DNA of 64,000 nt, taken from NCBI GenBank assembly GCA_001898145.1, contig MKSR01000020.1:1-64000 (forward strand), in the 5' to 3' direction. The notes below the pieces were generated by a model. The model was given only the letters and a program-made list of their open reading frames with translations, was not told the DNA's origin and did no database searches. Below are positions 1-64,000 of this stretch, piece by piece. Positions within the stretch are counted from its first letter, which is position 1. Every line of letters begins with the position of its first letter. This stretch comes from Dyadobacter sp. 50-39 (lineage in GTDB: Bacteria; Bacteroidota; Bacteroidia; Cytophagales; Spirosomataceae). The translations under genes were made by a program, and so were the position numbers.

Positions 1-1
1 C

Positions 2-157
2 CTGACCATCCTCACGCCAAGTGGGGCGGTTGTTTACCAATCCAGTGCTTCGGTGCCGTTCGTCGATGTAAGTCAATTTCCGGAAGGGACCTACCTGCTG
101 GTCGTAACAAAAACCGATGGCTCCCGAAAATCCCATTCCATACTGATCCGCAGGTAA
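2..157 (+). CDS. 3' end of a secreted protein with a T9SS type A C-terminal sorting domain (partial)
   Basis: The window opens inside a reading frame whose last 51 codons are visible. The tail has the features of a Por/type IX secretion sorting domain: a hydrophobic strand followed by a Pro-Ser-Gly turn (LTILTPSGAVVYQ), a DVSQFPEGTYLLVV segment matching the usual 'dlS.lp.GiYlv.v' pattern, and a short final strand ending in Arg-Arg. In this family the domain directs export across the outer membrane and is then removed. The cargo domain lies outside the window, so its function cannot be named. Confidence 0.7.
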   Translation: MTILTPSGAVVYQSSASVPFVDVSQFPEGTYLLVVTKTDGSRKSHSILIRR

Positions 158-164
158 TTTTGTT

Positions 165-500
165 TCACCCCATAATCTTCGCCCTATGCGCCAGGCCCCA
201 GTAATGCAGCTCTTCCAGCACTTTTTCGAGCGATGCCCCGTGCTCGGTGATCGAGTATTCCACGGTCGGGGGGAAAGTGTCGAATACTTTCCGGTTGATG
301 AGCTGGTTCGTTTCCAGGGCTTTCAGCTCTTTGGATAAAATCTTGTCGGTAATGCCGGTGACCTCCGAGGAAAGTTGCCTGAATCGCTTCGGGCCGGATG
401 ACAATGCGAAAAGTATCAGCAATTTCCATCGCCCTTCGAGCGCTTCCAGCGCGTCGCGGATTGATAATGCGGTTTTGGGGCAGCCGTTTCCTGTCAGCAT
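165..500 (-). CDS. HxlR-family winged-helix transcriptional regulator
   Basis: A 111-residue protein with the HxlR layout: an N-terminal Cys (C7), the 'ALEGRWKLLILFALSSGPKR' helix pair, a recognition region at about residues 45-65 (TDKILSKELKALE) and a C-terminal 'YSITEHGASLEKVLEELHYWG' dimerisation helix. Family members (HxlR, YodB, CatR) sense aldehydes, quinones or other electrophiles, often through the N-terminal Cys. The ATG at 500 was chosen because in-frame stops lie immediately upstream. The gene is divergent from a DoxX-family gene, a common HxlR partner, and the shared spacer carries a repeated palindromic motif that could be its operator. The inducer is unknown. Confidence 0.9.
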   Translation of the reverse strand: MLTGNGCPKTALSIRDALEALEGRWKLLILFALSSGPKRFRQLSSEVTGITDKILSKELKALETNQLINRKVFDTFPPTVEYSITEHGASLEKVLEELHYWGLAHRAKIMG

Positions 501-540
501 TTTGGCTTCGATGATTGTTGTTTTGCATTACTACCTATTG

Positions 541-572
541 GGATAGTACTATCCAATCGGGAAAGTACTATC
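541..572. promoter_or_regulatory. Candidate HxlR operator: palindrome plus repeated half
   Basis: The HxlR/DoxX divergent spacer contains a perfect 14-bp palindrome, GGATAGTACTATCC (541-554). A second AGTACTATC motif follows at 564-572, 19 bp after the first (545-553), so the two copies lie roughly on one face of the helix. This is the arrangement expected for a dimeric winged-helix regulator controlling both genes. Binding is inferred from position and symmetry. Confidence 0.6.
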
Positions 573-592
573 GAACGGAAAGCGAAGGTAAA

Positions 593-600
593 TACTTTTG
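593..600 (+). promoter_or_regulatory. Candidate -7 element (TACTTTTG) of the DoxX gene
   Basis: TACTTTTG matches the Bacteroidota -7 consensus TAnnTTTG and ends 23 bp before the DoxX start codon. The repeated AGTACTATC operator lies just upstream, where a regulator would contact the -33 region. No clear -33 TTG is present at the usual spacing. Confidence 0.4.
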
Positions 601-623
601 CCTTCTCACAAAACACCATCATT

Positions 624-1064
624 ATGTCTATCAGGAAAACTTCGAAATGGCTGCCTACCGCGTTGTGGATCGGTCAGGTGCTGCTCTCGGTCATGCTTGG
701 CTGGGCTGCCTGGATGAAACTGTCTCAAACGCCCGAAACGCTATCGGCTATGTGGCCATGGGCCGGAGAGGTGTCACCCTGGCTGGTGAAATTGACGGGC
801 GTCGCCGATTTGCTGGCAGCTCTCGGGCTAGTGCTTCCCGCATGGCTCCGTGTGCGGCCGCATCTGACCTTCCTGGCGGCGGTAGCCCTGGTGTTGCTCA
901 TGCTTTGCGCCATGGTTTTCCACATTTCGAGAGGCGAATCGCCGACATTCAACATTATTATTGCGGTACTGGCGGCATGGGTGGCATGGGGAGGCAGGAC
1001 CGGACCGCCTCCCTTTGCTGATCAGTTGACCGACAATGTCAGCGGGCCGAATTCTTCGAAATGA
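624..1064 (+). CDS. DoxX-family integral membrane protein
   Basis: A 146-residue protein with four predicted membrane helices (about residues 12-32, 50-75, 80-100 and 108-125), the DoxX/DoxD layout. The 'AAWMKLSQTPETLSAMWPWAGEV' loop after helix 1 and the 'LTGVADLLAALGLVLPAWL' helix resemble DoxX-like proteins of Bacteroidota. These often sit beside HxlR/MarR regulators and are linked to redox or electrophile stress; no enzymatic activity can be assigned. It is divergent from the HxlR gene. Its last 43 bp overlap, tail to tail, the 3' end of the flavohaemoglobin gene. Confidence 0.8.
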   Translation: MSIRKTSKWLPTALWIGQVLLSVMLGWAAWMKLSQTPETLSAMWPWAGEVSPWLVKLTGVADLLAALGLVLPAWLRVRPHLTFLAAVALVLLMLCAMVFHISRGESPTFNIIIAVLAAWVAWGGRTGPPPFADQLTDNVSGPNSSK

Positions 1065-2224
1065 ATATTCGACTGCCGGATGCCTTTATCGACGAGGTAA
1101 CGGTAATGCTGGCGGATGAAGGGGCCGGGGCCGCAGATGTAGTAACGGGCCTCGGGGTCCAGCACGTCGGCCGGAAGCAGGTCGAGGGAAACCCAGCCCA
1201 GGTACTCGTTGGCCGCCAACCGATCGGCGGAATCGTAGAAAAAGTGCTTTTCCACATTCGCAACGGCCTTTGAAATCGCATTCAGGTCAGCCTTGAATGC
1301 ATGTACCTGCTCATTGCGGCATCCGTGCACCCAGGTGATGGGGGCAGTAGAATCCGTACGTACGAGGGCTTCCAGCATCGATAGCAGGGGCGTCTGGCCC
1401 ACGCCGCCGCTGATGAATACCTGCGGCTTGCCGTCTTCGGCCAGCAATGTGAAATTGCCTGACGGGGCCGACAAATCCACCACATCGCCGGGCTCAACAA
1501 AGTCGTGGAGGCGGTTGCTGATCATGCCGTCGGGATGCTGGCTGCCGGCTTCGCGCTTTACCGAAATGCGATAGTACTCGCTGTTCGGCGCGCTTGACAG
1601 ACTGTATTGCCGAGGCTGTTGCAAGTTGAGTTCGGGCAGGAAAAGGCGAATGCTGATGTACTGGCCCGGTTTGAAATCAGCGACTCCGCCGCCATCAATC
1701 GGATACAGGTAAAATGAGGTAATTTCCTCCGATTCTTTCACTTTGCTGCGTACTACGAACGGCCGCCAGCCCGACCAACCGCCCGGCAGGCTCACTTTTT
1801 CGTCATACAGCTTTTGTTCGTGGCCGCTCATCAGGGAGGCAAGCTGATTGTAAGCAACCGTCCATGCTTCGAGCAATTCGGGCGTGGCGGCATCACCCAG
1901 CACTTCGCCGATGGAGGCAATGAGGTGCCTGCCCACGATCGCATAATGCTCCGGACGGATGTGCAGGCTGGCATGCTTATGCCCGATCGTGTCAACGACG
2001 GGCAGCAGGACCGATAGGTCTTCGATATGTTCCGCGTATGCCAGTACAGCCGTCGCAAGGGCGGTTTGCTGGCGTTTGTTTTGCTGGTTACCCATGTTGA
2101 ACAAATGCTTCAATTCGGGATTATGCGTGAACATGCGGTTGTAAAAGTGAGTGGTAAGCAGCACGCCATGCTCTTTTAACACCGGCACAGTGGCTTTTAC
2201 GAGGTCTTTTTGTAATGGAGACAT
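1022..2224 (-). CDS. hmp: Flavohaemoglobin, nitric oxide dioxygenase
   Basis: A 400-residue protein of normal Hmp length. Residues 1-140 are the globin domain, with the proximal haem His in the KHASLHIRPEHY segment (about H84) and a B-helix Tyr (Y28). Residues 153-260 form the FAD-binding domain with the RQYSLSSAPN motif. Residues 268-400 form the NAD(P)H domain with GGVGQTPLLSML and a terminal YICGPGPFI motif. The enzyme oxidises NO to nitrate in the cytoplasm using O2 and NAD(P)H. It starts 15 bp from a palindrome that recurs in front of the adjacent Rrf2/NsrR-like gene, so NO-responsive repression is likely. Its 3' end overlaps the DoxX gene. Confidence 0.96.
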   Translation of the reverse strand: MSPLQKDLVKATVPVLKEHGVLLTTHFYNRMFTHNPELKHLFNMGNQQNKRQQTALATAVLAYAEHIEDLSVLLPVVDTIGHKHASLHIRPEHYAIVGRHLIASIGEVLGDAATPELLEAWTVAYNQLASLMSGHEQKLYDEKVSLPGGWSGWRPFVVRSKVKESEEITSFYLYPIDGGGVADFKPGQYISIRLFLPELNLQQPRQYSLSSAPNSEYYRISVKREAGSQHPDGMISNRLHDFVEPGDVVDLSAPSGNFTLLAEDGKPQVFISGGVGQTPLLSMLEALVRTDSTAPITWVHGCRNEQVHAFKADLNAISKAVANVEKHFFYDSADRLAANEYLGWVSLDLLPADVLDPEARYYICGPGPFIRQHYRYLVDKGIRQSNIHFEEFGPLTLSVN

Positions 2225-2238
2225 GATTTTTGAATTAG

Positions 2239-2264
2239 AATAAAGGAGTTTTTTGTCCTTTATT
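2239..2264. promoter_or_regulatory. Candidate Rrf2/NsrR operator, copy 1 (hmp)
   Basis: A perfect inverted repeat: arms AATAAAGGA (2239-2247) and TCCTTTATT (2256-2264) around an 8-bp spacer. It lies immediately upstream of hmp (ATG at 2224), and a near-identical copy precedes the regulator gene. Two copies flanking an NO-detoxification gene and its neighbouring Fe-S regulator suggest that regulator's binding site. Confidence 0.72.
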
Positions 2265-2278
2265 TGGGTAAAAAAATA

Positions 2279-2716
2279 TTACTTGTTCAGGGTAAGCTGC
2301 CCGGCTATGAGCCCTTCGTTGAACTGGCCGATGGAAGTGTTTTGCAGCATCACCACAATCTGGCCCCGTATCTTCTTGAAATCGTTGTGCAGGGGACAGG
2401 GGTTGGCCTCGGAGCAATAGCTCAGGCCCATCCCGCAGCCGGTAAAAATGCTGTCGCCCTCAATCGCATGCACAATGTCGGCCAATGGGCGTTGCAGCCC
2501 TCCCGAATCGACATAAAATCCACCGTGGGGCCCCTTCGACGAAAGAATGAGCCCGTCTTTGCTCAGCTTTTGCAGGATTTTGGCCAGGAATGGTTCGGGT
2601 GAGTTGATCTGCACGGCAATCTCCCGGATTCCGACCTTGCGGCCTTCCTCCGATCGCTGCGCGATATAAAACACCGCCCGCATTGCATACTCACATGTTT
2701 TTGAAAATATTCCCAT
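2279..2716 (-). CDS. Rrf2-family Fe-S transcriptional regulator, NsrR-like
   Basis: A 145-residue Rrf2 protein. The N-terminal winged helix (FSKTCEYAMRAVFYIA, then 'FLAKILQKLSKDGLI' and 'KGPHGGF') is followed by a three-cysteine loop at C94, C101 and C107, the expected Fe-S ligands. The spacing C-X6-C-X5-C is one residue longer in the first gap than in IscR. The start is the ATG at 2716; longer in-frame starts would run through the operator and lack family similarity. Adjacent to hmp in the same orientation and preceded by the same palindrome, it is most simply an NO-responsive, autoregulated repressor. NsrR-like function is inferred; IscR-like roles are not excluded. Confidence 0.85.
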   Translation of the reverse strand: MGIFSKTCEYAMRAVFYIAQRSEEGRKVGIREIAVQINSPEPFLAKILQKLSKDGLILSSKGPHGGFYVDSGGLQRPLADIVHAIEGDSIFTGCGMGLSYCSEANPCPLHNDFKKIRGQIVVMLQNTSIGQFNEGLIAGQLTLNK

Positions 2717-2749
2717 CCGATCATCAGGGTCATTGCCGCTTACCCGGCA

Positions 2750-2757
2750 CAAAAGTA
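2750..2757 (-). promoter_or_regulatory. Candidate -7 element of the Rrf2 regulator gene
   Basis: Read on the minus strand the sequence is TACTTTTG, a match to TAnnTTTG, 33 bp before the regulator's start codon. The palindromic operator (2772-2797) begins 14 bp upstream and would cover the -33 region, consistent with repression. Confidence 0.5.
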
Positions 2758-2771
2758 ATAGATGATATTTA

Positions 2772-2797
2772 AATAAAGGAGTTTTTTGTCTTTTATT
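2772..2797. promoter_or_regulatory. Candidate Rrf2/NsrR operator, copy 2 (regulator and AhpD-like gene)
   Basis: Arms AATAAAGGA (2772-2780) and TCTTTTATT (2789-2797) around the same spacer, GTTTTTTG, as copy 1, with one mismatch. The spacer is identical in both copies, which argues against chance. It lies between the divergent regulator and AhpD-like genes and could control both. Confidence 0.7.
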
Positions 2798-2940
2798 AAT
2801 TAGGATGAATGCCTGTTCTTCCCAAGGGCAGAGAGGCGGTTTCAGATACAGCTGAAATTTTCTTTGATTTTTTTTCGCCGGTCTGTCCAGATTTGAAAAG
2901 TCGGTTGTCATTAGGTTTTTTAACTCAAAATTTACCCAAA

Positions 2941-3393
2941 ATGAAAACCAGACTTAATTTCTTTCAAAAAGGACAAAATGCAGTGAAGCCGCTTTTCAAC
3001 CTGAATAGCTATATCAAGAAATCGACACTCGGACATCAGCTGGTAGAGCTTGTGGACTTCCGCATATCCCAGATCAACGGCTGCGCATACTGCCTTGATA
3101 TGCATTCCAAAGAACTTCGGGCGATGGGAGAAACCGAGCAACGACTTTATGGGATGAGTGCGTGGCGTGAGGCGCCGTATTACAATGAGCGTGAGCGTGC
3201 CGCATTCGCATGGGCCGAGGCGGTGAACTCCCTGCACATCACCGACGAGGTGTACAACGAGGTGGCTGCGCAGTTTACCGAAGAGGAGATTGTGGACCTG
3301 ACAATGGTCGTGAATGCGATCAACAGCTGGAACCGCATCAATATCGCATTCCCGGCCGGAATCGGAACTTACCGGGTAGGCCAGTTCGGGTGA
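2941..3393 (+). CDS. AhpD-like carboxymuconolactone decarboxylase-family protein
   Basis: A 150-residue protein of the AhpD/CMD superfamily. The catalytic motif GCAYCLDMHSKEL has redox Cys at C48 and C51 and a His at 55, as in AhpD alkylhydroperoxidases. The following 'ERAAFAWAEAVNSLH' and 'EEEIVDLTMVVNAINSWNRINIAF' helices are also typical. The ATG at 2941 was chosen because the upstream in-frame extension has no family similarity. The gene is divergent from the Rrf2 regulator with a shared operator between them, which suggests induction with hmp under nitrosative or oxidative stress. The true substrate and electron donor are not evident. Confidence 0.88.
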   Translation: MKTRLNFFQKGQNAVKPLFNLNSYIKKSTLGHQLVELVDFRISQINGCAYCLDMHSKELRAMGETEQRLYGMSAWREAPYYNERERAAFAWAEAVNSLHITDEVYNEVAAQFTEEEIVDLTMVVNAINSWNRINIAFPAGIGTYRVGQFG

Positions 3394-3458
3394 TTTTGCC
3401 CAAAACTGATTAGCTTTCACATTCAAACAGATCAGTCAATTAAAACAGATACCGCATT

Positions 3459-3794
3459 ATGGACGAGTTCTTATTGGTATTCCGGCGCGATTTCAAGAAC
3501 AGGGAAATGCAGCCTTCCCCGGAGCAATTGCAGGAACATTTCGAGAAATGGCATGCCTGGTACGACAAAATGGCCAGAGAGGACAGGATCGTGCTTCGGA
3601 GGCGGTGGGATGGAGAGGGCCTCGTGGTGGATGCGCAGAAGACCGTGCTCAACGGGCCTTATGCAGAGATCAAGGAAACGATCGGCGGGGCGGTGATCAT
3701 CCGTGCTACGGGTTACGAAGAAGCCGCCGAGCTTGCCAAAGCGGTGCCGATCCTGGAATTCGGCGGTACCGTCGAAATCCGTAAAGCGCTCTGA
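3459..3794 (+). CDS. YCII-related (DGPF) domain protein, ECF42 partner
   Basis: A 111-residue single-domain protein: MDEFLLVFRRDF opening strand, a Trp/His-rich helix (EHFEKWHAWYDKMA), then 'VLNGPYAEIKETIGGAVIIRA', the segment corresponding to the DGPF/YCII core (here NGPYAE). DGPF proteins are the recurring genomic partners of ECF42 sigma factors, and such a sigma factor starts 66 bp downstream in the same orientation. The pair probably forms one transcription unit. The biochemical role of the protein is unknown in the family. Confidence 0.85.
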   Translation: MDEFLLVFRRDFKNREMQPSPEQLQEHFEKWHAWYDKMAREDRIVLRRRWDGEGLVVDAQKTVLNGPYAEIKETIGGAVIIRATGYEEAAELAKAVPILEFGGTVEIRKAL

Positions 3795-3860
3795 TTGCGG
3801 TTTGATGATCCTTTTTGATATTTTTATGGGGTCCGATCGGGAAGGTCGGGCCCTATTGTC

Positions 3861-5102
3861 ATGGAGGAAAAAGAACTGCTGCCACACCTTTTCAGGACCG
3901 AATACCGCAAACTTGTTGCCGTGCTCTGTTACCTTTTCGGGATAGAGCATGTCGAAATCGCGGAGGACATTGCCAGCGACACCTTTCTGGCCGCAGCCGA
4001 GACCTGGGGCATGAAAGGGGTGCCGGAAAACCCGGTGGCTTGGCTGTATACCGTCGCCAAGAACCGGACGAAAAACCATTTGAAGCGTAATTCGCTGTTC
4101 GAGCAGAAGGTGGCGTCGGAGATCCGCTATTCGGCCGAAAAAGAATCCGAAATTGAGATTGATATGTCGCCCAGGAATATCACAGACAGCCAGCTGGCGA
4201 TGATTTTCGCGGTATGCAACCCGTTGATCCCGGCCGATTCGCAGGTGGCACTCGCGCTGAACCTGCTGTGCGGTTTTGGCGTCCAGGAAATTGCTGATGC
4301 CTTTTTGCTGAATAAGGAAGTCGTGTATAAGCGCATCCAGCGCGCGAAGGAAAAACTGAAAGAGGGTAAGATCGCCATCACACAACCGACGGTGACCGAG
4401 ATCAGCGAGCGGCTGGAAATGGTCCTGACTACCATCTATTTGCTCTATTCCGAAGGCTATTATTCGATTTCGCAAAATACCACATTACGCAAGGAGCTGT
4501 GCGCTGAGGCCATGCGGCTCAATTACCTGCTGATGGAAAATGAGCTGACCGACCGGCCCGAAGTGAGCGCATTGCTTTCGCTGATGTGCTTCCATTCGTC
4601 GCGGTTCGAGGCCCGGACGAACCAGCGCGGCGAAATGGTGCTATATGAAGATCAGGACGAATCGCTCTGGGACCGCGAGCTGATCCAGCGCGGGGCATAT
4701 TACCTGAGCCGTGCTTCCACCGGTGAAAAACTGAGCCGCTACCACCTGGAAGCCGGCATCGCCTATTGGCATACGCATAAGCAGGATTCGAAAGAAAAGT
4801 GGACGCATATCCTGGATATCTACAACCATTTGCTGGCCATCGAATATTCGCCGGTTGCCGCATTGAACCGCATTTACGCCCTTGCCAAAGTGAGCGGAAA
4901 ACAAACCGCGATCGCCGAAGCGCAGCATTTGAGCCTGACCAGCAATCACTTTTACCATTCATTGCTCGGGAATCTTTACACCGGCATCAACGAAGCACAG
5001 GCTGTTGCGCATTATGAAGAAGCTATCAGACTTGCGCATTCGGAATCGGACAAGGCAATCCTGTTTAGGAATATCGCACGTTTGCAGGATAATGTGGGTT
5101 GA
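3861..5102 (+). CDS. ECF sigma factor of the ECF42 type with C-terminal TPR-like extension
   Basis: A 413-residue protein. Residues 1-75 hold sigma-70 region 2 (LLPHLFRTEYRKLVAVL, then 'EDIASDTFLAAAETWG' and 'NPVAWLYTVAKNRTKNHLKR'). Region 4 follows at about 115-160 (LALNLLCGFGVQEIADAFLLN, then KRIQRAKEKLK). The remaining ~240 residues are helical and repeat-like (SLMCFHSSRFEARTNQRG, YHLEAGIAYWHT, AALNRIYALAKVSG), the long extension typical of ECF42. This group lacks a classical anti-sigma factor and is thought to be controlled through the extension and DGPF partners; the upstream YCII gene fits. Target promoters were not identified. Confidence 0.88.
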   Translation: MEEKELLPHLFRTEYRKLVAVLCYLFGIEHVEIAEDIASDTFLAAAETWGMKGVPENPVAWLYTVAKNRTKNHLKRNSLFEQKVASEIRYSAEKESEIEIDMSPRNITDSQLAMIFAVCNPLIPADSQVALALNLLCGFGVQEIADAFLLNKEVVYKRIQRAKEKLKEGKIAITQPTVTEISERLEMVLTTIYLLYSEGYYSISQNTTLRKELCAEAMRLNYLLMENELTDRPEVSALLSLMCFHSSRFEARTNQRGEMVLYEDQDESLWDRELIQRGAYYLSRASTGEKLSRYHLEAGIAYWHTHKQDSKEKWTHILDIYNHLLAIEYSPVAALNRIYALAKVSGKQTAIAEAQHLSLTSNHFYHSLLGNLYTGINEAQAVAHYEEAIRLAHSESDKAILFRNIARLQDNVG

Positions 5103-5134
5103 TAGTCTATATTAGTCCATCTAATCCTGCCAGT

Positions 5135-6199
5135 ATGTCCAAGCTATTTTCACCTGTTACTATAAAAGGCGTTCAGTTCAAAAACCGGATCGTCGTTTCT
5201 CCCATGTGCCAGTACTCGTCGGTAGACGGCTTTGCCAACGACTGGCATCTGGTGCATCTCGGCAGTCGTGCCGTGGGCGGCGCGGGCCTGATCATCACCG
5301 AAGCCACCGGCGTGTCGCCCGAAGGCCGGATTTCTCCCGAAGACCTGGGTATCTGGAAAGACGAGCACATTGAAAAACTTTCGCAAATCACCGCATTCAT
5401 CAGCGCGCAGGGATGCGTGCCGGGTGTGCAGCTTGCCCACGCGGGCAGGAAGGCCAGTACGGCTGTACCCTGGAAGGGCCGTGCCGAAGTGACGCAGGAT
5501 CAAGGTGGCTGGCAGACGTTTTCGGCCTCAGCGATTCCTTTTTCGGAGCATTACCCCAAGCCCCTGGAACTCGATCACGAAGGAATAGATAAAGTTGTCT
5601 CCGACTTCACCGCAGCCGCGAAACGTGCATGGCAGGCCGGTTTCAAAGTGATTGAAATCCACGCGGCACATGGCTATCTGGTCCACCAGTTCCTCTCGCC
5701 CCTGAGCAACCACCGCACCGACGAGTACGGCGGCAGTTTTGAAAACCGCATTCGCCTGCTGCTGCGCATCATCGAAGGCATTCAAACCGTTTGGCCGGCC
5801 GACCTACCGCTGTTCACCCGCATTTCCGCTACCGACTGGGCAGAAGGCGGCTGGAACCCCGACGAATCTATAAAACTCGCACACATTCTCAAAGATAAAG
5901 GCATCGACCTGATCGATGTGTCGTCGGGCGGCCTCGCTGCTCACCAGCAGATTACCGTCGGGCCCGCCTACCAGTTGCCTTTCGCTTCCCGCATTAAACG
6001 CGAAACGGGTATACTCACTGGTACCGTAGGGATGATCACCAATTCTTTGCAGGCCGAGACCATTCTCGTGAATGAGGATGCAGATATGATCATGATGGCA
6101 CGTGAGATTTTACGGAATCCGTACTTTCCGCTGGAAGCGGCGCACGATCTGAAAGCGAATGTGACGTGGCCTGTGCAGTACGAGCGGGCGAAGTGGTGA
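5135..6199 (+). CDS. Old-yellow-enzyme family NADH:flavin oxidoreductase, YqjM-like
   Basis: A 354-residue FMN-binding TIM barrel. The N-terminus (LFSPVTIKGVQFKNRIVVSP) is followed by MCQYS, with the Cys (C25) and Tyr (Y27) that mark YqjM-type ene-reductases. The active-site segment EIHAAHGYLVHQFLSP and the NHRTDEYGGSFENR motif are intact. The enzyme uses NAD(P)H and FMN to reduce activated C=C bonds, typically in electrophile detoxification. The ATG at 5135 gives the conserved N-terminus; an earlier in-frame start at 5099 would overlap the sigma gene. It may be co-transcribed with, or controlled by, the ECF42 factor; that is inference. Confidence 0.93.
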   Translation: MSKLFSPVTIKGVQFKNRIVVSPMCQYSSVDGFANDWHLVHLGSRAVGGAGLIITEATGVSPEGRISPEDLGIWKDEHIEKLSQITAFISAQGCVPGVQLAHAGRKASTAVPWKGRAEVTQDQGGWQTFSASAIPFSEHYPKPLELDHEGIDKVVSDFTAAAKRAWQAGFKVIEIHAAHGYLVHQFLSPLSNHRTDEYGGSFENRIRLLLRIIEGIQTVWPADLPLFTRISATDWAEGGWNPDESIKLAHILKDKGIDLIDVSSGGLAAHQQITVGPAYQLPFASRIKRETGILTGTVGMITNSLQAETILVNEDADMIMMAREILRNPYFPLEAAHDLKANVTWPVQYERAKW

Positions 6200-6224
6200 T
6201 AGTTTGTAACGCATTCGAGTGGAT

Positions 6225-6902
6225 ATGAAAGACCTAAAACACGAAAAAACATTAGCCGCGAAAGAAGCGGTCAAATACCTCTCCAACGGCCAGGTCGTCG
6301 GCCTCGGCTCGGGCAGCTCGGCTTATATTGCCATTGGTGAAGTCGGAGAGTTGGTGAAGAATGGGTTGGATATCAAGGGTGTGCCGACTTCGGAAAAGAC
6401 GCGTGAACTGGCTGAATCGTTGAACATTCCCTTGCTAAAAATCGAGGATGTGGATTCGATCGACATTACGATCGACGGAGCCGATGAGTTTACCGAGGAT
6501 TTGCAGCTGATCAAAGGCGGCGGAAGCTTTTTACTGAAAGAAAAAGTAGTGGCGTCTCTTTCGAAGCAGGAAATTATCATTACCGACTCAACCAAGAAAG
6601 TGGAGTTCCTGGGCAAGTTTACGGTGCCGATCGAAGTAATCCCCTACGCACAGAATTATGTTTTAGCCCAAATACAAAAACTGAACGGAACCGGCAAGAT
6701 CCGGCTCGCTGAGGGAAAACCACTCATTACCGAGCAAGGCAATGTGCTGATCGACGGCGATTTCGGGCTGATTCAAGATCCTGCATTGCTCGCCGGGCAG
6801 CTTACCCGCATTGTCGGGGTGGTGGAGCACGGGTTGTTTATCGGCATTGCTACGACGGTAATCATGGGTGTTGACGATGATGTAGTTATATTTAATAAGT
6901 AG
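6225..6902 (+). CDS. rpiA: Ribose-5-phosphate isomerase A
   Basis: A 225-residue protein with RpiA signatures: GLGSGSS phosphate-binding loop, DGADE catalytic segment, and KGGGSFLLKEK (catalytic Glu and Lys region). It interconverts ribose-5-phosphate and ribulose-5-phosphate in the non-oxidative pentose phosphate pathway. The ATG at 6225 is preferred to an in-frame GTG at 6219. It follows the flavin oxidoreductase by 25 bp in the same orientation and ends before a strong stem-loop. Some RpiA-like proteins also act on C4 sugar phosphates, but nothing here links this copy to the distant C4/apiose genes. Confidence 0.96.
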   Translation: MKDLKHEKTLAAKEAVKYLSNGQVVGLGSGSSAYIAIGEVGELVKNGLDIKGVPTSEKTRELAESLNIPLLKIEDVDSIDITIDGADEFTEDLQLIKGGGSFLLKEKVVASLSKQEIIITDSTKKVEFLGKFTVPIEVIPYAQNYVLAQIQKLNGTGKIRLAEGKPLITEQGNVLIDGDFGLIQDPALLAGQLTRIVGVVEHGLFIGIATTVIMGVDDDVVIFNK

Positions 6903-6982
6903 CAGCGAATTATCTGCGATAACTGAAATATAAAATTTAATTATATATTAGCATTCATTACAATTACGGGTGCTTAAAATAC

Positions 6983-7013
6983 AAAAGCCGTCGGATCGAG
7001 TCTGACGGCTTTT
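6983..7013. terminator. Bidirectional rho-independent terminator
   Basis: A 13-bp stem (6983-6995 with 7001-7013, one G-T pair) around a 5-nt loop, with a GC-rich core (GCCGTC/GACGGC) flanked by A-run and T-run. It lies between convergent rpiA and the efflux operon and could terminate both. Confidence 0.85.
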
Positions 7014-7073
7014 TGTGCTTAACTACACTTAACAAAGACGCTACTTATAGTGCATGCTTGGTCTGATTGGAAT

Positions 7074-8495
7074 CTATTTCCAGCCGCCGCCGAGGCTGCG
7101 GTAGAGGTCTACGCGCGCTACGAGCGACTGGCTGCGGATGAATGCGAGGTTGAGTTCGGCTTGCAATGCATTGCCCTGGGCGGTAATCACTTCCAGGTAA
7201 TTGGCCATGTCGCTCTGGTATAGGAGCTGAGCATTGGAAATAGCATGTGTCAGGATATTCACCTGGTTGCTGGCGATGGCTTCCTGCTCTTTCAGTTTTT
7301 GTGTTTGCACCAGCGAGTTGGAAACCTCGCCGACGGCATTCAATACCGACTGGCGGAATTCCAGTACCGACTGTTCACGTTCGATTTTGGCTACTTCCAG
7401 GTTGGTTTTCAACTGGCGTCTCGCGAAGATCGGACGGGCAATCGTACCAGCCGCGATGCCGAACAATGAACCCGGAATATTGAACCAGTTGCTCGATTTG
7501 AAGGATTCGATACCGCCGCTCGCCGAGATAATGAGCGACGGGTACATGCTCGCTTGTGCCACGCCCAGCTGCGCATTCGCAATGAGCACCGACATTTCTG
7601 CCGCACGCACATCGGGCCGGCGGCTTACCAATGCGGCGGGGACGCCGGTGGCTAGACTGTCGTTCGCTTTGAAATCGGCGAGTTGCACCTTACGTTCGAT
7701 TGCGTTCGGCATCTGGCCGGTCAGGATTTGCAGCGCATTCTCCTGAATGGCAATATCCTGTTCAAGCTGCGGGATGAGCAGCGCAATGGCTTCACGCTGC
7801 GCTTCCGATTGCTGGACGGAGAGCGACGTTACCTCGCCGGCATCTTTGAGCAGGTTGGTCAGTTTCAATGTATTATTGCTCAGTTCAAGGTTGTGTTTGG
7901 CCACTTCCAGCTGCTTATCAAGCATGAGCAAATTGAAAAAACCTCTTGCAATATCGGCCACGAGTCGTGTTTGAACGGCTTTGGTAGCTTCATAGGTTTG
8001 CAGATACTGGCCCATGGTTGCCTGTTGCTGGCGGCGGATTTTGCCCCAGATATCGGCCTCCCACGACAAATCCACTCCTGCAATGTAGTTTTCGATGTGT
8101 TTGGCACCGAGGAAACTGCTTGCGCTGATCCCGTTCAAGCTGTTGCTCGACGGACGATTGTACGTACCTGCGACGCGCAGGTCGAGGCGCGGGAGTTGCA
8201 GCATTCGGGCCTGTTTCACTTGCTGCTGCGCAATATCGATGCGTTTCAGCGCGATTTGCAGGTCGTAATTGTAAGCAATGCCCCGCTCGATCAGCTTTTG
8301 CAGCGTCGTATCGGGGAAGAATTCTTTCCAGCCCATATCCGCAATGGTGGCGGTATCGCCATAGGGCACGTTACGGTATTCGGTGGGCAGCGCCAGTTCG
8401 GGGCGTTGGTAATCCTTGCTCACCTTGCAAGAGGCGAGCAGGGTTACCAGCACGATCAGAACGGGTATTTGCGTTATTTTCAATGTATTTTTCAT
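7074..8495 (-). CDS. RND efflux outer membrane factor, NodT/TolC family lipoprotein
   Basis: A 473-residue protein. A signal peptide ends in the lipobox LLASC, giving a lipid-anchored N-terminus as in NodT/OprM-type channels. Two repeated outer membrane efflux domains follow, with long helices such as 'LDLRVAGTYNRPSS' and the typical motif 'ALVSRRPDVRAAEMSVLIANAQLGVAQASMYP' split here as RRPDVRAAE and NAQLGVAQA. It forms the trimeric exit duct for the upstream adaptor and RND pump. The ATG at 8495 starts the signal peptide; an upstream in-frame ATG adds no sensible sequence. It is last in the TetR-adaptor-pump-channel operon, 53 bp after the pump gene. Confidence 0.94.
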   Translation of the reverse strand: MKNTLKITQIPVLIVLVTLLASCKVSKDYQRPELALPTEYRNVPYGDTATIADMGWKEFFPDTTLQKLIERGIAYNYDLQIALKRIDIAQQQVKQARMLQLPRLDLRVAGTYNRPSSNSLNGISASSFLGAKHIENYIAGVDLSWEADIWGKIRRQQQATMGQYLQTYEATKAVQTRLVADIARGFFNLLMLDKQLEVAKHNLELSNNTLKLTNLLKDAGEVTSLSVQQSEAQREAIALLIPQLEQDIAIQENALQILTGQMPNAIERKVQLADFKANDSLATGVPAALVSRRPDVRAAEMSVLIANAQLGVAQASMYPSLIISASGGIESFKSSNWFNIPGSLFGIAAGTIARPIFARRQLKTNLEVAKIEREQSVLEFRQSVLNAVGEVSNSLVQTQKLKEQEAIASNQVNILTHAISNAQLLYQSDMANYLEVITAQGNALQAELNLAFIRSQSLVARVDLYRSLGGGWK

Positions 8496-8548
8496 GATGT
8501 ATTTTGAAATAAAACCAGTCGTTGCTTGTCGGTAGCAGCCGGGCGCCA

Positions 8549-11500
8549 CTAGTGCGCTTCGGCCTCTGCGAGTTCAGGTTTAACTGGTTTTTTGACGACT
8601 TTTTCCTGCAAATACTGGAAGATCACGTACAGTACCGGGATCACGAACACCCCGAAAACTACGCCTGTGAGCATACCGCCTACCGCGCCGGTACCGATCG
8701 AACGGTTCCCTAGTGCTGATCCGCCGGTAGCGCGCATCAGCGGCAACAAGCCGACGATGAATGCGAACGAGGTCATCAGGATCGGACGCAGACGCAGGCG
8801 TGAAGCCTCCAGTGCCGACTCGACAATGCTCATACCCGCTTCACGCCGCTGAACGGCGTACTCGATGATCAGGATCGCGTTTTTGGCGAGCAGCCCCACC
8901 AGCATGATCAGACCGACCTGCACGTAGATATTGTTTTCAATGCCCATCCAGTTGATGAACAGCATCGATCCGAACACACCCAGCGGGATCGTCAGGATCA
9001 CGGCCAGCGGCAGGATGTAGCTTTCGTACTGTGCTGCGAGCAGGAAGTACACGAACACCAGGCTCAATACGAAGATCAGGATGATCTGCGATCCCGAGTT
9101 GATCTCTTCACGCGTCATACCAGTCCATTCGGTTTTGTAGTTGTTAGGCAACACCTTTTCGGCAGTTTCCTGCACGGCGCGGATGGCGTCACCGGTACTG
9201 TAACCCGGTTTCGGGGTACCGTTGATCATCACGGCATTGTACAGGTTGTTGCGGGTCACGGTTTCCGGTCCGAACACGCGTTTCAGCTGCACCAGCTGGT
9301 TGGCCGGCACCATCTCGCCTTCGGTGTTTTTAACATAAATACCATCGAGGGAAGCCGGGTTCTGGCGGTACAGCGGATCGGCCTGGGCCATTACGCGGTA
9401 GTATTTACCAAACCGGTTGAAATCAGACACAAAGCTCGAACCATAGTAGATTTGCAGCGTTTGCAGCAAGTCGTTCACCGGTACATTCAGCTGTTTGGCC
9501 TTCGCATTGTCCACTTCCAGCTGGAACTGCGGATTGCCGGTGGCAAATGTGGTGAATGCATAAGCAATCTCCGGCCGCTGCATCAGCGCACCGATGAATG
9601 CATTGGTAGTCGTGCTGAGTTTTTCCAAAGAACCGTTTCCGCGGTCTTGCAGCATAAACTCGAAACCACTGACGTTACCGAAACCATCCACGGTAGGGAA
9701 GGTGAAGAAGAATGCATTCGCATCGTTCACCGAACGTACCTGCTGCGACATCATGCCCACGATCTGGTTAAAGTCCTGCACGTCGCCCCGCTGGTCTTTT
9801 GGTTTCATGCGGATGAAGCCTACCCCGTAAGGCGAGGCGTTGGAGTTCGAAATGATGTTCATCCCCTCCACAATGTAGCGCTGGTCGGCGATAGGCGACT
9901 TTTTCACAATGCTATCCACCTGCGCCATCGCTCTCGACGTACGGTCGAGCGAGCTGCCCGGAGGCGTGTTGAGCGCATACAGGAGGAAGCCCTGGTCTTC
10001 CGTAGGAATGAAGCCGGTCGGTGTGGTTTTGGTCAGCCAGAAGGTGGTACCCGAGATGACGATCAAGCCGACGATGGTTACCCATTTCTGACGGATCAGG
10101 AATTGAAGGCTTTTGACATAACGACCGGTCATCGACTCGAAGCCTGCATTGAATGCGGCAAAGAAACGCGCACCGAAACCTTTGCGTTTACCGTCGTGAC
10201 CTTCTTCCGCATGCGGGTTTTTCAGGAAAAGCGCCGTAAGCGCAGGGCTGAGGGTCAACGCGTTCAATGCGGAAATCAAAATGGCTATGGCTAATGTAAA
10301 TGCAAACTGCCGGTAGAATACCCCCGCTGGTCCCTGCATAAATCCAACCGGTACGAATACCGCGGCCATTACCAGGGTGATCGAAATGATCGCGCCGGAG
10401 ATCTCATTCATAGATTCGATGGTAGCGGGCTTGGCTGCGAGGTTCGTTCGCTCCATTTTGGAGTGCACCGCCTCGACGACCACAATGGCATCATCCACCA
10501 CAATACCGATCGCGAGTACCAGGGCAAAGAGCGTCAGGAAGTTGATCGTGAAGCCGAAGAGCTGCATGAAGAAGAACGTACCGATAATCGCCACCGGAAC
10601 GGCGATGGCCGGGATCAATGTCGAGCGGAAATCCTGCAAGAAAATGAAAACGACGATAAACACGAGGATGAATGCTTCCAGAAGCGTCGACCGGACCTGA
10701 TTGATCGACTCGTCGAGGAAGTCCTTCGAGTTGTACATAATGGTCGTTTTCAGACCTTTCGGTAGTGTTTTGGAAAAATCCTCTATCAGCTTTTCAGCCT
10801 GGATGAGGATGTCGTTCGCATTCGTACCAGCCGTTTGGAACACGGCTACACCAGACGATGCGTTGCCATTCAGTTTACCATTGGAAGAATAGGTATAAGA
10901 ACCAAACTCGACCCGCGCCACATCTTTCAGACGAATTACCGAACCATCACTATTGGCTTTGATAATAATGTCCTCATATTCTTTGTTTTGCGTGAGTTTT
11001 CCTTTGTATTTCAAAACATATTCAAAGACCTCTTTACTGGCTTCGCCAAGCCGGCCCGGAGCCGCTTCAAGGCTTTGCTCGCGGATGGCACCGGTTACTT
11101 CCTGTGGCGACAAGCCAAGGGCCGCAAGGCGGTCGGGTTTGAGCCAGATACGCATTGAATAATCACGCGTACCGAACGGCTGCGCCTGACCGACCCCCGG
11201 TATACGTTGAAGCTGCGGTACCAGGTTTATTTTAATGTAGTTCAAAAGGAATGTCTCGTCATAAGTGCTGTCCTCGCTCGAAAGCGCCACGAACATGATG
11301 ATCGAGTTCTGTTGCTTCTGCGTGGAGATACCGGCCTGGACAACTTCCTGCGGGATCTGGCTCACGGCTTTGGAAACGCGGTTCTGCACGTTCACCGCAG
11401 CGATATCAGGGTCGGTGCCCTGCTTGAAGTACACGTTCAGGGCCATGGTACCGTCGTTGTTGGACGACGAGGTCATGTAGGTCATGTTCTCTACCCCGTT

Positions 11501-11707
11501 CACGGCTTCTTCGATGGGTGTTGCCACTGCGCGGGCAACCACTTCTGCGTTCGCTCCCGGGTATACGGCGGTTACCTGAACCGTCGGCGGAGCAATGTCG
11601 GGGAATTTTGTAATCGGCAGCGTAGTGAGCGATATGATCCCCAGGAGTAATATCAGGATGGATATTACCGTCGAAAGGACGGGCCTTTCTATAAATTTCT
11701 GAAACAT
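8549..11707 (-). CDS. RND efflux pump, inner membrane transporter (AcrB/HAE1 type)
   Basis: A 1052-residue RND permease of full length. Visible landmarks are the N-terminal 'FIERPVLSTVISILILLLG' first helix, porter-domain segments 'PGANAEVVARAVATPIEEAVNG' (shown as two shorter blocks in AcrB alignments), the TM4 proton-relay helix GIVVDDAIVVVE with tandem Asp, and the C-terminal half with 'NAILIIEYAVQRREAG'. It exports hydrophobic or amphiphilic drugs using proton motive force. A 10-bp perfect stem-loop lies in the gap between it and the upstream adaptor gene. Substrates cannot be read from sequence. Confidence 0.96.
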   Translation of the reverse strand: MFQKFIERPVLSTVISILILLLGIISLTTLPITKFPDIAPPTVQVTAVYPGANAEVVARAVATPIEEAVNGVENMTYMTSSSNNDGTMALNVYFKQGTDPDIAAVNVQNRVSKAVSQIPQEVVQAGISTQKQQNSIIMFVALSSEDSTYDETFLLNYIKINLVPQLQRIPGVGQAQPFGTRDYSMRIWLKPDRLAALGLSPQEVTGAIREQSLEAAPGRLGEASKEVFEYVLKYKGKLTQNKEYEDIIIKANSDGSVIRLKDVARVEFGSYTYSSNGKLNGNASSGVAVFQTAGTNANDILIQAEKLIEDFSKTLPKGLKTTIMYNSKDFLDESINQVRSTLLEAFILVFIVVFIFLQDFRSTLIPAIAVPVAIIGTFFFMQLFGFTINFLTLFALVLAIGIVVDDAIVVVEAVHSKMERTNLAAKPATIESMNEISGAIISITLVMAAVFVPVGFMQGPAGVFYRQFAFTLAIAILISALNALTLSPALTALFLKNPHAEEGHDGKRKGFGARFFAAFNAGFESMTGRYVKSLQFLIRQKWVTIVGLIVISGTTFWLTKTTPTGFIPTEDQGFLLYALNTPPGSSLDRTSRAMAQVDSIVKKSPIADQRYIVEGMNIISNSNASPYGVGFIRMKPKDQRGDVQDFNQIVGMMSQQVRSVNDANAFFFTFPTVDGFGNVSGFEFMLQDRGNGSLEKLSTTTNAFIGALMQRPEIAYAFTTFATGNPQFQLEVDNAKAKQLNVPVNDLLQTLQIYYGSSFVSDFNRFGKYYRVMAQADPLYRQNPASLDGIYVKNTEGEMVPANQLVQLKRVFGPETVTRNNLYNAVMINGTPKPGYSTGDAIRAVQETAEKVLPNNYKTEWTGMTREEINSGSQIILIFVLSLVFVYFLLAAQYESYILPLAVILTIPLGVFGSMLFINWMGIENNIYVQVGLIMLVGLLAKNAILIIEYAVQRREAGMSIVESALEASRLRLRPILMTSFAFIVGLLPLMRATGGSALGNRSIGTGAVGGMLTGVVFGVFVIPVLYVIFQYLQEKVVKKPVKPELAEAEAH

Positions 11708-11771
11708 GTTATTGAGATTTGTCCCCGCACGCGGGGCTCATTGTCGAGTGTTTTGGCAAGGCGGGAGCGGT

Positions 11772-11795
11772 CCATCGCATTGGCTAATGCGATGG
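11772..11795. repeat. Perfect 10-bp stem-loop between adaptor and pump genes
   Basis: Arms CCATCGCATT and AATGCGATGG around a GGCT tetraloop, in the 136-bp gap of the efflux operon. A second small GC hairpin (CCCCG/CGGGG) lies nearer the pump start at about 11722-11735. No T-run follows on the minus strand, so it is more likely an mRNA stability or processing element than a terminator. Confidence 0.55.
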
Positions 11796-11843
11796 TGCTC
11801 TGCTGATTGGTGTGGAATTCGTGAACCTTTTACACCACTCTGG

Positions 11844-13037
11844 TTAAATCGGGTTGGCGTGCAGCAGACTGTCCATCGACATTTTCTGCGGAGCAATGGC
11901 CATACCGTCGCGCAACCTGTCGAGTCCGGCGTATACGATCTTCTCTCCTGGCTTTAACCCTTTCGAAATCAGGTAATAACGTCCGCTGCGATCGGCAACC
12001 GTCACAGGGCGGCCTTCCACTTTGTTGCTATCGAGCACGGTGTATACAAACACCTTGTCCTGCAATTCGAAAGTAGCCTCCTGCGGGATCAGCACCGACT
12101 TCGCGAGCTGGCGCGGGATGCGGATCCTGCCCGTGTTACCCGAGCGCAGCAACCCGTTTCCGTTCGGGAATGTAGCGCGGAAGTTGATCGCCCCCATGGT
12201 CTTGTCGAACTGTCCTTCCACAACTTGCACTTTTCCTTTTTGCGGATAAATGCTGTTATCGGCCAGTACGAGCTCAACCGCCGGGATGTTCTTGATCTTC
12301 TGCTCAATGGTATTGCCTTCAAATTCCTGTTTGAAATCGAGGAAATCGAGCTCGCTCATCGAGAAGTACACGTGGATGTCTTTGGTTTCCGAGAGGACAG
12401 TCAATGCCTGGACGGTATTCTTACCTACGAGGCTACCGGTCTTAAATGGGATAATACCGATATAGCCGTCCGCCGGAGCTGTGACCGAAGTGTAGCCGAC
12501 ATTGATTTTCGCTGCGTCCACGGCTGCCTGTGCTTGCGCTACATTGGCCTTGGCTGCATCATATGCCGCTTTTGCGGTTTTCAGCTGTACGTCGGACACT
12601 ACCTTGTTGGCTACCAGCGGAGTAAGCTTTTCGACGTTGATCGATGCGCTCTCCAGTGCCGCTTTTGCCGATTGCAGGCTGGCCTTGGCGGTATTGAGCT
12701 GTTCCGCATAAGGACGGGCGTCAATATGGAACAGGACCTGTCCTTTGCGAACGTACGCACCTTCATCTACGGAAATGCGGTCGAGGTAACCATCCACCTG
12801 CGGGCGGATCTCGATATCACGGCTGCCCTGGATGGAAGCGGTGAATTCGCGGTGCGAAGTCACCTCGTGGTCGCTGACGGTGATCACGGGCAACGCCTGT
12901 GCAGGCGGAGCGCCTGCCGGAGCGTTGGCTGTGGAGGAACCGCAGCTATATATGGCTGCGGTTCCCGCTGCCAGTAAAAGGAGCGCAGATAGCCTTTTTG
13001 CTGTTTTGAGTTGAACGGTTTTCATGGATGTGGACAT
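11844..13037 (-). CDS. RND efflux periplasmic adaptor (membrane fusion protein), lipoprotein
   Basis: A 397-residue HlyD/AcrA-type adaptor. The signal peptide ends in the lipobox IYSC (C32). A split lipoyl domain follows (IEIRPQVDGYLDRISVDEGA, then APADGYIGIIPFKTGSLVG) around an alpha-hairpin at about 105-165, followed by beta-barrel and membrane-proximal domains. It bridges the RND pump and outer membrane channel in the periplasm. The start may be the ATG at 13037 or the one at 13025; neither has a clear Shine-Dalgarno. It follows the TetR gene in the same orientation, with a copy of the TetR-type palindrome in the gap. Confidence 0.94.
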   Translation of the reverse strand: MSTSMKTVQLKTAKRLSALLLLAAGTAAIYSCGSSTANAPAGAPPAQALPVITVSDHEVTSHREFTASIQGSRDIEIRPQVDGYLDRISVDEGAYVRKGQVLFHIDARPYAEQLNTAKASLQSAKAALESASINVEKLTPLVANKVVSDVQLKTAKAAYDAAKANVAQAQAAVDAAKINVGYTSVTAPADGYIGIIPFKTGSLVGKNTVQALTVLSETKDIHVYFSMSELDFLDFKQEFEGNTIEQKIKNIPAVELVLADNSIYPQKGKVQVVEGQFDKTMGAINFRATFPNGNGLLRSGNTGRIRIPRQLAKSVLIPQEATFELQDKVFVYTVLDSNKVEGRPVTVADRSGRYYLISKGLKPGEKIVYAGLDRLRDGMAIAPQKMSMDSLLHANPI

Positions 13038-13088
13038 TTTTTGCGGTGATAATCAGTTGTTTGTGAATAGGTAGTGAAGTTATTATTA

Positions 13089-13100
13089 CTAACGGTGTTA
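13089..13100. promoter_or_regulatory. Candidate TetR operator, copy 2
   Basis: CTAACGGTGTTA shares the CTAACGnTGTTA core with the palindrome at the tetR promoter. It lies between the tetR stop codon and the adaptor start, 52 bp from the latter, and would give the efflux genes their own repressible entry point. The right arm is one base short of perfect. Confidence 0.55.
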
Positions 13101-13118
13101 ACCTAAAATGAAAAAAAA

Positions 13119-13718
13119 TCAGAGATTTTTGATGAAAGCGTTGATCGTGTCGTCCATTACTTTTTTGTTCATTTGAGAGTCGTCGATGTCCGAGCAGCGC
13201 ATCATAACGATGGAAATCAGACCGTGGAGTACTGACCAGAACGCGTGAATCTTGAAGCAAGTTTCCTCATCGGAAGATTTTTTATCTTTTACGATTTCCT
13301 CGATTGCTTCGCCGATATGGTCGCGGAAGCTGTTGAACTCAGGTTTCGCTTTGCCCGGGCTTGAACAGGGCATTCCCAAACCGTACATGAGCTGATAGTA
13401 TTCGGGATTTTTAAATGCGAAATTCCAGTAAGTTTCGGCGTGGGCCCTTAGCCGGTCTTCCGGGTTCGCATATTTGCGCTTGTCTTTTTCCAGCAATCTA
13501 TCGAGTAACCGGAAACCGTCCATAGAAAGTTCAAAGAGAATCGCTTCTTTATTTTCGAAGTGATCGTAGATCACCGGTACGCTGTACTCGATGGCGTCGG
13601 CTATCTTTCTGATTGACAGGGATTGCCAGCCTTCTTCTTTAACCAATTGCAAGGCTACCGCCAGGATATTGGTCCGCATATTTTCTTTTTGACGTATTTT
13701 TCGTTCGAGGATTCCCAT
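13119..13718 (-). CDS. TetR/AcrR-family repressor of the efflux operon
   Basis: A 199-residue TetR protein. The N-terminal HTH spans about residues 14-60 (NILAVALQLVKEEGWQSLSI, then RKIADAIEYSVPVIYDHFENK). The ligand-binding part contains 'ETYWNFAFKNPEYYQLMYG' and a helix with 'HAFWSVLHGLISIVMM', like the WHG-type TetR C-terminal domain. It is the first gene of the efflux operon. A consensus promoter directly upstream carries a palindrome at the expected start site, which supports autorepression and control of the downstream pump genes. The ligand is unknown. Confidence 0.93.
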   Translation of the reverse strand: MGILERKIRQKENMRTNILAVALQLVKEEGWQSLSIRKIADAIEYSVPVIYDHFENKEAILFELSMDGFRLLDRLLEKDKRKYANPEDRLRAHAETYWNFAFKNPEYYQLMYGLGMPCSSPGKAKPEFNSFRDHIGEAIEEIVKDKKSSDEETCFKIHAFWSVLHGLISIVMMRCSDIDDSQMNKKVMDDTINAFIKNL

Positions 13719-13735
13719 GGTAATTCAAGATTTAC

Positions 13736-13748
13736 CTAACGATGTTAG
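13736..13748. promoter_or_regulatory. Candidate TetR operator, copy 1
   Basis: A perfect palindrome, CTAAC-GAT-GTTAG, immediately downstream of the -7 element of the tetR promoter, where bound repressor would block initiation. The wider flank TTACC...GGTAA (about 13732-13757) extends the symmetry. A related copy lies before the adaptor gene. Confidence 0.72.
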
Positions 13749-13779
13749 CAAAGGTAAGGCGGCTTTTTAAGAATAACAA
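13749..13779 (-). promoter_or_regulatory. Consensus Bacteroidota promoter of tetR and the efflux operon
   Basis: On the minus strand: TTG (13777-13779), exactly 20 bp, then TACCTTTG (13749-13756). This matches TTG-N19-21-TAnnTTTG. The TetR palindrome starts at the next base. Confidence 0.75.
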
Positions 13780-13865
13780 CTCCCGGCCAGCCGCGCTGCC
13801 GGCTACCTGCCGGCTTCCTCCGCGCATGCTGGTTATGGGACTAAAATCGTGCCGTACCTGAAATG

Positions 13866-15488
13866 TCAGCGAACTATTGCCTGGGCAACAGGCATTTCGG
13901 CATTGCCGAACAGCCGCTCCTCCATCCTGCGGTCGTGCCCGTAAACATCCTTGCGGAACTGCAAATTGCCGTGCTGATCTACCCACGACGTGAAATAGCC
14001 AATGAAAACGGCCACCTCATTTTTGCCGCGGAGCCGCACGTACTTTTCCTTTCCGGCGTGCATGGCAGCTGAAATTTTCTCACTTGTCCAGGTACTGTCG
14101 CGGCGAAGCAGCCATTCCGCCAGTTTCCTGGGTTCCGACAGCCGGATGCATCCGTGGCTGAATGCGCGCTGACTTTCATTGAACAGGCTTTTGCTGGGCG
14201 TATCGTGGAAATATATGCTGTAACTGTTCGGAAAGAGGAATTTTACAAGTCCCAGTGAATTCGATTTGCCCGGTTTCTGCCGCACCGACCCACCATTCCA
14301 TTCCATATTATGCCTTGCCAGATAGTTGGGATTCTTCTTGATTCCCGGCAGCACTTCCTTTTTAAGGATGCTTGTTGGCACGTTCCAGTAGGGGCTGAAC
14401 ACTATCTGATTTAAAGTACCTGAAAAAATGACAGTACTATTCGCCTCGGAACCGACAACAACCGCCATATCGAATGACAATTTGCCTTGTTCGTAGGCGT
14501 GCAGAGTAAACTCGGGAATGTTTACCAGGATATAATCGGTGGGAGGGGCGGCGGGCATCCAGCGAATGCGCTCCATGTTGATGAGCATCTGGCGGATACG
14601 GCTGGCCACCGGAACATTGAGCTCTTTGAAAAAGGCCGAGCCCGTCATGCCGGTCTGTTTTTGTCCGACTCGTTGCTGAAAATGCCTAACAGCGTTAGTA
14701 AGTGTCGTGTCGAAAATGGGCGTGCTGTCCGGTTCCGGCAGATCGCCCAGTAAATGCAGCCGCGTTTTTAAGGTTATCAGGAGTGTGTCGCGGTCTCCTT
14801 CACGGAATTTCTTGCTGGTGGCCACGGTATCCGGTTCACCGGCTTTGGTGAGTGCATAATACTGCAATACTTTCTCTTTCAATAAATTATAATGCCTGTT
14901 GACTGGCTCGTAGGCTGCAACGTTCTGACCCTTATTTTTCAAAAGTGAATCCAGAAAAACCTCCGGATTCAACTTCCGGCGGGGGATAAACCAGTTGAGC
15001 TCCTGAGTATTGATCCGGTGGTCGCCGGAATAGGCGAGGTCGGTGTAGCGGAAAAACTGTTCGGTCAATGCAAGCTCGGCATTCACTGCCAGGGCATTAT
15101 CCGGATTAATTTTCTTCAACTGCGCAAGTGAATCGATCGCCTTGTCGAGCGAGGGATTGTAGAGCGAACTATCGCCGGAGTAATGGATATAGTCGTTCCG
15201 TAAGCTCTGGAAAATAGGGACGAACTCGGCAACGCCATCCGGGAAGAACCAGGCATACTGGTAATTCCGGTGATTGTAAAAGCTGCGGAGCTTGACATTC
15301 AGGCTATCGTCCAGCGCATGCCCGGTGATGTAGGAAGCGAGTGCGGTGGTATCGATGAACAGTTCTGTAAAAGAGTTCTCGACGGTGATCGTCGTATCGC
15401 GGACCGCGATCTCCTTTTTCTTTTCTGAGGCCTGACGGCAAGCAGCTCCTGCAATCGCCAGGGCCATGAACAGTGCGATTTTTTTCAT
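13866..15488 (-). CDS. L,D-transpeptidase (YcbB-like) lipoprotein
   Basis: A 540-residue protein from the ATG at 15488. A lipoprotein signal peptide ends in the lipobox AGAAC. An N-terminal alpha-helical scaffold is followed by a peptidoglycan-binding-like segment (LRHFQQRVGQKQTG region, about 260-290). The C-terminal YkuD catalytic domain has the motif SHGCIRLSEP with catalytic Cys and upstream His. Such enzymes make 3-3 cross-links in peptidoglycan or attach proteins to it in the periplasm. YcbB-type proteins are this long. It is transcribed toward the same side as the efflux operon but is upstream of the tetR promoter, so it is probably an independent unit. Confidence 0.92.
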   Translation of the reverse strand: MKKIALFMALAIAGAACRQASEKKKEIAVRDTTITVENSFTELFIDTTALASYITGHALDDSLNVKLRSFYNHRNYQYAWFFPDGVAEFVPIFQSLRNDYIHYSGDSSLYNPSLDKAIDSLAQLKKINPDNALAVNAELALTEQFFRYTDLAYSGDHRINTQELNWFIPRRKLNPEVFLDSLLKNKGQNVAAYEPVNRHYNLLKEKVLQYYALTKAGEPDTVATSKKFREGDRDTLLITLKTRLHLLGDLPEPDSTPIFDTTLTNAVRHFQQRVGQKQTGMTGSAFFKELNVPVASRIRQMLINMERIRWMPAAPPTDYILVNIPEFTLHAYEQGKLSFDMAVVVGSEANSTVIFSGTLNQIVFSPYWNVPTSILKKEVLPGIKKNPNYLARHNMEWNGGSVRQKPGKSNSLGLVKFLFPNSYSIYFHDTPSKSLFNESQRAFSHGCIRLSEPRKLAEWLLRRDSTWTSEKISAAMHAGKEKYVRLRGKNEVAVFIGYFTSWVDQHGNLQFRKDVYGHDRRMEERLFGNAEMPVAQAIVR

Positions 15489-15775
15489 ATGCATAACAAG
15501 GTCGCGGATCGGGCCAATATACCGCCTTTGCCGTTAGAAATACCATTGGCGCCGCAGGATTATAAATTTTGGCTGGCGCCGGCCATGCATGTTAGTTTCG
15601 GACAGAGATTTGGTTCTTTGTTGTTGATTTCTACCCGGATGCCAGGGTGCTGATACCTGGCTCCGGGTTTTTTATGCCCGATTAGATTTTTATTATAATC
15701 ACGCACACCCCTTACGGGATCGCCCGATTCCCATTTACTTTGTCCTGATTTTCCGGTACACCAATTCAATGAACC

Positions 15776-15940
15776 ATGACGCTTCTCAGTTTCGCACTTC
15801 GGATCAAGGAAGTCAGGGATTTGCAAAATTCCTATGCTGCCACACGTGATATCGATGTCCTGGCCCGTCTGAAAGATATGGAAAAAGAGCTCGACAGGCT
15901 GATACATAGTATTATAACAGCTCCGCGTAATCCCTTCTGA
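15776..15940 (+). CDS. Small uncharacterised helical protein (54 aa)
   Basis: An ATG-initiated frame of 54 codons (MTLLSFALRIKEVRDLQNSY at the start) ending TGA at 15940. It is predicted to be almost wholly helical, with heptad-like hydrophobic spacing (L-L-F-L-I, then V-L-A-L-M-L-L-I), charged middle (RLKDMEKELDRLI) and a short basic tail. Balanced composition and amphipathicity suggest a real gene. The long minus-strand frame over the same bases has low-complexity, shadow-like content. A 31-bp hairpin follows the stop by 11 bp. No family is recognised. Confidence 0.55.
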   Translation: MTLLSFALRIKEVRDLQNSYAATRDIDVLARLKDMEKELDRLIHSIITAPRNPF

Positions 15941-15951
15941 TTTTTCCCGCC

Positions 15952-15982
15952 TGCGGCGTGAAGCGAAATGTTTCACGCCGCA
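15952..15982. terminator. Stem-loop after the small gene, possible terminator
   Basis: Perfect 11-bp arms TGCGGCGTGAA and TTCACGCCGCA with a 9-nt loop. There is no T-run on either strand, so intrinsic termination is uncertain; it may instead stabilise the transcript's 3' end. From here to 16228 no other structure or gene is evident. Confidence 0.45.
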
Positions 15983-16228
15983 TGAATGGCCCGGTCCCGT
16001 CTTTCGCCATTTCAGGGAAGCTTGCCCACACTACAATTTCAACTTCTGAAATTCTCAATTTTTTTTCGCAGCAATGTGAAGTAGAAATAGTTCGTATTCA
16101 GGAAGTTGTGTTTTGACGAATTTTAAGCCCCGATTTTTGTGGAGAAAGCACATGGTCTTTATTGAACCGGGCGCGGTACTGAAATATATTTATAGTTACT
16201 TATTCGTATACCCTCCATCCATCTATTG

Positions 16229-16555
16229 ATGCAACGTTCCAACCTTTTCGCTCATATCGAGCTATCCAAATTTGTCGCCGGCCTGAAATTGGATCCGGAA
16301 GAATGCCGGTCATCCCTTATCTCACAGCACGCGTATTTTTTACTGATCCCTTCCAGAATGTTTTCTGATCAGCTCGTTCCGGAATGGGAGGACATTTGTG
16401 CGACGGTGTTCCGGTCTGGTCCTGCCCGCGACGAAGAAGGACGTATCGTAGCGAATGCGGTACGAAACACGATCCGGCAAATGTCAAGGGAAGAATGTAT
16501 CGAAATTGTCAAGCGGGTAATGAGTCTTCAGCAAAAGGTGGCTGCCGAGTTTTAG
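16229..16555 (+). CDS. Conserved-looking hypothetical protein (108 aa)
   Basis: A 108-residue soluble protein starting at ATG 16229 (an in-frame TTG lies one codon upstream). It begins MQRSNLFAHIELSKFVAGLK and contains paired Cys residues far apart (C27 and C51 approximately) and a C-terminal helical region (NAVRNTIRQMSREECIEIVKR). There is no signal peptide, membrane helix or recognisable motif. It stands alone, separated by over 280 bp from its left neighbour and 144 bp from its right. Function cannot be assigned. Confidence 0.6.
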   Translation: MQRSNLFAHIELSKFVAGLKLDPEECRSSLISQHAYFLLIPSRMFSDQLVPEWEDICATVFRSGPARDEEGRIVANAVRNTIRQMSREECIEIVKRVMSLQQKVAAEF

Positions 16556-16699
16556 GAGTCGTCCCACCGCTTGCAAGCACCTTAGTCCGGTTCGGGAGCC
16601 AGGTTTCTTCGGATATCTGGCTCTCTTGCTTTGAGTGGAATTAAGTAAAACATGGGTTGCGCATTGCTTTGATATCCAGTTATACTTTGATCTGAATCT

Positions 16700-18010
16700 A
16701 TGACCCGTTCGAGACGCAACTTCCTTGGTACCGCATCGGCCCTTGCCGCCGGTGCAGGGCTTTCGGCCCTTATACCCTCATCCGTATCCGCTTTTACGCC
16801 GGTATCGGCCGCCGATAAAATCCGCGTCGGCGCCATCGGCGTCAATGGGATGGGCTGGGCCGACCTCAACGCCATTCTTAAAAATCCGGGCACGGAATGC
16901 GTGGCGCTTTGCGACGCAGACAAGAATGTGCTCGACAAGCGGGCAGCCGAACTCGCCAAAGGAGGCACGAAGGTAAAGACCTACGGCGATTACAAGCAGC
17001 TGCTGGCCGATAAGGACGTCGACGTGGTGGTGATCGGCACGCCCGACCATTGGCATTGTCTGATGATGGTCGAGGCCTGCCAGGCAGGGAAGGACATTTA
17101 CGTGGAAAAGCCGATCGGCAATTCCATTGCCGAATGCCGTGCGATGGTAGCCGCCCAGCAGCGTTACAACCGGGTGGTGCAGGTGGGGCAATGGCAGCGG
17201 AGCCAGAAGCACTTCCGCGACGCGATCGATTTTGTGCATTCCGGTCAGCTGGGAAAAATAAGGTTGGTGAAAGTGTGGGGGTATTTTGCATGGGTGAACC
17301 CGATCTCCAAACTGCCCGACGGCAATCCGCCTGCGGGTGTGGACTATAAAATGTGGCTTGGACCGGCCAGGAACAGGCCCTTTAATCCGAACCGTTTTCA
17401 TTTTAATTTCCGGTGGTTCTGGGACTACGCCGGCGGGCTGATGACCGACTGGGGCGTGCATTTGCTGGACTATGCATTGCTGGGTATGAAATCGGCCACT
17501 CCCAACAGCATTATGGCGGCGGGAGGTAAATTTGCCAACCAGGATTCCGGTGCCGAGACGCCCGATACGCTCACTACGGTATTCGAGTTTGACGATTTTA
17601 ACATTCAGTGGGAACACGCAATGGGTATTGATGGCGGCCCCTATGCACGCGAGCACGGCATTGCCTATATCGGTAACAATGGCACGCTTGTACTCAACCG
17701 CGATGGCTGGGAGGTGATCCCGGAGGGTAAACGGATGGAAGCGGTAGCGTTCCGGAAAGCGTCGGACAACGGGCTGGACCTGCACGCTAAAAACTTCATC
17801 GACGTAGTCAAATCAAGGAAAATGGCCAACCTCCACGCGCCGATTCAAGTCGGTGCCGACATCGCGATTTTTTCACAGATGGGTAATATCGCTTACCGCA
17901 CCGGCAAGAAGATTTATTGGGATAAAGAAAAAGGGAAGTTTACCGATTCGGAAGCCAACAAGCTGATCGCCAAGGAGTACCATAACGGCTACAAAATTCC
18001 TTCTGTCTGA
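16700..18010 (+). CDS. Secreted Gfo/Idh/MocA-family oxidoreductase (Tat substrate)
   Basis: A 436-residue protein. The N-terminus has a twin-arginine signal (SRRNFLGTASALAAGAG). A Rossmann domain follows (IRVGAIGVNGMGWADL), then the family's EKPIGNS motif (Lys in the catalytic region) and a C-terminal alpha/beta domain with 'WFWDYAGGLMTDWGVHLLDYA'. The class binds NAD(P) tightly and acts on sugars, often as a periplasmic dehydrogenase or glycoside-cleaving enzyme. A beta-propeller gene follows after 6 bp and is probably co-transcribed. The Tat signal argues against a cytoplasmic role such as apiose dehydrogenase. Substrate unknown. Confidence 0.9.
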   Translation: MTRSRRNFLGTASALAAGAGLSALIPSSVSAFTPVSAADKIRVGAIGVNGMGWADLNAILKNPGTECVALCDADKNVLDKRAAELAKGGTKVKTYGDYKQLLADKDVDVVVIGTPDHWHCLMMVEACQAGKDIYVEKPIGNSIAECRAMVAAQQRYNRVVQVGQWQRSQKHFRDAIDFVHSGQLGKIRLVKVWGYFAWVNPISKLPDGNPPAGVDYKMWLGPARNRPFNPNRFHFNFRWFWDYAGGLMTDWGVHLLDYALLGMKSATPNSIMAAGGKFANQDSGAETPDTLTTVFEFDDFNIQWEHAMGIDGGPYAREHGIAYIGNNGTLVLNRDGWEVIPEGKRMEAVAFRKASDNGLDLHAKNFIDVVKSRKMANLHAPIQVGADIAIFSQMGNIAYRTGKKIYWDKEKGKFTDSEANKLIAKEYHNGYKIPSV

Positions 18011-18016
18011 AAATTT

Positions 18017-19141
18017 ATGAAAAAGATCTTTTTCCGGCTGCTTTTCCTTCTGATTGCGCTCACGCATGCGGGCATTGCGCAACAAACGCGTAAAGCGGCT
18101 ATGCCCGCGGGCAACAAGCGGTACCTGTACGTGGCCACGCCCGGCATCCGCGATTACCTGGGTTATGGCGGCCACGGGCTGCTGGTGTTCGACATGGACA
18201 ATAACCATCGTTTCGTCAAAAGGATCGCCACGCTTGGGTTGCATCCCAATGGCAAGCCCTCCAATGTCAAAGGAATCGCGGTCAGCCTGCCGCTGAACAG
18301 CATTTATGTCAGCACGCTGGAAGGACTGCAGCGGATCGACCTGACGACCGAGAAGGTGCTTTGGGAAAAAGCTTTTGAGGGCGGTTGCGACAGGATGGCG
18401 ATTTCGCCGGACGGCCGCACGATGTACCTGCCCTCGCTCGAAAAAGGCTTCTGGAATGTGGTGAACTGCGAGACGGGCGACGTCATTAAAAAAATAAATG
18501 TCCATAAAAGGGCGCACAACACGATTTACGGATCCTCCGGCAATGCGGTGTACCTGGCCGACATTGCCAGTCCCTGGCTGCACATCGCCGATCCCAAAAC
18601 GCATGAGCTCGTGGCAAAAGTGGGAGTGTTCGATAACTACGTCCGGCCGTTTACGGTGAATGCGGCCGAAACGCTTACCTATGTGACGGTCGACAGCCTG
18701 CTGGGCTTCGAGGTGGGAGACATTCAAAAAGGTATCAAAATCGCACACATTCAGGTGGAAGGCTGGGAACGCGGCCCTGTGCGGAGGCACGGTAACCCGA
18801 GCCATGGCATCGGCCTTACGCCCGATGAAAACGAGATATGGCTTTGCGACGGACACAATATGCGGATGCATGTTTTCAGTGCAAAGCCGCCTTACCAGCA
18901 GCTGACGACCATCCCCGTACAGGATATGCCGGGCTGGGTTACATTCAGTCTCGATGGCCGGTATGCATATCCCTCGAGCGGGGAGGTGATAGACGTGAAA
19001 ACCCGCAAGATCATTCTTACGCTGACGGACGAGTTTCATAGCAACGTGTCCAGCGAAAAAATGGTAGAGGTGCAGTTTATGGGGAACAAGCCGGTGCGGG
19101 CGGGTGACCAGTTTGGCGTCGGGCGTGCCGCAACGCGGTAG
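18017..19141 (+). CDS. Secreted YVTN-like beta-propeller protein
   Basis: A 374-residue protein with a Sec signal peptide (cleavage near IAQQ). The mature part has repeated four-strand blades: 'RYLYVATPGIRDYLGYGGHG', 'IAVSLPLNSIYVSTLEGLQR', 'DRMAISPDGRTMYLPSLEKG', 'GIGLTPDENEIWLCDGHNMR' and 'WVTFSLDGRYAYPSSGEVID'. These match the SPDG-type YVTN/NHL pattern. It probably sits in the periplasm and binds or processes a partner or sugar. It begins 6 bp after the Gfo/Idh/MocA gene, so the two are likely an operon. Catalytic residues are not recognised. Confidence 0.8.
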   Translation: MKKIFFRLLFLLIALTHAGIAQQTRKAAMPAGNKRYLYVATPGIRDYLGYGGHGLLVFDMDNNHRFVKRIATLGLHPNGKPSNVKGIAVSLPLNSIYVSTLEGLQRIDLTTEKVLWEKAFEGGCDRMAISPDGRTMYLPSLEKGFWNVVNCETGDVIKKINVHKRAHNTIYGSSGNAVYLADIASPWLHIADPKTHELVAKVGVFDNYVRPFTVNAAETLTYVTVDSLLGFEVGDIQKGIKIAHIQVEGWERGPVRRHGNPSHGIGLTPDENEIWLCDGHNMRMHVFSAKPPYQQLTTIPVQDMPGWVTFSLDGRYAYPSSGEVIDVKTRKIILTLTDEFHSNVSSEKMVEVQFMGNKPVRAGDQFGVGRAATR

Positions 19142-19248
19142 CAAATGTTTACAAAATGGTAATGCTTCGTCCGGAACTTGCTTTACTTCAAAGGTCTTTC
19201 TAACTTATTAAGGGCTGATTGCGTGGTGTACTGCTTTCACCCGGCTTT

Positions 19249-20166
19249 ATGAATGAAAGACAAAAACGGTTGAAAGAGCGGGGGATGATCAAGCTTTCGA
19301 TCATTACCGGTTCGGTATTTACGATCTGGGCGATTGTGGTCGGGATCGCCGGCGATTCCAAATCCATTATTTTCGATGCCCTCTTCTCGATGGTCGGGAT
19401 CAGCCTGTCGGGCGTTTCGCTACTTGTGAACAATTTCATCCGTAAGCCCGACGACGACGATCTGCCGTTTGGTCGTGCGCAGTTTGAGCCGTTTTCGATG
19501 ACGCTGCAATCGGCGGTAATCATTTTCCTCTGCTTGTATTCCCTGGCAACCTCGGTGATGGACATCATCGGCGGCGGCAAGTTTGTCGAGCTCGACATTG
19601 CACTGCCGTACCTGATCGCCTCCATTATCGGCTGTTTTTTGCTCTGGCTGTATTTCCGGAGAATGGCATTGCAAATGAGCTCGGAGTACGTCCGGATAGA
19701 AGCTACCGAATGGCAGCTCGACGCGCTGCTGAGCACAGGCGTGCTGGTGGTGTTGTCGTTGGGGTACTTTCTGAGAGAGACCTCGCTGGCCTACCTCATC
19801 CCGTACCTTGACCCCGGTATGGTCATTGTCATTTCCATTCTCTTCCTGCGCATTCCGGTCAGGACGTTTTGGAAAAACATCCGGGAATTGCTGCAATTTG
19901 CACCCGACGACGAGGTGGAAGAAAAGATACATCAGGAAGCGGAAGCGATTTCAAAACAGTATGGTTTCACCGACGAATATGTGCGTGTGGCCAAAACCGG
20001 CAGCAGCTACACCATCGAGATCGACTTTTTGTTGCCCGAGCAGCTCGCGCATACGCAGGTGAAGGAAATGGACGCCATCAGGCAGGAGTTGTACGAACGT
20101 ATCCGGGGAGATTACAAAATGTGGCTGACCATCTCTTTTACGACGGAGCGCAAATGGATGATCTGA
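19249..20166 (+). CDS. Cation diffusion facilitator-like transporter with atypical metal site
   Basis: A 305-residue protein with about six membrane helices in the first 205 residues and a C-terminal cytoplasmic domain (residues ~220-305, VKEMDAIRQELYERIRGD). 'DDDLPFGRAQFEPF' corresponds to the CDF 'PyGhgkfE' loop. The usual transport-site residues (Asp-x3-Asp in TM2, His-x3-Asp in TM5) appear as D-A-L-F-S and E-W-Q-L-D, so the standard Zn tetrad is not intact. It exports a divalent cation or something else. The ATG at 19249 was chosen over an upstream TTG. Its 3' end is 6 bp from the convergent AraC gene. Confidence 0.82.
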   Translation: MNERQKRLKERGMIKLSIITGSVFTIWAIVVGIAGDSKSIIFDALFSMVGISLSGVSLLVNNFIRKPDDDDLPFGRAQFEPFSMTLQSAVIIFLCLYSLATSVMDIIGGGKFVELDIALPYLIASIIGCFLLWLYFRRMALQMSSEYVRIEATEWQLDALLSTGVLVVLSLGYFLRETSLAYLIPYLDPGMVIVISILFLRIPVRTFWKNIRELLQFAPDDEVEEKIHQEAEAISKQYGFTDEYVRVAKTGSSYTIEIDFLLPEQLAHTQVKEMDAIRQELYERIRGDYKMWLTISFTTERKWMI

Positions 20167-20172
20167 GCCCCA

Positions 20173-21150
20173 CTAACCCCGCCGTCCGAGTTGCATTTGC
20201 TTGGGTGTAACGCCGAATTTCTTTTTGAATGCCTGGATGAAGTTGCTGCCGGTAGAATACCCGACCAGCCCGGCCACTTCATCGACCGTCAAGCCGGAGT
20301 CAAGCAGCAGCCCGCGGGCATGCAGCATCCGTTTTTCGTGGACCAGTTCGTATACGCTCGTATTGTATTTCAGTTTGAAACCTTCGCGGATCTGGTGTTC
20401 CGAAAGACGTGAATTCCCGGCAATATCTTCCAGCGACTGCACTGTGAGAAAATGGGTGTCGAGGTATTCATAAATCTCGGCAAGTTCACGCGCGTTGCCC
20501 GAATGCATTTGGGTTACCTGATGATCTTCCCGGTATTGCTGTAATTGCAGGGCGAGCAGTTCCAGGATTTTGCCGTTCAAATACATTTCCGAAAGATCGT
20601 CAGCGACCGGCGTGTGTAGTATGCGATGTAAAACGGCGTGCATTTCCGTATTCACCGGTGCCCCTTTTTTGAAAAGTGCCAGCGGTCGTCCGTTTTCCAA
20701 TGCGTTTTCAAGCTGCCTGACCGGACTGCCGTTTTGGTGGAGAAATTGCAGCAAATGCTCCTTTTTAAGGATCAATGCAAGGTATTCAAAGCCTGTCTGG
20801 CGGTTGTAAAAAATGTCGGAATCGAAGTTTTCGGAGTAATAGATATTGTACTCGGCAGGGCGGAGCGGATGCGCTCCGGGAATGTCGCGAAAGTGCGCAT
20901 TGGAATGGCCCTTCACCTGAAAATGCAAGCTGACATGCGGGTCGCTTTTCATGCCGCGGATCTGCATATCTTGCAGGAAGTCGGCCTGGAAACGGATAAT
21001 GCCAAAATTACGGGTATACACATTCTTGACACGGTGGTTTACGAACGGGATCCTTGAAGCGTCGTGTTCGTAAGTACTCACCGCGGGCTGCGAAAGGAAT
21101 TTTCTGCCCGCGATTTCTCTGTAAGATTCATTATCAATGATATAGGCCAT
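20173..21150 (-). CDS. AraC-family transcriptional regulator
   Basis: A 325-residue protein from the ATG at 21150. The N-terminal ~220 residues are a variable sensing domain without recognised motif. The C-terminal double HTH covers about 225-325: 'YLDTHFLTVQSLEDIAGNSR', then 'YNTSVYELVHEKRMLHARGL' and 'EVAGLVGYSTGSNFIQAFKK' ending FGVTPKQMQ, the AraC signature. It is divergent from an SDR-family gene, which is the most likely target. A weak promoter (TTG-N20-GAAATTTG) can be read on the minus strand just upstream. Confidence 0.92.
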   Translation of the reverse strand: MAYIIDNESYREIAGRKFLSQPAVSTYEHDASRIPFVNHRVKNVYTRNFGIIRFQADFLQDMQIRGMKSDPHVSLHFQVKGHSNAHFRDIPGAHPLRPAEYNIYYSENFDSDIFYNRQTGFEYLALILKKEHLLQFLHQNGSPVRQLENALENGRPLALFKKGAPVNTEMHAVLHRILHTPVADDLSEMYLNGKILELLALQLQQYREDHQVTQMHSGNARELAEIYEYLDTHFLTVQSLEDIAGNSRLSEHQIREGFKLKYNTSVYELVHEKRMLHARGLLLDSGLTVDEVAGLVGYSTGSNFIQAFKKKFGVTPKQMQLGRRG

Positions 21151-21207
21151 GTACAAATTTCAATGTTTTTATCGGCTATCCCAATATTTTTCCATGCCGC
21201 ACACCCA

Positions 21208-21215
21208 TACCTTTG
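21208..21215 (+). promoter_or_regulatory. Candidate -7 element of the SDR gene
   Basis: TACCTTTG, identical to the -7 of the tetR promoter, 25 bp before the SDR start codon in the AraC/SDR divergent spacer. No clear -33 TTG is present, as would fit an activator-dependent promoter. Confidence 0.45.
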
Positions 21216-21240
21216 CCCGAAAATCAGCATTCAACCAGCC

Positions 21241-22224
21241 ATGAGTATTTTAGTAACAGGGAGCGCGGGACATTTAGGCGAGGCGCTCATGCGCACGCTC
21301 CGCGGGCAAGGACAGCCGGTCGTGGGGATCGACATGAAGCATTCACCCTATACCGACCTGGTGGGCGACATTGCCGACAGGGATTTTGTCCGAACGGCCA
21401 TGCAGGGGATTAGTTCTGTCATTCACACCGCTACCCTGCACAAGCCGCATGTGGCGACGCACAGCAAGCAGGACTTTGTCGATACGAACATCACGGGCAC
21501 GCTCAACCTGCTCGAAGAAGCGGTGATTCAGGAAGTTTCGGGCTTCCTGTTTACCAGTACCACCAGCACATTCGGCGCGGCGATGAACCCCGCCAAAGGA
21601 GAACCCGCTGCGTGGATCACGGAGGATGTAATCCCTCAGCCCAAGAACATTTACAGTGTGACCAAACTCGCCGCGGAAAGCCTCTGCGAGCTATTTTACC
21701 GGAAAAGCGGCTTGCCCGTACTCATTCTCAGGACATCGCGCTTCTTTCCGGAAGACGATGACAATGCGGAAACCCGCCAGCTTTACGAAACGCCCAATGT
21801 GCAGGCATTGGAGCTCCTTTATCGCCGCGTCGACATAGCCGATGCCGTTTCTGCGCATTTATTAGCCCTGGAAAAAGCCGGAACCCTTGGTTTCGGCAAA
21901 TACATTATCTCCGCCACCACGCCCTTTGGGCAGGAGCACCTGGCTCAGTTGCATACCGACGCCGCAGCGGTTGTGCGCTCGCTATACCCCGGATGCGGGG
22001 ACTTATTTGAGGCCAGGGGATGGAAACTGTTCCCGGAAATCGATCGTGTGTATGTGAACGCGCATGCGCGGAGCGAGCTGGGATGGCAACCGCAATACGA
22101 CTTTGCCCACGTGCTGAGCAGCCTGCGTAACGGCACAGACTTCCGGAGCCAGCTGGCCAGGGATATCGGCAGCAAAGGGTACCACGACGTAGAATTCGAA
22201 GAAGGGCCGTTTCCTGTTGAGTAG
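21241..22224 (+). CDS. NAD(P)-dependent epimerase/dehydratase-like SDR protein
   Basis: A 327-residue extended SDR. The nucleotide-binding motif GSAGHLG is at residues 7-13, and the catalytic pair is in YSVTK (Y138, K142), preceded by the Ser/Thr-rich STTSTFG segment. The Asp at the end of strand 2 (GIDMKH) suggests NAD(H). Members act on nucleotide sugars or other sugar and carbonyl substrates in the cytoplasm. The ATG at 21241 gives the typical N-terminus. Divergence from an AraC gene suggests regulated expression. Substrate unknown. Confidence 0.9.
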   Translation: MSILVTGSAGHLGEALMRTLRGQGQPVVGIDMKHSPYTDLVGDIADRDFVRTAMQGISSVIHTATLHKPHVATHSKQDFVDTNITGTLNLLEEAVIQEVSGFLFTSTTSTFGAAMNPAKGEPAAWITEDVIPQPKNIYSVTKLAAESLCELFYRKSGLPVLILRTSRFFPEDDDNAETRQLYETPNVQALELLYRRVDIADAVSAHLLALEKAGTLGFGKYIISATTPFGQEHLAQLHTDAAAVVRSLYPGCGDLFEARGWKLFPEIDRVYVNAHARSELGWQPQYDFAHVLSSLRNGTDFRSQLARDIGSKGYHDVEFEEGPFPVE

Positions 22225-22260
22225 AACGAAAAGGGCGCGCATGCCGTTGCTCCGCGGCTA

Positions 22261-22653
22261 CTAGTCTACCGCCGTGCAGATCTCTACCAGAAACCCGTTC
22301 AAATCGCGGACGTATGATACCACTTGTCCCCAGGGCTTGGTTTTGGGTTTCGAAACCGGCGTCGCTCCGGTGTCCAGCGCTTTCTGAAATGCTTGTTCCA
22401 CATCTTCAACGACAAATCCGATTTCAAACGCGAAAGGCTTGGCTGCCGGGTCGCTTTCGGTAAAGCCGTCTGGTACGTTGGTTTTGGCCAGCTCCGTCTG
22501 GGCGAATGACAGGGTGGTATTGCCAGTGGCCAGTTCGCCGTAATCACCGTCGGGAGTGATAAATTTCCTAGTGAAACCGAATGCGTTTTCGTAAAATTCG
22601 ATGGTTGCGGTTACGTTCCGGACGTAGAGAATGGTGTATGCAAAATGGGCCAT
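22261..22653 (-). CDS. VOC-family (glyoxalase/bleomycin-resistance-like) protein
   Basis: A 130-residue protein with two beta-alpha-beta-beta-beta modules: 'FAYTILYVRNVTATIEFYEN' and 'AFEIGFVVEDVEQAFQKAL', ending 'SYVRDLNGFLVEICTA' with the typical metal-binding Glu. Family members are small metal-dependent lyases, dioxygenases or resistance proteins. The ATG at 22653 fits the family N-terminus (MAHFAYTILYVRNV); an earlier start adds unrelated residues. It is convergent with the SDR gene and divergent from the ABC exporter pair. The reaction cannot be named. Confidence 0.87.
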   Translation of the reverse strand: MAHFAYTILYVRNVTATIEFYENAFGFTRKFITPDGDYGELATGNTTLSFAQTELAKTNVPDGFTESDPAAKPFAFEIGFVVEDVEQAFQKALDTGATPVSKPKTKPWGQVVSYVRDLNGFLVEICTAVD

Positions 22654-22748
22654 GCTGTCGGTTTCAGGTTTGAGATGAAAGGTTTTGGTTGGGAATTTAA
22701 CCAAAATTTAACCACACTAACGGGCAGTGATTCAAAAATATACCTTGC

Positions 22749-22756
22749 TATATTTG
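22749..22756 (+). promoter_or_regulatory. Candidate -7 element of the ABC exporter operon
   Basis: TATATTTG matches TAnnTTTG and lies 25 bp before the first ABC gene's ATG. No consensus -33 is seen. Confidence 0.4.
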
Positions 22757-22781
22757 TCGCCGTATTTAATGCTAAACCCAT

Positions 22782-24527
22782 ATGTCTGAAAAAGCCAAAC
22801 CCGGAGCCCCCAAGCAGCCGGGGATATTCAGCTTACTGGTACCCTATAAAGGACTGGTCATCCTGCTGCTGCTGTTTGCATTGCTGAGCAACGGGATCAA
22901 CTTGTGGCTTCCCAGGCTGGTGGCAGACGGGATCGACGATTACACCCGGCAGCGCTTCGACCTGGACGCCATTCTGACCGAGTTTACCATTGCAGTCATT
23001 TTCATCTTCGTATTTGCCTACCTGCAAAGCATTATCCAGACCTATGCTTCCGAAAAAGTAGCCCGCGATCTTCGCACGAGGCTGTCCGACAAAATTTCTA
23101 GACAAAGCCATGCGTTCATCGAAGAAACTACCGCCGCAAAGCTGCTGACCAACCTGACGGCCGATATCGATTCGATCAAAATGTTTGTGTCGCAGGCCAT
23201 TGTGTCTATTGTATCGTCGCTGTTCCTGATCATTGGCGCGAGCGTGCTGCTGCTGACCATCAATTGGAAGCTGGCCTTGACCGTTATCGCGATCATTCCG
23301 ATTATAGGGGGAATGTTTGCCATCACGCTTAAGAAAGTCCGCACCTTGTTTGTACAAAGCCGGGAGGTGATCGACTGGCTCAATAAGATCATCAATGAAA
23401 GCATTCTGGGAGCCGCATTGATACGTGTCGTAAACTCCCAGCAACTCGAATATGCCAAATTCCTCGAAGCGAATACCAAAGCAAAAGGGTTCGGGCTGGC
23501 CATTCTGAGCCTGTTTGCGGGCCTTATTCCGGTTGTGACGTTCACAGCCAACGTTTCTATGCTTACGATCCTCGTGCTCGGCGGGCATTTCGTGATCGAG
23601 GGCGATATGACGTTGGGTAGCTTCGCGGCGTTCAACAGTTACCTGGGTATTCTCATCTTCCCGATCCTGGTCATAGGCTTTATGAGTAATGTGATTGCCC
23701 AGGCTACGGCTTCCTACCAGCGGATTTCGGGCGTGTTGAACATTCCCGACCCCGTCGAAAGCGGTACTTCGAAGGCGCCTTTACGCGGCGGCATCGAGTT
23801 AGCGCACGTGACGGTCCGGTATGGCGAAAAGCCGGCTTTGAAGGACGTCAGCCTTTCGGTAAATCCGGGTTCCCGCATTGCCGTAATAGGGCCGACGGCC
23901 GCCGGGAAAACGCAGCTGCTGTACCTGCTCACAGGGCTCATCCGCCCGCAGGAGGGGAGCATTACCTTCGATGGCCATCCGATCGGCTACTACGAAAGCG
24001 AGTCTTTTCACAGGCAGGTAGCTTTCGTGTTCCAGGATAGCATCATTTTTAACATGAGTATCCGGGAAAATATCGCATTCAGCACCACGGTTACGGACGA
24101 GTCATTGCGAAAGGCGATCGAAACCGCCGAGCTTTCCGCATTCATCGAAACCCTGCCCGACGGCCTGGATACCATCGTTTCAGAGCGGGGCGCGAGCCTT
24201 TCCGGCGGTCAGAAGCAGCGCATTATGCTGGCCAGGGCGCTGGCGATGGACCCGAAGGTGCTCCTGCTCGACGATTTCACCGCGCGGGTGGATAATACGA
24301 CTGAAAAAAAGATACTGGATAACGTAGAGCGTAATTACCCGGGCATCACACTGATTTCCGTCACACAGAAAATTGCGGCTATCGAGCATTACGACCAGAT
24401 AGCGGTGCTTATGGAAGGTGAGCTCATCGGCTGCGGAACGCACGAGCAACTCATGCTGACAAGCCCCGAGTACGTGCAGATTTTCAACTCCCAACAAAGC
24501 ACCAGCAACTATGAACTACGATCTTAA
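22782..24527 (+). CDS. Heterodimeric ABC exporter, subunit 1 (degenerate Walker B and switch)
   Basis: A 581-residue half-transporter. Six membrane helices occupy residues ~20-310 and the nucleotide-binding domain ~340-575. Walker A GPTAAGKT is near residue 370 and the signature LSGGQKQR near 473. Walker B reads VLLLDDFTARVD, with Asp in place of the catalytic Glu, and the switch region reads SVTQK, with Gln instead of His. These losses mark the non-consensus subunit of an asymmetric exporter such as TM287/288 or BmrCD. The stop overlaps the next gene's start by 17 bp. Substrate unknown; multidrug or lipid export is typical. Confidence 0.93.
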   Translation: MSEKAKPGAPKQPGIFSLLVPYKGLVILLLLFALLSNGINLWLPRLVADGIDDYTRQRFDLDAILTEFTIAVIFIFVFAYLQSIIQTYASEKVARDLRTRLSDKISRQSHAFIEETTAAKLLTNLTADIDSIKMFVSQAIVSIVSSLFLIIGASVLLLTINWKLALTVIAIIPIIGGMFAITLKKVRTLFVQSREVIDWLNKIINESILGAALIRVVNSQQLEYAKFLEANTKAKGFGLAILSLFAGLIPVVTFTANVSMLTILVLGGHFVIEGDMTLGSFAAFNSYLGILIFPILVIGFMSNVIAQATASYQRISGVLNIPDPVESGTSKAPLRGGIELAHVTVRYGEKPALKDVSLSVNPGSRIAVIGPTAAGKTQLLYLLTGLIRPQEGSITFDGHPIGYYESESFHRQVAFVFQDSIIFNMSIRENIAFSTTVTDESLRKAIETAELSAFIETLPDGLDTIVSERGASLSGGQKQRIMLARALAMDPKVLLLDDFTARVDNTTEKKILDNVERNYPGITLISVTQKIAAIEHYDQIAVLMEGELIGCGTHEQLMLTSPEYVQIFNSQQSTSNYELRS

Positions 24528-26268
24528 CAAGCTTTCGGAGGAGCAGCAGAAAACTTCCACGTTGAAGGCGCTGCGGAAGTTGCTGACACTCATTGCGCAT
24601 GAGCGGGGCAACCTGGCGCTGGCGCTGGGGGCCATTACCCTCAATACGGCTGTGAACCTGTTTGGCCCATACCTGATCGGCCACGCCATCGACCGGTACG
24701 TAGTCACCAAGCAGTTTCACGGACTGCTCGTTTTCGGCGCGATCCTGCTGGCTATGTACCTGCTCGGGCTTGCTACGGCTTATACCCAGACGAAACTCAT
24801 GGGCGGCGTAGGGCAGCGGCTGCTGTTTACGCTCAGAAATGCCATTTTCAACAAGTTGCAGCAGCTCCCGGTCGCGTTCTTCAATCAAAACAAGGCAGGT
24901 GACCTTATTTCCCGCGTAAATAATGATACCGACAAGTTGAACCAGTTCTTTTCGCAATCGCTGATGCAGTTTGTGGGAAGTATTTTTACCATGCTCGGTG
25001 CAGGGATCTTTTTAATGGTGATTAATGTAAAACTGGGTTCAGCCACGCTGGCGCCCGCCGTGCTGATCCTGATTTTTACGATCGTGTTATCGCCATGGGT
25101 CAAGGCTGCCAATGCCCGCAACCTGAAAAGCACCGGTGCGCTCAGCGCGGAGATACAGGAAAGTTTGAACAATTTCAAAGTCGTGATCGCTTTCAACCGG
25201 CGGGACTATTTCCGCCAGCGTTTTCAACTGGCCAACCTGGACAATTACCGTACGGCCATCCGTGCGGGGCTCGCGAACAACGTTTTCCTGCCCACTTATT
25301 CTTTCTTTTCCAATATCGCGCAGCTCGTGGTGCTCACATTCGGCATTCACCTGATCAGCCTGGGCGAGTTCACCGTAGGTTTGCTGGTGAGTTACCTGGC
25401 CTATGCCGTTAATTTTTACAATCCGCTGCGGCAGCTGGCTGCATTATGGACCAGTTTTCAGGTAGCCATGGCGGGCTGGGACCGTATTTCGCAAATCCTC
25501 GCATTGGAAACCGACCTGGTTCCATTAGCCGAAACACCGCGGGAGGACAAAGCCGCATTGCTCGAATTCCGCGACGTGCGCTTCGGGTACGACAGCCGCG
25601 AAATTCTGCACCAGGTCAATTTCAAACTGGAACGTGGTAAAACCTATGCGCTGATAGGCCCGACAGGCGGGGGCAAAACGACCACAGCATCGCTCATTGC
25701 ACGCTTGTACGATCCGCGCCAGGGCACTGTGCTGCTCGACGGGCGCGACATCCGTACGTACACGCCCGAAGAACGCAGCCGTAAAATCGGCTTCATTTTA
25801 CAGGAGCCAATCCTTTTTTCAGGGACCATCCGAGAGAATATCCTGTACGGCAACGATCAGCTGAAAGCGTATTCCAATGACAAACTGGAACAGGTGATCC
25901 GCAGCGCTAACCTGGGCGAAATACTCGCATTGTTTGAAGACGGGCTGGAAACGAAAGTTTCAGCTACGGCGGACAGCACGAGCCTGGGCCAGAAGCAGCT
26001 CATCGCATTTATGCGCGCCGTGCTCCGCAGCCCCGAGCTCCTGATCCTCGACGAAGCCACCGCCAATATCGATACCGTTACGGAAAAGCTTCTGGGCGAC
26101 ATTCTGAAACAGCTGCCCGAATCGACCACGCAGGTCATCATTGCACATCGGCTCAACACGATCGAGAATGCGGATGAGATTTTCTTCGTCAACTCGGGAG
26201 AGGTAAACCGCGCCGGCTCGCTGGACGATGCAATGGGAATGTTGTTAAAAGAAAACCGGGCGAGTTAA
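24511..26268 (+). CDS. Heterodimeric ABC exporter, subunit 2 (degenerate signature)
   Basis: A 585-residue half-transporter partnered with the preceding gene, which it overlaps by 17 bp (translational coupling). Membrane domain ~35-330, nucleotide-binding domain ~350-580. Walker A GPTGGGKTT is near residue 382, Walker B LLILDEATANID has the catalytic Glu and the switch IAHRL has His. The signature is TSLGQKQ instead of LSGGQ. Together the two subunits form one complete ATP site (this Walker A/B with the partner's LSGGQ) and one degenerate site. Such pairs are almost always obligate heterodimers. Confidence 0.93.
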   Translation: MNYDLNKLSEEQQKTSTLKALRKLLTLIAHERGNLALALGAITLNTAVNLFGPYLIGHAIDRYVVTKQFHGLLVFGAILLAMYLLGLATAYTQTKLMGGVGQRLLFTLRNAIFNKLQQLPVAFFNQNKAGDLISRVNNDTDKLNQFFSQSLMQFVGSIFTMLGAGIFLMVINVKLGSATLAPAVLILIFTIVLSPWVKAANARNLKSTGALSAEIQESLNNFKVVIAFNRRDYFRQRFQLANLDNYRTAIRAGLANNVFLPTYSFFSNIAQLVVLTFGIHLISLGEFTVGLLVSYLAYAVNFYNPLRQLAALWTSFQVAMAGWDRISQILALETDLVPLAETPREDKAALLEFRDVRFGYDSREILHQVNFKLERGKTYALIGPTGGGKTTTASLIARLYDPRQGTVLLDGRDIRTYTPEERSRKIGFILQEPILFSGTIRENILYGNDQLKAYSNDKLEQVIRSANLGEILALFEDGLETKVSATADSTSLGQKQLIAFMRAVLRSPELLILDEATANIDTVTEKLLGDILKQLPESTTQVIIAHRLNTIENADEIFFVNSGEVNRAGSLDDAMGMLLKENRAS

Positions 26269-26284
26269 TGCAGCATCTGCCTTG

Positions 26285-27280
26285 CTACCAGCGGTTTTTC
26301 AGGCCGGTCATGTACAGGTCGTAGCCGCCTTTTCCACCGGGACGATCGGACGAAAAGATCATCAGGTCGTAGCTGAAATTGGATAACCGGGGAAGGATCG
26401 GGCGGTACTCGTTGTGCGCCGTGTTGATCCTCGGACCTGCATTCACCGGGACTGACCATTTACCGTCGGCATATTCGGAATAGTAAATGTCCTGGCCTCC
26501 CTGACCACCCGGGCGGTCGGAGACAAACACCATCACATTTTCGTTCAGGTAAGGACATTTATCATCATAAGCGCCCGACAGCTCTTCTACCTTCCTGATC
26601 TTATATTCCGAAGGATTAATCAGGCTTTCCAACGTAACATCCTCGCGCTCGGCCCGGGGAATGGATGCTTCGTAAATGTCGAAGTTGCCATCCCGGTCGG
26701 AGCAAAAATAAATTTTATCGCCCATGCGCGAAAACGTGGGGTAGGCATCATTTGCCGGGGAGTTGAGGTAAGGAATGGGTGCCGCGTCGGCGGTTCCTTC
26801 TTTGGCATATTTGATATCCAGGTTTCCGGAGGCATCGTCGGCATAAAAAAGCCAGAGGTCTTTCGTGCCGCTGTAAGAATTGAAATCGTAATAGCGCGAT
26901 AGCAGACTGGGGCCGTACACGTTAAAAGGGCCATTGGCCTTGCCAATGAGCAGCCCGGCATTGGCATAGGCTTGATGATAATCGTTGCCAGCCCGCTCAA
27001 CCCCTTTTTTCAGTTTAAGTCGCTTGTCATATTGGAAATAGGCGGGGAAATACACCAGGTTGAATACATCCTTCCGCTCTCTTTTGGAAGAAAAAATCAA
27101 ATGGCTCTCACCCGATCGGTTGGAAGGCAAAGAGGAATTGTAGTCGTCGTATTCGGAGTTGAATTCTTCCAGATTGACTACGTCCATCAGAAACTTTCCG
27201 TCCCGTTTGTTCGGATCCATTCCCGGAGGCCAGCACCCGAAAACCAGTAACAAAAGAATAACAGGCAGGAGCTTTCTCAT
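26285..27280 (-). CDS. PD40 (TolB-like) beta-propeller lipoprotein
   Basis: A 331-residue protein from the ATG at 27280. A lipoprotein signal ends in the lipobox VFGC. At least four PD40 motifs are visible: HLIFSSKRERKD, YPTFSRMGDKIYFCSDRDGN, CPYLNENVMVFVSDRPGGQG and DLMIFSSDRPGGKGGYDLY. The 'SDRPGGkGGyDLY' form is common in Bacteroidota envelope proteins, often fused to OmpA domains; here no such domain is present. It probably sits in the periplasm as a binding scaffold. An in-frame region upstream (to 27472) lacks coding character. Convergent with the ABC exporter. Confidence 0.85.
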   Translation of the reverse strand: MRKLLPVILLLLVFGCWPPGMDPNKRDGKFLMDVVNLEEFNSEYDDYNSSLPSNRSGESHLIFSSKRERKDVFNLVYFPAYFQYDKRLKLKKGVERAGNDYHQAYANAGLLIGKANGPFNVYGPSLLSRYYDFNSYSGTKDLWLFYADDASGNLDIKYAKEGTADAAPIPYLNSPANDAYPTFSRMGDKIYFCSDRDGNFDIYEASIPRAEREDVTLESLINPSEYKIRKVEELSGAYDDKCPYLNENVMVFVSDRPGGQGGQDIYYSEYADGKWSVPVNAGPRINTAHNEYRPILPRLSNFSYDLMIFSSDRPGGKGGYDLYMTGLKNRW

Positions 27281-27344
27281 ATCAGGACGGATTAAGTTTG
27301 TGTACCGGTAGACACAAACCGCTGGTGAAACGTTGCTATGCGAG

Positions 27345-28064
27345 TTACTTATCCAGCGTGTCGCAGTAGGCCAGCAGGCGGGCGAGATCCTGTTCTTTGC
27401 CAAAATCAACCGGATTCTCCCGCAGGTACTGGTCAATCTGCTTCTTGTACGCCGGGTAAAGTTTTTTGACACTGCCGGCGCCCGGAATGTAAAAGCGGTT
27501 GTTGTTATCGATCAGGAAATAGGCTTTGCGGTAAGAAAACAGGCCCTCGGCATTCGCATTAAGCTTTTTGGTGGTGGCCGCCTGGTCGCTGGAATAGGAG
27601 CGATAGGTGGTAACCGAAGATGCGGTATAGGAAATGCCGTAAGGGCCGCCTTTTTCCGTACCGATCCTTGCCAGCACCTCCCGCTTGCCCAGGCTCGCGC
27701 GGCGGTACGTCCCGATCACCTCGCTATACCCGAATTGCTTGTCGAACCGGTACGATTTCTCCCCGATCGTAATGTTTTTCAGAAGCCCCTTGTCGATGAT
27801 TTCGAGGGTATCCATTCGAGGGCCCACAAAAAGGACATGACCGCCGATGTAGTTGTAATTGAGCCGCGCCTGTGAGCTGCGGCCATCCACAAACTCGGCC
27901 TTACCCGCAGTGAATTGGGGGAACTGGTAGCGATCGGCGTAGGGAATCACATGATCGGGATATTCGCCGGCTTTCACCTTGAATACTTTACGATCCTGTG
28001 AATGAGTATGATACGGATACAATGCTAATGTAAGCAGGAAGGTCAGGGTGATGCTGGTCTTCAT
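27345..28064 (-). CDS. Secreted protein of unknown function (239 aa)
   Basis: A signal peptide (MKTSITLTFLLTLALYPYHT, cleavage near HSQ) precedes about 215 residues rich in beta-strand and aromatic residues: DRYQFPQFTAGKAEFVDGRS, LNYNYIGGHVLFVGPRMDTL and KAYFLIDNNNRFYIPGAGSV. A C-terminal helical tail (KLYPAYKKQIDQYLRENPVD) resembles Bacteroidota proteins whose end contacts the envelope, but no named domain is recognised. It shares orientation with the PD40 lipoprotein 64 bp downstream and may be co-transcribed with it. Confidence 0.7.
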   Translation of the reverse strand: MKTSITLTFLLTLALYPYHTHSQDRKVFKVKAGEYPDHVIPYADRYQFPQFTAGKAEFVDGRSSQARLNYNYIGGHVLFVGPRMDTLEIIDKGLLKNITIGEKSYRFDKQFGYSEVIGTYRRASLGKREVLARIGTEKGGPYGISYTASSVTTYRSYSSDQAATTKKLNANAEGLFSYRKAYFLIDNNNRFYIPGAGSVKKLYPAYKKQIDQYLRENPVDFGKEQDLARLLAYCDTLDK

Positions 28065-28142
28065 GGAAGCAGGGCAATGCTAGGTGAAACTGATAGATGC
28101 AAGGTAAGCAATAATACATCCGTAAATGAATGTTTCGCAGGG

Positions 28143-28916
28143 CTAGTCTTTCAATTCAATCCAAACCGGCGCGTGATCGCTGGTCTTCTCCCAGCCGCGC
28201 ACCTGCTTATCCACCCCGGCGGCTGAGAGCCTGGGCACGAGCTGAGGGCTGAGCAGAAAATGGTCGATGCGCAGGCCGGCGTTGCGTGCGAATGCATTCC
28301 GGAAGTAATCCCAGAACGTATAGATTTTTTCGTCGGGATACAATGTGCGCAGGGCGTCGGTCCAGCCCTGACCGACCAGCTTCGCGAATGCGGCCCGGGT
28401 TTCGGGACGGAAAAGGGCGTCGTCCACCCATCTCTCGGGTTTATAGACGTCCATTTCGGTGGGCATTACATTGAAATCGCCGGTAAGCAGCACGGGCTTT
28501 CCGGTGGCCAACAGTCCGCCGGCATGTGTGATGAGGCGATCAAACCAACGGAGTTTGTAGTCAAATTTGGGTCCTGGTGCCGGATTTCCATTCGGGAGGT
28601 ACAGGCCGCCGATAGTCAGCCCGCCGATTTCCGCCTCGATGTAACGGCTGTGCGCATCTTCGGGGTCGCCAGGCAAAATGCGGCGGATTTCGTGGGGAAG
28701 CCCGCCGCGTGAAAGGATCGCCACGCCGTTCCAGCTTTTCTGGCCGTGCCAGATAGCCTTATATCCCGCATCCAGAATGGCCTGCTCGGGGAATTTCTCC
28801 TGGGGCGCTTTTAATTCCTGTAAACAAACGATATCGGGAGTGGTTTCATCCAGCCAGCGAAGCAATACCGGCAGCCGGCCGTTTACACCATTGACGTTGT
28901 AAGTAGCAATTCTCAT
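28143..28916 (-). CDS. xth: Exodeoxyribonuclease III (AP endonuclease, ExoIII family)
   Basis: A 257-residue EEP-fold nuclease of full length. Family motifs are in order: MRIATYNVNGVNGRL, DIVCLQELKAPQE (metal-binding Glu), SWNGVAIL, LLTGDFNVMPTEMD (Asp and Asn of the active site), LRIDHFLLS and a terminal TSDHAPVW (catalytic Asp-His). It cleaves at abasic sites and removes 3' blocks during base excision repair in the cytoplasm. It is a single gene, 78 bp upstream of the secreted protein in the same orientation; co-transcription is possible but unlikely to be functional. Confidence 0.95.
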   Translation of the reverse strand: MRIATYNVNGVNGRLPVLLRWLDETTPDIVCLQELKAPQEKFPEQAILDAGYKAIWHGQKSWNGVAILSRGGLPHEIRRILPGDPEDAHSRYIEAEIGGLTIGGLYLPNGNPAPGPKFDYKLRWFDRLITHAGGLLATGKPVLLTGDFNVMPTEMDVYKPERWVDDALFRPETRAAFAKLVGQGWTDALRTLYPDEKIYTFWDYFRNAFARNAGLRIDHFLLSPQLVPRLSAAGVDKQVRGWEKTSDHAPVWIELKD

Positions 28917-29077
28917 TTTCTGCGGATGGATTAGTAGGACAATGGCAGGCTGCTCACAAATGCCGTGCCTTTACGGCAAATAAAAAGTCGCCCGGCTGTA
29001 CGCTGTTTTGCAATGCGGATCAAAGGTGGATTAGTAAATTTAGATGCCGGGTCCCGGATAACCTAAACTTGTTCCTC

Positions 29078-29281
29078 ATGAAAATTTTCTTCCTGTCACT
29101 GTTGATTGCCATAGCGGCATACCTCGTTGCGGCTGTGGGCGGTTACTACCTGATCACGAAATTATCGTCCAATACGCACGACAAATCCATGGAAGCAACC
29201 ATGACCGCCGCTTTCGTGCTAGGGCCCATTGCAGCCGTCATCGCATTCATTGCGGCGTACCTGACCCTGCGGGCACATTGA
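29078..29281 (+). CDS. Small two-helix membrane protein of unknown function (67 aa)
   Basis: From the ATG at 29078 (an upstream TTG is less likely) the frame gives 67 residues. One hydrophobic helix covers ~2-25 (KIFFLSLLIAIAAYLVAAVG), a short polar loop follows (TKLSSNTHDKSMEAT) and a second helix runs ~40-62, ending in a short tail. There is no known domain. It stands alone between divergent exonuclease III and a convergent hypothetical gene. Confidence 0.6.
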   Translation: MKIFFLSLLIAIAAYLVAAVGGYYLITKLSSNTHDKSMEATMTAAFVLGPIAAVIAFIAAYLTLRAH

Positions 29282-29312
29282 TGCGCTTTGCGAAATGAAT
29301 GTGCCGCCGGGA

Positions 29313-29795
29313 TCAATGCGAGTTGATAAATTCGTCGAGCAGGGATTTCACCGGGTGGTAGTAAATTTCGGCGCGGCGGCTTGGGCGGATATCCCAGCCA
29401 CGGTCGTAATTGACGATACAGGCCCCGATAAAATTGTTGGTTGCCTTGCGTACCGCCGGGTCCCAGATCGATAATTTCGAAATGCGTCCCTTTTCCATCG
29501 CCGTTTTAGCAGGTGTTTTGAGGATCAATGCCGAAAACTCGTATTGGTTCACGGTTCCGGACAACCACACCGCGCCTTCGATCTGCGGGTCGTTGCTTTG
29601 ATCTTTTACTTTCGTGCGTATCTGCGCCTGGCTTTTCAGGGGTACGTCCGTCTTTTTACTTTTCAGATAGGCGTCGATGGCACGCATGGCATGCTCTGCC
29701 GGGTCGACCCCGTCGAACTCGCTGAGTTCGTATAATCTTTTGATTTGAAAGTCAGTAAGTTGTATGTGTTTCCGATAGACTTTTTGCTTGACCAT
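29313..29795 (-). CDS. Hypothetical protein with ribbon-helix-helix-like N-terminus (160 aa)
   Basis: From the ATG at 29795. The first ~50 residues (KHIQLTDFQIKRLYELSEFD, then DPAEHAMRAIDAYLKSK) look like a strand plus two helices and could be an RHH-type or helical dimer module. The rest is alpha/beta with an aromatic-rich end (GACIVNYDRGWDIRPSRRAE). No signal peptide or named family is recognised. It is a single gene convergent with the small membrane protein and divergent from PUL 1; regulation of the PUL by it is possible but unsupported. Confidence 0.6.
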   Translation of the reverse strand: MVKQKVYRKHIQLTDFQIKRLYELSEFDGVDPAEHAMRAIDAYLKSKKTDVPLKSQAQIRTKVKDQSNDPQIEGAVWLSGTVNQYEFSALILKTPAKTAMEKGRISKLSIWDPAVRKATNNFIGACIVNYDRGWDIRPSRRAEIYYHPVKSLLDEFINSH

Positions 29796-30257
29796 ATCCC
29801 TTCTTAGTAGCGCACATCCAAACATACACAGCTTCCCCGACGGATTCAATGGCTCGCATACTTTTTGTGCCCTGGGGATAGAAATTTGGATTTATACCGA
29901 TTCTTGATAAGCATTCCCGTCCAAAAGACCCTTCGAAATCGGTTTCCAACGGTTGCGATTACGGCGGCAATATTTTGGATAGTATATTTGAATAATGCAA
30001 TATATGCTTCGTTTATTTTTTAATTTCCTTTTAAAAATAAATAATCGAAAATGTGTCGATTTTACACTAACAAGGTATGAAGTAGAAGTTGTACTACCCA
30101 TTGCAAACGTTCCCGGCATCGTGTGCAGAAATAAATCTGGTAAAATGTTTGGCTCAATTGGAAGGCTTAAATAGACTTGATCGTGGTTTCAATTGGACTT
30201 TATCAATGAAAACCGGCGAATGTATTGAAATAGTTATATTCTAAATGACTCAATTAC
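29796..30257. promoter_or_regulatory. Long AT-rich leader upstream of PUL 1, with LacI-like half site
   Basis: A 462-bp spacer without a credible gene. Seen in it: an AT-rich inverted repeat (TTTATTTTT at 30012-30020 with AAAAATAAA at 30033-30041), a small hairpin (ATCGA/TCGAT around 30043-30060), and a quasi-palindrome TGCAAACGTTCCCGGCA at 30102-30118 with the central ACGT of LacI/PurR-type operators. Its GCAAACGTT core also occurs in the 44-bp palindrome at 46173. No consensus promoter was found before SusC, so the start site is unknown. Confidence 0.35.
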
Positions 30258-33200
30258 ATGAGAAAACCACTTCTACTCATCTTCACACTGCTGCTCGCCG
30301 CATTGGCTGCGCAAGCGCAGAACCGCGTACTGAAAGGTGTTGTGATCGATGGCGTTTCGAAGGAGCCGATGCCAGGGGTTTCTATCCTTATCTCGGGTAC
30401 CAATTCGGGAACGGCTACGGACGTCGAGGGAAAGTTTGCATTGACAGTGCCGGAAAGCGGCGCAAAGGTGATCATCAGTTATGTCGGATTTGAGAAACAG
30501 ACGATCGACGTCGCCAACCGGGGCTCGCTTACGGTGGTGCTCGAACCGGACGTCAAAGCATTGGAAGATGTGGTGGTGGTGGGATATGGTGAGCAGAAAC
30601 GCTCACACCTCACCGGTGCCGTGGCGACGGTCAAAATGAAGGACGTAGAGGAACTGCCGGTGGGCGACATTTCTTCCGCATTAGTGGGAAAACTGCCGGG
30701 CGTGAATGTTTCCGGCGGTACAGCCCGGCCGGGTACGCCTGCGTCTATTGTCATCCGTAACCCTACCAAGGCCTCAAAAGACGGAGGCAGCAACTCGCCG
30801 TTGTACATTATCGACGACGTGATCCGGTCGGAAGCGGATTTTCAGCTCCTGGATGCTTCGGAGATCGAAAACCTGTCGGTGCTGAAAGACGGTGCGGCCG
30901 CTGTGTACGGTGCACGGGCGGCGCTGGGGGTAGTGGTAGTGCGTACCAAACGCGGAAAGGCTGGCAAGCCGACCGTGAGCTACACAACCACGGTGGGCGT
31001 ATCGGATGCAGCTTATAAGTCCAGAATGATGGACGGCGTACAACTGGCGACGTATCTGAACGATTTCAACCGCAGCCGCGGCCTCGCGCCGAACGATCCG
31101 GAATACTACTCGCCCGATGAGCTCGAATACTTCAGAAACAACAACCACAACTGGTTCGACATGGCGTGGAAGCCTTCGCTCAATACGCGCCACGCCGTGA
31201 ATATCAGCGGCGGTACCGAGCGGGCCACGTTTTTTGCCGGCGCTACCTACTTTGCACAAAACGGCAATGTCGACAACATCAGCTATAAGAAATGGAACTT
31301 CCGCGCGAGCACGGACGTGAACGTAACAAAGCATATCAAAGTAGGCCTGGGCGTGAGCGGTAACCTTTCCGACAACAAGCTTTTTTACCTGAAACAAGGC
31401 GGCGAAAACGTCGAAAAAGACGTCACCAACCTGCTCAACACGCCACAGTTCATCCCGCCATACGTGGACGGCCTTCCGGTATTGCTGCCGGGCGGCTCGG
31501 GTGCAACAGGCTTCCATTTCTTCGAGGCCCAGAAACTGAACAACTACACCCGCTCGCGGAATGTGGTGCTGAACGTCAATGCCTATCTGGAATACAATGT
31601 GCCATTTGTGCCGGGCCTGAAAATCCGCACGGTTTACAACAAAAACCTCGGCAACGACTGGGGCAAACAGTTTGGTACCTATTACAAAGTGTACGGCTTC
31701 TCTATGCTGGGTGAAAACAGGCACATTTTCGGCGGAACGCCCAACGCGCCGACCCGCCTCAACAACGGCGACCGCCTGCGCTTCAACCCGGGCTATACGG
31801 ACGGCTACCAGCTGAACTTCAACCTGAGCTATGCCCGCGATTTCGGCCGGCATTCGGTGAGCGCGCTGGCATTGGTGGAACAGTCGGAGATTTATACCGA
31901 AAGCATTGCCACGATGAAGGAAGGCATTTTCGAAGGAGGGAACGACTACCTGATGTCGGCATTCGGTGCCAAGGATATTGGGCCCAACGCGGCGAACGAG
32001 AGCGGCATCCTTTCCTATGTAGGCCGCTTGAACTACTCCTTCGCCGACCGGTACCTGTTCGAGGTATCATTCCGCCGCGATGCTTCGACCAAATTTGCGC
32101 CTGAGTACCGCTGGGGTACATTCCCGCAGCTTTCGGCAGGATGGGTGATGTCCGAAGAGCGCTTCTTCCGTGAAAAATTATCCTTCATCACCAACTTGAA
32201 ACTGCGCGCGTCGATCGGCTTCCTGGGCGGCGACCGCACGGCGGCCTGGCAGTGGCTGCAACGCTACACGCCCCAGGCTTCCAACGGTGCGGTGTTCGGC
32301 GGCAACAGCGACCGCACGGTGGGTATCAAGCTCGAAAAGCTGCCCAACTACTATGGCCGCTGGGACGATGTGACCAAAAAGAATTTCGGTATCGACGCGT
32401 CCTTCCTGAACAATCGGCTTTCGACGACCATCGATGCGTACCACGACCACGGTTACAACCTGCTGACGACGCTTGCCTCGTCTGTACCGCTCACGATCGG
32501 CTCGGTAATGCCGGCCGAGAACTACGAGACGGTTAATTCGTTCGGTCTGGAGTTCGCCACCGGTTGGAGCGACCGGATCGGCAAAAACATCGACTACAAC
32601 ATCGGCGCATTTCTTGCTTGGAGCGATAACAAGAACGTTTTCGTGGATGTGGCCACCACCAACCGCGGCAGCTGGCTTGACCCTACGGGCCGGTCGAGCG
32701 ACCGCGGGTTGCAGGGCTACCGCTACCTGGGCATGTTCCGCTCACAGGAAGAGGTGGACCGCTACCTCGAAAAGAACCCCGATTACACCATTATGGGCTA
32801 CGCGCCGAAGCCGGGAATGCTTTACTACCAGGACATTCGCGGCCCGCGGCAGACCGATGGTACCTATGCCGCCCCGGATGGCAAAATCACCGAGGACGAT
32901 CAGGAATACCTGACCAGAAAGGAGAACAACCATTACACATTCGGCCTGTCGTTCGGGTTCGGCTTTAAGGGATTCAAGGTGGACGTGGTGACGGCGGGTT
33001 CTTTCGGGGGGCAGGGCATTGTGGATGGTGATGCACGCAAGAAGGCCGCGAAGGATGTTTCCCGCCCCGTTTTCTGGGCCGACCATTATACGCCGGAAAA
33101 TCCTAATGCGAAGTACCCCGATCCTTACTGGGAGGAAACCTATACGATGGTGTCGTCATTCTGGTTCCGCAATGCATTTGCATTCAATATGCGCAGCCTT

Positions 33201-33386
33201 AATGTATCGTACCAGCTGAGCCAGAATCTGGCCAAAAAGCTGGGGATCAGTTCGGCCAAAATCATCGGTGTGGGCTTAAACCCGATCACCTTCTTCAACC
33301 CTTACGACTATAAGGCAGCCTCAGGCGCCTACAACGTGTACCCGCAGATGCGCACGTGGTCGCTGGGACTTAACCTTACACTTTAA
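30258..33386 (+). CDS. SusC/RagA-family TonB-dependent outer membrane receptor, PUL 1
   Basis: A 1042-residue protein. A signal peptide (ends AAQAQ) is followed by a carboxypeptidase-regulatory-like domain (VLKGVVIDGVSKEPMPGVSI, ~23-100), the SusC box VVVVGYGEQKRSHLTGAV, a plug domain (PLYIIDDVIRSE, SVLKDGAAAVYGARAALGVV) and a C-terminal beta-barrel. The plug has IIDDV where most SusC proteins have VVDGV. It imports oligosaccharides across the outer membrane, powered by TonB, with the downstream SusD as lid. It starts the first polysaccharide utilisation locus; no sigma/anti-sigma or hybrid two-component regulator lies beside it. Confidence 0.96.
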   Translation: MRKPLLLIFTLLLAALAAQAQNRVLKGVVIDGVSKEPMPGVSILISGTNSGTATDVEGKFALTVPESGAKVIISYVGFEKQTIDVANRGSLTVVLEPDVKALEDVVVVGYGEQKRSHLTGAVATVKMKDVEELPVGDISSALVGKLPGVNVSGGTARPGTPASIVIRNPTKASKDGGSNSPLYIIDDVIRSEADFQLLDASEIENLSVLKDGAAAVYGARAALGVVVVRTKRGKAGKPTVSYTTTVGVSDAAYKSRMMDGVQLATYLNDFNRSRGLAPNDPEYYSPDELEYFRNNNHNWFDMAWKPSLNTRHAVNISGGTERATFFAGATYFAQNGNVDNISYKKWNFRASTDVNVTKHIKVGLGVSGNLSDNKLFYLKQGGENVEKDVTNLLNTPQFIPPYVDGLPVLLPGGSGATGFHFFEAQKLNNYTRSRNVVLNVNAYLEYNVPFVPGLKIRTVYNKNLGNDWGKQFGTYYKVYGFSMLGENRHIFGGTPNAPTRLNNGDRLRFNPGYTDGYQLNFNLSYARDFGRHSVSALALVEQSEIYTESIATMKEGIFEGGNDYLMSAFGAKDIGPNAANESGILSYVGRLNYSFADRYLFEVSFRRDASTKFAPEYRWGTFPQLSAGWVMSEERFFREKLSFITNLKLRASIGFLGGDRTAAWQWLQRYTPQASNGAVFGGNSDRTVGIKLEKLPNYYGRWDDVTKKNFGIDASFLNNRLSTTIDAYHDHGYNLLTTLASSVPLTIGSVMPAENYETVNSFGLEFATGWSDRIGKNIDYNIGAFLAWSDNKNVFVDVATTNRGSWLDPTGRSSDRGLQGYRYLGMFRSQEEVDRYLEKNPDYTIMGYAPKPGMLYYQDIRGPRQTDGTYAAPDGKITEDDQEYLTRKENNHYTFGLSFGFGFKGFKVDVVTAGSFGGQGIVDGDARKKAAKDVSRPVFWADHYTPENPNAKYPDPYWEETYTMVSSFWFRNAFAFNMRSLNVSYQLSQNLAKKLGISSAKIIGVGLNPITFFNPYDYKAASGAYNVYPQMRTWSLGLNLTL

Positions 33387-33401
33387 AAAATCGGTACAGC
33401 G

Positions 33402-35156
33402 ATGAAAAAGCATTGGATCATAGCAGCATTTCTCGGCCTTGCGCTGACGGGCTGCGAAAATATATTGGACAAAACGGACCTTTCGGCATTCAATGAGGAA
33501 CAGGTTTTCAACGACACGCTGCTGGCAAAAGGCTACGTGGATTATGTGTATGACCAAAACCTGCCCACCTGGCCCAGCGGCGACTTCCTGAAATGTACCG
33601 ACGAGATAGGCGGCGAAAGCCGGTTTTTCGAAGGAACCGTGCAGGTGAATACCGTCCAGGATTTCGGGATCGGTGTGAATGCGACCAATAATTATGGAAA
33701 AATCCGCTCGATCAACCAGTTTCTGGCCAAGCTGCCTGCCGGTGGTTTGAGTGAAGATGCCAAGAAGCGTCTGATGGCGCAGGTGACATTCTTCCGGGCT
33801 TTCCGCTATTGGGACCTCGTGCAGCTCTACGGCGGTGTGCCGATGGTGCTTCAACCGCTCGAAGGCGTGGGCGAAGAGGCCAAGGAGGAGGCGGCTATCC
33901 CGCGCAGCAGCACTTCTGAGAGCATCGCATTGATCGTGAAGGACCTTGATTACAGCATTGCCAACCTCCCCGGCCGCTGGACCAATACCAACGACTGGGG
34001 CCGCATCACCAGCGGAGCGGCAGCCGGGTACAAAGGCCGCATTCTCCTGCACTACGCCAGCCCGCAGCATAACCCGAACGACCTGCCCGAGCGCTGGCAG
34101 GCAGCATATGATGCCAACAAAAAAGCCATGGAACTGCTGACGGCGAACGGTTTCAGGCTGCACAACAGTTTCAGCGATTTGTGGTTCCAGGAGGTAAATA
34201 ACCCCGAGGCGGTTTGGGTAACCTGCTATAATAACAAGGTGGGCGACCAGATCAACAAAAATATGACCTGGGACAACAATACGCGGCCCTCTTACCTCGG
34301 TACTGCGGGCGGCTCCAACCAGCCGACCTGGGAGATCGTGCAGGCATTCCCGATGAAAAATGGCAAGCCAATCGAAGAAAAGGGCTCGGGTTACGACGCG
34401 CAGCTTTTCTATAAAAACAGGGATCCGCGGTTCAACCAGACCATCGCATTCAACGGGGCTACCTGGCAGATCAACGGCAATCCCAACTACCGGTTGTGGA
34501 CTTATTTTGTAAACAATAAAACCGTAGAGCAGAAAGCCACTTCCACCGGTTTCTATGTCCGAAAAGCCATTGATCCGAACCTTGCGGCAGGCGCGGTAGC
34601 CAATGCGGGTACCGATTGGATCGAAATGCGCTACGCCGAGGTAATGCTCAATCTGGCCGAAGCCGCATGCGGCGTGAACAAGCTGGACGAGGCCTATACC
34701 CAACTGACGGCGCTCCGCAAACGTGCCGGTATTGAGCCCGGTGCCGATGGTAACTATGGTTTGGATCCGAAAATGAGCCGTGCCGAAATGTTTGAGGCTA
34801 TTTTGCACGAAAGGCAAGTGGAGCTTGCATTCGAAGGCAAGCGCTTCTACGACCTTCGCCGCTGGAAAAAGTTTGAAACGGTACTGAACGGCAAGAGCCG
34901 CAACGGTGTGACGATCAACCTGAAAACGACCGGCATTACGCCCGAAGATTTCGCCGCCCGCCGCGATGGTATGAGCCTTGATTCTATTTACAAAAATTAT
35001 ATGGAAATCGTGCCTAAGAAACTGGATACCAAATACCTCGTAAACTGGAAACCGGAATACTATTTCTTCGCCATCCCGCAGCAGGCATTGACCAATAATC
35101 CAAGGCTCGAACAAAACATCGGCTGGCCGTCAGGCACATTCAATCCGTTGAAATAA
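33402..35156 (+). CDS. SusD/RagB-family glycan-binding lipoprotein, PUL 1
   Basis: A 584-residue lipoprotein starting 15 bp after SusC. The lipobox is ALTGC. The N-terminal SusD-like domain includes 'KRLMAQVTFFRAFRYWDLVQ' and LYGGVPMV, the TPR-type core. The C-terminal SusD domain contains 'MRYAEVMLNLAEAACGVNKL' and 'HERQVELAFEGKRFYDLRRW', both family hallmarks. It forms the extracellular lid of the SusCD transporter and binds the glycan. Linked to a pectate lyase and other carbohydrate-active proteins, it should bind a pectin-type or other plant polysaccharide fragment. Confidence 0.96.
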   Translation: MKKHWIIAAFLGLALTGCENILDKTDLSAFNEEQVFNDTLLAKGYVDYVYDQNLPTWPSGDFLKCTDEIGGESRFFEGTVQVNTVQDFGIGVNATNNYGKIRSINQFLAKLPAGGLSEDAKKRLMAQVTFFRAFRYWDLVQLYGGVPMVLQPLEGVGEEAKEEAAIPRSSTSESIALIVKDLDYSIANLPGRWTNTNDWGRITSGAAAGYKGRILLHYASPQHNPNDLPERWQAAYDANKKAMELLTANGFRLHNSFSDLWFQEVNNPEAVWVTCYNNKVGDQINKNMTWDNNTRPSYLGTAGGSNQPTWEIVQAFPMKNGKPIEEKGSGYDAQLFYKNRDPRFNQTIAFNGATWQINGNPNYRLWTYFVNNKTVEQKATSTGFYVRKAIDPNLAAGAVANAGTDWIEMRYAEVMLNLAEAACGVNKLDEAYTQLTALRKRAGIEPGADGNYGLDPKMSRAEMFEAILHERQVELAFEGKRFYDLRRWKKFETVLNGKSRNGVTINLKTTGITPEDFAARRDGMSLDSIYKNYMEIVPKKLDTKYLVNWKPEYYFFAIPQQALTNNPRLEQNIGWPSGTFNPLK

Positions 35157-35170
35157 ATGCAAAATACGGT

Positions 35171-35270
35171 AATAAAATCAGTCCAAGGTGCAGCGCACCG
35201 CGAGATTTGTAAAACACGATAATCAAATCAAACCAAGGTGCAGCGCACCGCAATATTTGTAACATGATAT
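35171..35270. repeat. Tandem 50-bp repeat with hairpin core between SusD and pectate lyase
   Basis: Two head-to-tail units with exact 50-bp period (35171-35220, 35221-35270). The first 40 bp differ at five positions; the core CCAAGGTGCAGCGCACCGC is identical and contains a small hairpin, GGTGC-AGC-GCACC. The start codon of the pectate lyase lies inside unit 2 (35264). A 14-nt part of the core, GCAGCGCACCGCGA, recurs in the SusC-SusD gap of PUL 2 (59911-59924). Confidence 0.8.
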
Positions 35271-36961
35271 CCATTCCTAAGCATTCCATTAATTTGGCGC
35301 TGGCCGGCATGCTACTCGGCACGGCCTCCTTCGCGCAATACCCGAAAATCCCTTCGGCAGCGAAGAAAACAAGCGATTCGCTGCTCGCCGAGGCGGAGCG
35401 CAAATCGGAAATCGCGTGGCAGAAGGCATTGCCGATCATTGAAGCGGAAGCCAAAAAGGGCAAACCCTACATTCCCTGGGCGGCGCGTCCGGTGGATCTG
35501 CCGCAGTCCGACATTCCGGCATTCCCGGGTGCCGAAGGCGGCGGCGCATTCAGCTTCGGTGGCCTCGGCGGCAAGGTGTATGTGGTGAAAAGCCTCGCGG
35601 ACAGCGGCCCGGGTACACTCCGCGATGCCTGCGAGCAAGGCGGGGCGCGCATTATCGTGTTTAACGTGGCGGGTATTATCCGCCTGAAAACGCCGCTCAT
35701 TATCCGTGCGCCTTACATTACCATTGCGGGGCAGAGTGCCCCCGGCGACGGAGTTTGCGTGGCGGGCGAGAGTGTCTGGATCAATACGCACGATGTGGTG
35801 ATACGGCATATGCGTTTCCGCCGGGGCGAAACCTTTGTAGGCCGCCGCGACGATTCCATCGGCGGTAACCCGATCGGCAACATCATGATCGATCACGTTT
35901 CGGCAAGCTGGGGATTGGACGAAAACATGTCGATGTACCGGCACATGTACAACGACAGCACCGGCGTGCAGGAGCAGAAACTCCCGACAGTCAACATTAC
36001 CATTCAGAATTCGATTTTCTCTGAAACACTTGACACCTGGAACCACTCATTCGGAAGCACGTTGGGCGGCGAGAACTGCACGTTCATGCGTAATCTCTGG
36101 GCCAATAATGCGGGCCGTAACCCGTCGATCGGCTGGTTCGGGATATTCAATTTTGTCAATAATGTGGTGTTCAACTGGGTGCACCGCTCGATCGACGGCG
36201 GCGACTACCGCGCGATGTACAACATCGTGAACAACTATTTCAAACCGGGACCTGAAACGCCGAAAGACTCGCCGATCGGCTACCGCATCCTGAAACCGGA
36301 AGCGGGCCGCAGCAAGCTGAAATACCAGGTATATGGCCGCGCCTATGTGAACGGCAACATCATGGAAGGCTACGACAAAGTCACCAAAAACAACTGGGAC
36401 GGCGGCGTGCAGGTGGAGGACCAGCCTAATGCGGGCAAATACACCGACAACATTAAATGGCACGAGCCGCTGCCCATGCCGCAGTTCCCGATCATGAGCG
36501 CGAAGGAGTCATTCGACTATGTGCTCTCCAATGCGGGCGCCACGCTTCCGCGCCGCGATCCTGTGGACGCACGCGTGACCACACAGGTACGTACAGGAAA
36601 GATCAATCCGTTGGATAATGTAAAATTGCCGGAGAAGCAGTTCGAGCACCGCCGCCTGCCCATCGATTCGTACAAAAACGGTATTATCACCGACATCTCG
36701 CAAGTGGGCGGCTACCCCGAATATAAGGGCACGCCTTACGCGGATTCGGACGACGACGGCATGCCGAACGACTGGGAAACCAAATACGGCCTCAACCCGA
36801 ATGACCCTTCGGATGCCCGAAAGGATATGAGCGGCGACGGTTATTCCAACATAGAGAAGTTCATCAACGGCATCGACCCGAAGAAGAAAATGGATTGGAA
36901 AAACCCCAAAAACAACCATGATACCCTGGCATCGCTCAAAGGTGCGCCGGGCCAAAAATAG
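35264..36961 (+). CDS. Secreted pectate lyase-like protein, polysaccharide lyase family 1 type
   Basis: A 565-residue protein. A signal peptide (cleavage near SFAQ) is followed by a ~400-residue right-handed beta-helix with PL1-type features: AFPGAEGGGAFSFGGLGGKV start, 'PGTLRDACEQGGARIIVFNV', 'YITIAGQSAPGDGVCVAG', 'VVIRHMRFRRGE' and IDHVSASWGLDE (Ca/substrate region). A C-terminal calcium-binding segment (DSDDDGMPNDWETKYGLNP, then DMSGDGYSNIEKFING) follows. It would cleave galacturonan by beta-elimination in the periplasm or outside the cell. It follows SusD via the tandem repeat and is the clearest clue to a pectin substrate for PUL 1. Confidence 0.9.
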   Translation: MISIPKHSINLALAGMLLGTASFAQYPKIPSAAKKTSDSLLAEAERKSEIAWQKALPIIEAEAKKGKPYIPWAARPVDLPQSDIPAFPGAEGGGAFSFGGLGGKVYVVKSLADSGPGTLRDACEQGGARIIVFNVAGIIRLKTPLIIRAPYITIAGQSAPGDGVCVAGESVWINTHDVVIRHMRFRRGETFVGRRDDSIGGNPIGNIMIDHVSASWGLDENMSMYRHMYNDSTGVQEQKLPTVNITIQNSIFSETLDTWNHSFGSTLGGENCTFMRNLWANNAGRNPSIGWFGIFNFVNNVVFNWVHRSIDGGDYRAMYNIVNNYFKPGPETPKDSPIGYRILKPEAGRSKLKYQVYGRAYVNGNIMEGYDKVTKNNWDGGVQVEDQPNAGKYTDNIKWHEPLPMPQFPIMSAKESFDYVLSNAGATLPRRDPVDARVTTQVRTGKINPLDNVKLPEKQFEHRRLPIDSYKNGIITDISQVGGYPEYKGTPYADSDDDGMPNDWETKYGLNPNDPSDARKDMSGDGYSNIEKFINGIDPKKKMDWKNPKNNHDTLASLKGAPGQK

Positions 36962-36998
36962 TATTGCTTTGGACAGACTGAGATACTTGGTTAAGGTG

Positions 36999-39900
36999 AT
37001 GAAATTCGATACGGTCCTGTCTCTGACAGGATTGTATTTTCTTTTGGTACCCCTCGCATTCGGCCAGAAGAAGCCTAAAAGACCTTCACCGGTGGCATTG
37101 GCCGAAGACGGGCGACTGGCCTACGCGCCCGATTCGCTGGGCAACCGCATCGTGGATTTCTCGTACGCGGGTTACATGGCGGGCGCACAGGGGATCCCGG
37201 ACGCACCCATTCGCGTGACCGTGCCTGCCCGCGCGGGCGACGCGACGGCGCGCATTCAGGCGGCGATTGACTATGTGGGTACGTTGCCTTTGGATGAGAA
37301 CGGTTTGCGGGGTGCGGTGCTGTTGGGTGCCGGTACGCATCGCCTGTTATCAGGTATTGTCATAAGGAAATCAGGTGTGGTTTTGCGTGGTGCAGGAATG
37401 GGAGAGGGTGGAACTGTGCTGCTCGGTGATGGGCGTACGCGGGAAACGGTGATCCGTGTTTTGGGTGAAAATAATGTGGTGTTAAAACCTGAACTGCGCA
37501 TTACGGATGCCTATGTGCCGGTGAATGCCATGCGTTTTGAGGTAGAAAATGCAGTTTCGCTCAAAATCGGGGATCGCGTCCGTATTATACGGCCTTCAAC
37601 GGTAGAATGGATTAAAAGCCTGAAAATGGAAGAATTCGGCGGGGAAACCGGCTGGCTGGGCTGGAAACCGGGGCAGCGCGACATTACCTGGGACCGGACC
37701 GTGACGGCCATTTCCGGGAACGCCATCGCCATCGATGCGCCTGTAACGACCGCGTTGGAAGCGAAACTAGGCGGCGGGCAGGTGGTGCCCTACCAATGGA
37801 ATGGGAGGATTAGTCATACAGGAATTGAAAACCTTCGGATCGAATCGACTTTTGATCCCAAAAACCTGAAAGACGAAAACCATCGCTGGATGGGGATCAC
37901 GTTCGAAAATACCGAGAATGTCTGGGTAAGGCAGGTTACTTTCCGGCATCTCGCGGGTTCGGCAGTGGCGGTTTATGAATCGGCTTCGAAAGTAACGGTG
38001 GAGGATTGCAAGTCGCTCGAACCGGTGTCGGAAATTGCCGGGCAGCGGCGGAATACGTTTTTTACCCAGGGCGGGCAGACACTTTTCCAGCGCTGCTACG
38101 CCGAGTATGGAATGCATGACTTTGCCACCGGCTACATGGCGCCCGGTCCGAATGCATTCGTGCAATGCGAGTCGCGCTTGCCGAATGGTTTCAGTGGTGC
38201 GATCGATAGCTGGGCTTCGGGCGTACTGTTCGACATTGTGAATGTGGATGGTAATGCACTGAGTTTTAAAAACCGGGGTCAGGACGGGCAAGGCGCCGGG
38301 TGGACGGCCGCTAACTCGGTTTTCTGGCAATGCGCTGCTTCCCGGATCGAGAATTTCGCGCCGCCTGGTACGCAGAACTTTGCATTCGGAGCCTGGGCAG
38401 CGTTTGCCGGGGATGGTTTTTGGGAAAATGTGAATGAGCATATCCAGCCGAGGAGCCTCTATTTCGCGCAGCTGGCAGAGCGCCTGGGCAAGCAGGTTTT
38501 GGCAAGGGCTTTCCTGGTTCCCAAAGAAACCGAAGCATCGAGCAGTCCGAGCCTGGAACAGGCGGCCGCATTGGTGGAGGGCTCTCACCAGGCGGCGATG
38601 CCGCTCACCGACTGGATTGATCAGGCCGCGAAGCGCAACCCTATTACAGTAGCCGGACAGACGGTCAAATCCATTGACGAAATCGGGTTTACCCCAACAA
38701 AAAACACGAACACACTCCCTGCATTGACCATCCGCAACGGTCGGCTGGTCCGCGGTGATGCACTCGTTACAGGTGCGCGCCACGAGGTCCCCTGGTGGCG
38801 CGGGAGCATCCGTCCGCATGACGTGCGCGCCGCCAAGCCGCACATCACCCGCTACGTGCCCGGACGCGTGGGCAATGGGTTTACCGACGATTTACCGCAA
38901 ATGACCGACTCGCTCAAAGCCCGGCACGTTACCGTAGTGGATCACAACTACGGCCTCTGGTACGATCGCCGTCGCGACGATCACGAGCGTATCCGCCGCA
39001 TCGACGGCGAGAGCTGGCCGCCGTTTTACGAGCAGCCCTTCGCCCGGAGCGGGCAGGATGCGGCCTGGGATGACCTGAGCAAATACGATTTACAGCATTA
39101 TAATGAATGGTATTGGGCCCGCCTGCACGAGTTCGCCGCACTGGCCGATCAAAAAGGACTTTTGCTCTACCACCAAAATTATTTCCAGCACAATATCCTG
39201 GAAGCTGGTGCGCATTACGCCGATTTCCCATGGCGCACTGCGAACAATATCAATGCAACTGGCTTCCCGGAACCTCCGTCTTATGCGGGCGACAAACGCA
39301 TTTTTATCGCCGACCAGTTCTACGACATCGGCAACGCCGGGCGAAAAGCATTGCATCGGGCTTACATCCGGCAATGCCTCGACAATTTCGCCGGGCAAAG
39401 CAGCGTCATCCAGTTCATCAGCGCCGAATACACCGGCCCGCTGCATTTCGTGCAGTTCTGGCTGGACGTAATTGGCGAGTGGGAGCGGGAGAAGGGCAAA
39501 AACGCATTAGTCGCGCTGAGTACGACCAAAGATGTGCAGGATGCGATCCTGGCCGATCCGAAATACGCGGCCCTGGTGGATATCATCGACATTCGCTACT
39601 GGCACCGCCGCGAAAATGGCACCGATTATGCGCCGGAAGGAGGTAAAAATCTGGCACCCCGTCAGCATGCACGCATTCAGAAAGTTGGTAAGGTGTCGTT
39701 CAATTCCGTGTATAATGCGGTTTTGGAATACAAAAAGAATTATCCTGAAAAAGCGGTGCTTTATAATGCGAATGGCGCGGAGCAGCATGCCTGGGCGGTG
39801 TTGCTGGCCGGCGGCTCGGTCAGCGCGGTTCCGGCATTACCGGACGGGTTCCTCGAAGCGGTTTCTGGTATGGAACCTGCGGATTTGAAAGGTCAGTCAG

Positions 39901-40154
39901 CAACAAAAGAGCTTCCGCAGGATAATCGTCAGTATGTTTTGACCAAAGCAGGCGAGGGGTTGGTCATTTATCAGGAGGGTAAGGCGCCTCTGCAAGCGGA
40001 CCTCACTCAATTCAAGGGCAATTATCAAATGCAGCGCATCGATGCGCGAACGGGGGCGGTGTCGGGTAGACCTGAGAAAGTAAAAGGAGGAAAAGTGATT
40101 TCGTTCGCTTCGAAAGAGGCTGATCCGGTTATTTATTGGTTTTCGAAAAAGTGA
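36999..40154 (+). CDS. Large secreted protein: N-terminal right-handed beta-helix and C-terminal TIM-barrel-like domain (DUF6298-like)
   Basis: A 1051-residue protein from the ATG at 36999; a start at 36918 would overlap the lyase gene and hide the signal peptide (KFDTVLSLTGLYFLLVPLAF, then GQ). Residues ~50-480 resemble pectin-lyase-type beta-helix (DATARIQAAIDYVGTLP, GAVLLGAGTHRLLSGIVIRK, VTVEDCKSLEPVSEIAG). Residues ~620-960 resemble a glycosidase-like barrel (HYNEWYWARLHEFAAL, IQFISAEYTGPLHFVQFWLD, DIIDIRYWHRRENG) followed by a beta-sandwich tail. The name DUF6298 for the C-terminal part is from memory and uncertain. It probably cooperates with the lyase on a side-chain-bearing pectin. 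Activity unknown. Confidence 0.75.
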   Translation: MKFDTVLSLTGLYFLLVPLAFGQKKPKRPSPVALAEDGRLAYAPDSLGNRIVDFSYAGYMAGAQGIPDAPIRVTVPARAGDATARIQAAIDYVGTLPLDENGLRGAVLLGAGTHRLLSGIVIRKSGVVLRGAGMGEGGTVLLGDGRTRETVIRVLGENNVVLKPELRITDAYVPVNAMRFEVENAVSLKIGDRVRIIRPSTVEWIKSLKMEEFGGETGWLGWKPGQRDITWDRTVTAISGNAIAIDAPVTTALEAKLGGGQVVPYQWNGRISHTGIENLRIESTFDPKNLKDENHRWMGITFENTENVWVRQVTFRHLAGSAVAVYESASKVTVEDCKSLEPVSEIAGQRRNTFFTQGGQTLFQRCYAEYGMHDFATGYMAPGPNAFVQCESRLPNGFSGAIDSWASGVLFDIVNVDGNALSFKNRGQDGQGAGWTAANSVFWQCAASRIENFAPPGTQNFAFGAWAAFAGDGFWENVNEHIQPRSLYFAQLAERLGKQVLARAFLVPKETEASSSPSLEQAAALVEGSHQAAMPLTDWIDQAAKRNPITVAGQTVKSIDEIGFTPTKNTNTLPALTIRNGRLVRGDALVTGARHEVPWWRGSIRPHDVRAAKPHITRYVPGRVGNGFTDDLPQMTDSLKARHVTVVDHNYGLWYDRRRDDHERIRRIDGESWPPFYEQPFARSGQDAAWDDLSKYDLQHYNEWYWARLHEFAALADQKGLLLYHQNYFQHNILEAGAHYADFPWRTANNINATGFPEPPSYAGDKRIFIADQFYDIGNAGRKALHRAYIRQCLDNFAGQSSVIQFISAEYTGPLHFVQFWLDVIGEWEREKGKNALVALSTTKDVQDAILADPKYAALVDIIDIRYWHRRENGTDYAPEGGKNLAPRQHARIQKVGKVSFNSVYNAVLEYKKNYPEKAVLYNANGAEQHAWAVLLAGGSVSAVPALPDGFLEAVSGMEPADLKGQSATKELPQDNRQYVLTKAGEGLVIYQEGKAPLQADLTQFKGNYQMQRIDARTGAVSGRPEKVKGGKVISFASKEADPVIYWFSKK

Positions 40155-41704
40155 TGGGGTATTTAAAAATTGGATTGGGAATAATAGGTGCCGGGCTGCT
40201 CGGCTTAACCGGCTGCGCACGTAAAACGGCCGGTCCGGCGGTGCTGAAAGCGGACGACTACAAGCACCACGTGACGTATTTCAACCGGATGGAGGATGAA
40301 AACCGCGTAAATGCGATCCCGAATGCGCAGTCGTGGGATTGGATGAAAGCGAACGTGCCGCTGTTCGATTGCCCGCAGGATAATTTCCGCGAAATCTATT
40401 ACTACCGCTGGTGGACTTACCGGAAACACATTCACAATACGCCGCAGGGCTTTGTGATCACGGAGTTTATCGTCGACAGGAATTATGCAGATAAATATAA
40501 TATGATCAGCTGCGCCCTCGGCCATCACATTTACGAAGGCCGTTGGCTGCACGATCAGCGCTATTTGAACGACAATGTGCACGTGTGGTTCCGCGGGAAC
40601 GAAGGCAGCCGGATGAAAAAGCTGCTCAATTTCAGCAGCTGGACCGCCGACGCGCTCTATAACCGTTACAAGGTGACGCAGGACAAGGCATTCCTGCTCG
40701 ATATGCTGCCCGATCTCGACTCGGAATACAAGGCCTGGGAAAAAGACCGCCGCACGGAAAGCGGGCTTTTCTGGCAAACCGACGTGAAAGACGGCATGGA
40801 AGAGTCGCTCAGCGGAGGCCGGCGCGAACAGAATGCGCGCCCGACTATTAACAGCTATATGTATGGCAATGCCAAAGCGCTTTCGGCTATCGCGGCATTG
40901 AAAGGCGACAAGGCAATGAGCGCCCTTTATCAAAGCAAGGCGGATACCTTGAAGCGATTGGTTAACAGTAAATTATGGAATGCCGACAGCGCTTTTTTCG
41001 AAACGGTAAAAAAGCGGGGAAAAGGGCCTTTTGCCGGTGTGCGAGAGGCTATCGGTTTCATTCCATGGTATTTCGACATGGCCGAAGAGAAGCATGATGC
41101 GGCCTGGAAGCAAGTGTCGGACCAGAATGGCTTTCGCGCGCCCTTCGGCCTGACTACCGCCGAGCGCCGCCACCCCGAATTCCGTACGCACGGTTGCTGT
41201 CAATGTGAATGGGACGGTGCCGTGTGGCCATTTGCCACTTCCCAGACGCTGACCGGCCTCGCAAACCGGCTCAATGCGCCGAAGCCGGAAGTAGTGGCGG
41301 ATACGACGTATTTCGGGCTGCTGGAAAAATACGTGGAGTCGCAGTACTACCGCGGTAAGCCCTACATCGGCGAGTACCTCGACGAAAAGACGGGCTACTG
41401 GCTCAAAGGCGATCAGGAACGGAGCCGGTACTATAACCACTCTACATTCAACGACCTGATCATTACCGGCCTCGTGGGCCTGCGCCCTCGTGCAGACGAA
41501 GTTATTGAAGTAAACCCGCTGATACCGGATGGTAAATGGGACTGGTTCTGCCTCGACGACGTGCTTTACCACGGCAAGCACCTGACCATTCTCTGGGACC
41601 GCGACGGCAGCCATTACCGAAAAGGCAAAGGTTTGCAGGTGTTCGTGAATGGCAAAAAAGCGGGCTCGGCGGAGCGAATTTCGAAGATCTTGATCCAGCC
41701 ATAG
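40154..41704 (+). CDS. (alpha/alpha)6-barrel glycoside hydrolase-like lipoprotein
   Basis: A 516-residue protein. The ATG at 40154 overlaps the previous stop by one base (TGATG), so translation is probably coupled. The lipobox is GLTGC. The mature part has six-hairpin glycosidase features: 'FREIYYYRWWTYRKHIHNTP', 'LLDMLPDLDSEYKAWEKDRR', 'SGLFWQTDVKDGMEESLSGG', and 'CQCEWDGAVWPFATSQTLTG' near the end of the barrel, followed by a beta-sandwich tail. This resembles the MGH1/GH63-like group of trehalase-fold enzymes. Acidic residues in DVKDGMEES and CEWDG are candidate catalytic ones. Linkage and sugar are unknown. Confidence 0.8.
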   Translation: MGYLKIGLGIIGAGLLGLTGCARKTAGPAVLKADDYKHHVTYFNRMEDENRVNAIPNAQSWDWMKANVPLFDCPQDNFREIYYYRWWTYRKHIHNTPQGFVITEFIVDRNYADKYNMISCALGHHIYEGRWLHDQRYLNDNVHVWFRGNEGSRMKKLLNFSSWTADALYNRYKVTQDKAFLLDMLPDLDSEYKAWEKDRRTESGLFWQTDVKDGMEESLSGGRREQNARPTINSYMYGNAKALSAIAALKGDKAMSALYQSKADTLKRLVNSKLWNADSAFFETVKKRGKGPFAGVREAIGFIPWYFDMAEEKHDAAWKQVSDQNGFRAPFGLTTAERRHPEFRTHGCCQCEWDGAVWPFATSQTLTGLANRLNAPKPEVVADTTYFGLLEKYVESQYYRGKPYIGEYLDEKTGYWLKGDQERSRYYNHSTFNDLIITGLVGLRPRADEVIEVNPLIPDGKWDWFCLDDVLYHGKHLTILWDRDGSHYRKGKGLQVFVNGKKAGSAERISKILIQP

Positions 41705-41784
41705 CGACACGTATTTTAATGAAAATATTCATACAGAACCTCACAATTTTAGTCAACTCATAACCCGCATCAACCTACATTTCA

Positions 41785-42885
41785 ATGCACAAACCCATGC
41801 GAAGATCATTACTAAATTGGCTGCTATGCGGCTCCACGGCGCTTTTGGCGCTGTCCGTCAGTGCCCAGAGCTTTAAAGACGGAATCCTTGTTGACGAGAA
41901 TATTTTTGAAACCGCCCCATTCCCCGAAAGCCATGCTTCGACGATCGCGGAAACGCCTGCCGGGCTGGTAGCGGCGTGGTTTGGCGGCACGAAAGAACGT
42001 AACCCGGACGTGGGGATATGGGTAAGCCGTTTGGAAAACGATAAATGGACGGCGCCCGTGGAGGTAGCGAATGGCATTGTGAACGAAAAACTGCGTTATG
42101 CTTGCTGGAACCCGGTTTTGTACCAGATTCCCAAAGGCGACCTCATGCTTTTCTACAAGGTAGGGCCGAATGTGGCCGGCTGGAAAGGCTTTTTGATTAC
42201 TTCGAAAGACAATGGCAAAACCTGGTCGAAACCGGCCGAATTGCAGGAGGGGTATCTGGGACCTGTGAAAAACAAGCCGGTACTGCTCGCAAATGGTGAA
42301 CTATGGTGCCCGTCGAGTACGGAGGGGGAGCAGGGCTGGCGCCTGCATTTCGAGGTGACGCCTGATTTTGGCAAAAGCTGGCGGAAAGTGGGTCCGCTGA
42401 ACGATGGGAAATCCATCAAGGCCATTCAGCCCAGTTTGTTGACATACGTTAATGGAGATATGCAGATCCTTTGCCGCAGCCAAAGCCGCTCGATCGTCGA
42501 GTCGTGGTCAAAAGACGGTGGCAAGACCTGGTCGGAAGTGGTACCTTCGGCTTTACCGAACAACAACTCAGGAACCGATGCGGTGACCTTGAAGGATGGC
42601 AGGCAACTGCTCGTGTATAACCACGTGAAACCGCCGGCGGGTCAGCCGAAAGGCCCTCGCACGCCCCTGAACGTAGCGGTATCGAAGGATGGTAAAAACT
42701 GGGAGGCAGTATTGGTGTTGGAAGATTCGCCGATCAGCCAGTATTCGTACCCGTCGGTGATCCAGACCTCCGACGGCATGGTGCACATTGTGTACACGTG
42801 GCGCAGGCAGCGCATCAAGCATGTGAAAATCGACCCGTCCAGGCTGAAAGGCAAGGCGATCGTAGACGAACAGTGGCCTATTTGA
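41785..42885 (+). CDS. Secreted BNR-repeat/sialidase-fold protein
   Basis: A 366-residue protein with a signal peptide (cleavage near SVSAQ). Six-bladed sialidase-fold features: 'ESHASTIAETPAGLVAAWFG' start, Asp-box motifs 'SKDNGKTWSKP' and 'SKDGGKTWSEV', 'DFGKSWRKVG' and 'SKDGKNWEAV', and the end 'HIVYTWRRQRIKHVKID'. This is the BNR_2 type found in many PULs, where members act as exo-glycosidases or lyase-like enzymes, not always on sialic acid. It lies in PUL 1 after the (alpha/alpha)6 enzyme (80 bp gap). A sugar acid target fits the pectin context; this is inference. Confidence 0.85.
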   Translation: MHKPMRRSLLNWLLCGSTALLALSVSAQSFKDGILVDENIFETAPFPESHASTIAETPAGLVAAWFGGTKERNPDVGIWVSRLENDKWTAPVEVANGIVNEKLRYACWNPVLYQIPKGDLMLFYKVGPNVAGWKGFLITSKDNGKTWSKPAELQEGYLGPVKNKPVLLANGELWCPSSTEGEQGWRLHFEVTPDFGKSWRKVGPLNDGKSIKAIQPSLLTYVNGDMQILCRSQSRSIVESWSKDGGKTWSEVVPSALPNNNSGTDAVTLKDGRQLLVYNHVKPPAGQPKGPRTPLNVAVSKDGKNWEAVLVLEDSPISQYSYPSVIQTSDGMVHIVYTWRRQRIKHVKIDPSRLKGKAIVDEQWPI

Positions 42886-42894
42886 TTTGAAACC

Positions 42895-43800
42895 ATGAAG
42901 AGAAGGAATTTTATGCATATCTGCGCGGCCGGGATGGCGGCTACGCCTTTTGCGTCGTGGGCGGAGGAAATGCAGGGCATGACGATACCCGCCAGCTCCA
43001 AAAAGTCGCGGTATAAGATCGCGGTCATCGATCTGATGATCCTGAAAAGGCAAAAACTGAGCGCGTTACCGCTCGCAGACGAGATCGGCGCGGATGGCTT
43101 GGAAGTGGATATGGGCGGGCTGGGCGACCGGCCGACATTCGACAATAAACTGGCCGATCCGGCTGTGCGTCAGCAATATCTGGACAAAGCCAAGGAGCTG
43201 AACCTGGAAATCTGCTCACTGGCCATGACCGGTTTTTACGCGCAATCATTCGCGAAACGCGACGGAGCGGAGAAGATGGTGGGTGATTGCATTGAAACCA
43301 TGCAGCATATGGGTATAAAAACGGCTTTTTTGCCGCTCGGTATACAGGGGGATTTGGTTAAAAACCCGGAGCTCAGGCTGGCGATCGTGGAAAGGCTGAA
43401 AACAGTTGGCAGAATGGCCGAAAAGGCAGGGGTGGTGATTGGCATAGAAACGGCCCTGGATGCGAAAGGTGAAGTGGCGTTACTGAATGAGATTGGTTCA
43501 AAAAGCATTCAGATCTACTTCAATTTCTCCAACCCGCTGAAAGAGGGCCGTGACCTGTGCGAAGAGCTGCGTGTTTTGGGTAAAAACCGCATTTGCCAGA
43601 TACATTGCACCGACGAGGACGGCGTTTGGCTTCAAAACAATACCCGCCTGGATATGAAAAAAGTGAAAGCGACCCTCGATAAAATGGGATGGAAAGGGTG
43701 GCTTGTGATCGAGCGCTCGCGTGACGCCAGCAAGCCGCGTGATGTAAAAGGTAATTTCAGCGCGAATACCGCTTTTATGAAAACCGTTTTCCAGTCCTGA
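42895..43800 (+). CDS. Sugar phosphate isomerase/epimerase-like TIM-barrel protein with export signal
   Basis: A 301-residue protein starting 9 bp after the BNR gene. The N-terminus has a twin-arginine-like signal (MKRRNFMHICAAGMAATPFA). The remainder is an AP_endonuc_2-type TIM barrel: 'ADEIGADGLEVDMGGLGDRP', 'LNLEICSLAMTGFYAQSF', 'VVIGIETALDAKGEVALLNE', 'NRICQIHCTDEDGVWLQNNT' and 'KGWLVIERSRDASKP', with His/Asp/Glu in the usual metal positions. Members interconvert keto and aldo sugars; exported versions are common in Bacteroidota PULs. Substrate is not identified. Confidence 0.85.
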   Translation: MKRRNFMHICAAGMAATPFASWAEEMQGMTIPASSKKSRYKIAVIDLMILKRQKLSALPLADEIGADGLEVDMGGLGDRPTFDNKLADPAVRQQYLDKAKELNLEICSLAMTGFYAQSFAKRDGAEKMVGDCIETMQHMGIKTAFLPLGIQGDLVKNPELRLAIVERLKTVGRMAEKAGVVIGIETALDAKGEVALLNEIGSKSIQIYFNFSNPLKEGRDLCEELRVLGKNRICQIHCTDEDGVWLQNNTRLDMKKVKATLDKMGWKGWLVIERSRDASKPRDVKGNFSANTAFMKTVFQS

Positions 43801-43840
43801 TTTACATCGTATCGGCGCATTTCGCCTTTTAACCATACCC

Positions 43841-46177
43841 ATGTTTGCTCACTTTCGTCGGTATTTTATCGCTCTGCTACTTTTTGCCGGTCATTTCCAG
43901 GCTCTTTCTCAGGAGTTTCCGCTGGAAGAGTATAATTTGAAATGGACCAGCCAGAGTCGGAATTCCGGCGAATCGATGCCTTGCGGCGGCGGGGATATCG
44001 GGCTGAACGTGTGGGTGGAACAGGGAGATTTGTTGTTTTACATTTCACGAAGCGGTGTTTTCGACGAAAGCAATGTCTTTCCCAAACTCGGTCGCGTACG
44101 TGTGCGGCTTTCCCCCAATCCGTTCGAGGCGGGGGAAGTTTTTCAGCAGGAGTTGAAGTTGCAGGAAGGTTATGTTGAAATTACGGGTAAAAAAGGGCGA
44201 CTAAGCGCGACCGTGAAGGTTTGGGTGGATGCTTTTCAGCCAGTTATCCATGTGGATGCGCAAAGTACGGCGCCCGTTTCTGCACAGGCCTGGTATGAAA
44301 GCTGGCGGACTGCCGATACCGAACTGAAAGGCAATGCGCGGAGCGCAAGTTCGTATAAATGGGCTGCACCCAAAGTGCCCGTTTTTGCCGATAGTGTAAG
44401 ACACGAGGACAACGGTGTGCTGTTCTATCACCAAAACCGCGACTCCACGATTTTTGATGTCATTGTGAGTCAGCAAAAACTCAATGCCGTGAAACCGCAG
44501 CTCTGGAACCCGCTCAAAAAACTTACCTATGGTGGGTGGATGACGGGTATGGGCATGGTTTCCGATCGTTCCGTTACCACCGGCCGGTATGCCGATACTG
44601 CATTCAAAGGATTTGGACTGAGAAGCACATCGCCTTCCCGGCATGTTCAGTTGAGCGTTTACCTCCATACCGACCAGCAGAATGATATAGCTGTCTGGAA
44701 AAAAGGGCTTTGGGAAACAGTCGCAAAAGCAAGGCCGAATGCGAAAACGGGATGGATTAAAACGCTGGCTTGGTGGAAGCAATACTGGGAGCGAAGCTAC
44801 ATAGCGTTGAATACCAGTAAGAAAGACAGCTCGTCGGCCGTGTGGCAAGTCGGGCGGAATTACCAGCTTTTCCGCTACATGCTTGGGTGCAATGCATTAG
44901 GCAGCTACCCTACGAAGTTTAATGGCGGACTTTTTACGTACGATCCCATTTTTGTCGATACTTCCTATCATTTCAGCGCCGATCACCGGAACTGGGGCGG
45001 GGGTATTTTTACGGCCCAGAACCAGCGGCTGGTGTATTGGCCGATGCTCAAAAGCGGTGATTTCGATATGATGAAACCGCAATTCGAATTTTATCAGCGC
45101 ATACTGGGTAATGCGGAACTGCGGACGCGGCATTACTGGGGGCATCAAGGTGCCTCCTTTACAGAGCAGATCGAGAACTTCGGCCTGCCGAACTATGCCG
45201 AATACACCTCCAAACGTCCTGCCGGTTATGATCCTGGACTGGAATACAACAAATGGCTGGAATATCTTTGGGATACCTCGCTCGAATTTTGCCTGATGAT
45301 ACTGGATCAGCAGCATTTCACCGGGGCCGACATTGCGCCATACCTGCCGTTGATCGAAAGCTGCGTCGTGTTTTTTGATGAGCACTACCAGTACCTCGCG
45401 GCTCAGCGCAGCGCGGCCAGGCTCGACCAGAACGGCCACCTGGTGCTGTTTCCCGGCAGTGCTGCCGAAACCTACAAGATGGCATACAATTCCGCGACAA
45501 CCGTGGCGGGCCTGAAAACCGCGCTGGAAAGAATGCTCCAACTGCCTTCACAATATGGCAGCGGCGCGCAGCGCAAACACTGGGGTGAAATGCTAACCCG
45601 TGTACCGCCATTGAGCTTCCGGGAAATGCAGGGCCACCGTACCATCGCACCGGCGCGCGCGTGGGAACGCATCCAGAATACCGAAATCCCGCAACTGTAC
45701 CCCGTATTTCCCTACGGCATTTACGGTATCGGCAAGCCCGACCTTGAAACTGCTGTCAACACCTGGAAATACGATACCGAGGCCATCAAAAACCGCAATC
45801 ATACCAGCTGGCACCAAGACGGGATCTTCTGTGCGCGTTTAGGGTTGACCGACGAAGCGTCTGCATTAACGATTAAAAAGTTGCAGGACTCCGGCCGCCG
45901 CTTTCCGGCATTCTGGGGACCCGGCCACGACTGGGTACCCGACCATAACTGGGGCGGTTCGGGAATGATCGGTTTACAGGAAATGCTCATGCAAACCCAC
46001 GGTGATTCCATCTATCTCTTACCCGCCTGGCCCGATGGCTGGGACGTACAATTCAAGCTCCACGCACCTAAGAATACGGTGGTGGAGGGCGAGTGGAAAG
46101 ATGGTAAAATGGTGAATCTGAAAGTGACCCCTGTTGTTCGCGGAAAAGATGTAATTTGCTCTAAATGTGGTGTTTAA
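43841..46177 (+). CDS. DUF5703-type secreted glycoside hydrolase-like protein
   Basis: A 778-residue protein with a signal peptide (cleavage near LSQE). The N-terminal beta-sandwich (WTSQSRNSGESMPCGGGDIG, 'ISRSGVFDESNVFPKLGRVR') matches DUF5703-like proteins; the middle is an (alpha/alpha)6 barrel ('YWGHQGASFTEQIENFGLPN', 'HLVLFPGSAAETYKMAYNSA') and the end is a beta-sandwich (LLPAWPDGWDVQFKLHAPKN). The layout recalls GH95-type alpha-L-fucosidases and related enzymes. It is the last gene of PUL 1. Its stop codon lies inside a 44-bp perfect palindrome. Catalytic residues and substrate are not known. Confidence 0.8.
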   Translation: MFAHFRRYFIALLLFAGHFQALSQEFPLEEYNLKWTSQSRNSGESMPCGGGDIGLNVWVEQGDLLFYISRSGVFDESNVFPKLGRVRVRLSPNPFEAGEVFQQELKLQEGYVEITGKKGRLSATVKVWVDAFQPVIHVDAQSTAPVSAQAWYESWRTADTELKGNARSASSYKWAAPKVPVFADSVRHEDNGVLFYHQNRDSTIFDVIVSQQKLNAVKPQLWNPLKKLTYGGWMTGMGMVSDRSVTTGRYADTAFKGFGLRSTSPSRHVQLSVYLHTDQQNDIAVWKKGLWETVAKARPNAKTGWIKTLAWWKQYWERSYIALNTSKKDSSSAVWQVGRNYQLFRYMLGCNALGSYPTKFNGGLFTYDPIFVDTSYHFSADHRNWGGGIFTAQNQRLVYWPMLKSGDFDMMKPQFEFYQRILGNAELRTRHYWGHQGASFTEQIENFGLPNYAEYTSKRPAGYDPGLEYNKWLEYLWDTSLEFCLMILDQQHFTGADIAPYLPLIESCVVFFDEHYQYLAAQRSAARLDQNGHLVLFPGSAAETYKMAYNSATTVAGLKTALERMLQLPSQYGSGAQRKHWGEMLTRVPPLSFREMQGHRTIAPARAWERIQNTEIPQLYPVFPYGIYGIGKPDLETAVNTWKYDTEAIKNRNHTSWHQDGIFCARLGLTDEASALTIKKLQDSGRRFPAFWGPGHDWVPDHNWGGSGMIGLQEMLMQTHGDSIYLLPAWPDGWDVQFKLHAPKNTVVEGEWKDGKMVNLKVTPVVRGKDVICSKCGV

Positions 46178-46216
46178 ACGATTATAAACGTTTGCAAACG
46201 TTTATAATCGTTTAAA
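46173..46216. promoter_or_regulatory. 44-bp perfect palindrome, candidate LacI-type double operator
   Basis: Left half TTTAAACGATTATAAACGTTTG... spans 46173-46194 and its exact reverse complement spans 46195-46216, with no loop and no mismatch. Inside are two AAACGTTT palindromes separated by GC, each with the central CG typical of LacI/PurR operators. It overlaps the stop codon of the upstream gene and ends 13 bp before a near-consensus promoter. A terminator is an alternative, but there is no loop and no downstream T-run. Confidence 0.75.
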
Positions 46217-46229
46217 TCGGATACCTCGC

Positions 46230-46260
46230 TTGACATCGCTTTGAAATAGTGCTAGTTTTG
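46230..46260 (+). promoter_or_regulatory. Consensus Bacteroidota promoter downstream of the palindrome
   Basis: TTG (46230-46232), exactly 20 bp, then TAGTTTTG (46253-46260), matching TTG-N20-TAnnTTTG. It precedes a small membrane protein gene by 42 bp and may feed the downstream kinase and glycosidase. Confidence 0.65.
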
Positions 46261-46302
46261 GTCGTAGTTAAATCTTCTCTCAAACAAAACCACGCACTTA
46301 TT

Positions 46303-46524
46303 ATGAATACGAACACAGAAAAATACGAACTGGCAACTCCACTTATTTATGGGACTGCCATAGGAACTCTTTGCGTTCCATTTGGTCCTCTCCTTACCTG
46401 CATTGGCTTTGTGGTTGGCGCAGGACTTGGTTACTGGTCCGACAAAAAGGAAAAGGACCAGCCCGGATCTCGGGAAAAGGGGCCCGTTGAAGACGATTCG
46501 ACGAAATCTGTCTGTTCTCAATAA
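46303..46524 (+). CDS. Small membrane protein of unknown function (73 aa)
   Basis: Starts at ATG 46303; an earlier in-frame start would overlap the promoter. Polar N-terminus (MNTNTEKYELATPLIYGTAI), one or two hydrophobic segments with Gly/Pro (GTLCVPFGPLLTCIGFVVGA, then GLGYWSDKK) and a charged tail rich in Lys, Asp and Glu. No known domain. It is the first gene after the promoter and palindrome. The layout suggests co-transcription with the next membrane protein, 25 bp downstream. Confidence 0.55.
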   Translation: MNTNTEKYELATPLIYGTAIGTLCVPFGPLLTCIGFVVGAGLGYWSDKKEKDQPGSREKGPVEDDSTKSVCSQ

Positions 46525-46549
46525 GGTCATTAGCGCTACTTAATGATTT

Positions 46550-46894
46550 ATGGAAAAGTATTTCAACCAATATGCCATTTCTTTGGCTATTAGTCTGATC
46601 GGCTGTGCGTGCTACATGGTTTTTGTTGCGGTAAAGCAGGGTATTCAGAGCCTGCATGAGCGCGACGTAGTTGTTGTTTTTCTCGACTTTTTAGCGATTT
46701 GCTCGGCATTGAAAATCGTTTATCTGGCATTTGACATTACCCTTTGCAGACCGGATTCAAAGGTTGACTTGATATTTTTCGCTATGGGAGGAGTCATTGT
46801 GCTGTTGGTTGCGGTCAAGAACATTACATCTAAATTTAAGCTGGTAAGTGCTCACGAAATAAATTGCATCGTAGCCAATATATCACATAAATAA
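46550..46894 (+). CDS. Membrane protein of unknown function (114 aa)
   Basis: Three predicted membrane helices: residues ~8-28 (AISLAISLIGCACYMVFVAV), ~40-60 (VVVVFLDFLAICSALKIVYL) and ~73-92 (LIFFAMGGVIVLLVAVKNIT), with short charged loops. It lacks a recognisable family. Base composition is more AT-rich than the neighbouring PUL genes, as is that of the preceding small gene, which could reflect insertion or weak constraint. It ends 93 bp before the FGGY kinase. Confidence 0.6.
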   Translation: MEKYFNQYAISLAISLIGCACYMVFVAVKQGIQSLHERDVVVVFLDFLAICSALKIVYLAFDITLCRPDSKVDLIFFAMGGVIVLLVAVKNITSKFKLVSAHEINCIVANISHK

Positions 46895-46987
46895 ATCAAT
46901 ATTTTTTAGCTTTGTTTTCGATTGTTTTTCTTTTCTTTGTTTTATTGAAAGAGAGTAATCTAACAAGTTCAAAACAAAGCTTCGGGA

Positions 46988-48499
46988 ATGTTGAACGGCC
47001 CATTTGTTCTGGCGATCGATCAGGGTACGAGTAGTACGAAAACCGTCATTTTTAATGAGAAGGGCAAGATTGTCGCGCGCGGAAGCGAGCCTTTGAAAAC
47101 CATGTACCTCGACGAAGGGTTGGTGGAGCAGGATCCGCAAGAGATTTATCAGAACGTGCTGGCATCGGTCGGTCAATGCATTGCCGATTTCGTGGCGAAA
47201 GAGGGACGTATAGAGGATATCCGTTCGTGCGGTATCTCTAACCAGCGCGAAACCTTTGTGCTATGGGGTGAAACGGGAGAGCCGCTGCATCCGGCGGTTG
47301 TCTGGCAATGCAAGCGCTCGACAGGTGTGTGCGAGCAGCTACGTGCCGACGGAATGGAAGACCTGATCCGCCAAAAGACCGGCCTGCTGGCCGATCCCTA
47401 CTTTTCGGGCTCTAAGGTAATCTGGCTCAACCGCTATCATGAAAAGGTGAAGCAAGCCATTGCGGGAGGCAATGCATTTTTTGGGACGGTGGATACTTGG
47501 CTGTTGTACAAGCTGACCGGCGGAGCGGCGTACCTGACCGATCATACGAATGCGTCGCGCACGCTGTTCTTTAACCTTGAAACCCTTTCATGGGACGAAG
47601 AGCTGATCCGGCTATTTGGATTGAATGGACTGCATTTGCCTCATATCCAGCCTTCTTCCTCGTACTTTGGCGAAACTGATTTTGCAGGTTTGCTGCCACA
47701 GGCCGTTCCGGTAACGGCAATGATCGGCGACTCGCACGCGGCGGCATTCGGCGAAGGATGTTTTGGGCCGGGCATCGCGAAGGCTACGCTGGGCACCGGT
47801 TCTTCGATCCTTATGAATATCGGTCCTGAACCCAAACCTTCGCATCAGGGAATGGTGACGACGATCGGTTGGAGCGCCGGGAAACATGTGGAGTATGCAT
47901 TGGAGGGTGTGATCGTCACTTGTGGCGCAACGATCGAATGGCTCCGTACCCACCTCGGATTGTTCGGTGATGTGAAAGAAACGGAGGCAATGGCGCGGTC
48001 GGTAAAGGATAGCGGCGGCGTTTACCTGGTACCTGCGTTCAGCGGCCTGGGTGCCCCACACTGGGATATGAGCCGGAAGGCTTCGATTACCGGCCTGACA
48101 TTCCATTCCAACAAGAACCACATTGTGCGTGCGGCGCTGGAATCGATTCCTTTTCAGGTCAAGGATGTAATCGTTGCGATGGAATCGGATACGGGTATCG
48201 CCTTGCAGGAATTAAAAATTGACGGAGGGTTAACCTCCAATAATTTCGTCGTACAAACGCTCGCCGATTTGCTGGAAAAACCGGTCGTTAATCTCGGATT
48301 TCCGGAAGTTTCCGCTTTGGGTGCCGCATATTTATCTGGTTTATATTCAGGTGTTTATCCAGATATTGACTATTTGAAAAAATTGAGTGAAAACCATTTA
48401 TCAGTGTTGCCTGCCGGAAATGATAACGCAGTAAAGGCCGCTTATAGCGGCTGGCAGGAAGCGCTTGCGGTAGTGCCTCAGGTTTTGATAACGAATTGA
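46988..48499 (+). CDS. FGGY-family carbohydrate kinase, glycerol-kinase-like with altered substrate motif
   Basis: A 503-residue FGGY kinase. ATP-domain features are AIDQGTSSTK at the start, VDTWLLYKLTGG, ATLGTGSS and IDGGLTSNNFV. Glycerol-kinase substrate positions are partly kept: NQRETF, VVWQCKR and DPYFSGSK. The segment GDQQAALFG of glycerol kinase reads GDSHAAAFG here, replacing Gln246 (E. coli numbering), a substrate contact. A C3-C5 polyol or ketose (glycerol, erythritol, apulose) is possible; apulose kinase ApsK is also FGGY. A possible -7 (TAGCTTTG, 46907-46914) precedes it. The next gene follows after 2 bp, so it is in an operon with a glycosidase. Confidence 0.85.
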   Translation: MLNGPFVLAIDQGTSSTKTVIFNEKGKIVARGSEPLKTMYLDEGLVEQDPQEIYQNVLASVGQCIADFVAKEGRIEDIRSCGISNQRETFVLWGETGEPLHPAVVWQCKRSTGVCEQLRADGMEDLIRQKTGLLADPYFSGSKVIWLNRYHEKVKQAIAGGNAFFGTVDTWLLYKLTGGAAYLTDHTNASRTLFFNLETLSWDEELIRLFGLNGLHLPHIQPSSSYFGETDFAGLLPQAVPVTAMIGDSHAAAFGEGCFGPGIAKATLGTGSSILMNIGPEPKPSHQGMVTTIGWSAGKHVEYALEGVIVTCGATIEWLRTHLGLFGDVKETEAMARSVKDSGGVYLVPAFSGLGAPHWDMSRKASITGLTFHSNKNHIVRAALESIPFQVKDVIVAMESDTGIALQELKIDGGLTSNNFVVQTLADLLEKPVVNLGFPEVSALGAAYLSGLYSGVYPDIDYLKKLSENHLSVLPAGNDNAVKAAYSGWQEALAVVPQVLITN

Positions 48500-48501
48500 T
48501 C

Positions 48502-50088
48502 ATGAAGTACTTTTTGATAATTGTTGCCCTTGTTTTTCTCGCCGTTCCGGTATCCGCGCAAGATCGCATCGAGCGGTGGGAGCGGTTCGAAGTGGTGCTC
48601 CCGGGGCCCCAGGCTGGGAATCCGTTTGCAGATGTCAGTTTTTCGGCTGAGTTTTCAAACGGTGTAGAGAAGGTCAGGGTAGATGGGTTTTACGATGGAA
48701 ACGGTCAGTATAAGGTGCGGTTCATGCCCCGGAAGACGGGTGAGTGGAAATACAAAACATTCAGCAACAGCAAATCGCTCAATGGTAAAACCGGTTCATT
48801 CAGCTGCGTAGAGCCAGGTAAGGATAATCACGGGCCTGTGCAGGTAGCGGATACGTATCATTTTAAGTATGCCGATGGCAAACGCTACTATCCTTTTGGA
48901 ACCACGTTGTATGCGTGGACTCATCAGCCCGAAGGATTGGAAGAAATCACGCTCAAAACACTCGAAAATGCACCGTTCAACAAGGTGAGGATGTGTGTTT
49001 TCCCAAAATATTACTCGCGTGTCGAAAATGAACCGCCATTTTACCCATATGTAAAAAAATCGGAAACTAAGGATGCGAAAGGGAAGCCAAAGTTCGAATG
49101 GGATTTCTCCCGGTTCGAGCCTTCGTTTTTTCAGCATCTGGAAAAGCGGATCGACGATTTGAAAAAACTTGGAATTGAGGCCGACGTGATCATTTTACAT
49201 CCATACGATAAGGGTCACTGGGGCTTTGACAGTCTTGGTAAGGACAACGATCTCAAATACATCCGTTACCTGACGGCGCGCCTGGCCTCGTTCCGTAACG
49301 TGTGGTGGTCGATGGCCAACGAATTCGATTATGTAAAGACCAAGCCGCGGGCCGACTGGGACATTTATACCAAGGCAGTGGTGAGTGCGGATCCGTACGG
49401 GCATCTGTGTTCAATCCATAACGGGAGTGTTTACTATGATAACTGGAAGCCGGAGTTTACACACGTGAGTATCCAGAACGGCTCTGCTGTCGAGGATTTT
49501 GGTCGTGCCACATTGCTCAGAGATGTATTTTTCAGGCCGATGGTGTATGATGAAGTGTGCTACGAAGGTGATTTGCAGCAGCGTTGGGGGCATTTGAGCG
49601 GTGAGGAAATGACAGAGGCATTCTGGCAAGGAGTTATCGCAGGTACCTATGTGACGCACGGAGAAACTTATAAAAATGCCGGCGATACGATTTTTTGGGC
49701 GAAAGGAGGCCGGCTTATCGGCAGCAGTCCTGCCCGGATCGGTTTTCTGAGAAAGATATTGGAAGCTGCGCCGGGGCCATTGGAGTTGTCGGATCCGTGG
49801 AAGGACCACCATACGTCGCGCGCGGATAGCAGTTATTACCTGGTTTACTTCGGAAAAAATATGCAATCCGAATGGGAATTCAGTCTACCGCGGAAGGGCG
49901 GGCCCAAGGCCGGACGGAAGTTCAAAGTAGAGGTTATTGATACGTGGAATATGACCGTCGACGAGCGCCCGGAGGTTTTCGAAATCGCCGAGGCGGCCGA
50001 CTATCGGATTTATGACAAAAATAGGACCTCGATCCGCTTGCCGGTTGCCCCATACCTGGCGCTGCGGATCAAGGAATATCGGGAATGA
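48502..50088 (+). CDS. DUF5060/DUF4038-type secreted glycoside hydrolase
   Basis: A 528-residue protein with a signal peptide (cleavage near VSAQ). Residues ~22-100 form the DUF5060 beta-sandwich (RWERFEVVLPGPQAGNPFAD, 'YKVRFMPRKTGEWKYKTFSN'). A TIM barrel follows ('DGKRYYPFGTTLYAWTHQPE', 'FNKVRMCVFPKYYS'). Clan-A-like residues are E274 in SMANEFD (acid/base candidate) and E351 in MVYDEVCYE (nucleophile candidate). A C-terminal DUF5605-like sandwich closes the protein. These families are related to GH140 but differ in domain layout. It starts 2 bp after the FGGY kinase stop, suggesting that released sugar is phosphorylated by the kinase. Substrate unknown. Confidence 0.85.
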   Translation: MKYFLIIVALVFLAVPVSAQDRIERWERFEVVLPGPQAGNPFADVSFSAEFSNGVEKVRVDGFYDGNGQYKVRFMPRKTGEWKYKTFSNSKSLNGKTGSFSCVEPGKDNHGPVQVADTYHFKYADGKRYYPFGTTLYAWTHQPEGLEEITLKTLENAPFNKVRMCVFPKYYSRVENEPPFYPYVKKSETKDAKGKPKFEWDFSRFEPSFFQHLEKRIDDLKKLGIEADVIILHPYDKGHWGFDSLGKDNDLKYIRYLTARLASFRNVWWSMANEFDYVKTKPRADWDIYTKAVVSADPYGHLCSIHNGSVYYDNWKPEFTHVSIQNGSAVEDFGRATLLRDVFFRPMVYDEVCYEGDLQQRWGHLSGEEMTEAFWQGVIAGTYVTHGETYKNAGDTIFWAKGGRLIGSSPARIGFLRKILEAAPGPLELSDPWKDHHTSRADSSYYLVYFGKNMQSEWEFSLPRKGGPKAGRKFKVEVIDTWNMTVDERPEVFEIAEAADYRIYDKNRTSIRLPVAPYLALRIKEYRE

Positions 50089-50127
50089 TTAAGATTTTGA
50101 TTGGTTAACATAGATAGTAAAGGATTA

Positions 50128-50156
50128 AAAAGACCGGATCATATCCGGTCTTTTTT
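50128..50156 (+). terminator. Rho-independent terminator after the kinase-glycosidase operon
   Basis: A 13-bp perfect stem (50128-50140 with 50144-50156) around a CAT loop, GC core GACCGGAT/ATCCGGTC, followed by a T-run (to 50158). It ends the FGGY-glycosidase unit and insulates the racemase gene. Confidence 0.9.
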
Positions 50157-50280
50157 TGTGGTTTTGTTTTGTAAATCGCATGTATTTGCTTAAATTTCGA
50201 AACAATTAGAATATAAACGAAAGTAAAATTCGTATTCTTTCACCGCGAAGACTGCTATTAGCTTTTCCTACGATGCATTC

Positions 50281-50952
50281 ATGAAACCAGTGACCCTAGG
50301 CCTGATTCACACTTCGGCTACGCTTGTGCCGATCTTCCAGCAACTGTGCAGCGAACATCTGCCGGGCATAAATGTATTCAATATTGTCGACGACAGCCTG
50401 ATCAAGGATGTGATCGCCAAAGGCAAACTTGCGCCCGGTACGGCACGTCGTGTGGTGGACTACGTAGCCTCGGCAGAAGCAGCCGGGGCGGATCGTATTT
50501 TGGTAACCTGTTCGTCCATCGGAAGGGCTGTGGAAGCAGCGGCGGCGCTTTCGTCCGTTCCCGTGCTTCGCGTCGACCAGCCGATGGCCGACCTGGCCGT
50601 TTCGAAAGGAACGAGGATTGGCGTGGTAGCGACCTTGCCCACTACGCTCGAACCTACTGTGGACCTCGTGAGGCGCCGTGCGCAGGTCGCCGGCAAAGAA
50701 ATTCAGCTGACCAGTAAACTCTGCGAAGGGGCATTTGACGCGCTTATGGGAGGAAATCCGGGCCTGCACGACCAGATGGTAGCGCAGGCATTGCGCGAAC
50801 TGTCTGCACAGGTGGATGTGATCCTGCTCGCGCAGGCATCTATGGCACGGGTAGTGGATACATTACCGGAAGCCGAGAAAACGGTCCCCATTATTGCCAG
50901 CCCGCCTGAGGCAGTCCGCTATCTTGCGTCCGTGTTCAATAAGGGGTTATGA
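50281..50952 (+). CDS. Aspartate/glutamate racemase-superfamily protein
   Basis: A 223-residue protein. The two catalytic-type cysteines are in VTCSSIG (~C81) and SKLCEGAFD (~C142), the expected positions of the Asp/Glu racemase fold, with repeated alpha/beta halves. The superfamily includes amino-acid racemases, hydantoin racemases, maleate isomerase and decarboxylases. The stop overlaps the downstream BASS transporter by 4 bp (ATGA), so the two proteins are probably made together. The pairing suggests that the substrate of this enzyme, perhaps an acid such as a hydroxy-, oxo- or amino-acid, is imported or exported by the transporter. Function is unassigned. Confidence 0.85.
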   Translation: MKPVTLGLIHTSATLVPIFQQLCSEHLPGINVFNIVDDSLIKDVIAKGKLAPGTARRVVDYVASAEAAGADRILVTCSSIGRAVEAAAALSSVPVLRVDQPMADLAVSKGTRIGVVATLPTTLEPTVDLVRRRAQVAGKEIQLTSKLCEGAFDALMGGNPGLHDQMVAQALRELSAQVDVILLAQASMARVVDTLPEAEKTVPIIASPPEAVRYLASVFNKGL

Positions 50953-52274
50953 TGTTGATAATCAGGAAAATGTTCCTTGCTCTGGCGGGGATCGGTGTGG
51001 TGATGGCAGTCTTTGGCTGGTTGACACAGGTCGACGAGCTTTTCAGGGCAGCAGCACTCGGGACGGCGATTGGCTGGGCTGTGGGCATTGGCGCGGTTCC
51101 GTCTTTGCGGGGATACCAATACACCGCCTGGATCGCAGCGGCCGTTGTGGCAGGAATGACTTACCCGCAATCTTTTTTGCACATCGGCGATTTTGATCTC
51201 CGCAACAAGTGGCTCATTCTCATTGTGGTACAGTTTGTGATGTTTGGTATGGGTATTCAAATGAGCCTGCGCGACTTTTCGGAGTTAGCCACCTCCGGCA
51301 AAGGAGTTTTGGTGGGGCTATGCAGTCATTTTACCATTATGCCGCTCACTGGTTTTGCATTAACTAAGATCTTTCATTTTGATCCGGAAATCGCGGCGGG
51401 GATCATTCTGTTGGGTTCTTGTTCAAGCGGTTTGGCTTCCAATGTAATGGTTTACATCGCCCGTGCGAATTTGGTACTTTCCGTGGCCGTCACCGCTATG
51501 ACTACACTGGCGGCGCCTTTCCTTACACCCTTTCTGATGAAAATCCTGGCCGGAACGCTCATTCAAATCCGTTTCCTGGACATGATGATGGAGATTATCA
51601 AGATCGTCATTGTCCCCATCGGCGCCGCCTTGATCCATGACTTTTTGAAAACGGCATCGCCGCCGGGAAAGAGAAACGTTTATAGTATAGCGTCAGTTTG
51701 TCTGGCGTGGCTTGGCGCTTTGCTGTTAGGCTTGTGGTCGTGGCTCTCCGGGGTTGTTTCGGAAACGGTATTGCAATCGCTGGAAGTGTTGTCGTTCTTT
51801 GCCGGCGCGGTACTGGTCGGGTTGATGTACCATATGATCACCCTGTCATTTCGAAATCTCGATCGGTACATGCCCTATGTTTCGATGTTTGGCATTGTTT
51901 ATTTCACGACCGTCACCACCGCTGCCGGCCGCGATAACCTGATGCAGGTCGGATTTTTGCTCTTTTTCGTATCGGTCGTGCACAATTCGGCGGGGTATTT
52001 CTTTGGTTATTGGCTAAGCAGGCTGCTCGGTTTGGATAAGGCCTCTGCCCGGACCATGGCGTTTGAAGTAGGTTTGCAGAACGGAGGAATGGCCTCGGGA
52101 CTGGCCGGTACGATGGGGAAACTGGGCACTGTGGGGCTTGCTGCCGCTGTTTTCAGCCCATGGATGAATATTTCCGGGTCGATTTTGGCTAATTATTGGC
52201 GGAAGCGGGAGGCTGATAGCCGGATTATTGCTGTTACATCCCTCCGGGATTTCAAGGGAAGTGAGGAAGCATGA
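50949..52274 (+). CDS. BASS-family sodium:bile-acid/organic-acid symporter
   Basis: A 441-residue membrane protein with about ten to twelve helices. BASS (BART superfamily) landmarks are present: FGMGIQMSLRDF, the unwound-helix motif LGSCSSGLASNVMVY (usual GxxPGGxxSN) and FEVGLQNGGMASGLA (usual ExGxQN). It is longer than ASBT-type proteins because of two extra N-terminal helices. Substrates in the family include bile acids, pantoate, pyruvate and other organic acids. Translational coupling to the racemase-superfamily gene suggests an organic acid. It lies between the kinase operon and the OiaK/OiaX-like pair. Confidence 0.88.
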   Translation: MMLIIRKMFLALAGIGVVMAVFGWLTQVDELFRAAALGTAIGWAVGIGAVPSLRGYQYTAWIAAAVVAGMTYPQSFLHIGDFDLRNKWLILIVVQFVMFGMGIQMSLRDFSELATSGKGVLVGLCSHFTIMPLTGFALTKIFHFDPEIAAGIILLGSCSSGLASNVMVYIARANLVLSVAVTAMTTLAAPFLTPFLMKILAGTLIQIRFLDMMMEIIKIVIVPIGAALIHDFLKTASPPGKRNVYSIASVCLAWLGALLLGLWSWLSGVVSETVLQSLEVLSFFAGAVLVGLMYHMITLSFRNLDRYMPYVSMFGIVYFTTVTTAAGRDNLMQVGFLLFFVSVVHNSAGYFFGYWLSRLLGLDKASARTMAFEVGLQNGGMASGLAGTMGKLGTVGLAAAVFSPWMNISGSILANYWRKREADSRIIAVTSLRDFKGSEEA

Positions 52275-52395
52275 TGCTTCTACCAATGTTACGTGCCTGC
52301 TGTCACTATCCAAGCAAAATGCTAAATCGCGTAAGCGATGTAGTATTGGTAGAAATATAGATCAGCAATAGTTCGTAAATGCCGTAGGCATGTAA
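52275..52395. repeat. REP-like intergenic element with nested inverted repeats
   Basis: Two TTCTACCAAT-type modules face each other: at 52278-52290 (forward) and 52341-52353 (reverse complement, ATTGGTAGAA). Two small perfect hairpins lie within: ATCGC-GTAA-GCGAT (52326-52339) and ATGCC-GTA-GGCAT (52379-52391). The modular, hairpin-rich look is typical of repetitive extragenic elements in this phylum. Up to 52563 nothing further is evident. Genome copy number is unknown. Confidence 0.6.
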
Positions 52396-52563
52396 CAGTC
52401 GTGGGATAGGATCGGTAACTGAGATACTATCGAGGTATAGTCCTGGTGAGAGGTAATTGGATTCAGCGTGTGATATATTTTAAATCTTGACGGACGCGGT
52501 ACAAAATGATGGGGGTCTGCGAATTTGCGCAAACGTCAGTAAGACTGTGGCTTTGTTTTATTA

Positions 52564-53502
52564 CTACCTGTCGAATCGTTGAAGCCATTCGTTGGATCGA
52601 TCCAAGTCGAAGCGATTGGCGCCGTAGTGGTGGAACGGATGGCCGTTGGATGCTCGAATGGGCCTGAGGATTGTATTGAGTTTTATGTACAGGTCTGGAC
52701 ATTCATTTCCGCTCCCCATCTGAGGTTGAGGACCCGCCTGGATAATAACGCCGCCCGAATAGGGGTAAATCGTGAATTGGTCACCAAAGTGTGTCTGCAA
52801 AGTGGAAATGCCACCGAGTTGGGCAACAAAAGGCTCACTCAGTATGGTCAGCCAGTTTATGCCCTTGATTCCTTTCGCACAATTCATAGAATGAACGGTT
52901 GGGTAGTCCACCTCCAAGCCCGGGAACTGCTGAGCAATTGAGAATACCGTTTGCTCATGGCGCTCCCGCGTTGCATTCGCCAGGGATTCGATGATCGCCA
53001 ACCCACCATAACCATGGATCGGTTTCACCTCGCGGACCCAACGCGCAACCGTTGCGACGAAACTATCTTCTTGATTGTCAGGGAAAAAATCGATAGGGAA
53101 CAAGGCGGTGAAATAACTCAAATGTTCGATACGATCCTTCCATTCAGCCAAGCCAAGAGCCTCCACACGATAATCACTTGCTTCGCCGTGTACCGCTCCC
53201 CCGTGTGCAATGAACTCCCAAGAAGCATCGGCCGGCGTCGAAAACAAACGCTCCCGGAACTCCGTTAGCAAATTACCCTTTACCCTGGCCCATGTGAATT
53301 TCGGCGGAATAGTCGTCCATCGGAGCCGGTCGCCACATTGTCGGAGGTAGTCAGCGAGCAACGTCATGATGTTCTGGCGCACATCGTTTTCGTGCGCGCC
53401 ACGGAAATACAGCGTTACCAACAGACCGATCCGGACGACGGCTTGGCCCTTTTCTTTGACCGTAAGGGAATCGTCACGATTGAGCTTTTTAGAGTTTGTC
53501 AT
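52564..53502 (-). CDS. Type VI immunity-like protein (DUF3396 type), orphan
   Basis: A 312-residue cytoplasmic protein. Recognition rests on the family-like core: 'VVRIGLLVTLYFRGAHEND', 'SYFTALFPIDFFPDNQEDSF', 'VKPIHGYGGLAIIESLANA', 'GIKGINWLTILSEPFVAQLG' and 'HHYGANRFDLDRSNEWLQRF'. DUF3396 proteins are annotated as immunity proteins against type VI secretion effectors, mainly in Proteobacteria. No T6SS gene or effector is visible here. It sits in a small islet with a DUF433 gene and REP-like sequence, suggesting acquisition. The family call is from memory and needs a profile search. Confidence 0.65.
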   Translation of the reverse strand: MTNSKKLNRDDSLTVKEKGQAVVRIGLLVTLYFRGAHENDVRQNIMTLLADYLRQCGDRLRWTTIPPKFTWARVKGNLLTEFRERLFSTPADASWEFIAHGGAVHGEASDYRVEALGLAEWKDRIEHLSYFTALFPIDFFPDNQEDSFVATVARWVREVKPIHGYGGLAIIESLANATRERHEQTVFSIAQQFPGLEVDYPTVHSMNCAKGIKGINWLTILSEPFVAQLGGISTLQTHFGDQFTIYPYSGGVIIQAGPQPQMGSGNECPDLYIKLNTILRPIRASNGHPFHHYGANRFDLDRSNEWLQRFDR

Positions 53503-53518
53503 GTGTAAACATTCACAG

Positions 53519-53725
53519 TCAGGGTTCTATTTTGCTGCAAAATTCAAGAGCTGCAACAATGTCTTCGTGCTGTAATGGCGGGAAATCTCGAATAATTTGC
53601 TCGACCGTCATACCACATTCCATCCGACTAGAAATGTCGGTTACAGTGATTCTTGTTCCTCGAACACACGGTTTTCCAAACCTTATCTGAAGGTTAATGT
53701 CGATCCGTTGCTGACTGTCGTGCAT
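53519..53725 (-). CDS. DUF433-family antitoxin-like protein, no toxin partner seen
   Basis: A 68-residue protein with the DUF433 core: 'IDINLQIRFGKPCVRGTRIT', then VTDISSRMECGMTVEQIIRDFPPL and a terminal DIVAALEFC helix. DUF433 proteins resemble VapB-type antitoxins and usually precede a DUF5615 PIN-like nuclease. The next gene on the same strand (17 bp downstream) is instead the type VI immunity-like gene. It is either an orphan or works differently. An inverted GGGTTTTA/TAAAACCC sequence lies upstream (about 53730-53765). Confidence 0.8.
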   Translation of the reverse strand: MHDSQQRIDINLQIRFGKPCVRGTRITVTDISSRMECGMTVEQIIRDFPPLQHEDIVAALEFCSKIEP

Positions 53726-53846
53726 TAATAGAGCGGGGTTTTAATTTACAGGAAAATGTAAAACCCGGACGACATTTCATGGGGTCGTTTATTCAGTTGC
53801 TCGCCTGGATTATTATCCGATTGATTGCGGAGGACTGGCCGCAGAT

Positions 53847-55229
53847 CTATCTGCCATTCGCAGCCACTTCAAAATATTCCTCCCCGCCAACCTGCCCACC
53901 TTTAAAATTAACTTCCAACCCATCCGCAGGCGACTCAGGTGCGAATGCGCGGCAAAGTGGCGCGCCGGGGAACAGCGGGGCGATCATTTCGACAGCTTTG
54001 ATACCGAGCGCCCGTGCTACCACGCCCGAAGTGTCGCCGCCGGCGATGATAAGGCGCTGGACGGGGATGGTGGCAATTACCTGCCGGGCAATTTGACCCA
54101 GCACGTGGCCGTAGAGGGAGGAAGTGAGGCTTTGGATTTCAATGGATGATAAACCCTTGTTTTTAAGTATGTTGTTTGCCTCGATAAATCGCTCGTCCTG
54201 TGTGCTTCGCGCGGTGTGGATGATGGTGTTTTTGCCATTTTTGATGAGTCGGACGGCCTTTTCGACTTCACTCAAAAAGGCCGTATCATGCGTTCCTGCC
54301 GCGATAGCGGGTGTGTCGAGCGTGATCTCTTCGAAGCCGTGGGCTAATGCGTAGTCGATTTGCCGGGCGGTGACAGGGGAACAGCTGCCGGAAACTACCA
54401 GTAAGGGTGAAGCATTGCCGGGTTTGGGCCATTGCGTACGCTTTTGGGTGATCCCTTCTGCATTCCAGAGGCCGGTCAGGGCCATTTCTACCCCGGATGA
54501 GCCTACTGAAAAGTGCGGAGATTCGCGGTTTCCGTACGGGTCGATCAGTGCGCCGATACCGGGCATCTGGTGTTCGTAAAGTGCGTCGAAAAGAACAATG
54601 TCGTTTTCTTTGAAAATGCTTGCGAGCGATGCGGCCGTTTCTTCATGCGGCTTTTCTATTTGTAAAATATCAATCAGCCCGCATGATTTTTGAGTCTGCT
54701 TGCTCAAATGCAGCCGCAGATCGCTCTCGTCGGCTGGCGTGGTCGGGTGTTTGCTCATGCTCGGGTGGCGGTCGAGGCGGTGGATGTGTCCATTACTGCC
54801 GATACCCATCCGGGCAAACAGGTTCCCGAATGCGCAATAGCGTCCTAGGGAAGGCGCTGCTACGACCAGGGATATGAATTTGGGGTCAAATACCTCTGCA
54901 CCAATGTCTATGGCCTTGCCAATGCTGCCGATCGCATGGGACGAATCGAACGTGGAGCATACTTTGTAATGAATATGCCGCGCGCCCGTATTTTTGAGCA
55001 TTTCGAATGCGGGCCGGAGTGCCGTCTCCATTTGGGCGGGCGTCATGGCCCGCGTCATACCCGCGATCCCGAATGCGCGTATGTGCGGGAAGCGTGCCAG
55101 ATCGTCAGCGGTCGGAGGCTCAATGAACAGGGCAGTGCGGATTCCCGCTCGTTCGAGAATTTCCAGGACGTCGGTGGAACCGGTGAAATCGTCGCCGTAG
55201 AATGCCAGCAGCAGGTCGTTTGGGGTCAT
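53847..55229 (-). CDS. Four-carbon acid sugar kinase family protein (DUF1537), OiaK-like candidate
   Basis: A 460-residue protein with both DUF1537 domains. The N-terminal substrate domain starts LLLAFYGDDFTGSTD (Asp13-Asp14 typical). The C-terminal nucleotide domain has LLVVSGSCSPVTARQI, IIAGGDTSGVVARALG, PLFPGAPLCRAF and LEVNFKGGQVGGEEYF. Characterised members phosphorylate threonate, erythronate, 2-oxotetronate or 3-oxo-isoapionate. The start overlaps the RuBisCO-like gene's stop by 4 bp, so the two are translationally coupled. A kinase coupled to a RuBisCO-like protein is the arrangement described for OiaK/OiaX of D-apiose catabolism. Substrate is inferred from context. Confidence 0.88.
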   Translation of the reverse strand: MTPNDLLLAFYGDDFTGSTDVLEILERAGIRTALFIEPPTADDLARFPHIRAFGIAGMTRAMTPAQMETALRPAFEMLKNTGARHIHYKVCSTFDSSHAIGSIGKAIDIGAEVFDPKFISLVVAAPSLGRYCAFGNLFARMGIGSNGHIHRLDRHPSMSKHPTTPADESDLRLHLSKQTQKSCGLIDILQIEKPHEETAASLASIFKENDIVLFDALYEHQMPGIGALIDPYGNRESPHFSVGSSGVEMALTGLWNAEGITQKRTQWPKPGNASPLLVVSGSCSPVTARQIDYALAHGFEEITLDTPAIAAGTHDTAFLSEVEKAVRLIKNGKNTIIHTARSTQDERFIEANNILKNKGLSSIEIQSLTSSLYGHVLGQIARQVIATIPVQRLIIAGGDTSGVVARALGIKAVEMIAPLFPGAPLCRAFAPESPADGLEVNFKGGQVGGEEYFEVAANGR

Positions 55230-56488
55230 GCGCGGTCGAATTGCAGTTTTCCAAACTTTTCAACGGATTGCGCAAACTCCGGATATTGCCTTGCCGCATC
55301 GTGGAGTGTGAGGCCGTTCACCGCAGCTTGCCAGGCTTGCTGCAATGCGGTAACGCCTGCCGCAGCTCCGCCGGGATGCGCCATAATGCCTCCTCCGGCC
55401 ATGTAGAGCAAGTCGGTGGTTGAGGTACGCCGGTAGGTTTCGAATGCCTGTCCGCCCCATTGACCCGAAGAAACCACCGGCAAAACGGGCTTATCCAGCG
55501 GCGCGGGATCGAGGCATGAGGCGATAGACCGTACCACCGAATCGTCCGATTCCCAGAATTTGTTCTGAATTCCATTGACATGCAGCTGGTCGACCCCCGC
55601 AAGTCTCCAAAGTTTCTGGTATGCCGGAAATTCGATTCCCAGCAGCGGGTGGCGGTTCAGCATACCCCAGCCATTGCGGTGGCCGTGAATGGCGAGCTCC
55701 CCGAGGTCACAGATACGCTTGGAGCCTGCCAGGCCAACGCTGTTGAGGCTGATCATCGCGCAACTCCCGCCCGATCGCACGATGTGTTCATATTTCCGGA
55801 GCATGGGGTCCATTTCATCGCTGATATTGAACGCGTACATGACTTTTTTGCCCGTCCGGTCAGCGTGGCGGTTGATCACCTCCATCACGGCATGCACACG
55901 TTCCTCAAAGTGGGAATTGGCTGTGGACGCCATGAGTTCGTCGTCCTTGATGAAGTCGATGCCCGCCTGCGCAAGCGTCCCGACTATTTCGGCTGTTTGG
56001 GCAGGTGTGAGGCCAACGCTGGGCTTGATAATAGTGCCGATGAGCGGACGTCCGGTGGCGACGTTGGTAAGCGACCGGCACCCTTCGATGCCGAACTGCG
56101 GGCCGCGGTATGCGGCCGCATATGACGCGGGAAAATGAATGTCCATCAGTTTCAGCCCTGTAAACTGCGTGATTTCGTAAAGGTTTCCCTGTAAGGTCGA
56201 TACAAGGGTAGGGAGGTTATGGCCAAAATTTTCAACCGACCACGATACTTCCACCAATGCCCGGCGGTAAAGGCCATCCGGCGACGCGGCACCGGGCATT
56301 GCCGGTTCTGAAACCGTTTCCAGCGGCTCAATGTGCTCCACGCGGGCGGCAAACCGATTTTTGAGTTCTTCGGTTTCGCCTGGTACGGCTACGAACGTCC
56401 CGGACGATTGCTCTCCGGCCAGTACTGCTGCCGTTTTGTCCAATGCATAGGGCGTCTCAATGTAGTACCGTGCGGTAATTCTTTCCAT
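55226..56488 (-). CDS. RuBisCO-like protein (form IV), OiaX-like decarboxylase candidate
   Basis: A 420-residue RuBisCO large-chain homologue. Equivalents of key RuBisCO residues: Lys155 in GTIIKPSVGLTP, Lys181-Asp182-Asp183-Glu184 in DFIKDDELM (carbamate and Mg ligands kept), His268/His270 in AIHGHRNGWG, Lys310 in IQNKFWE and SSGQWGG near 340. Loop 6 and phosphate-site segments differ from true RuBisCO, so CO2 fixation is unlikely. Form IV proteins coupled to DUF1537 kinases include OiaX, which decarboxylates 3-oxo-isoapionate 4-phosphate to a C4 sugar phosphate. The ATG at 56488 has an AGGAA Shine-Dalgarno. Divergent from PUL 2. Confidence 0.88.
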   Translation of the reverse strand: MERITARYYIETPYALDKTAAVLAGEQSSGTFVAVPGETEELKNRFAARVEHIEPLETVSEPAMPGAASPDGLYRRALVEVSWSVENFGHNLPTLVSTLQGNLYEITQFTGLKLMDIHFPASYAAAYRGPQFGIEGCRSLTNVATGRPLIGTIIKPSVGLTPAQTAEIVGTLAQAGIDFIKDDELMASTANSHFEERVHAVMEVINRHADRTGKKVMYAFNISDEMDPMLRKYEHIVRSGGSCAMISLNSVGLAGSKRICDLGELAIHGHRNGWGMLNRHPLLGIEFPAYQKLWRLAGVDQLHVNGIQNKFWESDDSVVRSIASCLDPAPLDKPVLPVVSSGQWGGQAFETYRRTSTTDLLYMAGGGIMAHPGGAAAGVTALQQAWQAAVNGLTLHDAARQYPEFAQSVEKFGKLQFDRA

Positions 56489-56731
56489 TTATTTCCTGGT
56501 AATCTATTTTATGCTTACGAATGTAGTGCTTTTTAATTCGATTTAAAGGCTATTTACTGGCTGGTTTACGCGTCATTCAGTGACAAAAACTGGTTTTTAA
56601 CAATTTTTTATAAAAATAAGATAGAAAATATTTATAAATGTTTTTTTTAAAATAAAATTGTTCCTACTTTTCGTAAAAATTAGAATATAAAAGAAAAAAA
56701 AAGAAAATCACTACTTCCCTAATCGTTTGAA

Positions 56732-59700
56732 ATGTTTATGAAACAACTCTTACGCATCATTCTGGTATGCCTGCTGGTAACCCCGGCCGTCCATGCGCAG
56801 ACGCTGTCCGTGAAGGGCAGGGTAACGGGTGTGAGCGATGCCGACCCGCTTCCGGGTGTGAGCGTCGTGATCAAGGGCACGCAGCGCGGAACCACCACCA
56901 ATTCGGACGGTGCGTTCCAGATCGAAGTGCCTGATCAGGCTACGGTGCTGGTATTCAGCTTTGTAGGTTACAAATCTGTGGAAGAAACAGTCGGTGCGCG
57001 TGCCGACATCGGCGTGAGGCTTGTGCCCGAAAACAAATCGCTGGAAGAGGTGGTAGTGGTTGGTTACGGAACGCAGAGCAAGCGGGCGGTGACCGGCGCC
57101 GTGATTTCGGTGAACTACGACAAATTCAAGGACCGTTCATTCAGTAACGTCAGTCAGTCGCTGGCAGGGACGTTGCCCGGCGTCAACATATCGCAATCGC
57201 AGGGAGCACCGGGGGCTTCGCCGGTGATCAAAATCCGGGGGATCAGCTCCATTACCGCTGGTACCAGTCCGCTGATCGTCGTGGACGGCGTGCCGCTGGA
57301 AAATTTTAACCTGAACCTGATCAACCCGCAGGATATCGAGTCCATCGAAGTATTGAAAGATGCTTCATCGGCAGCGATTTACGGTTCGCGCGGATCGAGC
57401 GGGGTAATTATCGTTACCACCAAAACCGGTAAGCCGGGTAAAGTGAATGTGAGTGCCAATGTCGAATACGGTTCTCAGAAAGTAACGCGCCGCGTGAAAA
57501 TGATGGACGCGCAGCAGTATATCGAAACTTATATCGATGCTAAAAACAACGCATGGACGGCCCAGGGCGGAAAAGCCAACGATCCGAACAGTGCCCGGCC
57601 AGCCACATTGCGCATTCCGGAGGATTTCACCACCAATCCGCAGCAATTCGGAAAAGGTACCGACTGGCAGGACGTGATGTTCCGGACCGCGCCTTCGTTC
57701 AATGCGCAGGTGACCGTGGCGGGAGGCACCGAAAAGACGCAGTATATGTTCTCGGGCGCTTACCTGGACCAAACAGCGGTGCTCGACGCCAACTATTACA
57801 AACGTCTCTCACTTCGTTCGAACCTGAAAACACAGATCTCGAAACGCCTCAGCGCGGGATTGAACATTGGTATAACCTCCATTTTCGATCGCACGGAGGG
57901 AACGCAGGGCAAAAGCGATGTGATCAGCCTTGGTTTGCAAAGCGACCCTATTTTCCCGGTTTACAACGAAAACGGCAACCTGGGCTTCCGCGACCCGAAC
58001 TCGACCTGGTTCCGGTTTACGCAATATGCCGATATGAACCTCTGGCATCCCTACTCGCTTACCCGCGAGGTGGACAAGGGGCGGAAGTCCTTCAACACGC
58101 TGGCGACGGGCTACCTGGAATATGAACTCACCGACGGCCTGCGGTTCCGTACCAGCCTGAGCGGCAACCTGTACAACATGCGCAGCAATTTTTACTGGAA
58201 TGACAAGCAGAAATATGGCTACTCCGCCGTGCTGGCAGCACAGGGCAATGCAAGCGACGCATACATGCTGAACTGGCTGAGCGAGAATACATTGACGTAT
58301 GATAAGAAGTTCGGAGAGCATGCATTCACCGGGCTGCTGGGCTACACCAGCCAGAAGCAGCGCGACGAAACAATGTACGTGGCAGCCAATAACTTCCCGA
58401 ATGACCTCGTGCACACGCTCAATGCGGGCACGGTGACGGCGGGGAATACGACAGCCAGTGAATGGTCGCTGTTATCGTACCTCGCGCGGGTTCAGTATAA
58501 TTTCAAAAACCGCTATTTTCTCACGGGTGCGCTGCGCCGCGATGGCATGTCGCGCTTCGGGGAGAATAACAAATGGGGTTATTTTCCGTCTGTTTCAGCG
58601 GGTTGGTTGATTTCCGATGAAGCGTTTATGGCCGGGGCCACCGCGGTGAACAATCTGAAACTCCGGGCTAGCTACGGTGTGACCGGCAACAACCAGATCC
58701 CGAACTACGGGGCAATCAGCCTGTTGGCTGCGGCGCAGTATGTGAATGGTTCGAACCTGGCCAATGGATTGAAGGTTAGCAGCCTTGCAAACCCCAATCT
58801 GAAATGGGAGAAGACCAATCAGTTCAACGTAGGTGTGGACCTGGGCCTCTTCAATAACCGCATCAATCTTTCTGCGGAATATTACAACTCGCTCACCCGC
58901 GACATGCTGCTGTTTGTGCCGGTGCCGGACATTACCGGTTTCTCGACCCAGCTGACCAATATCGGCAAAATGCGTAACCGCGGTGTAGAATTGAATATTT
59001 CAACCAAAAACCTCACGGGCGCATTCACCTGGACTACTGATTTCAACATTTCCAGGAACCGGAATAAGGTACTTCAACTCGGCCCGGGCAACGCACCGAT
59101 CCAGTATGTCGATAACGTCGTGACCGTGCGTACCGAAGTAGGCCAGCCTGTTTCGAACTTCTACGGCTACATTTTCGACGGGGTTTTTAAAAACCAGGCG
59201 GAAGTCGACGCTTACCCGCACCATGCGAGCACTACGCCGGGCGACCCGAAAGTGCGTGACGTGAATGGCGATGGGAAGATCAGCGATGCGGACCGCACGA
59301 TCCTGGGCAACTACCAGCCGAATTTTATCGGCGGTATCACCAACACGGTGGGCTACAAAGGCTTTGAACTGTCGTTCCTCTTCCAGGGCTCGTTCGGCGG
59401 AGAGATTGCCAACAACAATGTCCGTTACCTCGGTACCTGGGACAATGGCCGCAACTTTTTTGCCGATATGTACAACTACTGGCGATCGGAGAGCAATCCG
59501 GGCGATGGCCGGCATTTCAAACCGTCGGTGAACTACCTCGGGTTGCAGAAGCAGTTTTCTTCTTACTGGGTCGAGGACGCTTCGTTCGTGCGCCTGCGTA
59601 ACGTGCGCATATCGTACTCGCTACCGGCCAAATGGGTTTCCAAGTTGAAAGTGAGCGGCGCGCGGGTGTATGTGAATGCGGAGAACGTGCATTTGTGGAG

Positions 59701-59884
59701 CAAATACATTGGCTATGACCCCGAGAATACGACTTACGGAACAACGTCCTATTCTTCGAGCATGGAGACTTCGAGCTCGTACAGCAGCGGCAATGCACCC
59801 GTTCCCGGGGCATTTCAGGGAGTAGATTATGGGTCCTATCCGTTGCCGCGGGTGATCACTGTTGGGATTAAGGCTGATTTTTAA
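56732..59884 (+). CDS. SusC/RagA-family TonB-dependent outer membrane receptor, PUL 2
   Basis: A 1050-residue protein (a second ATG is at codon 3). Signal peptide ends VHAQ; carboxypeptidase-regulatory-like domain (LSVKGRVTGVSDADPLPGVS), SusC box EEVVVVGYGTQSKRAVTGAV, plug (PLIVVDGVPLE, SIEVLKDASSAAIYGSRGSS) and C-terminal barrel ending 'PLPRVITVGIKADF'. It carries the canonical VVDGVP plug motif, unlike the PUL 1 receptor. The 243-bp spacer to the divergent RuBisCO-like gene is very AT-rich and presumably holds both promoters, though no consensus element was found. It is the outer membrane importer for the apiosidase-linked locus. Confidence 0.96.
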   Translation: MFMKQLLRIILVCLLVTPAVHAQTLSVKGRVTGVSDADPLPGVSVVIKGTQRGTTTNSDGAFQIEVPDQATVLVFSFVGYKSVEETVGARADIGVRLVPENKSLEEVVVVGYGTQSKRAVTGAVISVNYDKFKDRSFSNVSQSLAGTLPGVNISQSQGAPGASPVIKIRGISSITAGTSPLIVVDGVPLENFNLNLINPQDIESIEVLKDASSAAIYGSRGSSGVIIVTTKTGKPGKVNVSANVEYGSQKVTRRVKMMDAQQYIETYIDAKNNAWTAQGGKANDPNSARPATLRIPEDFTTNPQQFGKGTDWQDVMFRTAPSFNAQVTVAGGTEKTQYMFSGAYLDQTAVLDANYYKRLSLRSNLKTQISKRLSAGLNIGITSIFDRTEGTQGKSDVISLGLQSDPIFPVYNENGNLGFRDPNSTWFRFTQYADMNLWHPYSLTREVDKGRKSFNTLATGYLEYELTDGLRFRTSLSGNLYNMRSNFYWNDKQKYGYSAVLAAQGNASDAYMLNWLSENTLTYDKKFGEHAFTGLLGYTSQKQRDETMYVAANNFPNDLVHTLNAGTVTAGNTTASEWSLLSYLARVQYNFKNRYFLTGALRRDGMSRFGENNKWGYFPSVSAGWLISDEAFMAGATAVNNLKLRASYGVTGNNQIPNYGAISLLAAAQYVNGSNLANGLKVSSLANPNLKWEKTNQFNVGVDLGLFNNRINLSAEYYNSLTRDMLLFVPVPDITGFSTQLTNIGKMRNRGVELNISTKNLTGAFTWTTDFNISRNRNKVLQLGPGNAPIQYVDNVVTVRTEVGQPVSNFYGYIFDGVFKNQAEVDAYPHHASTTPGDPKVRDVNGDGKISDADRTILGNYQPNFIGGITNTVGYKGFELSFLFQGSFGGEIANNNVRYLGTWDNGRNFFADMYNYWRSESNPGDGRHFKPSVNYLGLQKQFSSYWVEDASFVRLRNVRISYSLPAKWVSKLKVSGARVYVNAENVHLWSKYIGYDPENTTYGTTSYSSSMETSSSYSSGNAPVPGAFQGVDYGSYPLPRVITVGIKADF

Positions 59885-59893
59885 GGTTTTAAT

Positions 59894-59948
59894 GCCACGA
59901 AGACATCGCAGCAGCGCACCGCGAAAAGTACGCGAATGCCTTCGTGGC
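59894..59948. repeat. Inverted repeat in the SusC-SusD gap of PUL 2
   Basis: Perfect 9-bp arms GCCACGAAG (59894-59902) and CTTCGTGGC (59940-59948) enclose 37 bp containing GCAGCGCACCGCGA (59911-59924), a 14-mer shared with the tandem repeat before the PUL 1 lyase. It could form an mRNA stem-loop tuning SusC versus SusD levels, or be a REP-like element. Confidence 0.6.
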
Positions 59949-59962
59949 TAAAAAAGAAGAAA

Positions 59963-61375
59963 ATGAAAAAATATATCAAATCCATAGCCCTGGCGGCGCT
60001 CATTGCAAGCACTTGGAGCTGCAAGGACTCATTTCTGGAACTGGCACCGGTATCCAACCCGAGCGCGGAGAATTTTTACAAAACCAAGTCGGATTTCGAC
60101 ATCGCCACCAACGCGGCGTACAACACGCTTTACACCGTGTACCACCCGCAAGGCCCCGTTTCTTACGCGGGTGAGCTGATGTCGGATAATGTCACGATCT
60201 TCAATATTTCCGGTAACCAGGCTGACAAATGGCAATTTCGCGACTACACGCTCGCGCCGGCCAACACGATGGTATACCAGTTCTGGCAGGACTTTTACCG
60301 GTCGATCTACAACCTGAACATCATTCTCGACAAAATCCAGAATGCGGATCTCGACGCGACCTATAAGGCGCAAACGCAGGGTGAAATGCTTTTCCTGCGC
60401 TCGCTGTACTACTATAATATGGTGCAGCTATGGGGCGATGTGCCACTGGTAACCCGCCCTGTGAGCGCCGCCGAAGCCTACGACATTCTGCGCACACCGG
60501 TGACGGAGGTCTACGCGCAAATCACGAAAGACCTGGCGGAGGCCAAATCCAAACTACCCGCCACATCGACCATCTCCGGACGGGCAACCAAAGGTGCCGC
60601 GCAGACGCTGCTTGGAAAAGTATACCTCGCGATGGGCGACAAAGCCAACGGCGTGAAGGAGCTCAAAGAGGTTTACGATAGCAAGCAATACGACCTTGTG
60701 CCGTCATACGCATCGCTTTGGGACCCAAAAACAAAGAATACCAAGGAGTCGATCTTTGAAATTCAGTATCTGGGCGGCTCGGCGACAGCACCTTACAGTA
60801 ATTATTACCTCGAATTCTTCCCCAATTCCAATGCACTGGGCTTCTACGGTGCGGGTATGAACCAGGTGGTGGAGGATATCTGGAATGAGTACGAAAAGGG
60901 CGACGGCCGCCGCGAAGCTTCAATCGACACGGGATTTACGGACGCCAAAGGCAACTTTACCAAGGCCAAATTTCCTAAAAAATGGCAGGATAAAACCGCG
61001 CCGCTGATCAACCAGAACATCGCGGCCAATAATAATTTCATGGTACTGCGCTATGCCGACCTGCTGCTCCTGCTTTCCGAGGCTACGGGCGATCCAGTTT
61101 ACCTCAACCAGGTGCGCAAACGGGCCGGATTGCCATTGTACGGGGAAGCCGGTTACCCGGCGAAGTACAACACGGTAGCGCTGGCCGTCGAGCACGAGCG
61201 CCGCGTAGAACTCGCGTTCGAATTCCATCGCTGGTTCGATTTGAAAAGGACCAATCGGGTGATCGATATCCTCACCGCAAAGGGCAAGCCCGTAACCCAG
61301 AATAAGCTGGTGTTCCCGATCCCGAACATTGTCCGGGACCAGAATGCCAGAATCACGCAGAATGCAGGGTATTAG
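59963..61375 (+). CDS. SusD/RagB-family glycan-binding lipoprotein, PUL 2
   Basis: A 470-residue lipoprotein from the ATG at 59963; an earlier in-frame ATG (59936) adds a Lys-rich stretch and lies in the inverted repeat. Lipobox STWSC. Family motifs: 'GEMLFLRSLYYYNMVQLWGD', VPLVTRPV, 'FMVLRYADLLLLLSEATGDP' and 'EHERRVELAFEFHRWFDLKR'. It is shorter than the PUL 1 SusD (584). It pairs with the SusC upstream and precedes the GH140-type enzyme by 1 bp between stop and start, so it belongs to the same transcript and should capture the apiose-bearing or related glycan. Confidence 0.96.
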   Translation: MKKYIKSIALAALIASTWSCKDSFLELAPVSNPSAENFYKTKSDFDIATNAAYNTLYTVYHPQGPVSYAGELMSDNVTIFNISGNQADKWQFRDYTLAPANTMVYQFWQDFYRSIYNLNIILDKIQNADLDATYKAQTQGEMLFLRSLYYYNMVQLWGDVPLVTRPVSAAEAYDILRTPVTEVYAQITKDLAEAKSKLPATSTISGRATKGAAQTLLGKVYLAMGDKANGVKELKEVYDSKQYDLVPSYASLWDPKTKNTKESIFEIQYLGGSATAPYSNYYLEFFPNSNALGFYGAGMNQVVEDIWNEYEKGDGRREASIDTGFTDAKGNFTKAKFPKKWQDKTAPLINQNIAANNNFMVLRYADLLLLLSEATGDPVYLNQVRKRAGLPLYGEAGYPAKYNTVALAVEHERRVELAFEFHRWFDLKRTNRVIDILTAKGKPVTQNKLVFPIPNIVRDQNARITQNAGY

Positions 61376-61376
61376 A

Positions 61377-62747
61377 ATGCTCAGACTAATGAATCGTAAA
61401 CTATTAGCACTTCTTTGTGCCGGTTTTATCGCCGGCACAATGCCTGTTTATAGCCAGCAGCTCAAAATTTCGGAAAACAGACGGTTTTTTACGGACGAGG
61501 AGGGGAAGCCCTTCTTCTGGCTGGCCGACACGGGTTGGCTGCTTTTCAACCGGCTGACCCGCGAGGAGGCGGATCGCTACCTGACGGACCGGCAGCAAAA
61601 GGGCTTCAATGTGGTACAGGTAATGGTAGTGCAGGCATTGCGTACGGTAAATGTGTATGGCGATTCGGCGTTGAGCAACCATGATCTGAGCAGGCCGAAG
61701 GTGACAGAGGGCAATGCTTTTGAAAATCCGGAGGCATACGACTACTGGGACCATGTCGATTACGTCGTCGGGAAGGCGGCCGAAAAGGGTATTAAACTCG
61801 GGATGGTGCCCATTTGGGGAAATGCGGTGAAGAACGGGCGCACCAGTGCTGGGCAGGCGAAGGCCTATGCACAGTTTCTGGCCCGTCGCTACCGTGGCCG
61901 GCCGAATATCGTCTGGCTCAATGGCGGGGACATTCAGGGCGATGTTGTTCCGGAGGTATGGGAGGCGATAGGTACCACATTGCGGGCCGAAGACGCCGGT
62001 CACCTCATTACTTTTCATCCGTTTGGCAGAATGCAGTCTTCGAAATGGTTTCACGATAGCTCGTGGCTGGATTTCAATATGTTCCAGTCGGGGCACCGCA
62101 CTTATGCTCAGGATCATGAAGCCAAAGATCTTCGGTATGGCGAGGACAACTGGCGCTACGTCGAAGCCGACTATGCGCGTACGCCGGTGAAACCGGTGCT
62201 GGACGGCGAGCCGTCTTACGAAAACATCTGGCACGGCCTGCACGACAAGACATTGCCTGTGTGGACGGCCGACGATGTGCGGCGGTATGCTTACTGGTCG
62301 GTGTTTGCGGGTGCGTGCGGGTTCACGTACGGGAACAACGGGGTGATGCAGATGCGCTACGCGCGGGACCCCAAACTGCCATCCTGGGAGGAGGCTATTC
62401 ATGATCCCGGCGCGGGCCAGATGATGCATTTGAAAAACCTGATGCTCTCGAAGCCCTATTTTGAACGTGTGCCGGACCAGTCGCTGATTGCTGAAAACGG
62501 GGAGCGGTATGATCGCTTGCTGGCCACACGCGGGAGAGATTATGCATTGATCTACACCTGGAATGGCAGGCAGATGAAAGTCAATATGGGTAAAATAGGC
62601 GGTTCCAAAGTGAATGCCAGCTGGTATGACCCGCGCACCGGCGAAACAAAAGTTTTAGGAAAAGTTGAAAACAGAGGAGTTAAAACATTTAACCCGCCCG
62701 GGGAGGTTAGAAACGGGAACGATTGGGTTTTGGTGTTGGAAAAATAA
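61377..62747 (+). CDS. Glycoside hydrolase family 140-like protein (apiosidase type)
   Basis: A 456-residue protein from the ATG at 61377 (61389 is also possible); signal peptide with cleavage near VYSQ. DUF4038/apiosidase TIM barrel: 'RFFTDEEGKPFFWLADTGWL', 'GFNVVQVMVVQALRTVNVYG', 'NIVWLNGGDIQGDVVPEVWE' and 'PVLDGEPSYENIWHGLHD'. D185 (NGGD) and E278 (DGEPS) align by position and spacing (~93) with the acid/base Asp and nucleophile Glu described for the GH140 endo-apiosidase BT1012. A DUF5060-free, collagen-binding-like C-terminal sandwich closes the protein. It would release D-apiose-linked oligosaccharides from pectin side chains. Confidence 0.9.
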   Translation: MLRLMNRKLLALLCAGFIAGTMPVYSQQLKISENRRFFTDEEGKPFFWLADTGWLLFNRLTREEADRYLTDRQQKGFNVVQVMVVQALRTVNVYGDSALSNHDLSRPKVTEGNAFENPEAYDYWDHVDYVVGKAAEKGIKLGMVPIWGNAVKNGRTSAGQAKAYAQFLARRYRGRPNIVWLNGGDIQGDVVPEVWEAIGTTLRAEDAGHLITFHPFGRMQSSKWFHDSSWLDFNMFQSGHRTYAQDHEAKDLRYGEDNWRYVEADYARTPVKPVLDGEPSYENIWHGLHDKTLPVWTADDVRRYAYWSVFAGACGFTYGNNGVMQMRYARDPKLPSWEEAIHDPGAGQMMHLKNLMLSKPYFERVPDQSLIAENGERYDRLLATRGRDYALIYTWNGRQMKVNMGKIGGSKVNASWYDPRTGETKVLGKVENRGVKTFNPPGEVRNGNDWVLVLEK

Positions 62748-62751
62748 CGCT

Positions 62752-64000
62752 ATGCAAAAAGAATTGACAGGAATGCTGGCCCTATGCCTGGCAGTGGGCG
62801 CGGCCAATGCGCAGGATACGATCCGCTATACGGGCAAAACACTCGTGAATGTCGATTACCATCACGGCCAGCTGAGCCCGGCTATCGGCGTGCATTCGTA
62901 CCAGACGTTGCGTGCCAACCGGACCGATGCGAGCAGGGATTCGGCTATCACCTGGACCTATAACCACGCGCCGATGCTGGCGTACTGGAATGGTACATTT
63001 TATCTGAATTACCTCAGCAATCCGGTAGGAGAGCACATTCCGCCCGGACAAACGCTTTTGCAGACCTCTAAGGATGGTAAAACCTGGACCAGGCCTGTGG
63101 CGATATTCCCGCCTTACAAAATTCCCGACGGTACCCGGAAGGAGGGGCATCCGGGCGTGGCCAAAGATTTGTATGCGGTGATGCACCAGCGCATGGGTTT
63201 TTACACATCCAAAACCGGCCGGCTGCTCACATTGGCCTATTTCGGCATGGTACTGGACGCGAAAGACGATCCGAACGACGGCCACGGGATCGGTAGGGTG
63301 GTAAGGGAGATCAAAAAGGATGGAACCTTCGGCCCGATCTATTTCATCAGGCATAATGCTTCCTGGAAACAGCCTTCGGACTATCCGATGTATACCGAAA
63401 GCAAGGACAAGGGCTTCATTGAAGCTTGTGATGAGCTGCTGGGCAATAAACTGGTAACGCAGCAATGGGTCGAGGAGGCCGATCGTAACGATCCGCTGAT
63501 CAGTTTGAAAGGAGAATACAAGGCGCTTAGCTACTATCACTTGCCGGATGGCCGGGTGGTGGGCCTTTGGAAGAATGCATTGACCAGTATCAGTAAAAAT
63601 GAAGGCAAAACGTGGCTGTACAACCCTAAACGGGCGCCGGGTTTCGTGAATAGCAATGCCAAAATATGGGGGCAGAAGACGTCCGATGGTAAATATGCGA
63701 CGGTTTACAATCCATCCGAATTCCGCTGGCCGCTCGCGGTTTCAGTCAGTGACGATGGGTTGAATTACAAAAACCTGCTGCTTGTGAACGGCGAGATCAC
63801 TTCGATGCGGTATGGCGGCAACTATAAGTCTTATGGCCCGCAATATGTTCGAGGCATTTCCGAAGGCGACGGTACGCCGCCCGACGGCAATCTCTGGGTG
63901 ACTTACAGCATGAACAAAGAGGACATCTGGGTCTCGGAAATACCCGTGCCCGTACGTGACAGGGCCGAAAAGCACGCCGCCGACCGTTTTGCGCAGATGC
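62752..64000 (+). CDS. Secreted BNR/sialidase-fold protein, C-terminus cut by window edge (partial)
   Basis: Starts at ATG 62752, 4 bp after the GH140-like gene, and stays open for 416 codons to the window end. Signal peptide MQKELTGMLALCLAVGAANA. Sialidase-like blades: 'HAPMLAYWNGTFYLNYLSNP', Asp-box-like 'SKDGKTWTRPV' and SKNEGKTWLY, 'SVSDDGLNYKNLL' and 'GNLWVTYSMNKEDIWVSEIP'. It is only distantly similar to the BNR protein of PUL 1 and has a different N-terminal region. It should be a periplasmic or surface exo-glycosidase acting with the apiosidase. Length and C-terminal domains cannot be judged. Confidence 0.82.
   Translation, partial: MQKELTGMLALCLAVGAANAQDTIRYTGKTLVNVDYHHGQLSPAIGVHSYQTLRANRTDASRDSAITWTYNHAPMLAYWNGTFYLNYLSNPVGEHIPPGQTLLQTSKDGKTWTRPVAIFPPYKIPDGTRKEGHPGVAKDLYAVMHQRMGFYTSKTGRLLTLAYFGMVLDAKDDPNDGHGIGRVVREIKKDGTFGPIYFIRHNASWKQPSDYPMYTESKDKGFIEACDELLGNKLVTQQWVEEADRNDPLISLKGEYKALSYYHLPDGRVVGLWKNALTSISKNEGKTWLYNPKRAPGFVNSNAKIWGQKTSDGKYATVYNPSEFRWPLAVSVSDDGLNYKNLLLVNGEITSMRYGGNYKSYGPQYVRGISEGDGTPPDGNLWVTYSMNKEDIWVSEIPVPVRDRAEKHAADRFAQM

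Follow-up and report, generated by a model that had tools for sequence, protein, structure and literature searches.

A RuBisCO-like protein and DUF1537 kinase beside a rhamnogalacturonan II locus of Dyadobacter sp. 50-39: a candidate module for aceric acid catabolism

Gene content of the locus

The window, by which we mean the whole 64,000-nucleotide stretch analyzed here (contig MKSR01000020.1 of Dyadobacter sp. 50-39, a soil bacterium), encodes a DUF1537-family kinase and a RuBisCO-like protein (RLP) whose genes overlap by 4 bp and are divergent from a polysaccharide locus (PUL) of SusC, SusD, GH140-type, and BNR genes. This arrangement was described in the first-pass annotation, and gene calls and Pfam agree with it. 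The main Pfam domain of each gene lies far above its cut-off, so the locus is no chance effect. Its features are as follows.

43841..46177, + strand: DUF5703-type protein, a frequent neighbor of the module (PF18961, 384 bits)
46988..48499, + strand: FGGY kinase, candidate D-apulose kinase of a separate apiose route (PF00370 and PF02782)
48496..50088, + strand: DUF5060/apiosidase-like/DUF5605 glycoside hydrolase (Pfam)
50281..50952, + strand: Asp/Glu-racemase-superfamily protein, proposed isomerase (PF01177)
50949..52274, + strand: PanS-like transporter of the SBF family, which would import the branched acid (PF01758, 110 bits)
53847..55229, − strand: DUF1537-family sugar acid kinase, 460 aa (SBD_N PF07005, 192 bits; NBD_C PF17042, 125 bits)
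55226..56488, − strand: RLP, 420 aa (RuBisCO_large PF00016, 220 bits, Pfam)
56732..59884, + strand: SusC-like TonB-dependent receptor (TIGR04056, 924 bits, above cut-off)
59936..61375, + strand: SusD-like glycan-binding lipoprotein (PF14322 and PF07980)
61377..62747, + strand: GH140-type apiosidase-like enzyme (PF13204, Apiosidase, 389 bits; start chosen by context)
62752..64000, continuing to G000:C20:64584, + strand: BT_1020-like N-terminal beta-propeller protein (PF24067, 398 bits; inferred start)
G000:C20:64584-66647, right of the window: aceric acid hydrolase, GH127 (NF049879, 1173 bits, cut-off 950)

For the GH140-type gene we prefer the ATG at 61377 to the listed TTG at 61329, as the probable start that better fits the SusD stop, and the beta-propeller protein is presumably of GH143 type. 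Rhamnogalacturonan II (RG-II) comprises 13 sugars (PMC12168206). The locus has its aceric acid hydrolase, apiosidase-like, and BT_1020-like proteins in common with RG-II degradation in Bacteroides thetaiotaomicron. The study of that system (BT1003, BT1012, BT1020) reportedly concerned glycosidases, and enzymes that cut RG-II are already known; among the literature records listed, none described a breakdown route or fate for freed aceric acid.

The kinase is assigned to the DUF1537/four-carbon acid sugar kinase family by its SBD_N and NBD_C domains and is the only PF07005 match in the host genome (E ≤ 0.001), while domain and motif place the RLP in the RuBisCO superfamily: a Lys-Asp-Asp-Glu (KDDE) motif, which we take to be the carbamate lysine and the Asp/Glu metal ligands of RuBisCO type, is present in 90 of 90 racemase-group RLPs. 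Residues specific to the RLP clade were noted as well and carry no weight in the argument. The domains and the best NCBIfam models also bear out the earlier proposal that an RG-II locus is joined here to an OiaK/OiaX-like pair, the RLP reaching 503 of 700 bits with OiaX and the kinase 439 of 700 bits with OiaK, both below the cut-off. These shortfalls are uninformative, since RLPs and kinases from ApnO contexts fall below 700 bits as well: for the Shinella RLP and kinase, whose neighbors are of ApnO, ApnL, and ApsD type, the scores are 472 and 473 bits, the three RLPs that made up this comparison (Shinella, Microvirga, and G024, with record-annotated OiaX proteins outside the set) score 453 to 473 bits, and the two kinases (Shinella and G024) also stay below 700 bits. 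The use of such scores as proof of another function was dropped for this reason.

A phylogenetic tree of the RLPs, a quick search over 58 of 104 gathered rows, placed 42 racemase-group RLPs on one side of a branch with SH-aLRT support of 97 and all seven ApnO-linked rows outside it, indicating that the racemase-group RLPs form a clade of their own; the 42 were drawn from 88 such rows (70 locus RLP open reading frames being thinned to every third), with two Opitutales RLPs left out and three members (L023, L027, L037) lacking a racemase in the flank examined. The position relative to OiaX, which the first-pass annotation had named as a check, is thus mixed: the clade is distinct, yet its nearest group, across a long branch, consists, with support again of 97, of four rows of annotated OiaX, two of them ApnO-linked, in a tree whose long outgroup branch leaves the root unsure. 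Since the closest relatives are annotated OiaX, the substrate cannot be read from the tree by itself, and with ApnO-linked RLPs scattered across it, we dropped it as proof of a different function; it slightly lowered the credence that we give to aceric acid and raised that given to apiose.

Two further proteins in the window, the racemase-like protein and the PanS-like transporter (best NCBIfam model PanS, 210 of 400 bits), go together with the RLP and kinase. The locus as first delimited, 53847..64000, holds the pair and the PUL but leaves half of the module outside (racemase-like protein at 50281-50952, SBF transporter at 50949-52274). An AF2 model of the racemase-like protein (pLDDT 92) has the Asp/Glu racemase fold, with TM scores by query length of 0.64 to 0.79 among the 50 structural matches listed, all of which carry titles that name a glutamate, aspartate, hydantoin, or allantoin racemase. 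The protein thus shares with that superfamily the modeled fold and the first catalytic cysteine (Cys77); unlike Asp/Glu racemases, which have two catalytic cysteines, it carries an invariant glutamine in the second position (Gln185 in 12 of 12 sequences) and is linked to an RLP and a sugar acid kinase. Cys23 and Cys148 are also invariant.

Co-occurrence with the aceric acid hydrolase

The RLP set has one constant partner, the aceric acid hydrolase, whose gene lies 8 kb to the right of the RLP in the host. With the racemase as query we gathered 80 loci with flanks of up to 10 kb; these contain the transporter in 80, the kinase in 78, and the RLP in 76 cases. The hydrolase falls inside the flank in 38 of the 80, and for the 42 loci without it, all 41 examinable genomes carry it elsewhere above the 950-bit cut-off, such that it is present in 79 of 79 testable genomes. 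Hydrolase, RLP, kinase, racemase, and SBF transporter follow one another in that order on one strand in 26 of the 76 four-gene loci, two of which are from Opitutales (Verrucomicrobiota). In a sample of 150 family genomes the racemase is found in 16, all of which encode the RLP; the RLP is found in 18, and the hydrolase accompanies it in 17 of these versus 28 of the 132 genomes lacking it (Fisher tests, with relatedness of genomes ignored). In the sole exception, G024, the neighbors of the RLP and kinase genes include ApnL-like and ApnO genes. Hydrolase and RLP genes directly adjoin in 6 of 17 family loci. Counting against the aceric acid reading are the 28 genomes with the hydrolase and no RLP, which include 9 of the 16 further Dyadobacter genomes sampled. 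The two sets are not independent, because they have at least five genomes in common (four Runella contigs, and G185 at the same places as G059).

Several observations fall outside this pattern or its counts. The kinase was not seen in the 20-kb regions of four RLP loci (L024, L025, L027, L028), of which L027 also lacks the racemase and the transporter, and neither RLP nor kinase occurs within 20 kb in L194. A Rufibacter plasmid (L079) has no annotated hydrolase within 20 kb and stands outside all hydrolase counts. A Croceibacterium plasmid (L240, L246) on which a GH127-like gene overlaps with RLP and kinase genes was rejected as support; the GH127-like protein reaches only 87 bits with the aceric acid model, and ABC and Gfo/Idh genes lie nearby. 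The control genome of Bacteroides ihuae matched the aceric acid hydrolase model and gave no match to the OiaX model.

Apiose and other candidate substrates

The first-pass annotation had the pair degrading apiose released by the locus. That a branched sugar is the substrate probably holds; the identification with apiose is not supported, given that ApnL and ApnO were not found in the host at the limits used, that an apiose-type operon is adjacent, and that the constant partner is the aceric acid hydrolase. The genome-wide search that it had proposed recovered neither ApnL (NF049900, E ≤ 1e-20) nor ApnO (PF16896, E ≤ 1e-10) in the host, and both are missing from all 80 racemase loci. At these limits ApnL matches occur in 53 and ApnO matches in 20 of the 150 family genomes, the former all under the cut-off. 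ApsD belongs to the Gfo/Idh/MocA family, whose breadth defeats assignment by such a search. Right of the window stands an operon of a FucI-like isomerase, a split transketolase, and RbsB-DUF2291-RbsA-RbsC, which, taken with the window's FGGY kinase, resembles the nonoxidative D-apiose cluster of Escherichia coli: RbsA, RbsB, RbsC, FGGY kinase (38%), and both transketolase halves are 35 to 46% identical, and DUF2291, which had no blastp match, is assigned from Pfam. The split transketolase and the RbsB-DUF2291-RbsA-RbsC set are common to both. In the E. coli cluster, two SDR genes and a different regulator occupy the place taken in the host operon by the FucI-like isomerase and a DeoR regulator, and the host FGGY kinase lies apart, at 46988. 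In 9 of 17 loci, an FGGY kinase that matches the host's at 51 to 66% lies close to the isomerase-transketolase operon. The nonoxidative pathway consists of an isomerase, D-apulose kinase, and split transketolase, so the likeness concerns this neighboring operon and not the RLP pair; apiose would go through the operon.

The FucI-like isomerase (L002:5544-7010), present in 16 of 17 hydrolase-linked RLP genomes, was itself a candidate aceric acid isomerase. It was downgraded on two grounds. In each of 17 loci from genomes that have neither hydrolase nor RLP, it stands with both transketolase halves, mostly with ABC genes as well; these loci represent 17 of the 18 genomes of that kind, the remaining one having a 175-aa fragment. 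Moreover, 11 of the 49 racemase genomes lack it. This absence disfavors it as the general isomerase without thereby proving the racemase to be one.

It is nonetheless conceivable, if quite unlikely, that apiose freed by GH140 reaches 3-oxo-isoapionate through unlinked or nonorthologous enzymes, the pair then being OiaK and OiaX. These are its best models, the cut-off shortfall is common to the three scored ApnO-linked RLPs, annotated OiaX is the group nearest to the host's RLP clade, a GH140-type gene lies close by, and ApnL-like matches, all under the cut-off, occur in 9 of 18 RLP genomes. Against this, the host has no ApnL or ApnO at the limits used, ApnO is found in only 2 of the 18 RLP genomes (G024 being one) and in none of the 49 genomes reached via racemase loci, a transketolase-type apiose operon adjoins, and the GH140 of the window's type is near 7 of 80 racemase loci compared to 38 of 80 for the hydrolase; furthermore, we know of no role for a racemase or an SBF transporter in the oxidative apiose route.

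The link to the hydrolase does not by itself single out aceric acid, because the same correlation would be expected of anything that marks full use of RG-II. Other RG-II-type genes do cluster with the 80 loci (DUF5703 in 31, GH78 in 19, and in 13 a protein found with L031:14148-15281 as query, which matches the start, or N-terminal part, of the beta-glucuronidase/beta-L-arabinofuranosidase model NF049877), as would be expected if the module degraded another RG-II acid or a later product and the hydrolase simply marked full RG-II breakdown better than other genes do. We consider this unlikely, in view of the hydrolase being the commonest of the glycosidase queries tested and directly beside the RLP in 6 of 17 family loci, and on chemical grounds: to our knowledge, aceric acid alone among the RG-II sugars bears a carboxyl on a tertiary carbinol, which an OiaX-type decarboxylase requires. 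With aceric acid retained as the substrate, the RLP could instead act as an OiaT-like transcarboxylase/hydrolase that splits the phosphorylated ketose in two, making an aldolase dispensable. PMC6302742 reports such activity for OiaT, an apiose-route RLP of Xanthobacter, and the module has no visible dedicated aldolase, but the best model for the RLP is the decarboxylase OiaX (in a comparison with the OiaT sequence outside it), and we regard this variant as very improbable.

A proposed route for aceric acid

Gene content, linkage, co-occurrence, protein family, and fold are established at the level of sequence, and the genomic context for aceric acid as the substrate is strong. We infer that the module probably acts on aceric acid; that the RLP, kinase, racemase-like protein, and SBF transporter constitute a single catabolic module for it seems likely on balance, if somewhat less so. 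Aceric acid (3-C-carboxy-5-deoxy-L-xylose), a rare branched plant sugar, is a constituent of side chain B of RG-II, the most complex plant pectin. The PUL and the GH127 hydrolase would release it and the SBF transporter would take it up, after which the racemase-like protein would shift the C2 proton to C1, converting the aldose to the 2-ketose HOCH2-CO-C(OH)(COOH)-CHOH-CH3. Only after isomerization does the molecule have a primary hydroxyl, and this new group at C1 would be phosphorylated by the DUF1537 kinase. The proposed ketose shares its scaffold with 3-oxo-isoapionate, CHOH-CH3 replacing CH2OH, and its 1-phosphate is close in structure to the carboxylated six-carbon intermediate of RuBisCO itself; the RLP would decarboxylate this alpha-hydroxy-beta-keto acid to 5-deoxypentulose 1-phosphate, which a class II aldolase from the genome would cleave to DHAP and acetaldehyde. 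Class II aldolase is represented in the host genome by frames of 236 and 739 aa, and no dedicated aldolase was seen traveling with the module. We give the order and identity of all steps jointly slightly less than even credence.

The closest known system is the oxidative route for D-apiose that employs OiaK and OiaX, reportedly described by Carter et al. in 2018 (cited in PMC6302742). It has in common with the host module an overlapping DUF1537 kinase/RLP pair, RuBisCO-type motifs in the RLP, a branched plant sugar as substrate, and, as proposed here, chemistry on the same alpha-hydroxy-beta-keto acid scaffold; it differs in having ApsD, ApnL, ApnO, and an ABC transporter where the host has a racemase-like protein and an SBF transporter, and the host module is linked to the aceric acid hydrolase.

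More tentatively still, the module may represent a complete, previously undescribed aceric acid pathway, with a cofactor-free aldose-ketose isomerase of Asp/Glu racemase fold that uses one cysteine and one glutamine and a new RLP clade that decarboxylates a branched ketose 1-phosphate. We know of no sugar isomerase in the Asp/Glu racemase family, and if the proposal is true, this fold would gain a role in sugar catabolism. The aceric acid reading makes concrete, cheaply checked predictions for four proteins. It would correct the apiose label that these genes receive from OiaK/OiaX-like annotation and would provide a function for an RLP clade of many Bacteroidota and two Opitutales genomes.

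Partners of the RuBisCO-like protein and their link to the aceric acid hydrolase

Gene calls and domain searches of the window recovered every gene named in the first-pass annotation, together with the 4-bp overlap of a DUF1537-family kinase with a RuBisCO-like protein (RLP) and the divergent SusC-SusD-GH140-BNR row. The BNR protein, which has a BT_1020-like N-terminal propeller, extends 584 bases beyond the window end, and the next gene encodes a GH127 protein that scores 1173 bits on the NCBIfam aceric acid hydrolase model (NF049879; cut-off, 950). The genes considered here, the last of them on the same contig (G000:C20) beyond the window, are as follows:

50281-50952 (+), racemase-like protein
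50949-52274 (+), SBF (PanS-like) transporter
52564-53502 (-), TsiV-like protein (PF11876, type VI immunity for VRR-NUC; 163 bits)
53847-55229 (-), DUF1537-family kinase
55226-56488 (-), RLP
G000:C20:64584-66647, GH127 aceric acid hydrolase

In a sample of 150 genomes of the host's family, the OiaX model matched 18 at E <= 1e-80, all under its curated cut-off. Up to 20 kb was fetched around each RLP apart from the host's, and tblastn searches of these 17 loci (three on contigs of <5 kb) recovered the RLP in 17, the racemase-like protein in 13, and the hydrolase, the kinase, and the SBF transporter in 12 each; one locus, L038, is an apiose-type exception whose kinase (41% identical) is counted among the 12. 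No kinase was present in the RLP loci of G037, G053, G066, and G078. The hydrolase directly adjoins the RLP in 6 of the 17. The racemase-like protein was found in 16 of the 150 genomes, all 16 of which encode the RLP. The hydrolase was present in 17 of the 18 RLP genomes versus 28 of the 132 without an RLP (Fisher P = 1.5e-9, relatedness ignored), with G024, the genome carrying L038, as the sole RLP genome lacking it. The converse of this link fails, since 28 of the 150 genomes have the hydrolase without an RLP, including 9 of the 16 sampled genomes that, besides the host, belong to its genus.

An alignment of 12 racemase-like proteins was then used to scan named genomes, and the loci of the best 80 of 521 relatives encode the SBF transporter in 80 cases, the kinase in 78, the RLP in 76 (including one fragment where the contig ends), and the hydrolase in 38; ApnL and ApnO, enzymes of the oxidative D-apiose route, were found in none of the 80. 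Among the four loci without an RLP, two are on contigs of <6 kb (L174 and L195), one spans 11 kb (L204), and one, L194, is full-length and lacks the kinase as well. Two of the 38 flanking hydrolases are cut by a contig end (L205 and L215), and those of two Opitutales genomes reach 892 and 896 bits, below the cut-off of 950. For the 42 loci without a flanking hydrolase, 41 genomes were searched whole and all 41 encode one above the cut-off, so that the hydrolase is present in 79 of 79 testable genomes from this set (38 in the flank and 41 elsewhere), which shares at least five genomes with the 150-genome sample. The closest matches of the host's racemase-like protein place the host in Dyadobacter, with 88 to 95% identity in seven named Dyadobacter genomes and 75% in one more.

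When scored for gene order rather than adjacency, 26 of the 76 loci with all four module genes (RLP, kinase, racemase, and SBF) have the hydrolase, RLP, kinase, racemase, and SBF genes in that order on a single strand; the hydrolase comes last in 10 and lies on the other strand in 2; it is missing from the flank in 30, plus 8 in which the RLP-kinase pair is turned round as in the window. The module is also found on a Rufibacter tibetensis plasmid typed as mobilizable (L079; NZ_CP012644.1), among the pectin genes GH28, pectinesterase, and polysaccharide lyase. The TsiV-like gene between the SBF and kinase genes of the window had no tblastn match in the 17 family loci or in any of the 80 racemase loci, which include those of other Dyadobacter.

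Probable apiose catabolism in the host and its relatives

The pair had initially been read as acting on D-apiose, a proposal that the gene content of these genomes does not sustain. ApnL (NF049900) was not found in the host genome at E <= 1e-20, nor ApnO (PF16896) at E <= 1e-10, and ApnO was found in 0 of 49 genomes reached via racemase loci; 14 controls were silent in both PF16896 searches, and the same model matched 20 of the 150 family genomes. Among the 18 RLP genomes, ApnO is present in 2, including G024, and 9 have an ApnL-like match, each under the cut-off. Locus L038 of G024 (G024:C2:922900-942899; Bacteroidota) encodes an ABC transporter, an ApnL-like protein (325 of 750 bits), an ApnO-type protein, the kinase, and the RLP, and is apparently a genuine oxidative apiose cluster in the host's own family. 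In contrast to the module, a Shinella plasmid gathers RLP, kinase, ApnO-type, ApsD-type, ApnL-like, and ABC genes in one place, and the annotated oiaX of a Rhizobium plasmid is accompanied there by ApnO and an RbsB-DUF2291-RbsA transporter.

Apiose itself is probably handled in the host by an operon right of the window, as judged from its gene content:

G000:C20:68665-78587, DeoR, FucI-like isomerase, two transketolase halves, Sde182-like, RbsB, DUF2291, RbsA, and RbsC

A similar set (split transketolase, RbsB, DUF2291, RbsA, RbsC, an FGGY kinase, and two SDR genes) lies beside entD and fepA in Escherichia coli SK1144. The accessible text of one report (PMC13001218) places an E. coli apiose cluster at this site, with apsI replaced by two putative oxidoreductases, and describes growth on D-apiose of strains with the cluster; SK1144 is not among the strains named there. 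The transketolase halves of the host and SK1144 are 46 and 43% identical, RbsA, RbsB, and RbsC are 35 to 45% identical, and the FGGY kinase at 46988-48499 of the window is 38% identical to its SK1144 counterpart; no match was obtained in this comparison for DUF2291, the regulator, or the single SDR included. The operon also occurs in genomes without the hydrolase and RLP. All 17 loci, which come from 17 of the 18 genomes of this kind, encode the two halves of the transketolase, with RbsB in 16, DUF2291 in 16, RbsA in 15, RbsC in 13, and FGGY in 9. The FucI-like protein that heads these operons (5544-7010 of L002, the stretch right of the window) is a candidate for the D-apiose isomerase. NCBIfam gave a single match for it, to the sulfoquinovose isomerase SftI, at 96 of 700 bits and far under the cut-off.

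Lineage and predicted activity of the RuBisCO-like protein

In a 58-row tree, a branch with an SH-aLRT of 97 separates the 42 RLPs of the racemase group from the remaining rows, which include seven ApnO-linked RLPs, one of these being the Bacteroidota RLP of G024. The ApnO-linked RLPs are scattered over the tree (five changes). Four OiaX-like rhizobial rows, two of them ApnO-linked, make up the group closest to the racemase clade (SH-aLRT, 97), at a branch length of 1.4 changes per column; the tree therefore indicates a separate lineage rather than a substrate. Racemase-group RLPs retain, in 90 of 90 cases, the Lys-Asp-Asp-Glu motif, the stretches NKF and SSGQW, and the IIKPS lysine, making it plausible that the RLP is a decarboxylase built on the RuBisCO metal site. 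Eight residues are specific to the clade: L23, S84, L99, Q100, N191, Y233, I322, and M363.

Five further loci in Proteobacteria and haloarchaea (L239, L241, L245, L250, and L081) combine an RLP and DUF1537 kinase with an SDR or glucose-1-dehydrogenase, mostly with a TRAP or KDG-type transporter and, in Haloarcula, also an aldolase. ApnO directly adjoins the pair in none of the five, and an ApnO-type gene lies ~5 kb downstream in L239; these pairs possibly act on another branched acid. On a Croceibacterium (Sphingomonadales) plasmid (L240:6175-10528 and L246), GH127-like, RLP, and kinase genes overlap in a locus that also encodes GH28, a TonB receptor, galactosidases, and a fucosidase. With 87 bits on the aceric acid hydrolase model, its GH127-like protein is not clearly such a hydrolase.

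A proposed route for aceric acid

A full-text search, with most subscription literature outside its reach, returned no account of aceric acid catabolism or of the four-gene module among the matches listed, and we call the route undescribed in the sense of this search. OiaK phosphorylates the CH2OH next to the ketone of 3-oxo-isoapionate, HOCH2-CO-C(OH)(COOH)-CH2OH, and OiaX acts as the decarboxylase. Because aceric acid (3-C-carboxy-5-deoxy-L-xylose) has an aldehyde at C1 and a methyl group at C5, it carries no primary hydroxyl. A single aldose-ketose isomerization would yield HOCH2-CO-C(OH)(COOH)-CHOH-CH3, the 3-oxo-isoapionate scaffold with CHOH-CH3 in place of CH2OH; to our knowledge, aceric acid is the only sugar of rhamnogalacturonan II that allows this scheme of isomerization, phosphorylation, and decarboxylation.

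The AlphaFold2 (AF2) model of the racemase-like protein (mean pLDDT, 92) has glutamate, aspartate, and hydantoin racemases as its best solved folds. Cys77 occupies the position of the first catalytic cysteine and Gln185 that of the second, invariant in 12 of 12 racemase-like proteins, as are Cys23 and Cys148; the two catalytic cysteines are those of glutamate racemase. We propose that the protein acts as a single-cysteine proton shuttle between C2 and C1, for which we know of no precedent.

If the kinase and RLP act like their OiaK and OiaX relatives, they would produce a 5-deoxypentulose 1-phosphate, which an aldolase of the fuculose- or rhamnulose-1-phosphate type could split into DHAP and acetaldehyde. 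Class II aldolase frames occur in the host genome, one of 236 and the other of 739 amino acids, the latter presumably, from its size, a RhaD-type fusion. A comparable aldol split is proposed for 5-deoxyribulose 1-phosphate in the accessible text of PMC6302742. Genome context strongly shifts the reading of the pair from apiose to aceric acid as its proposed substrate.
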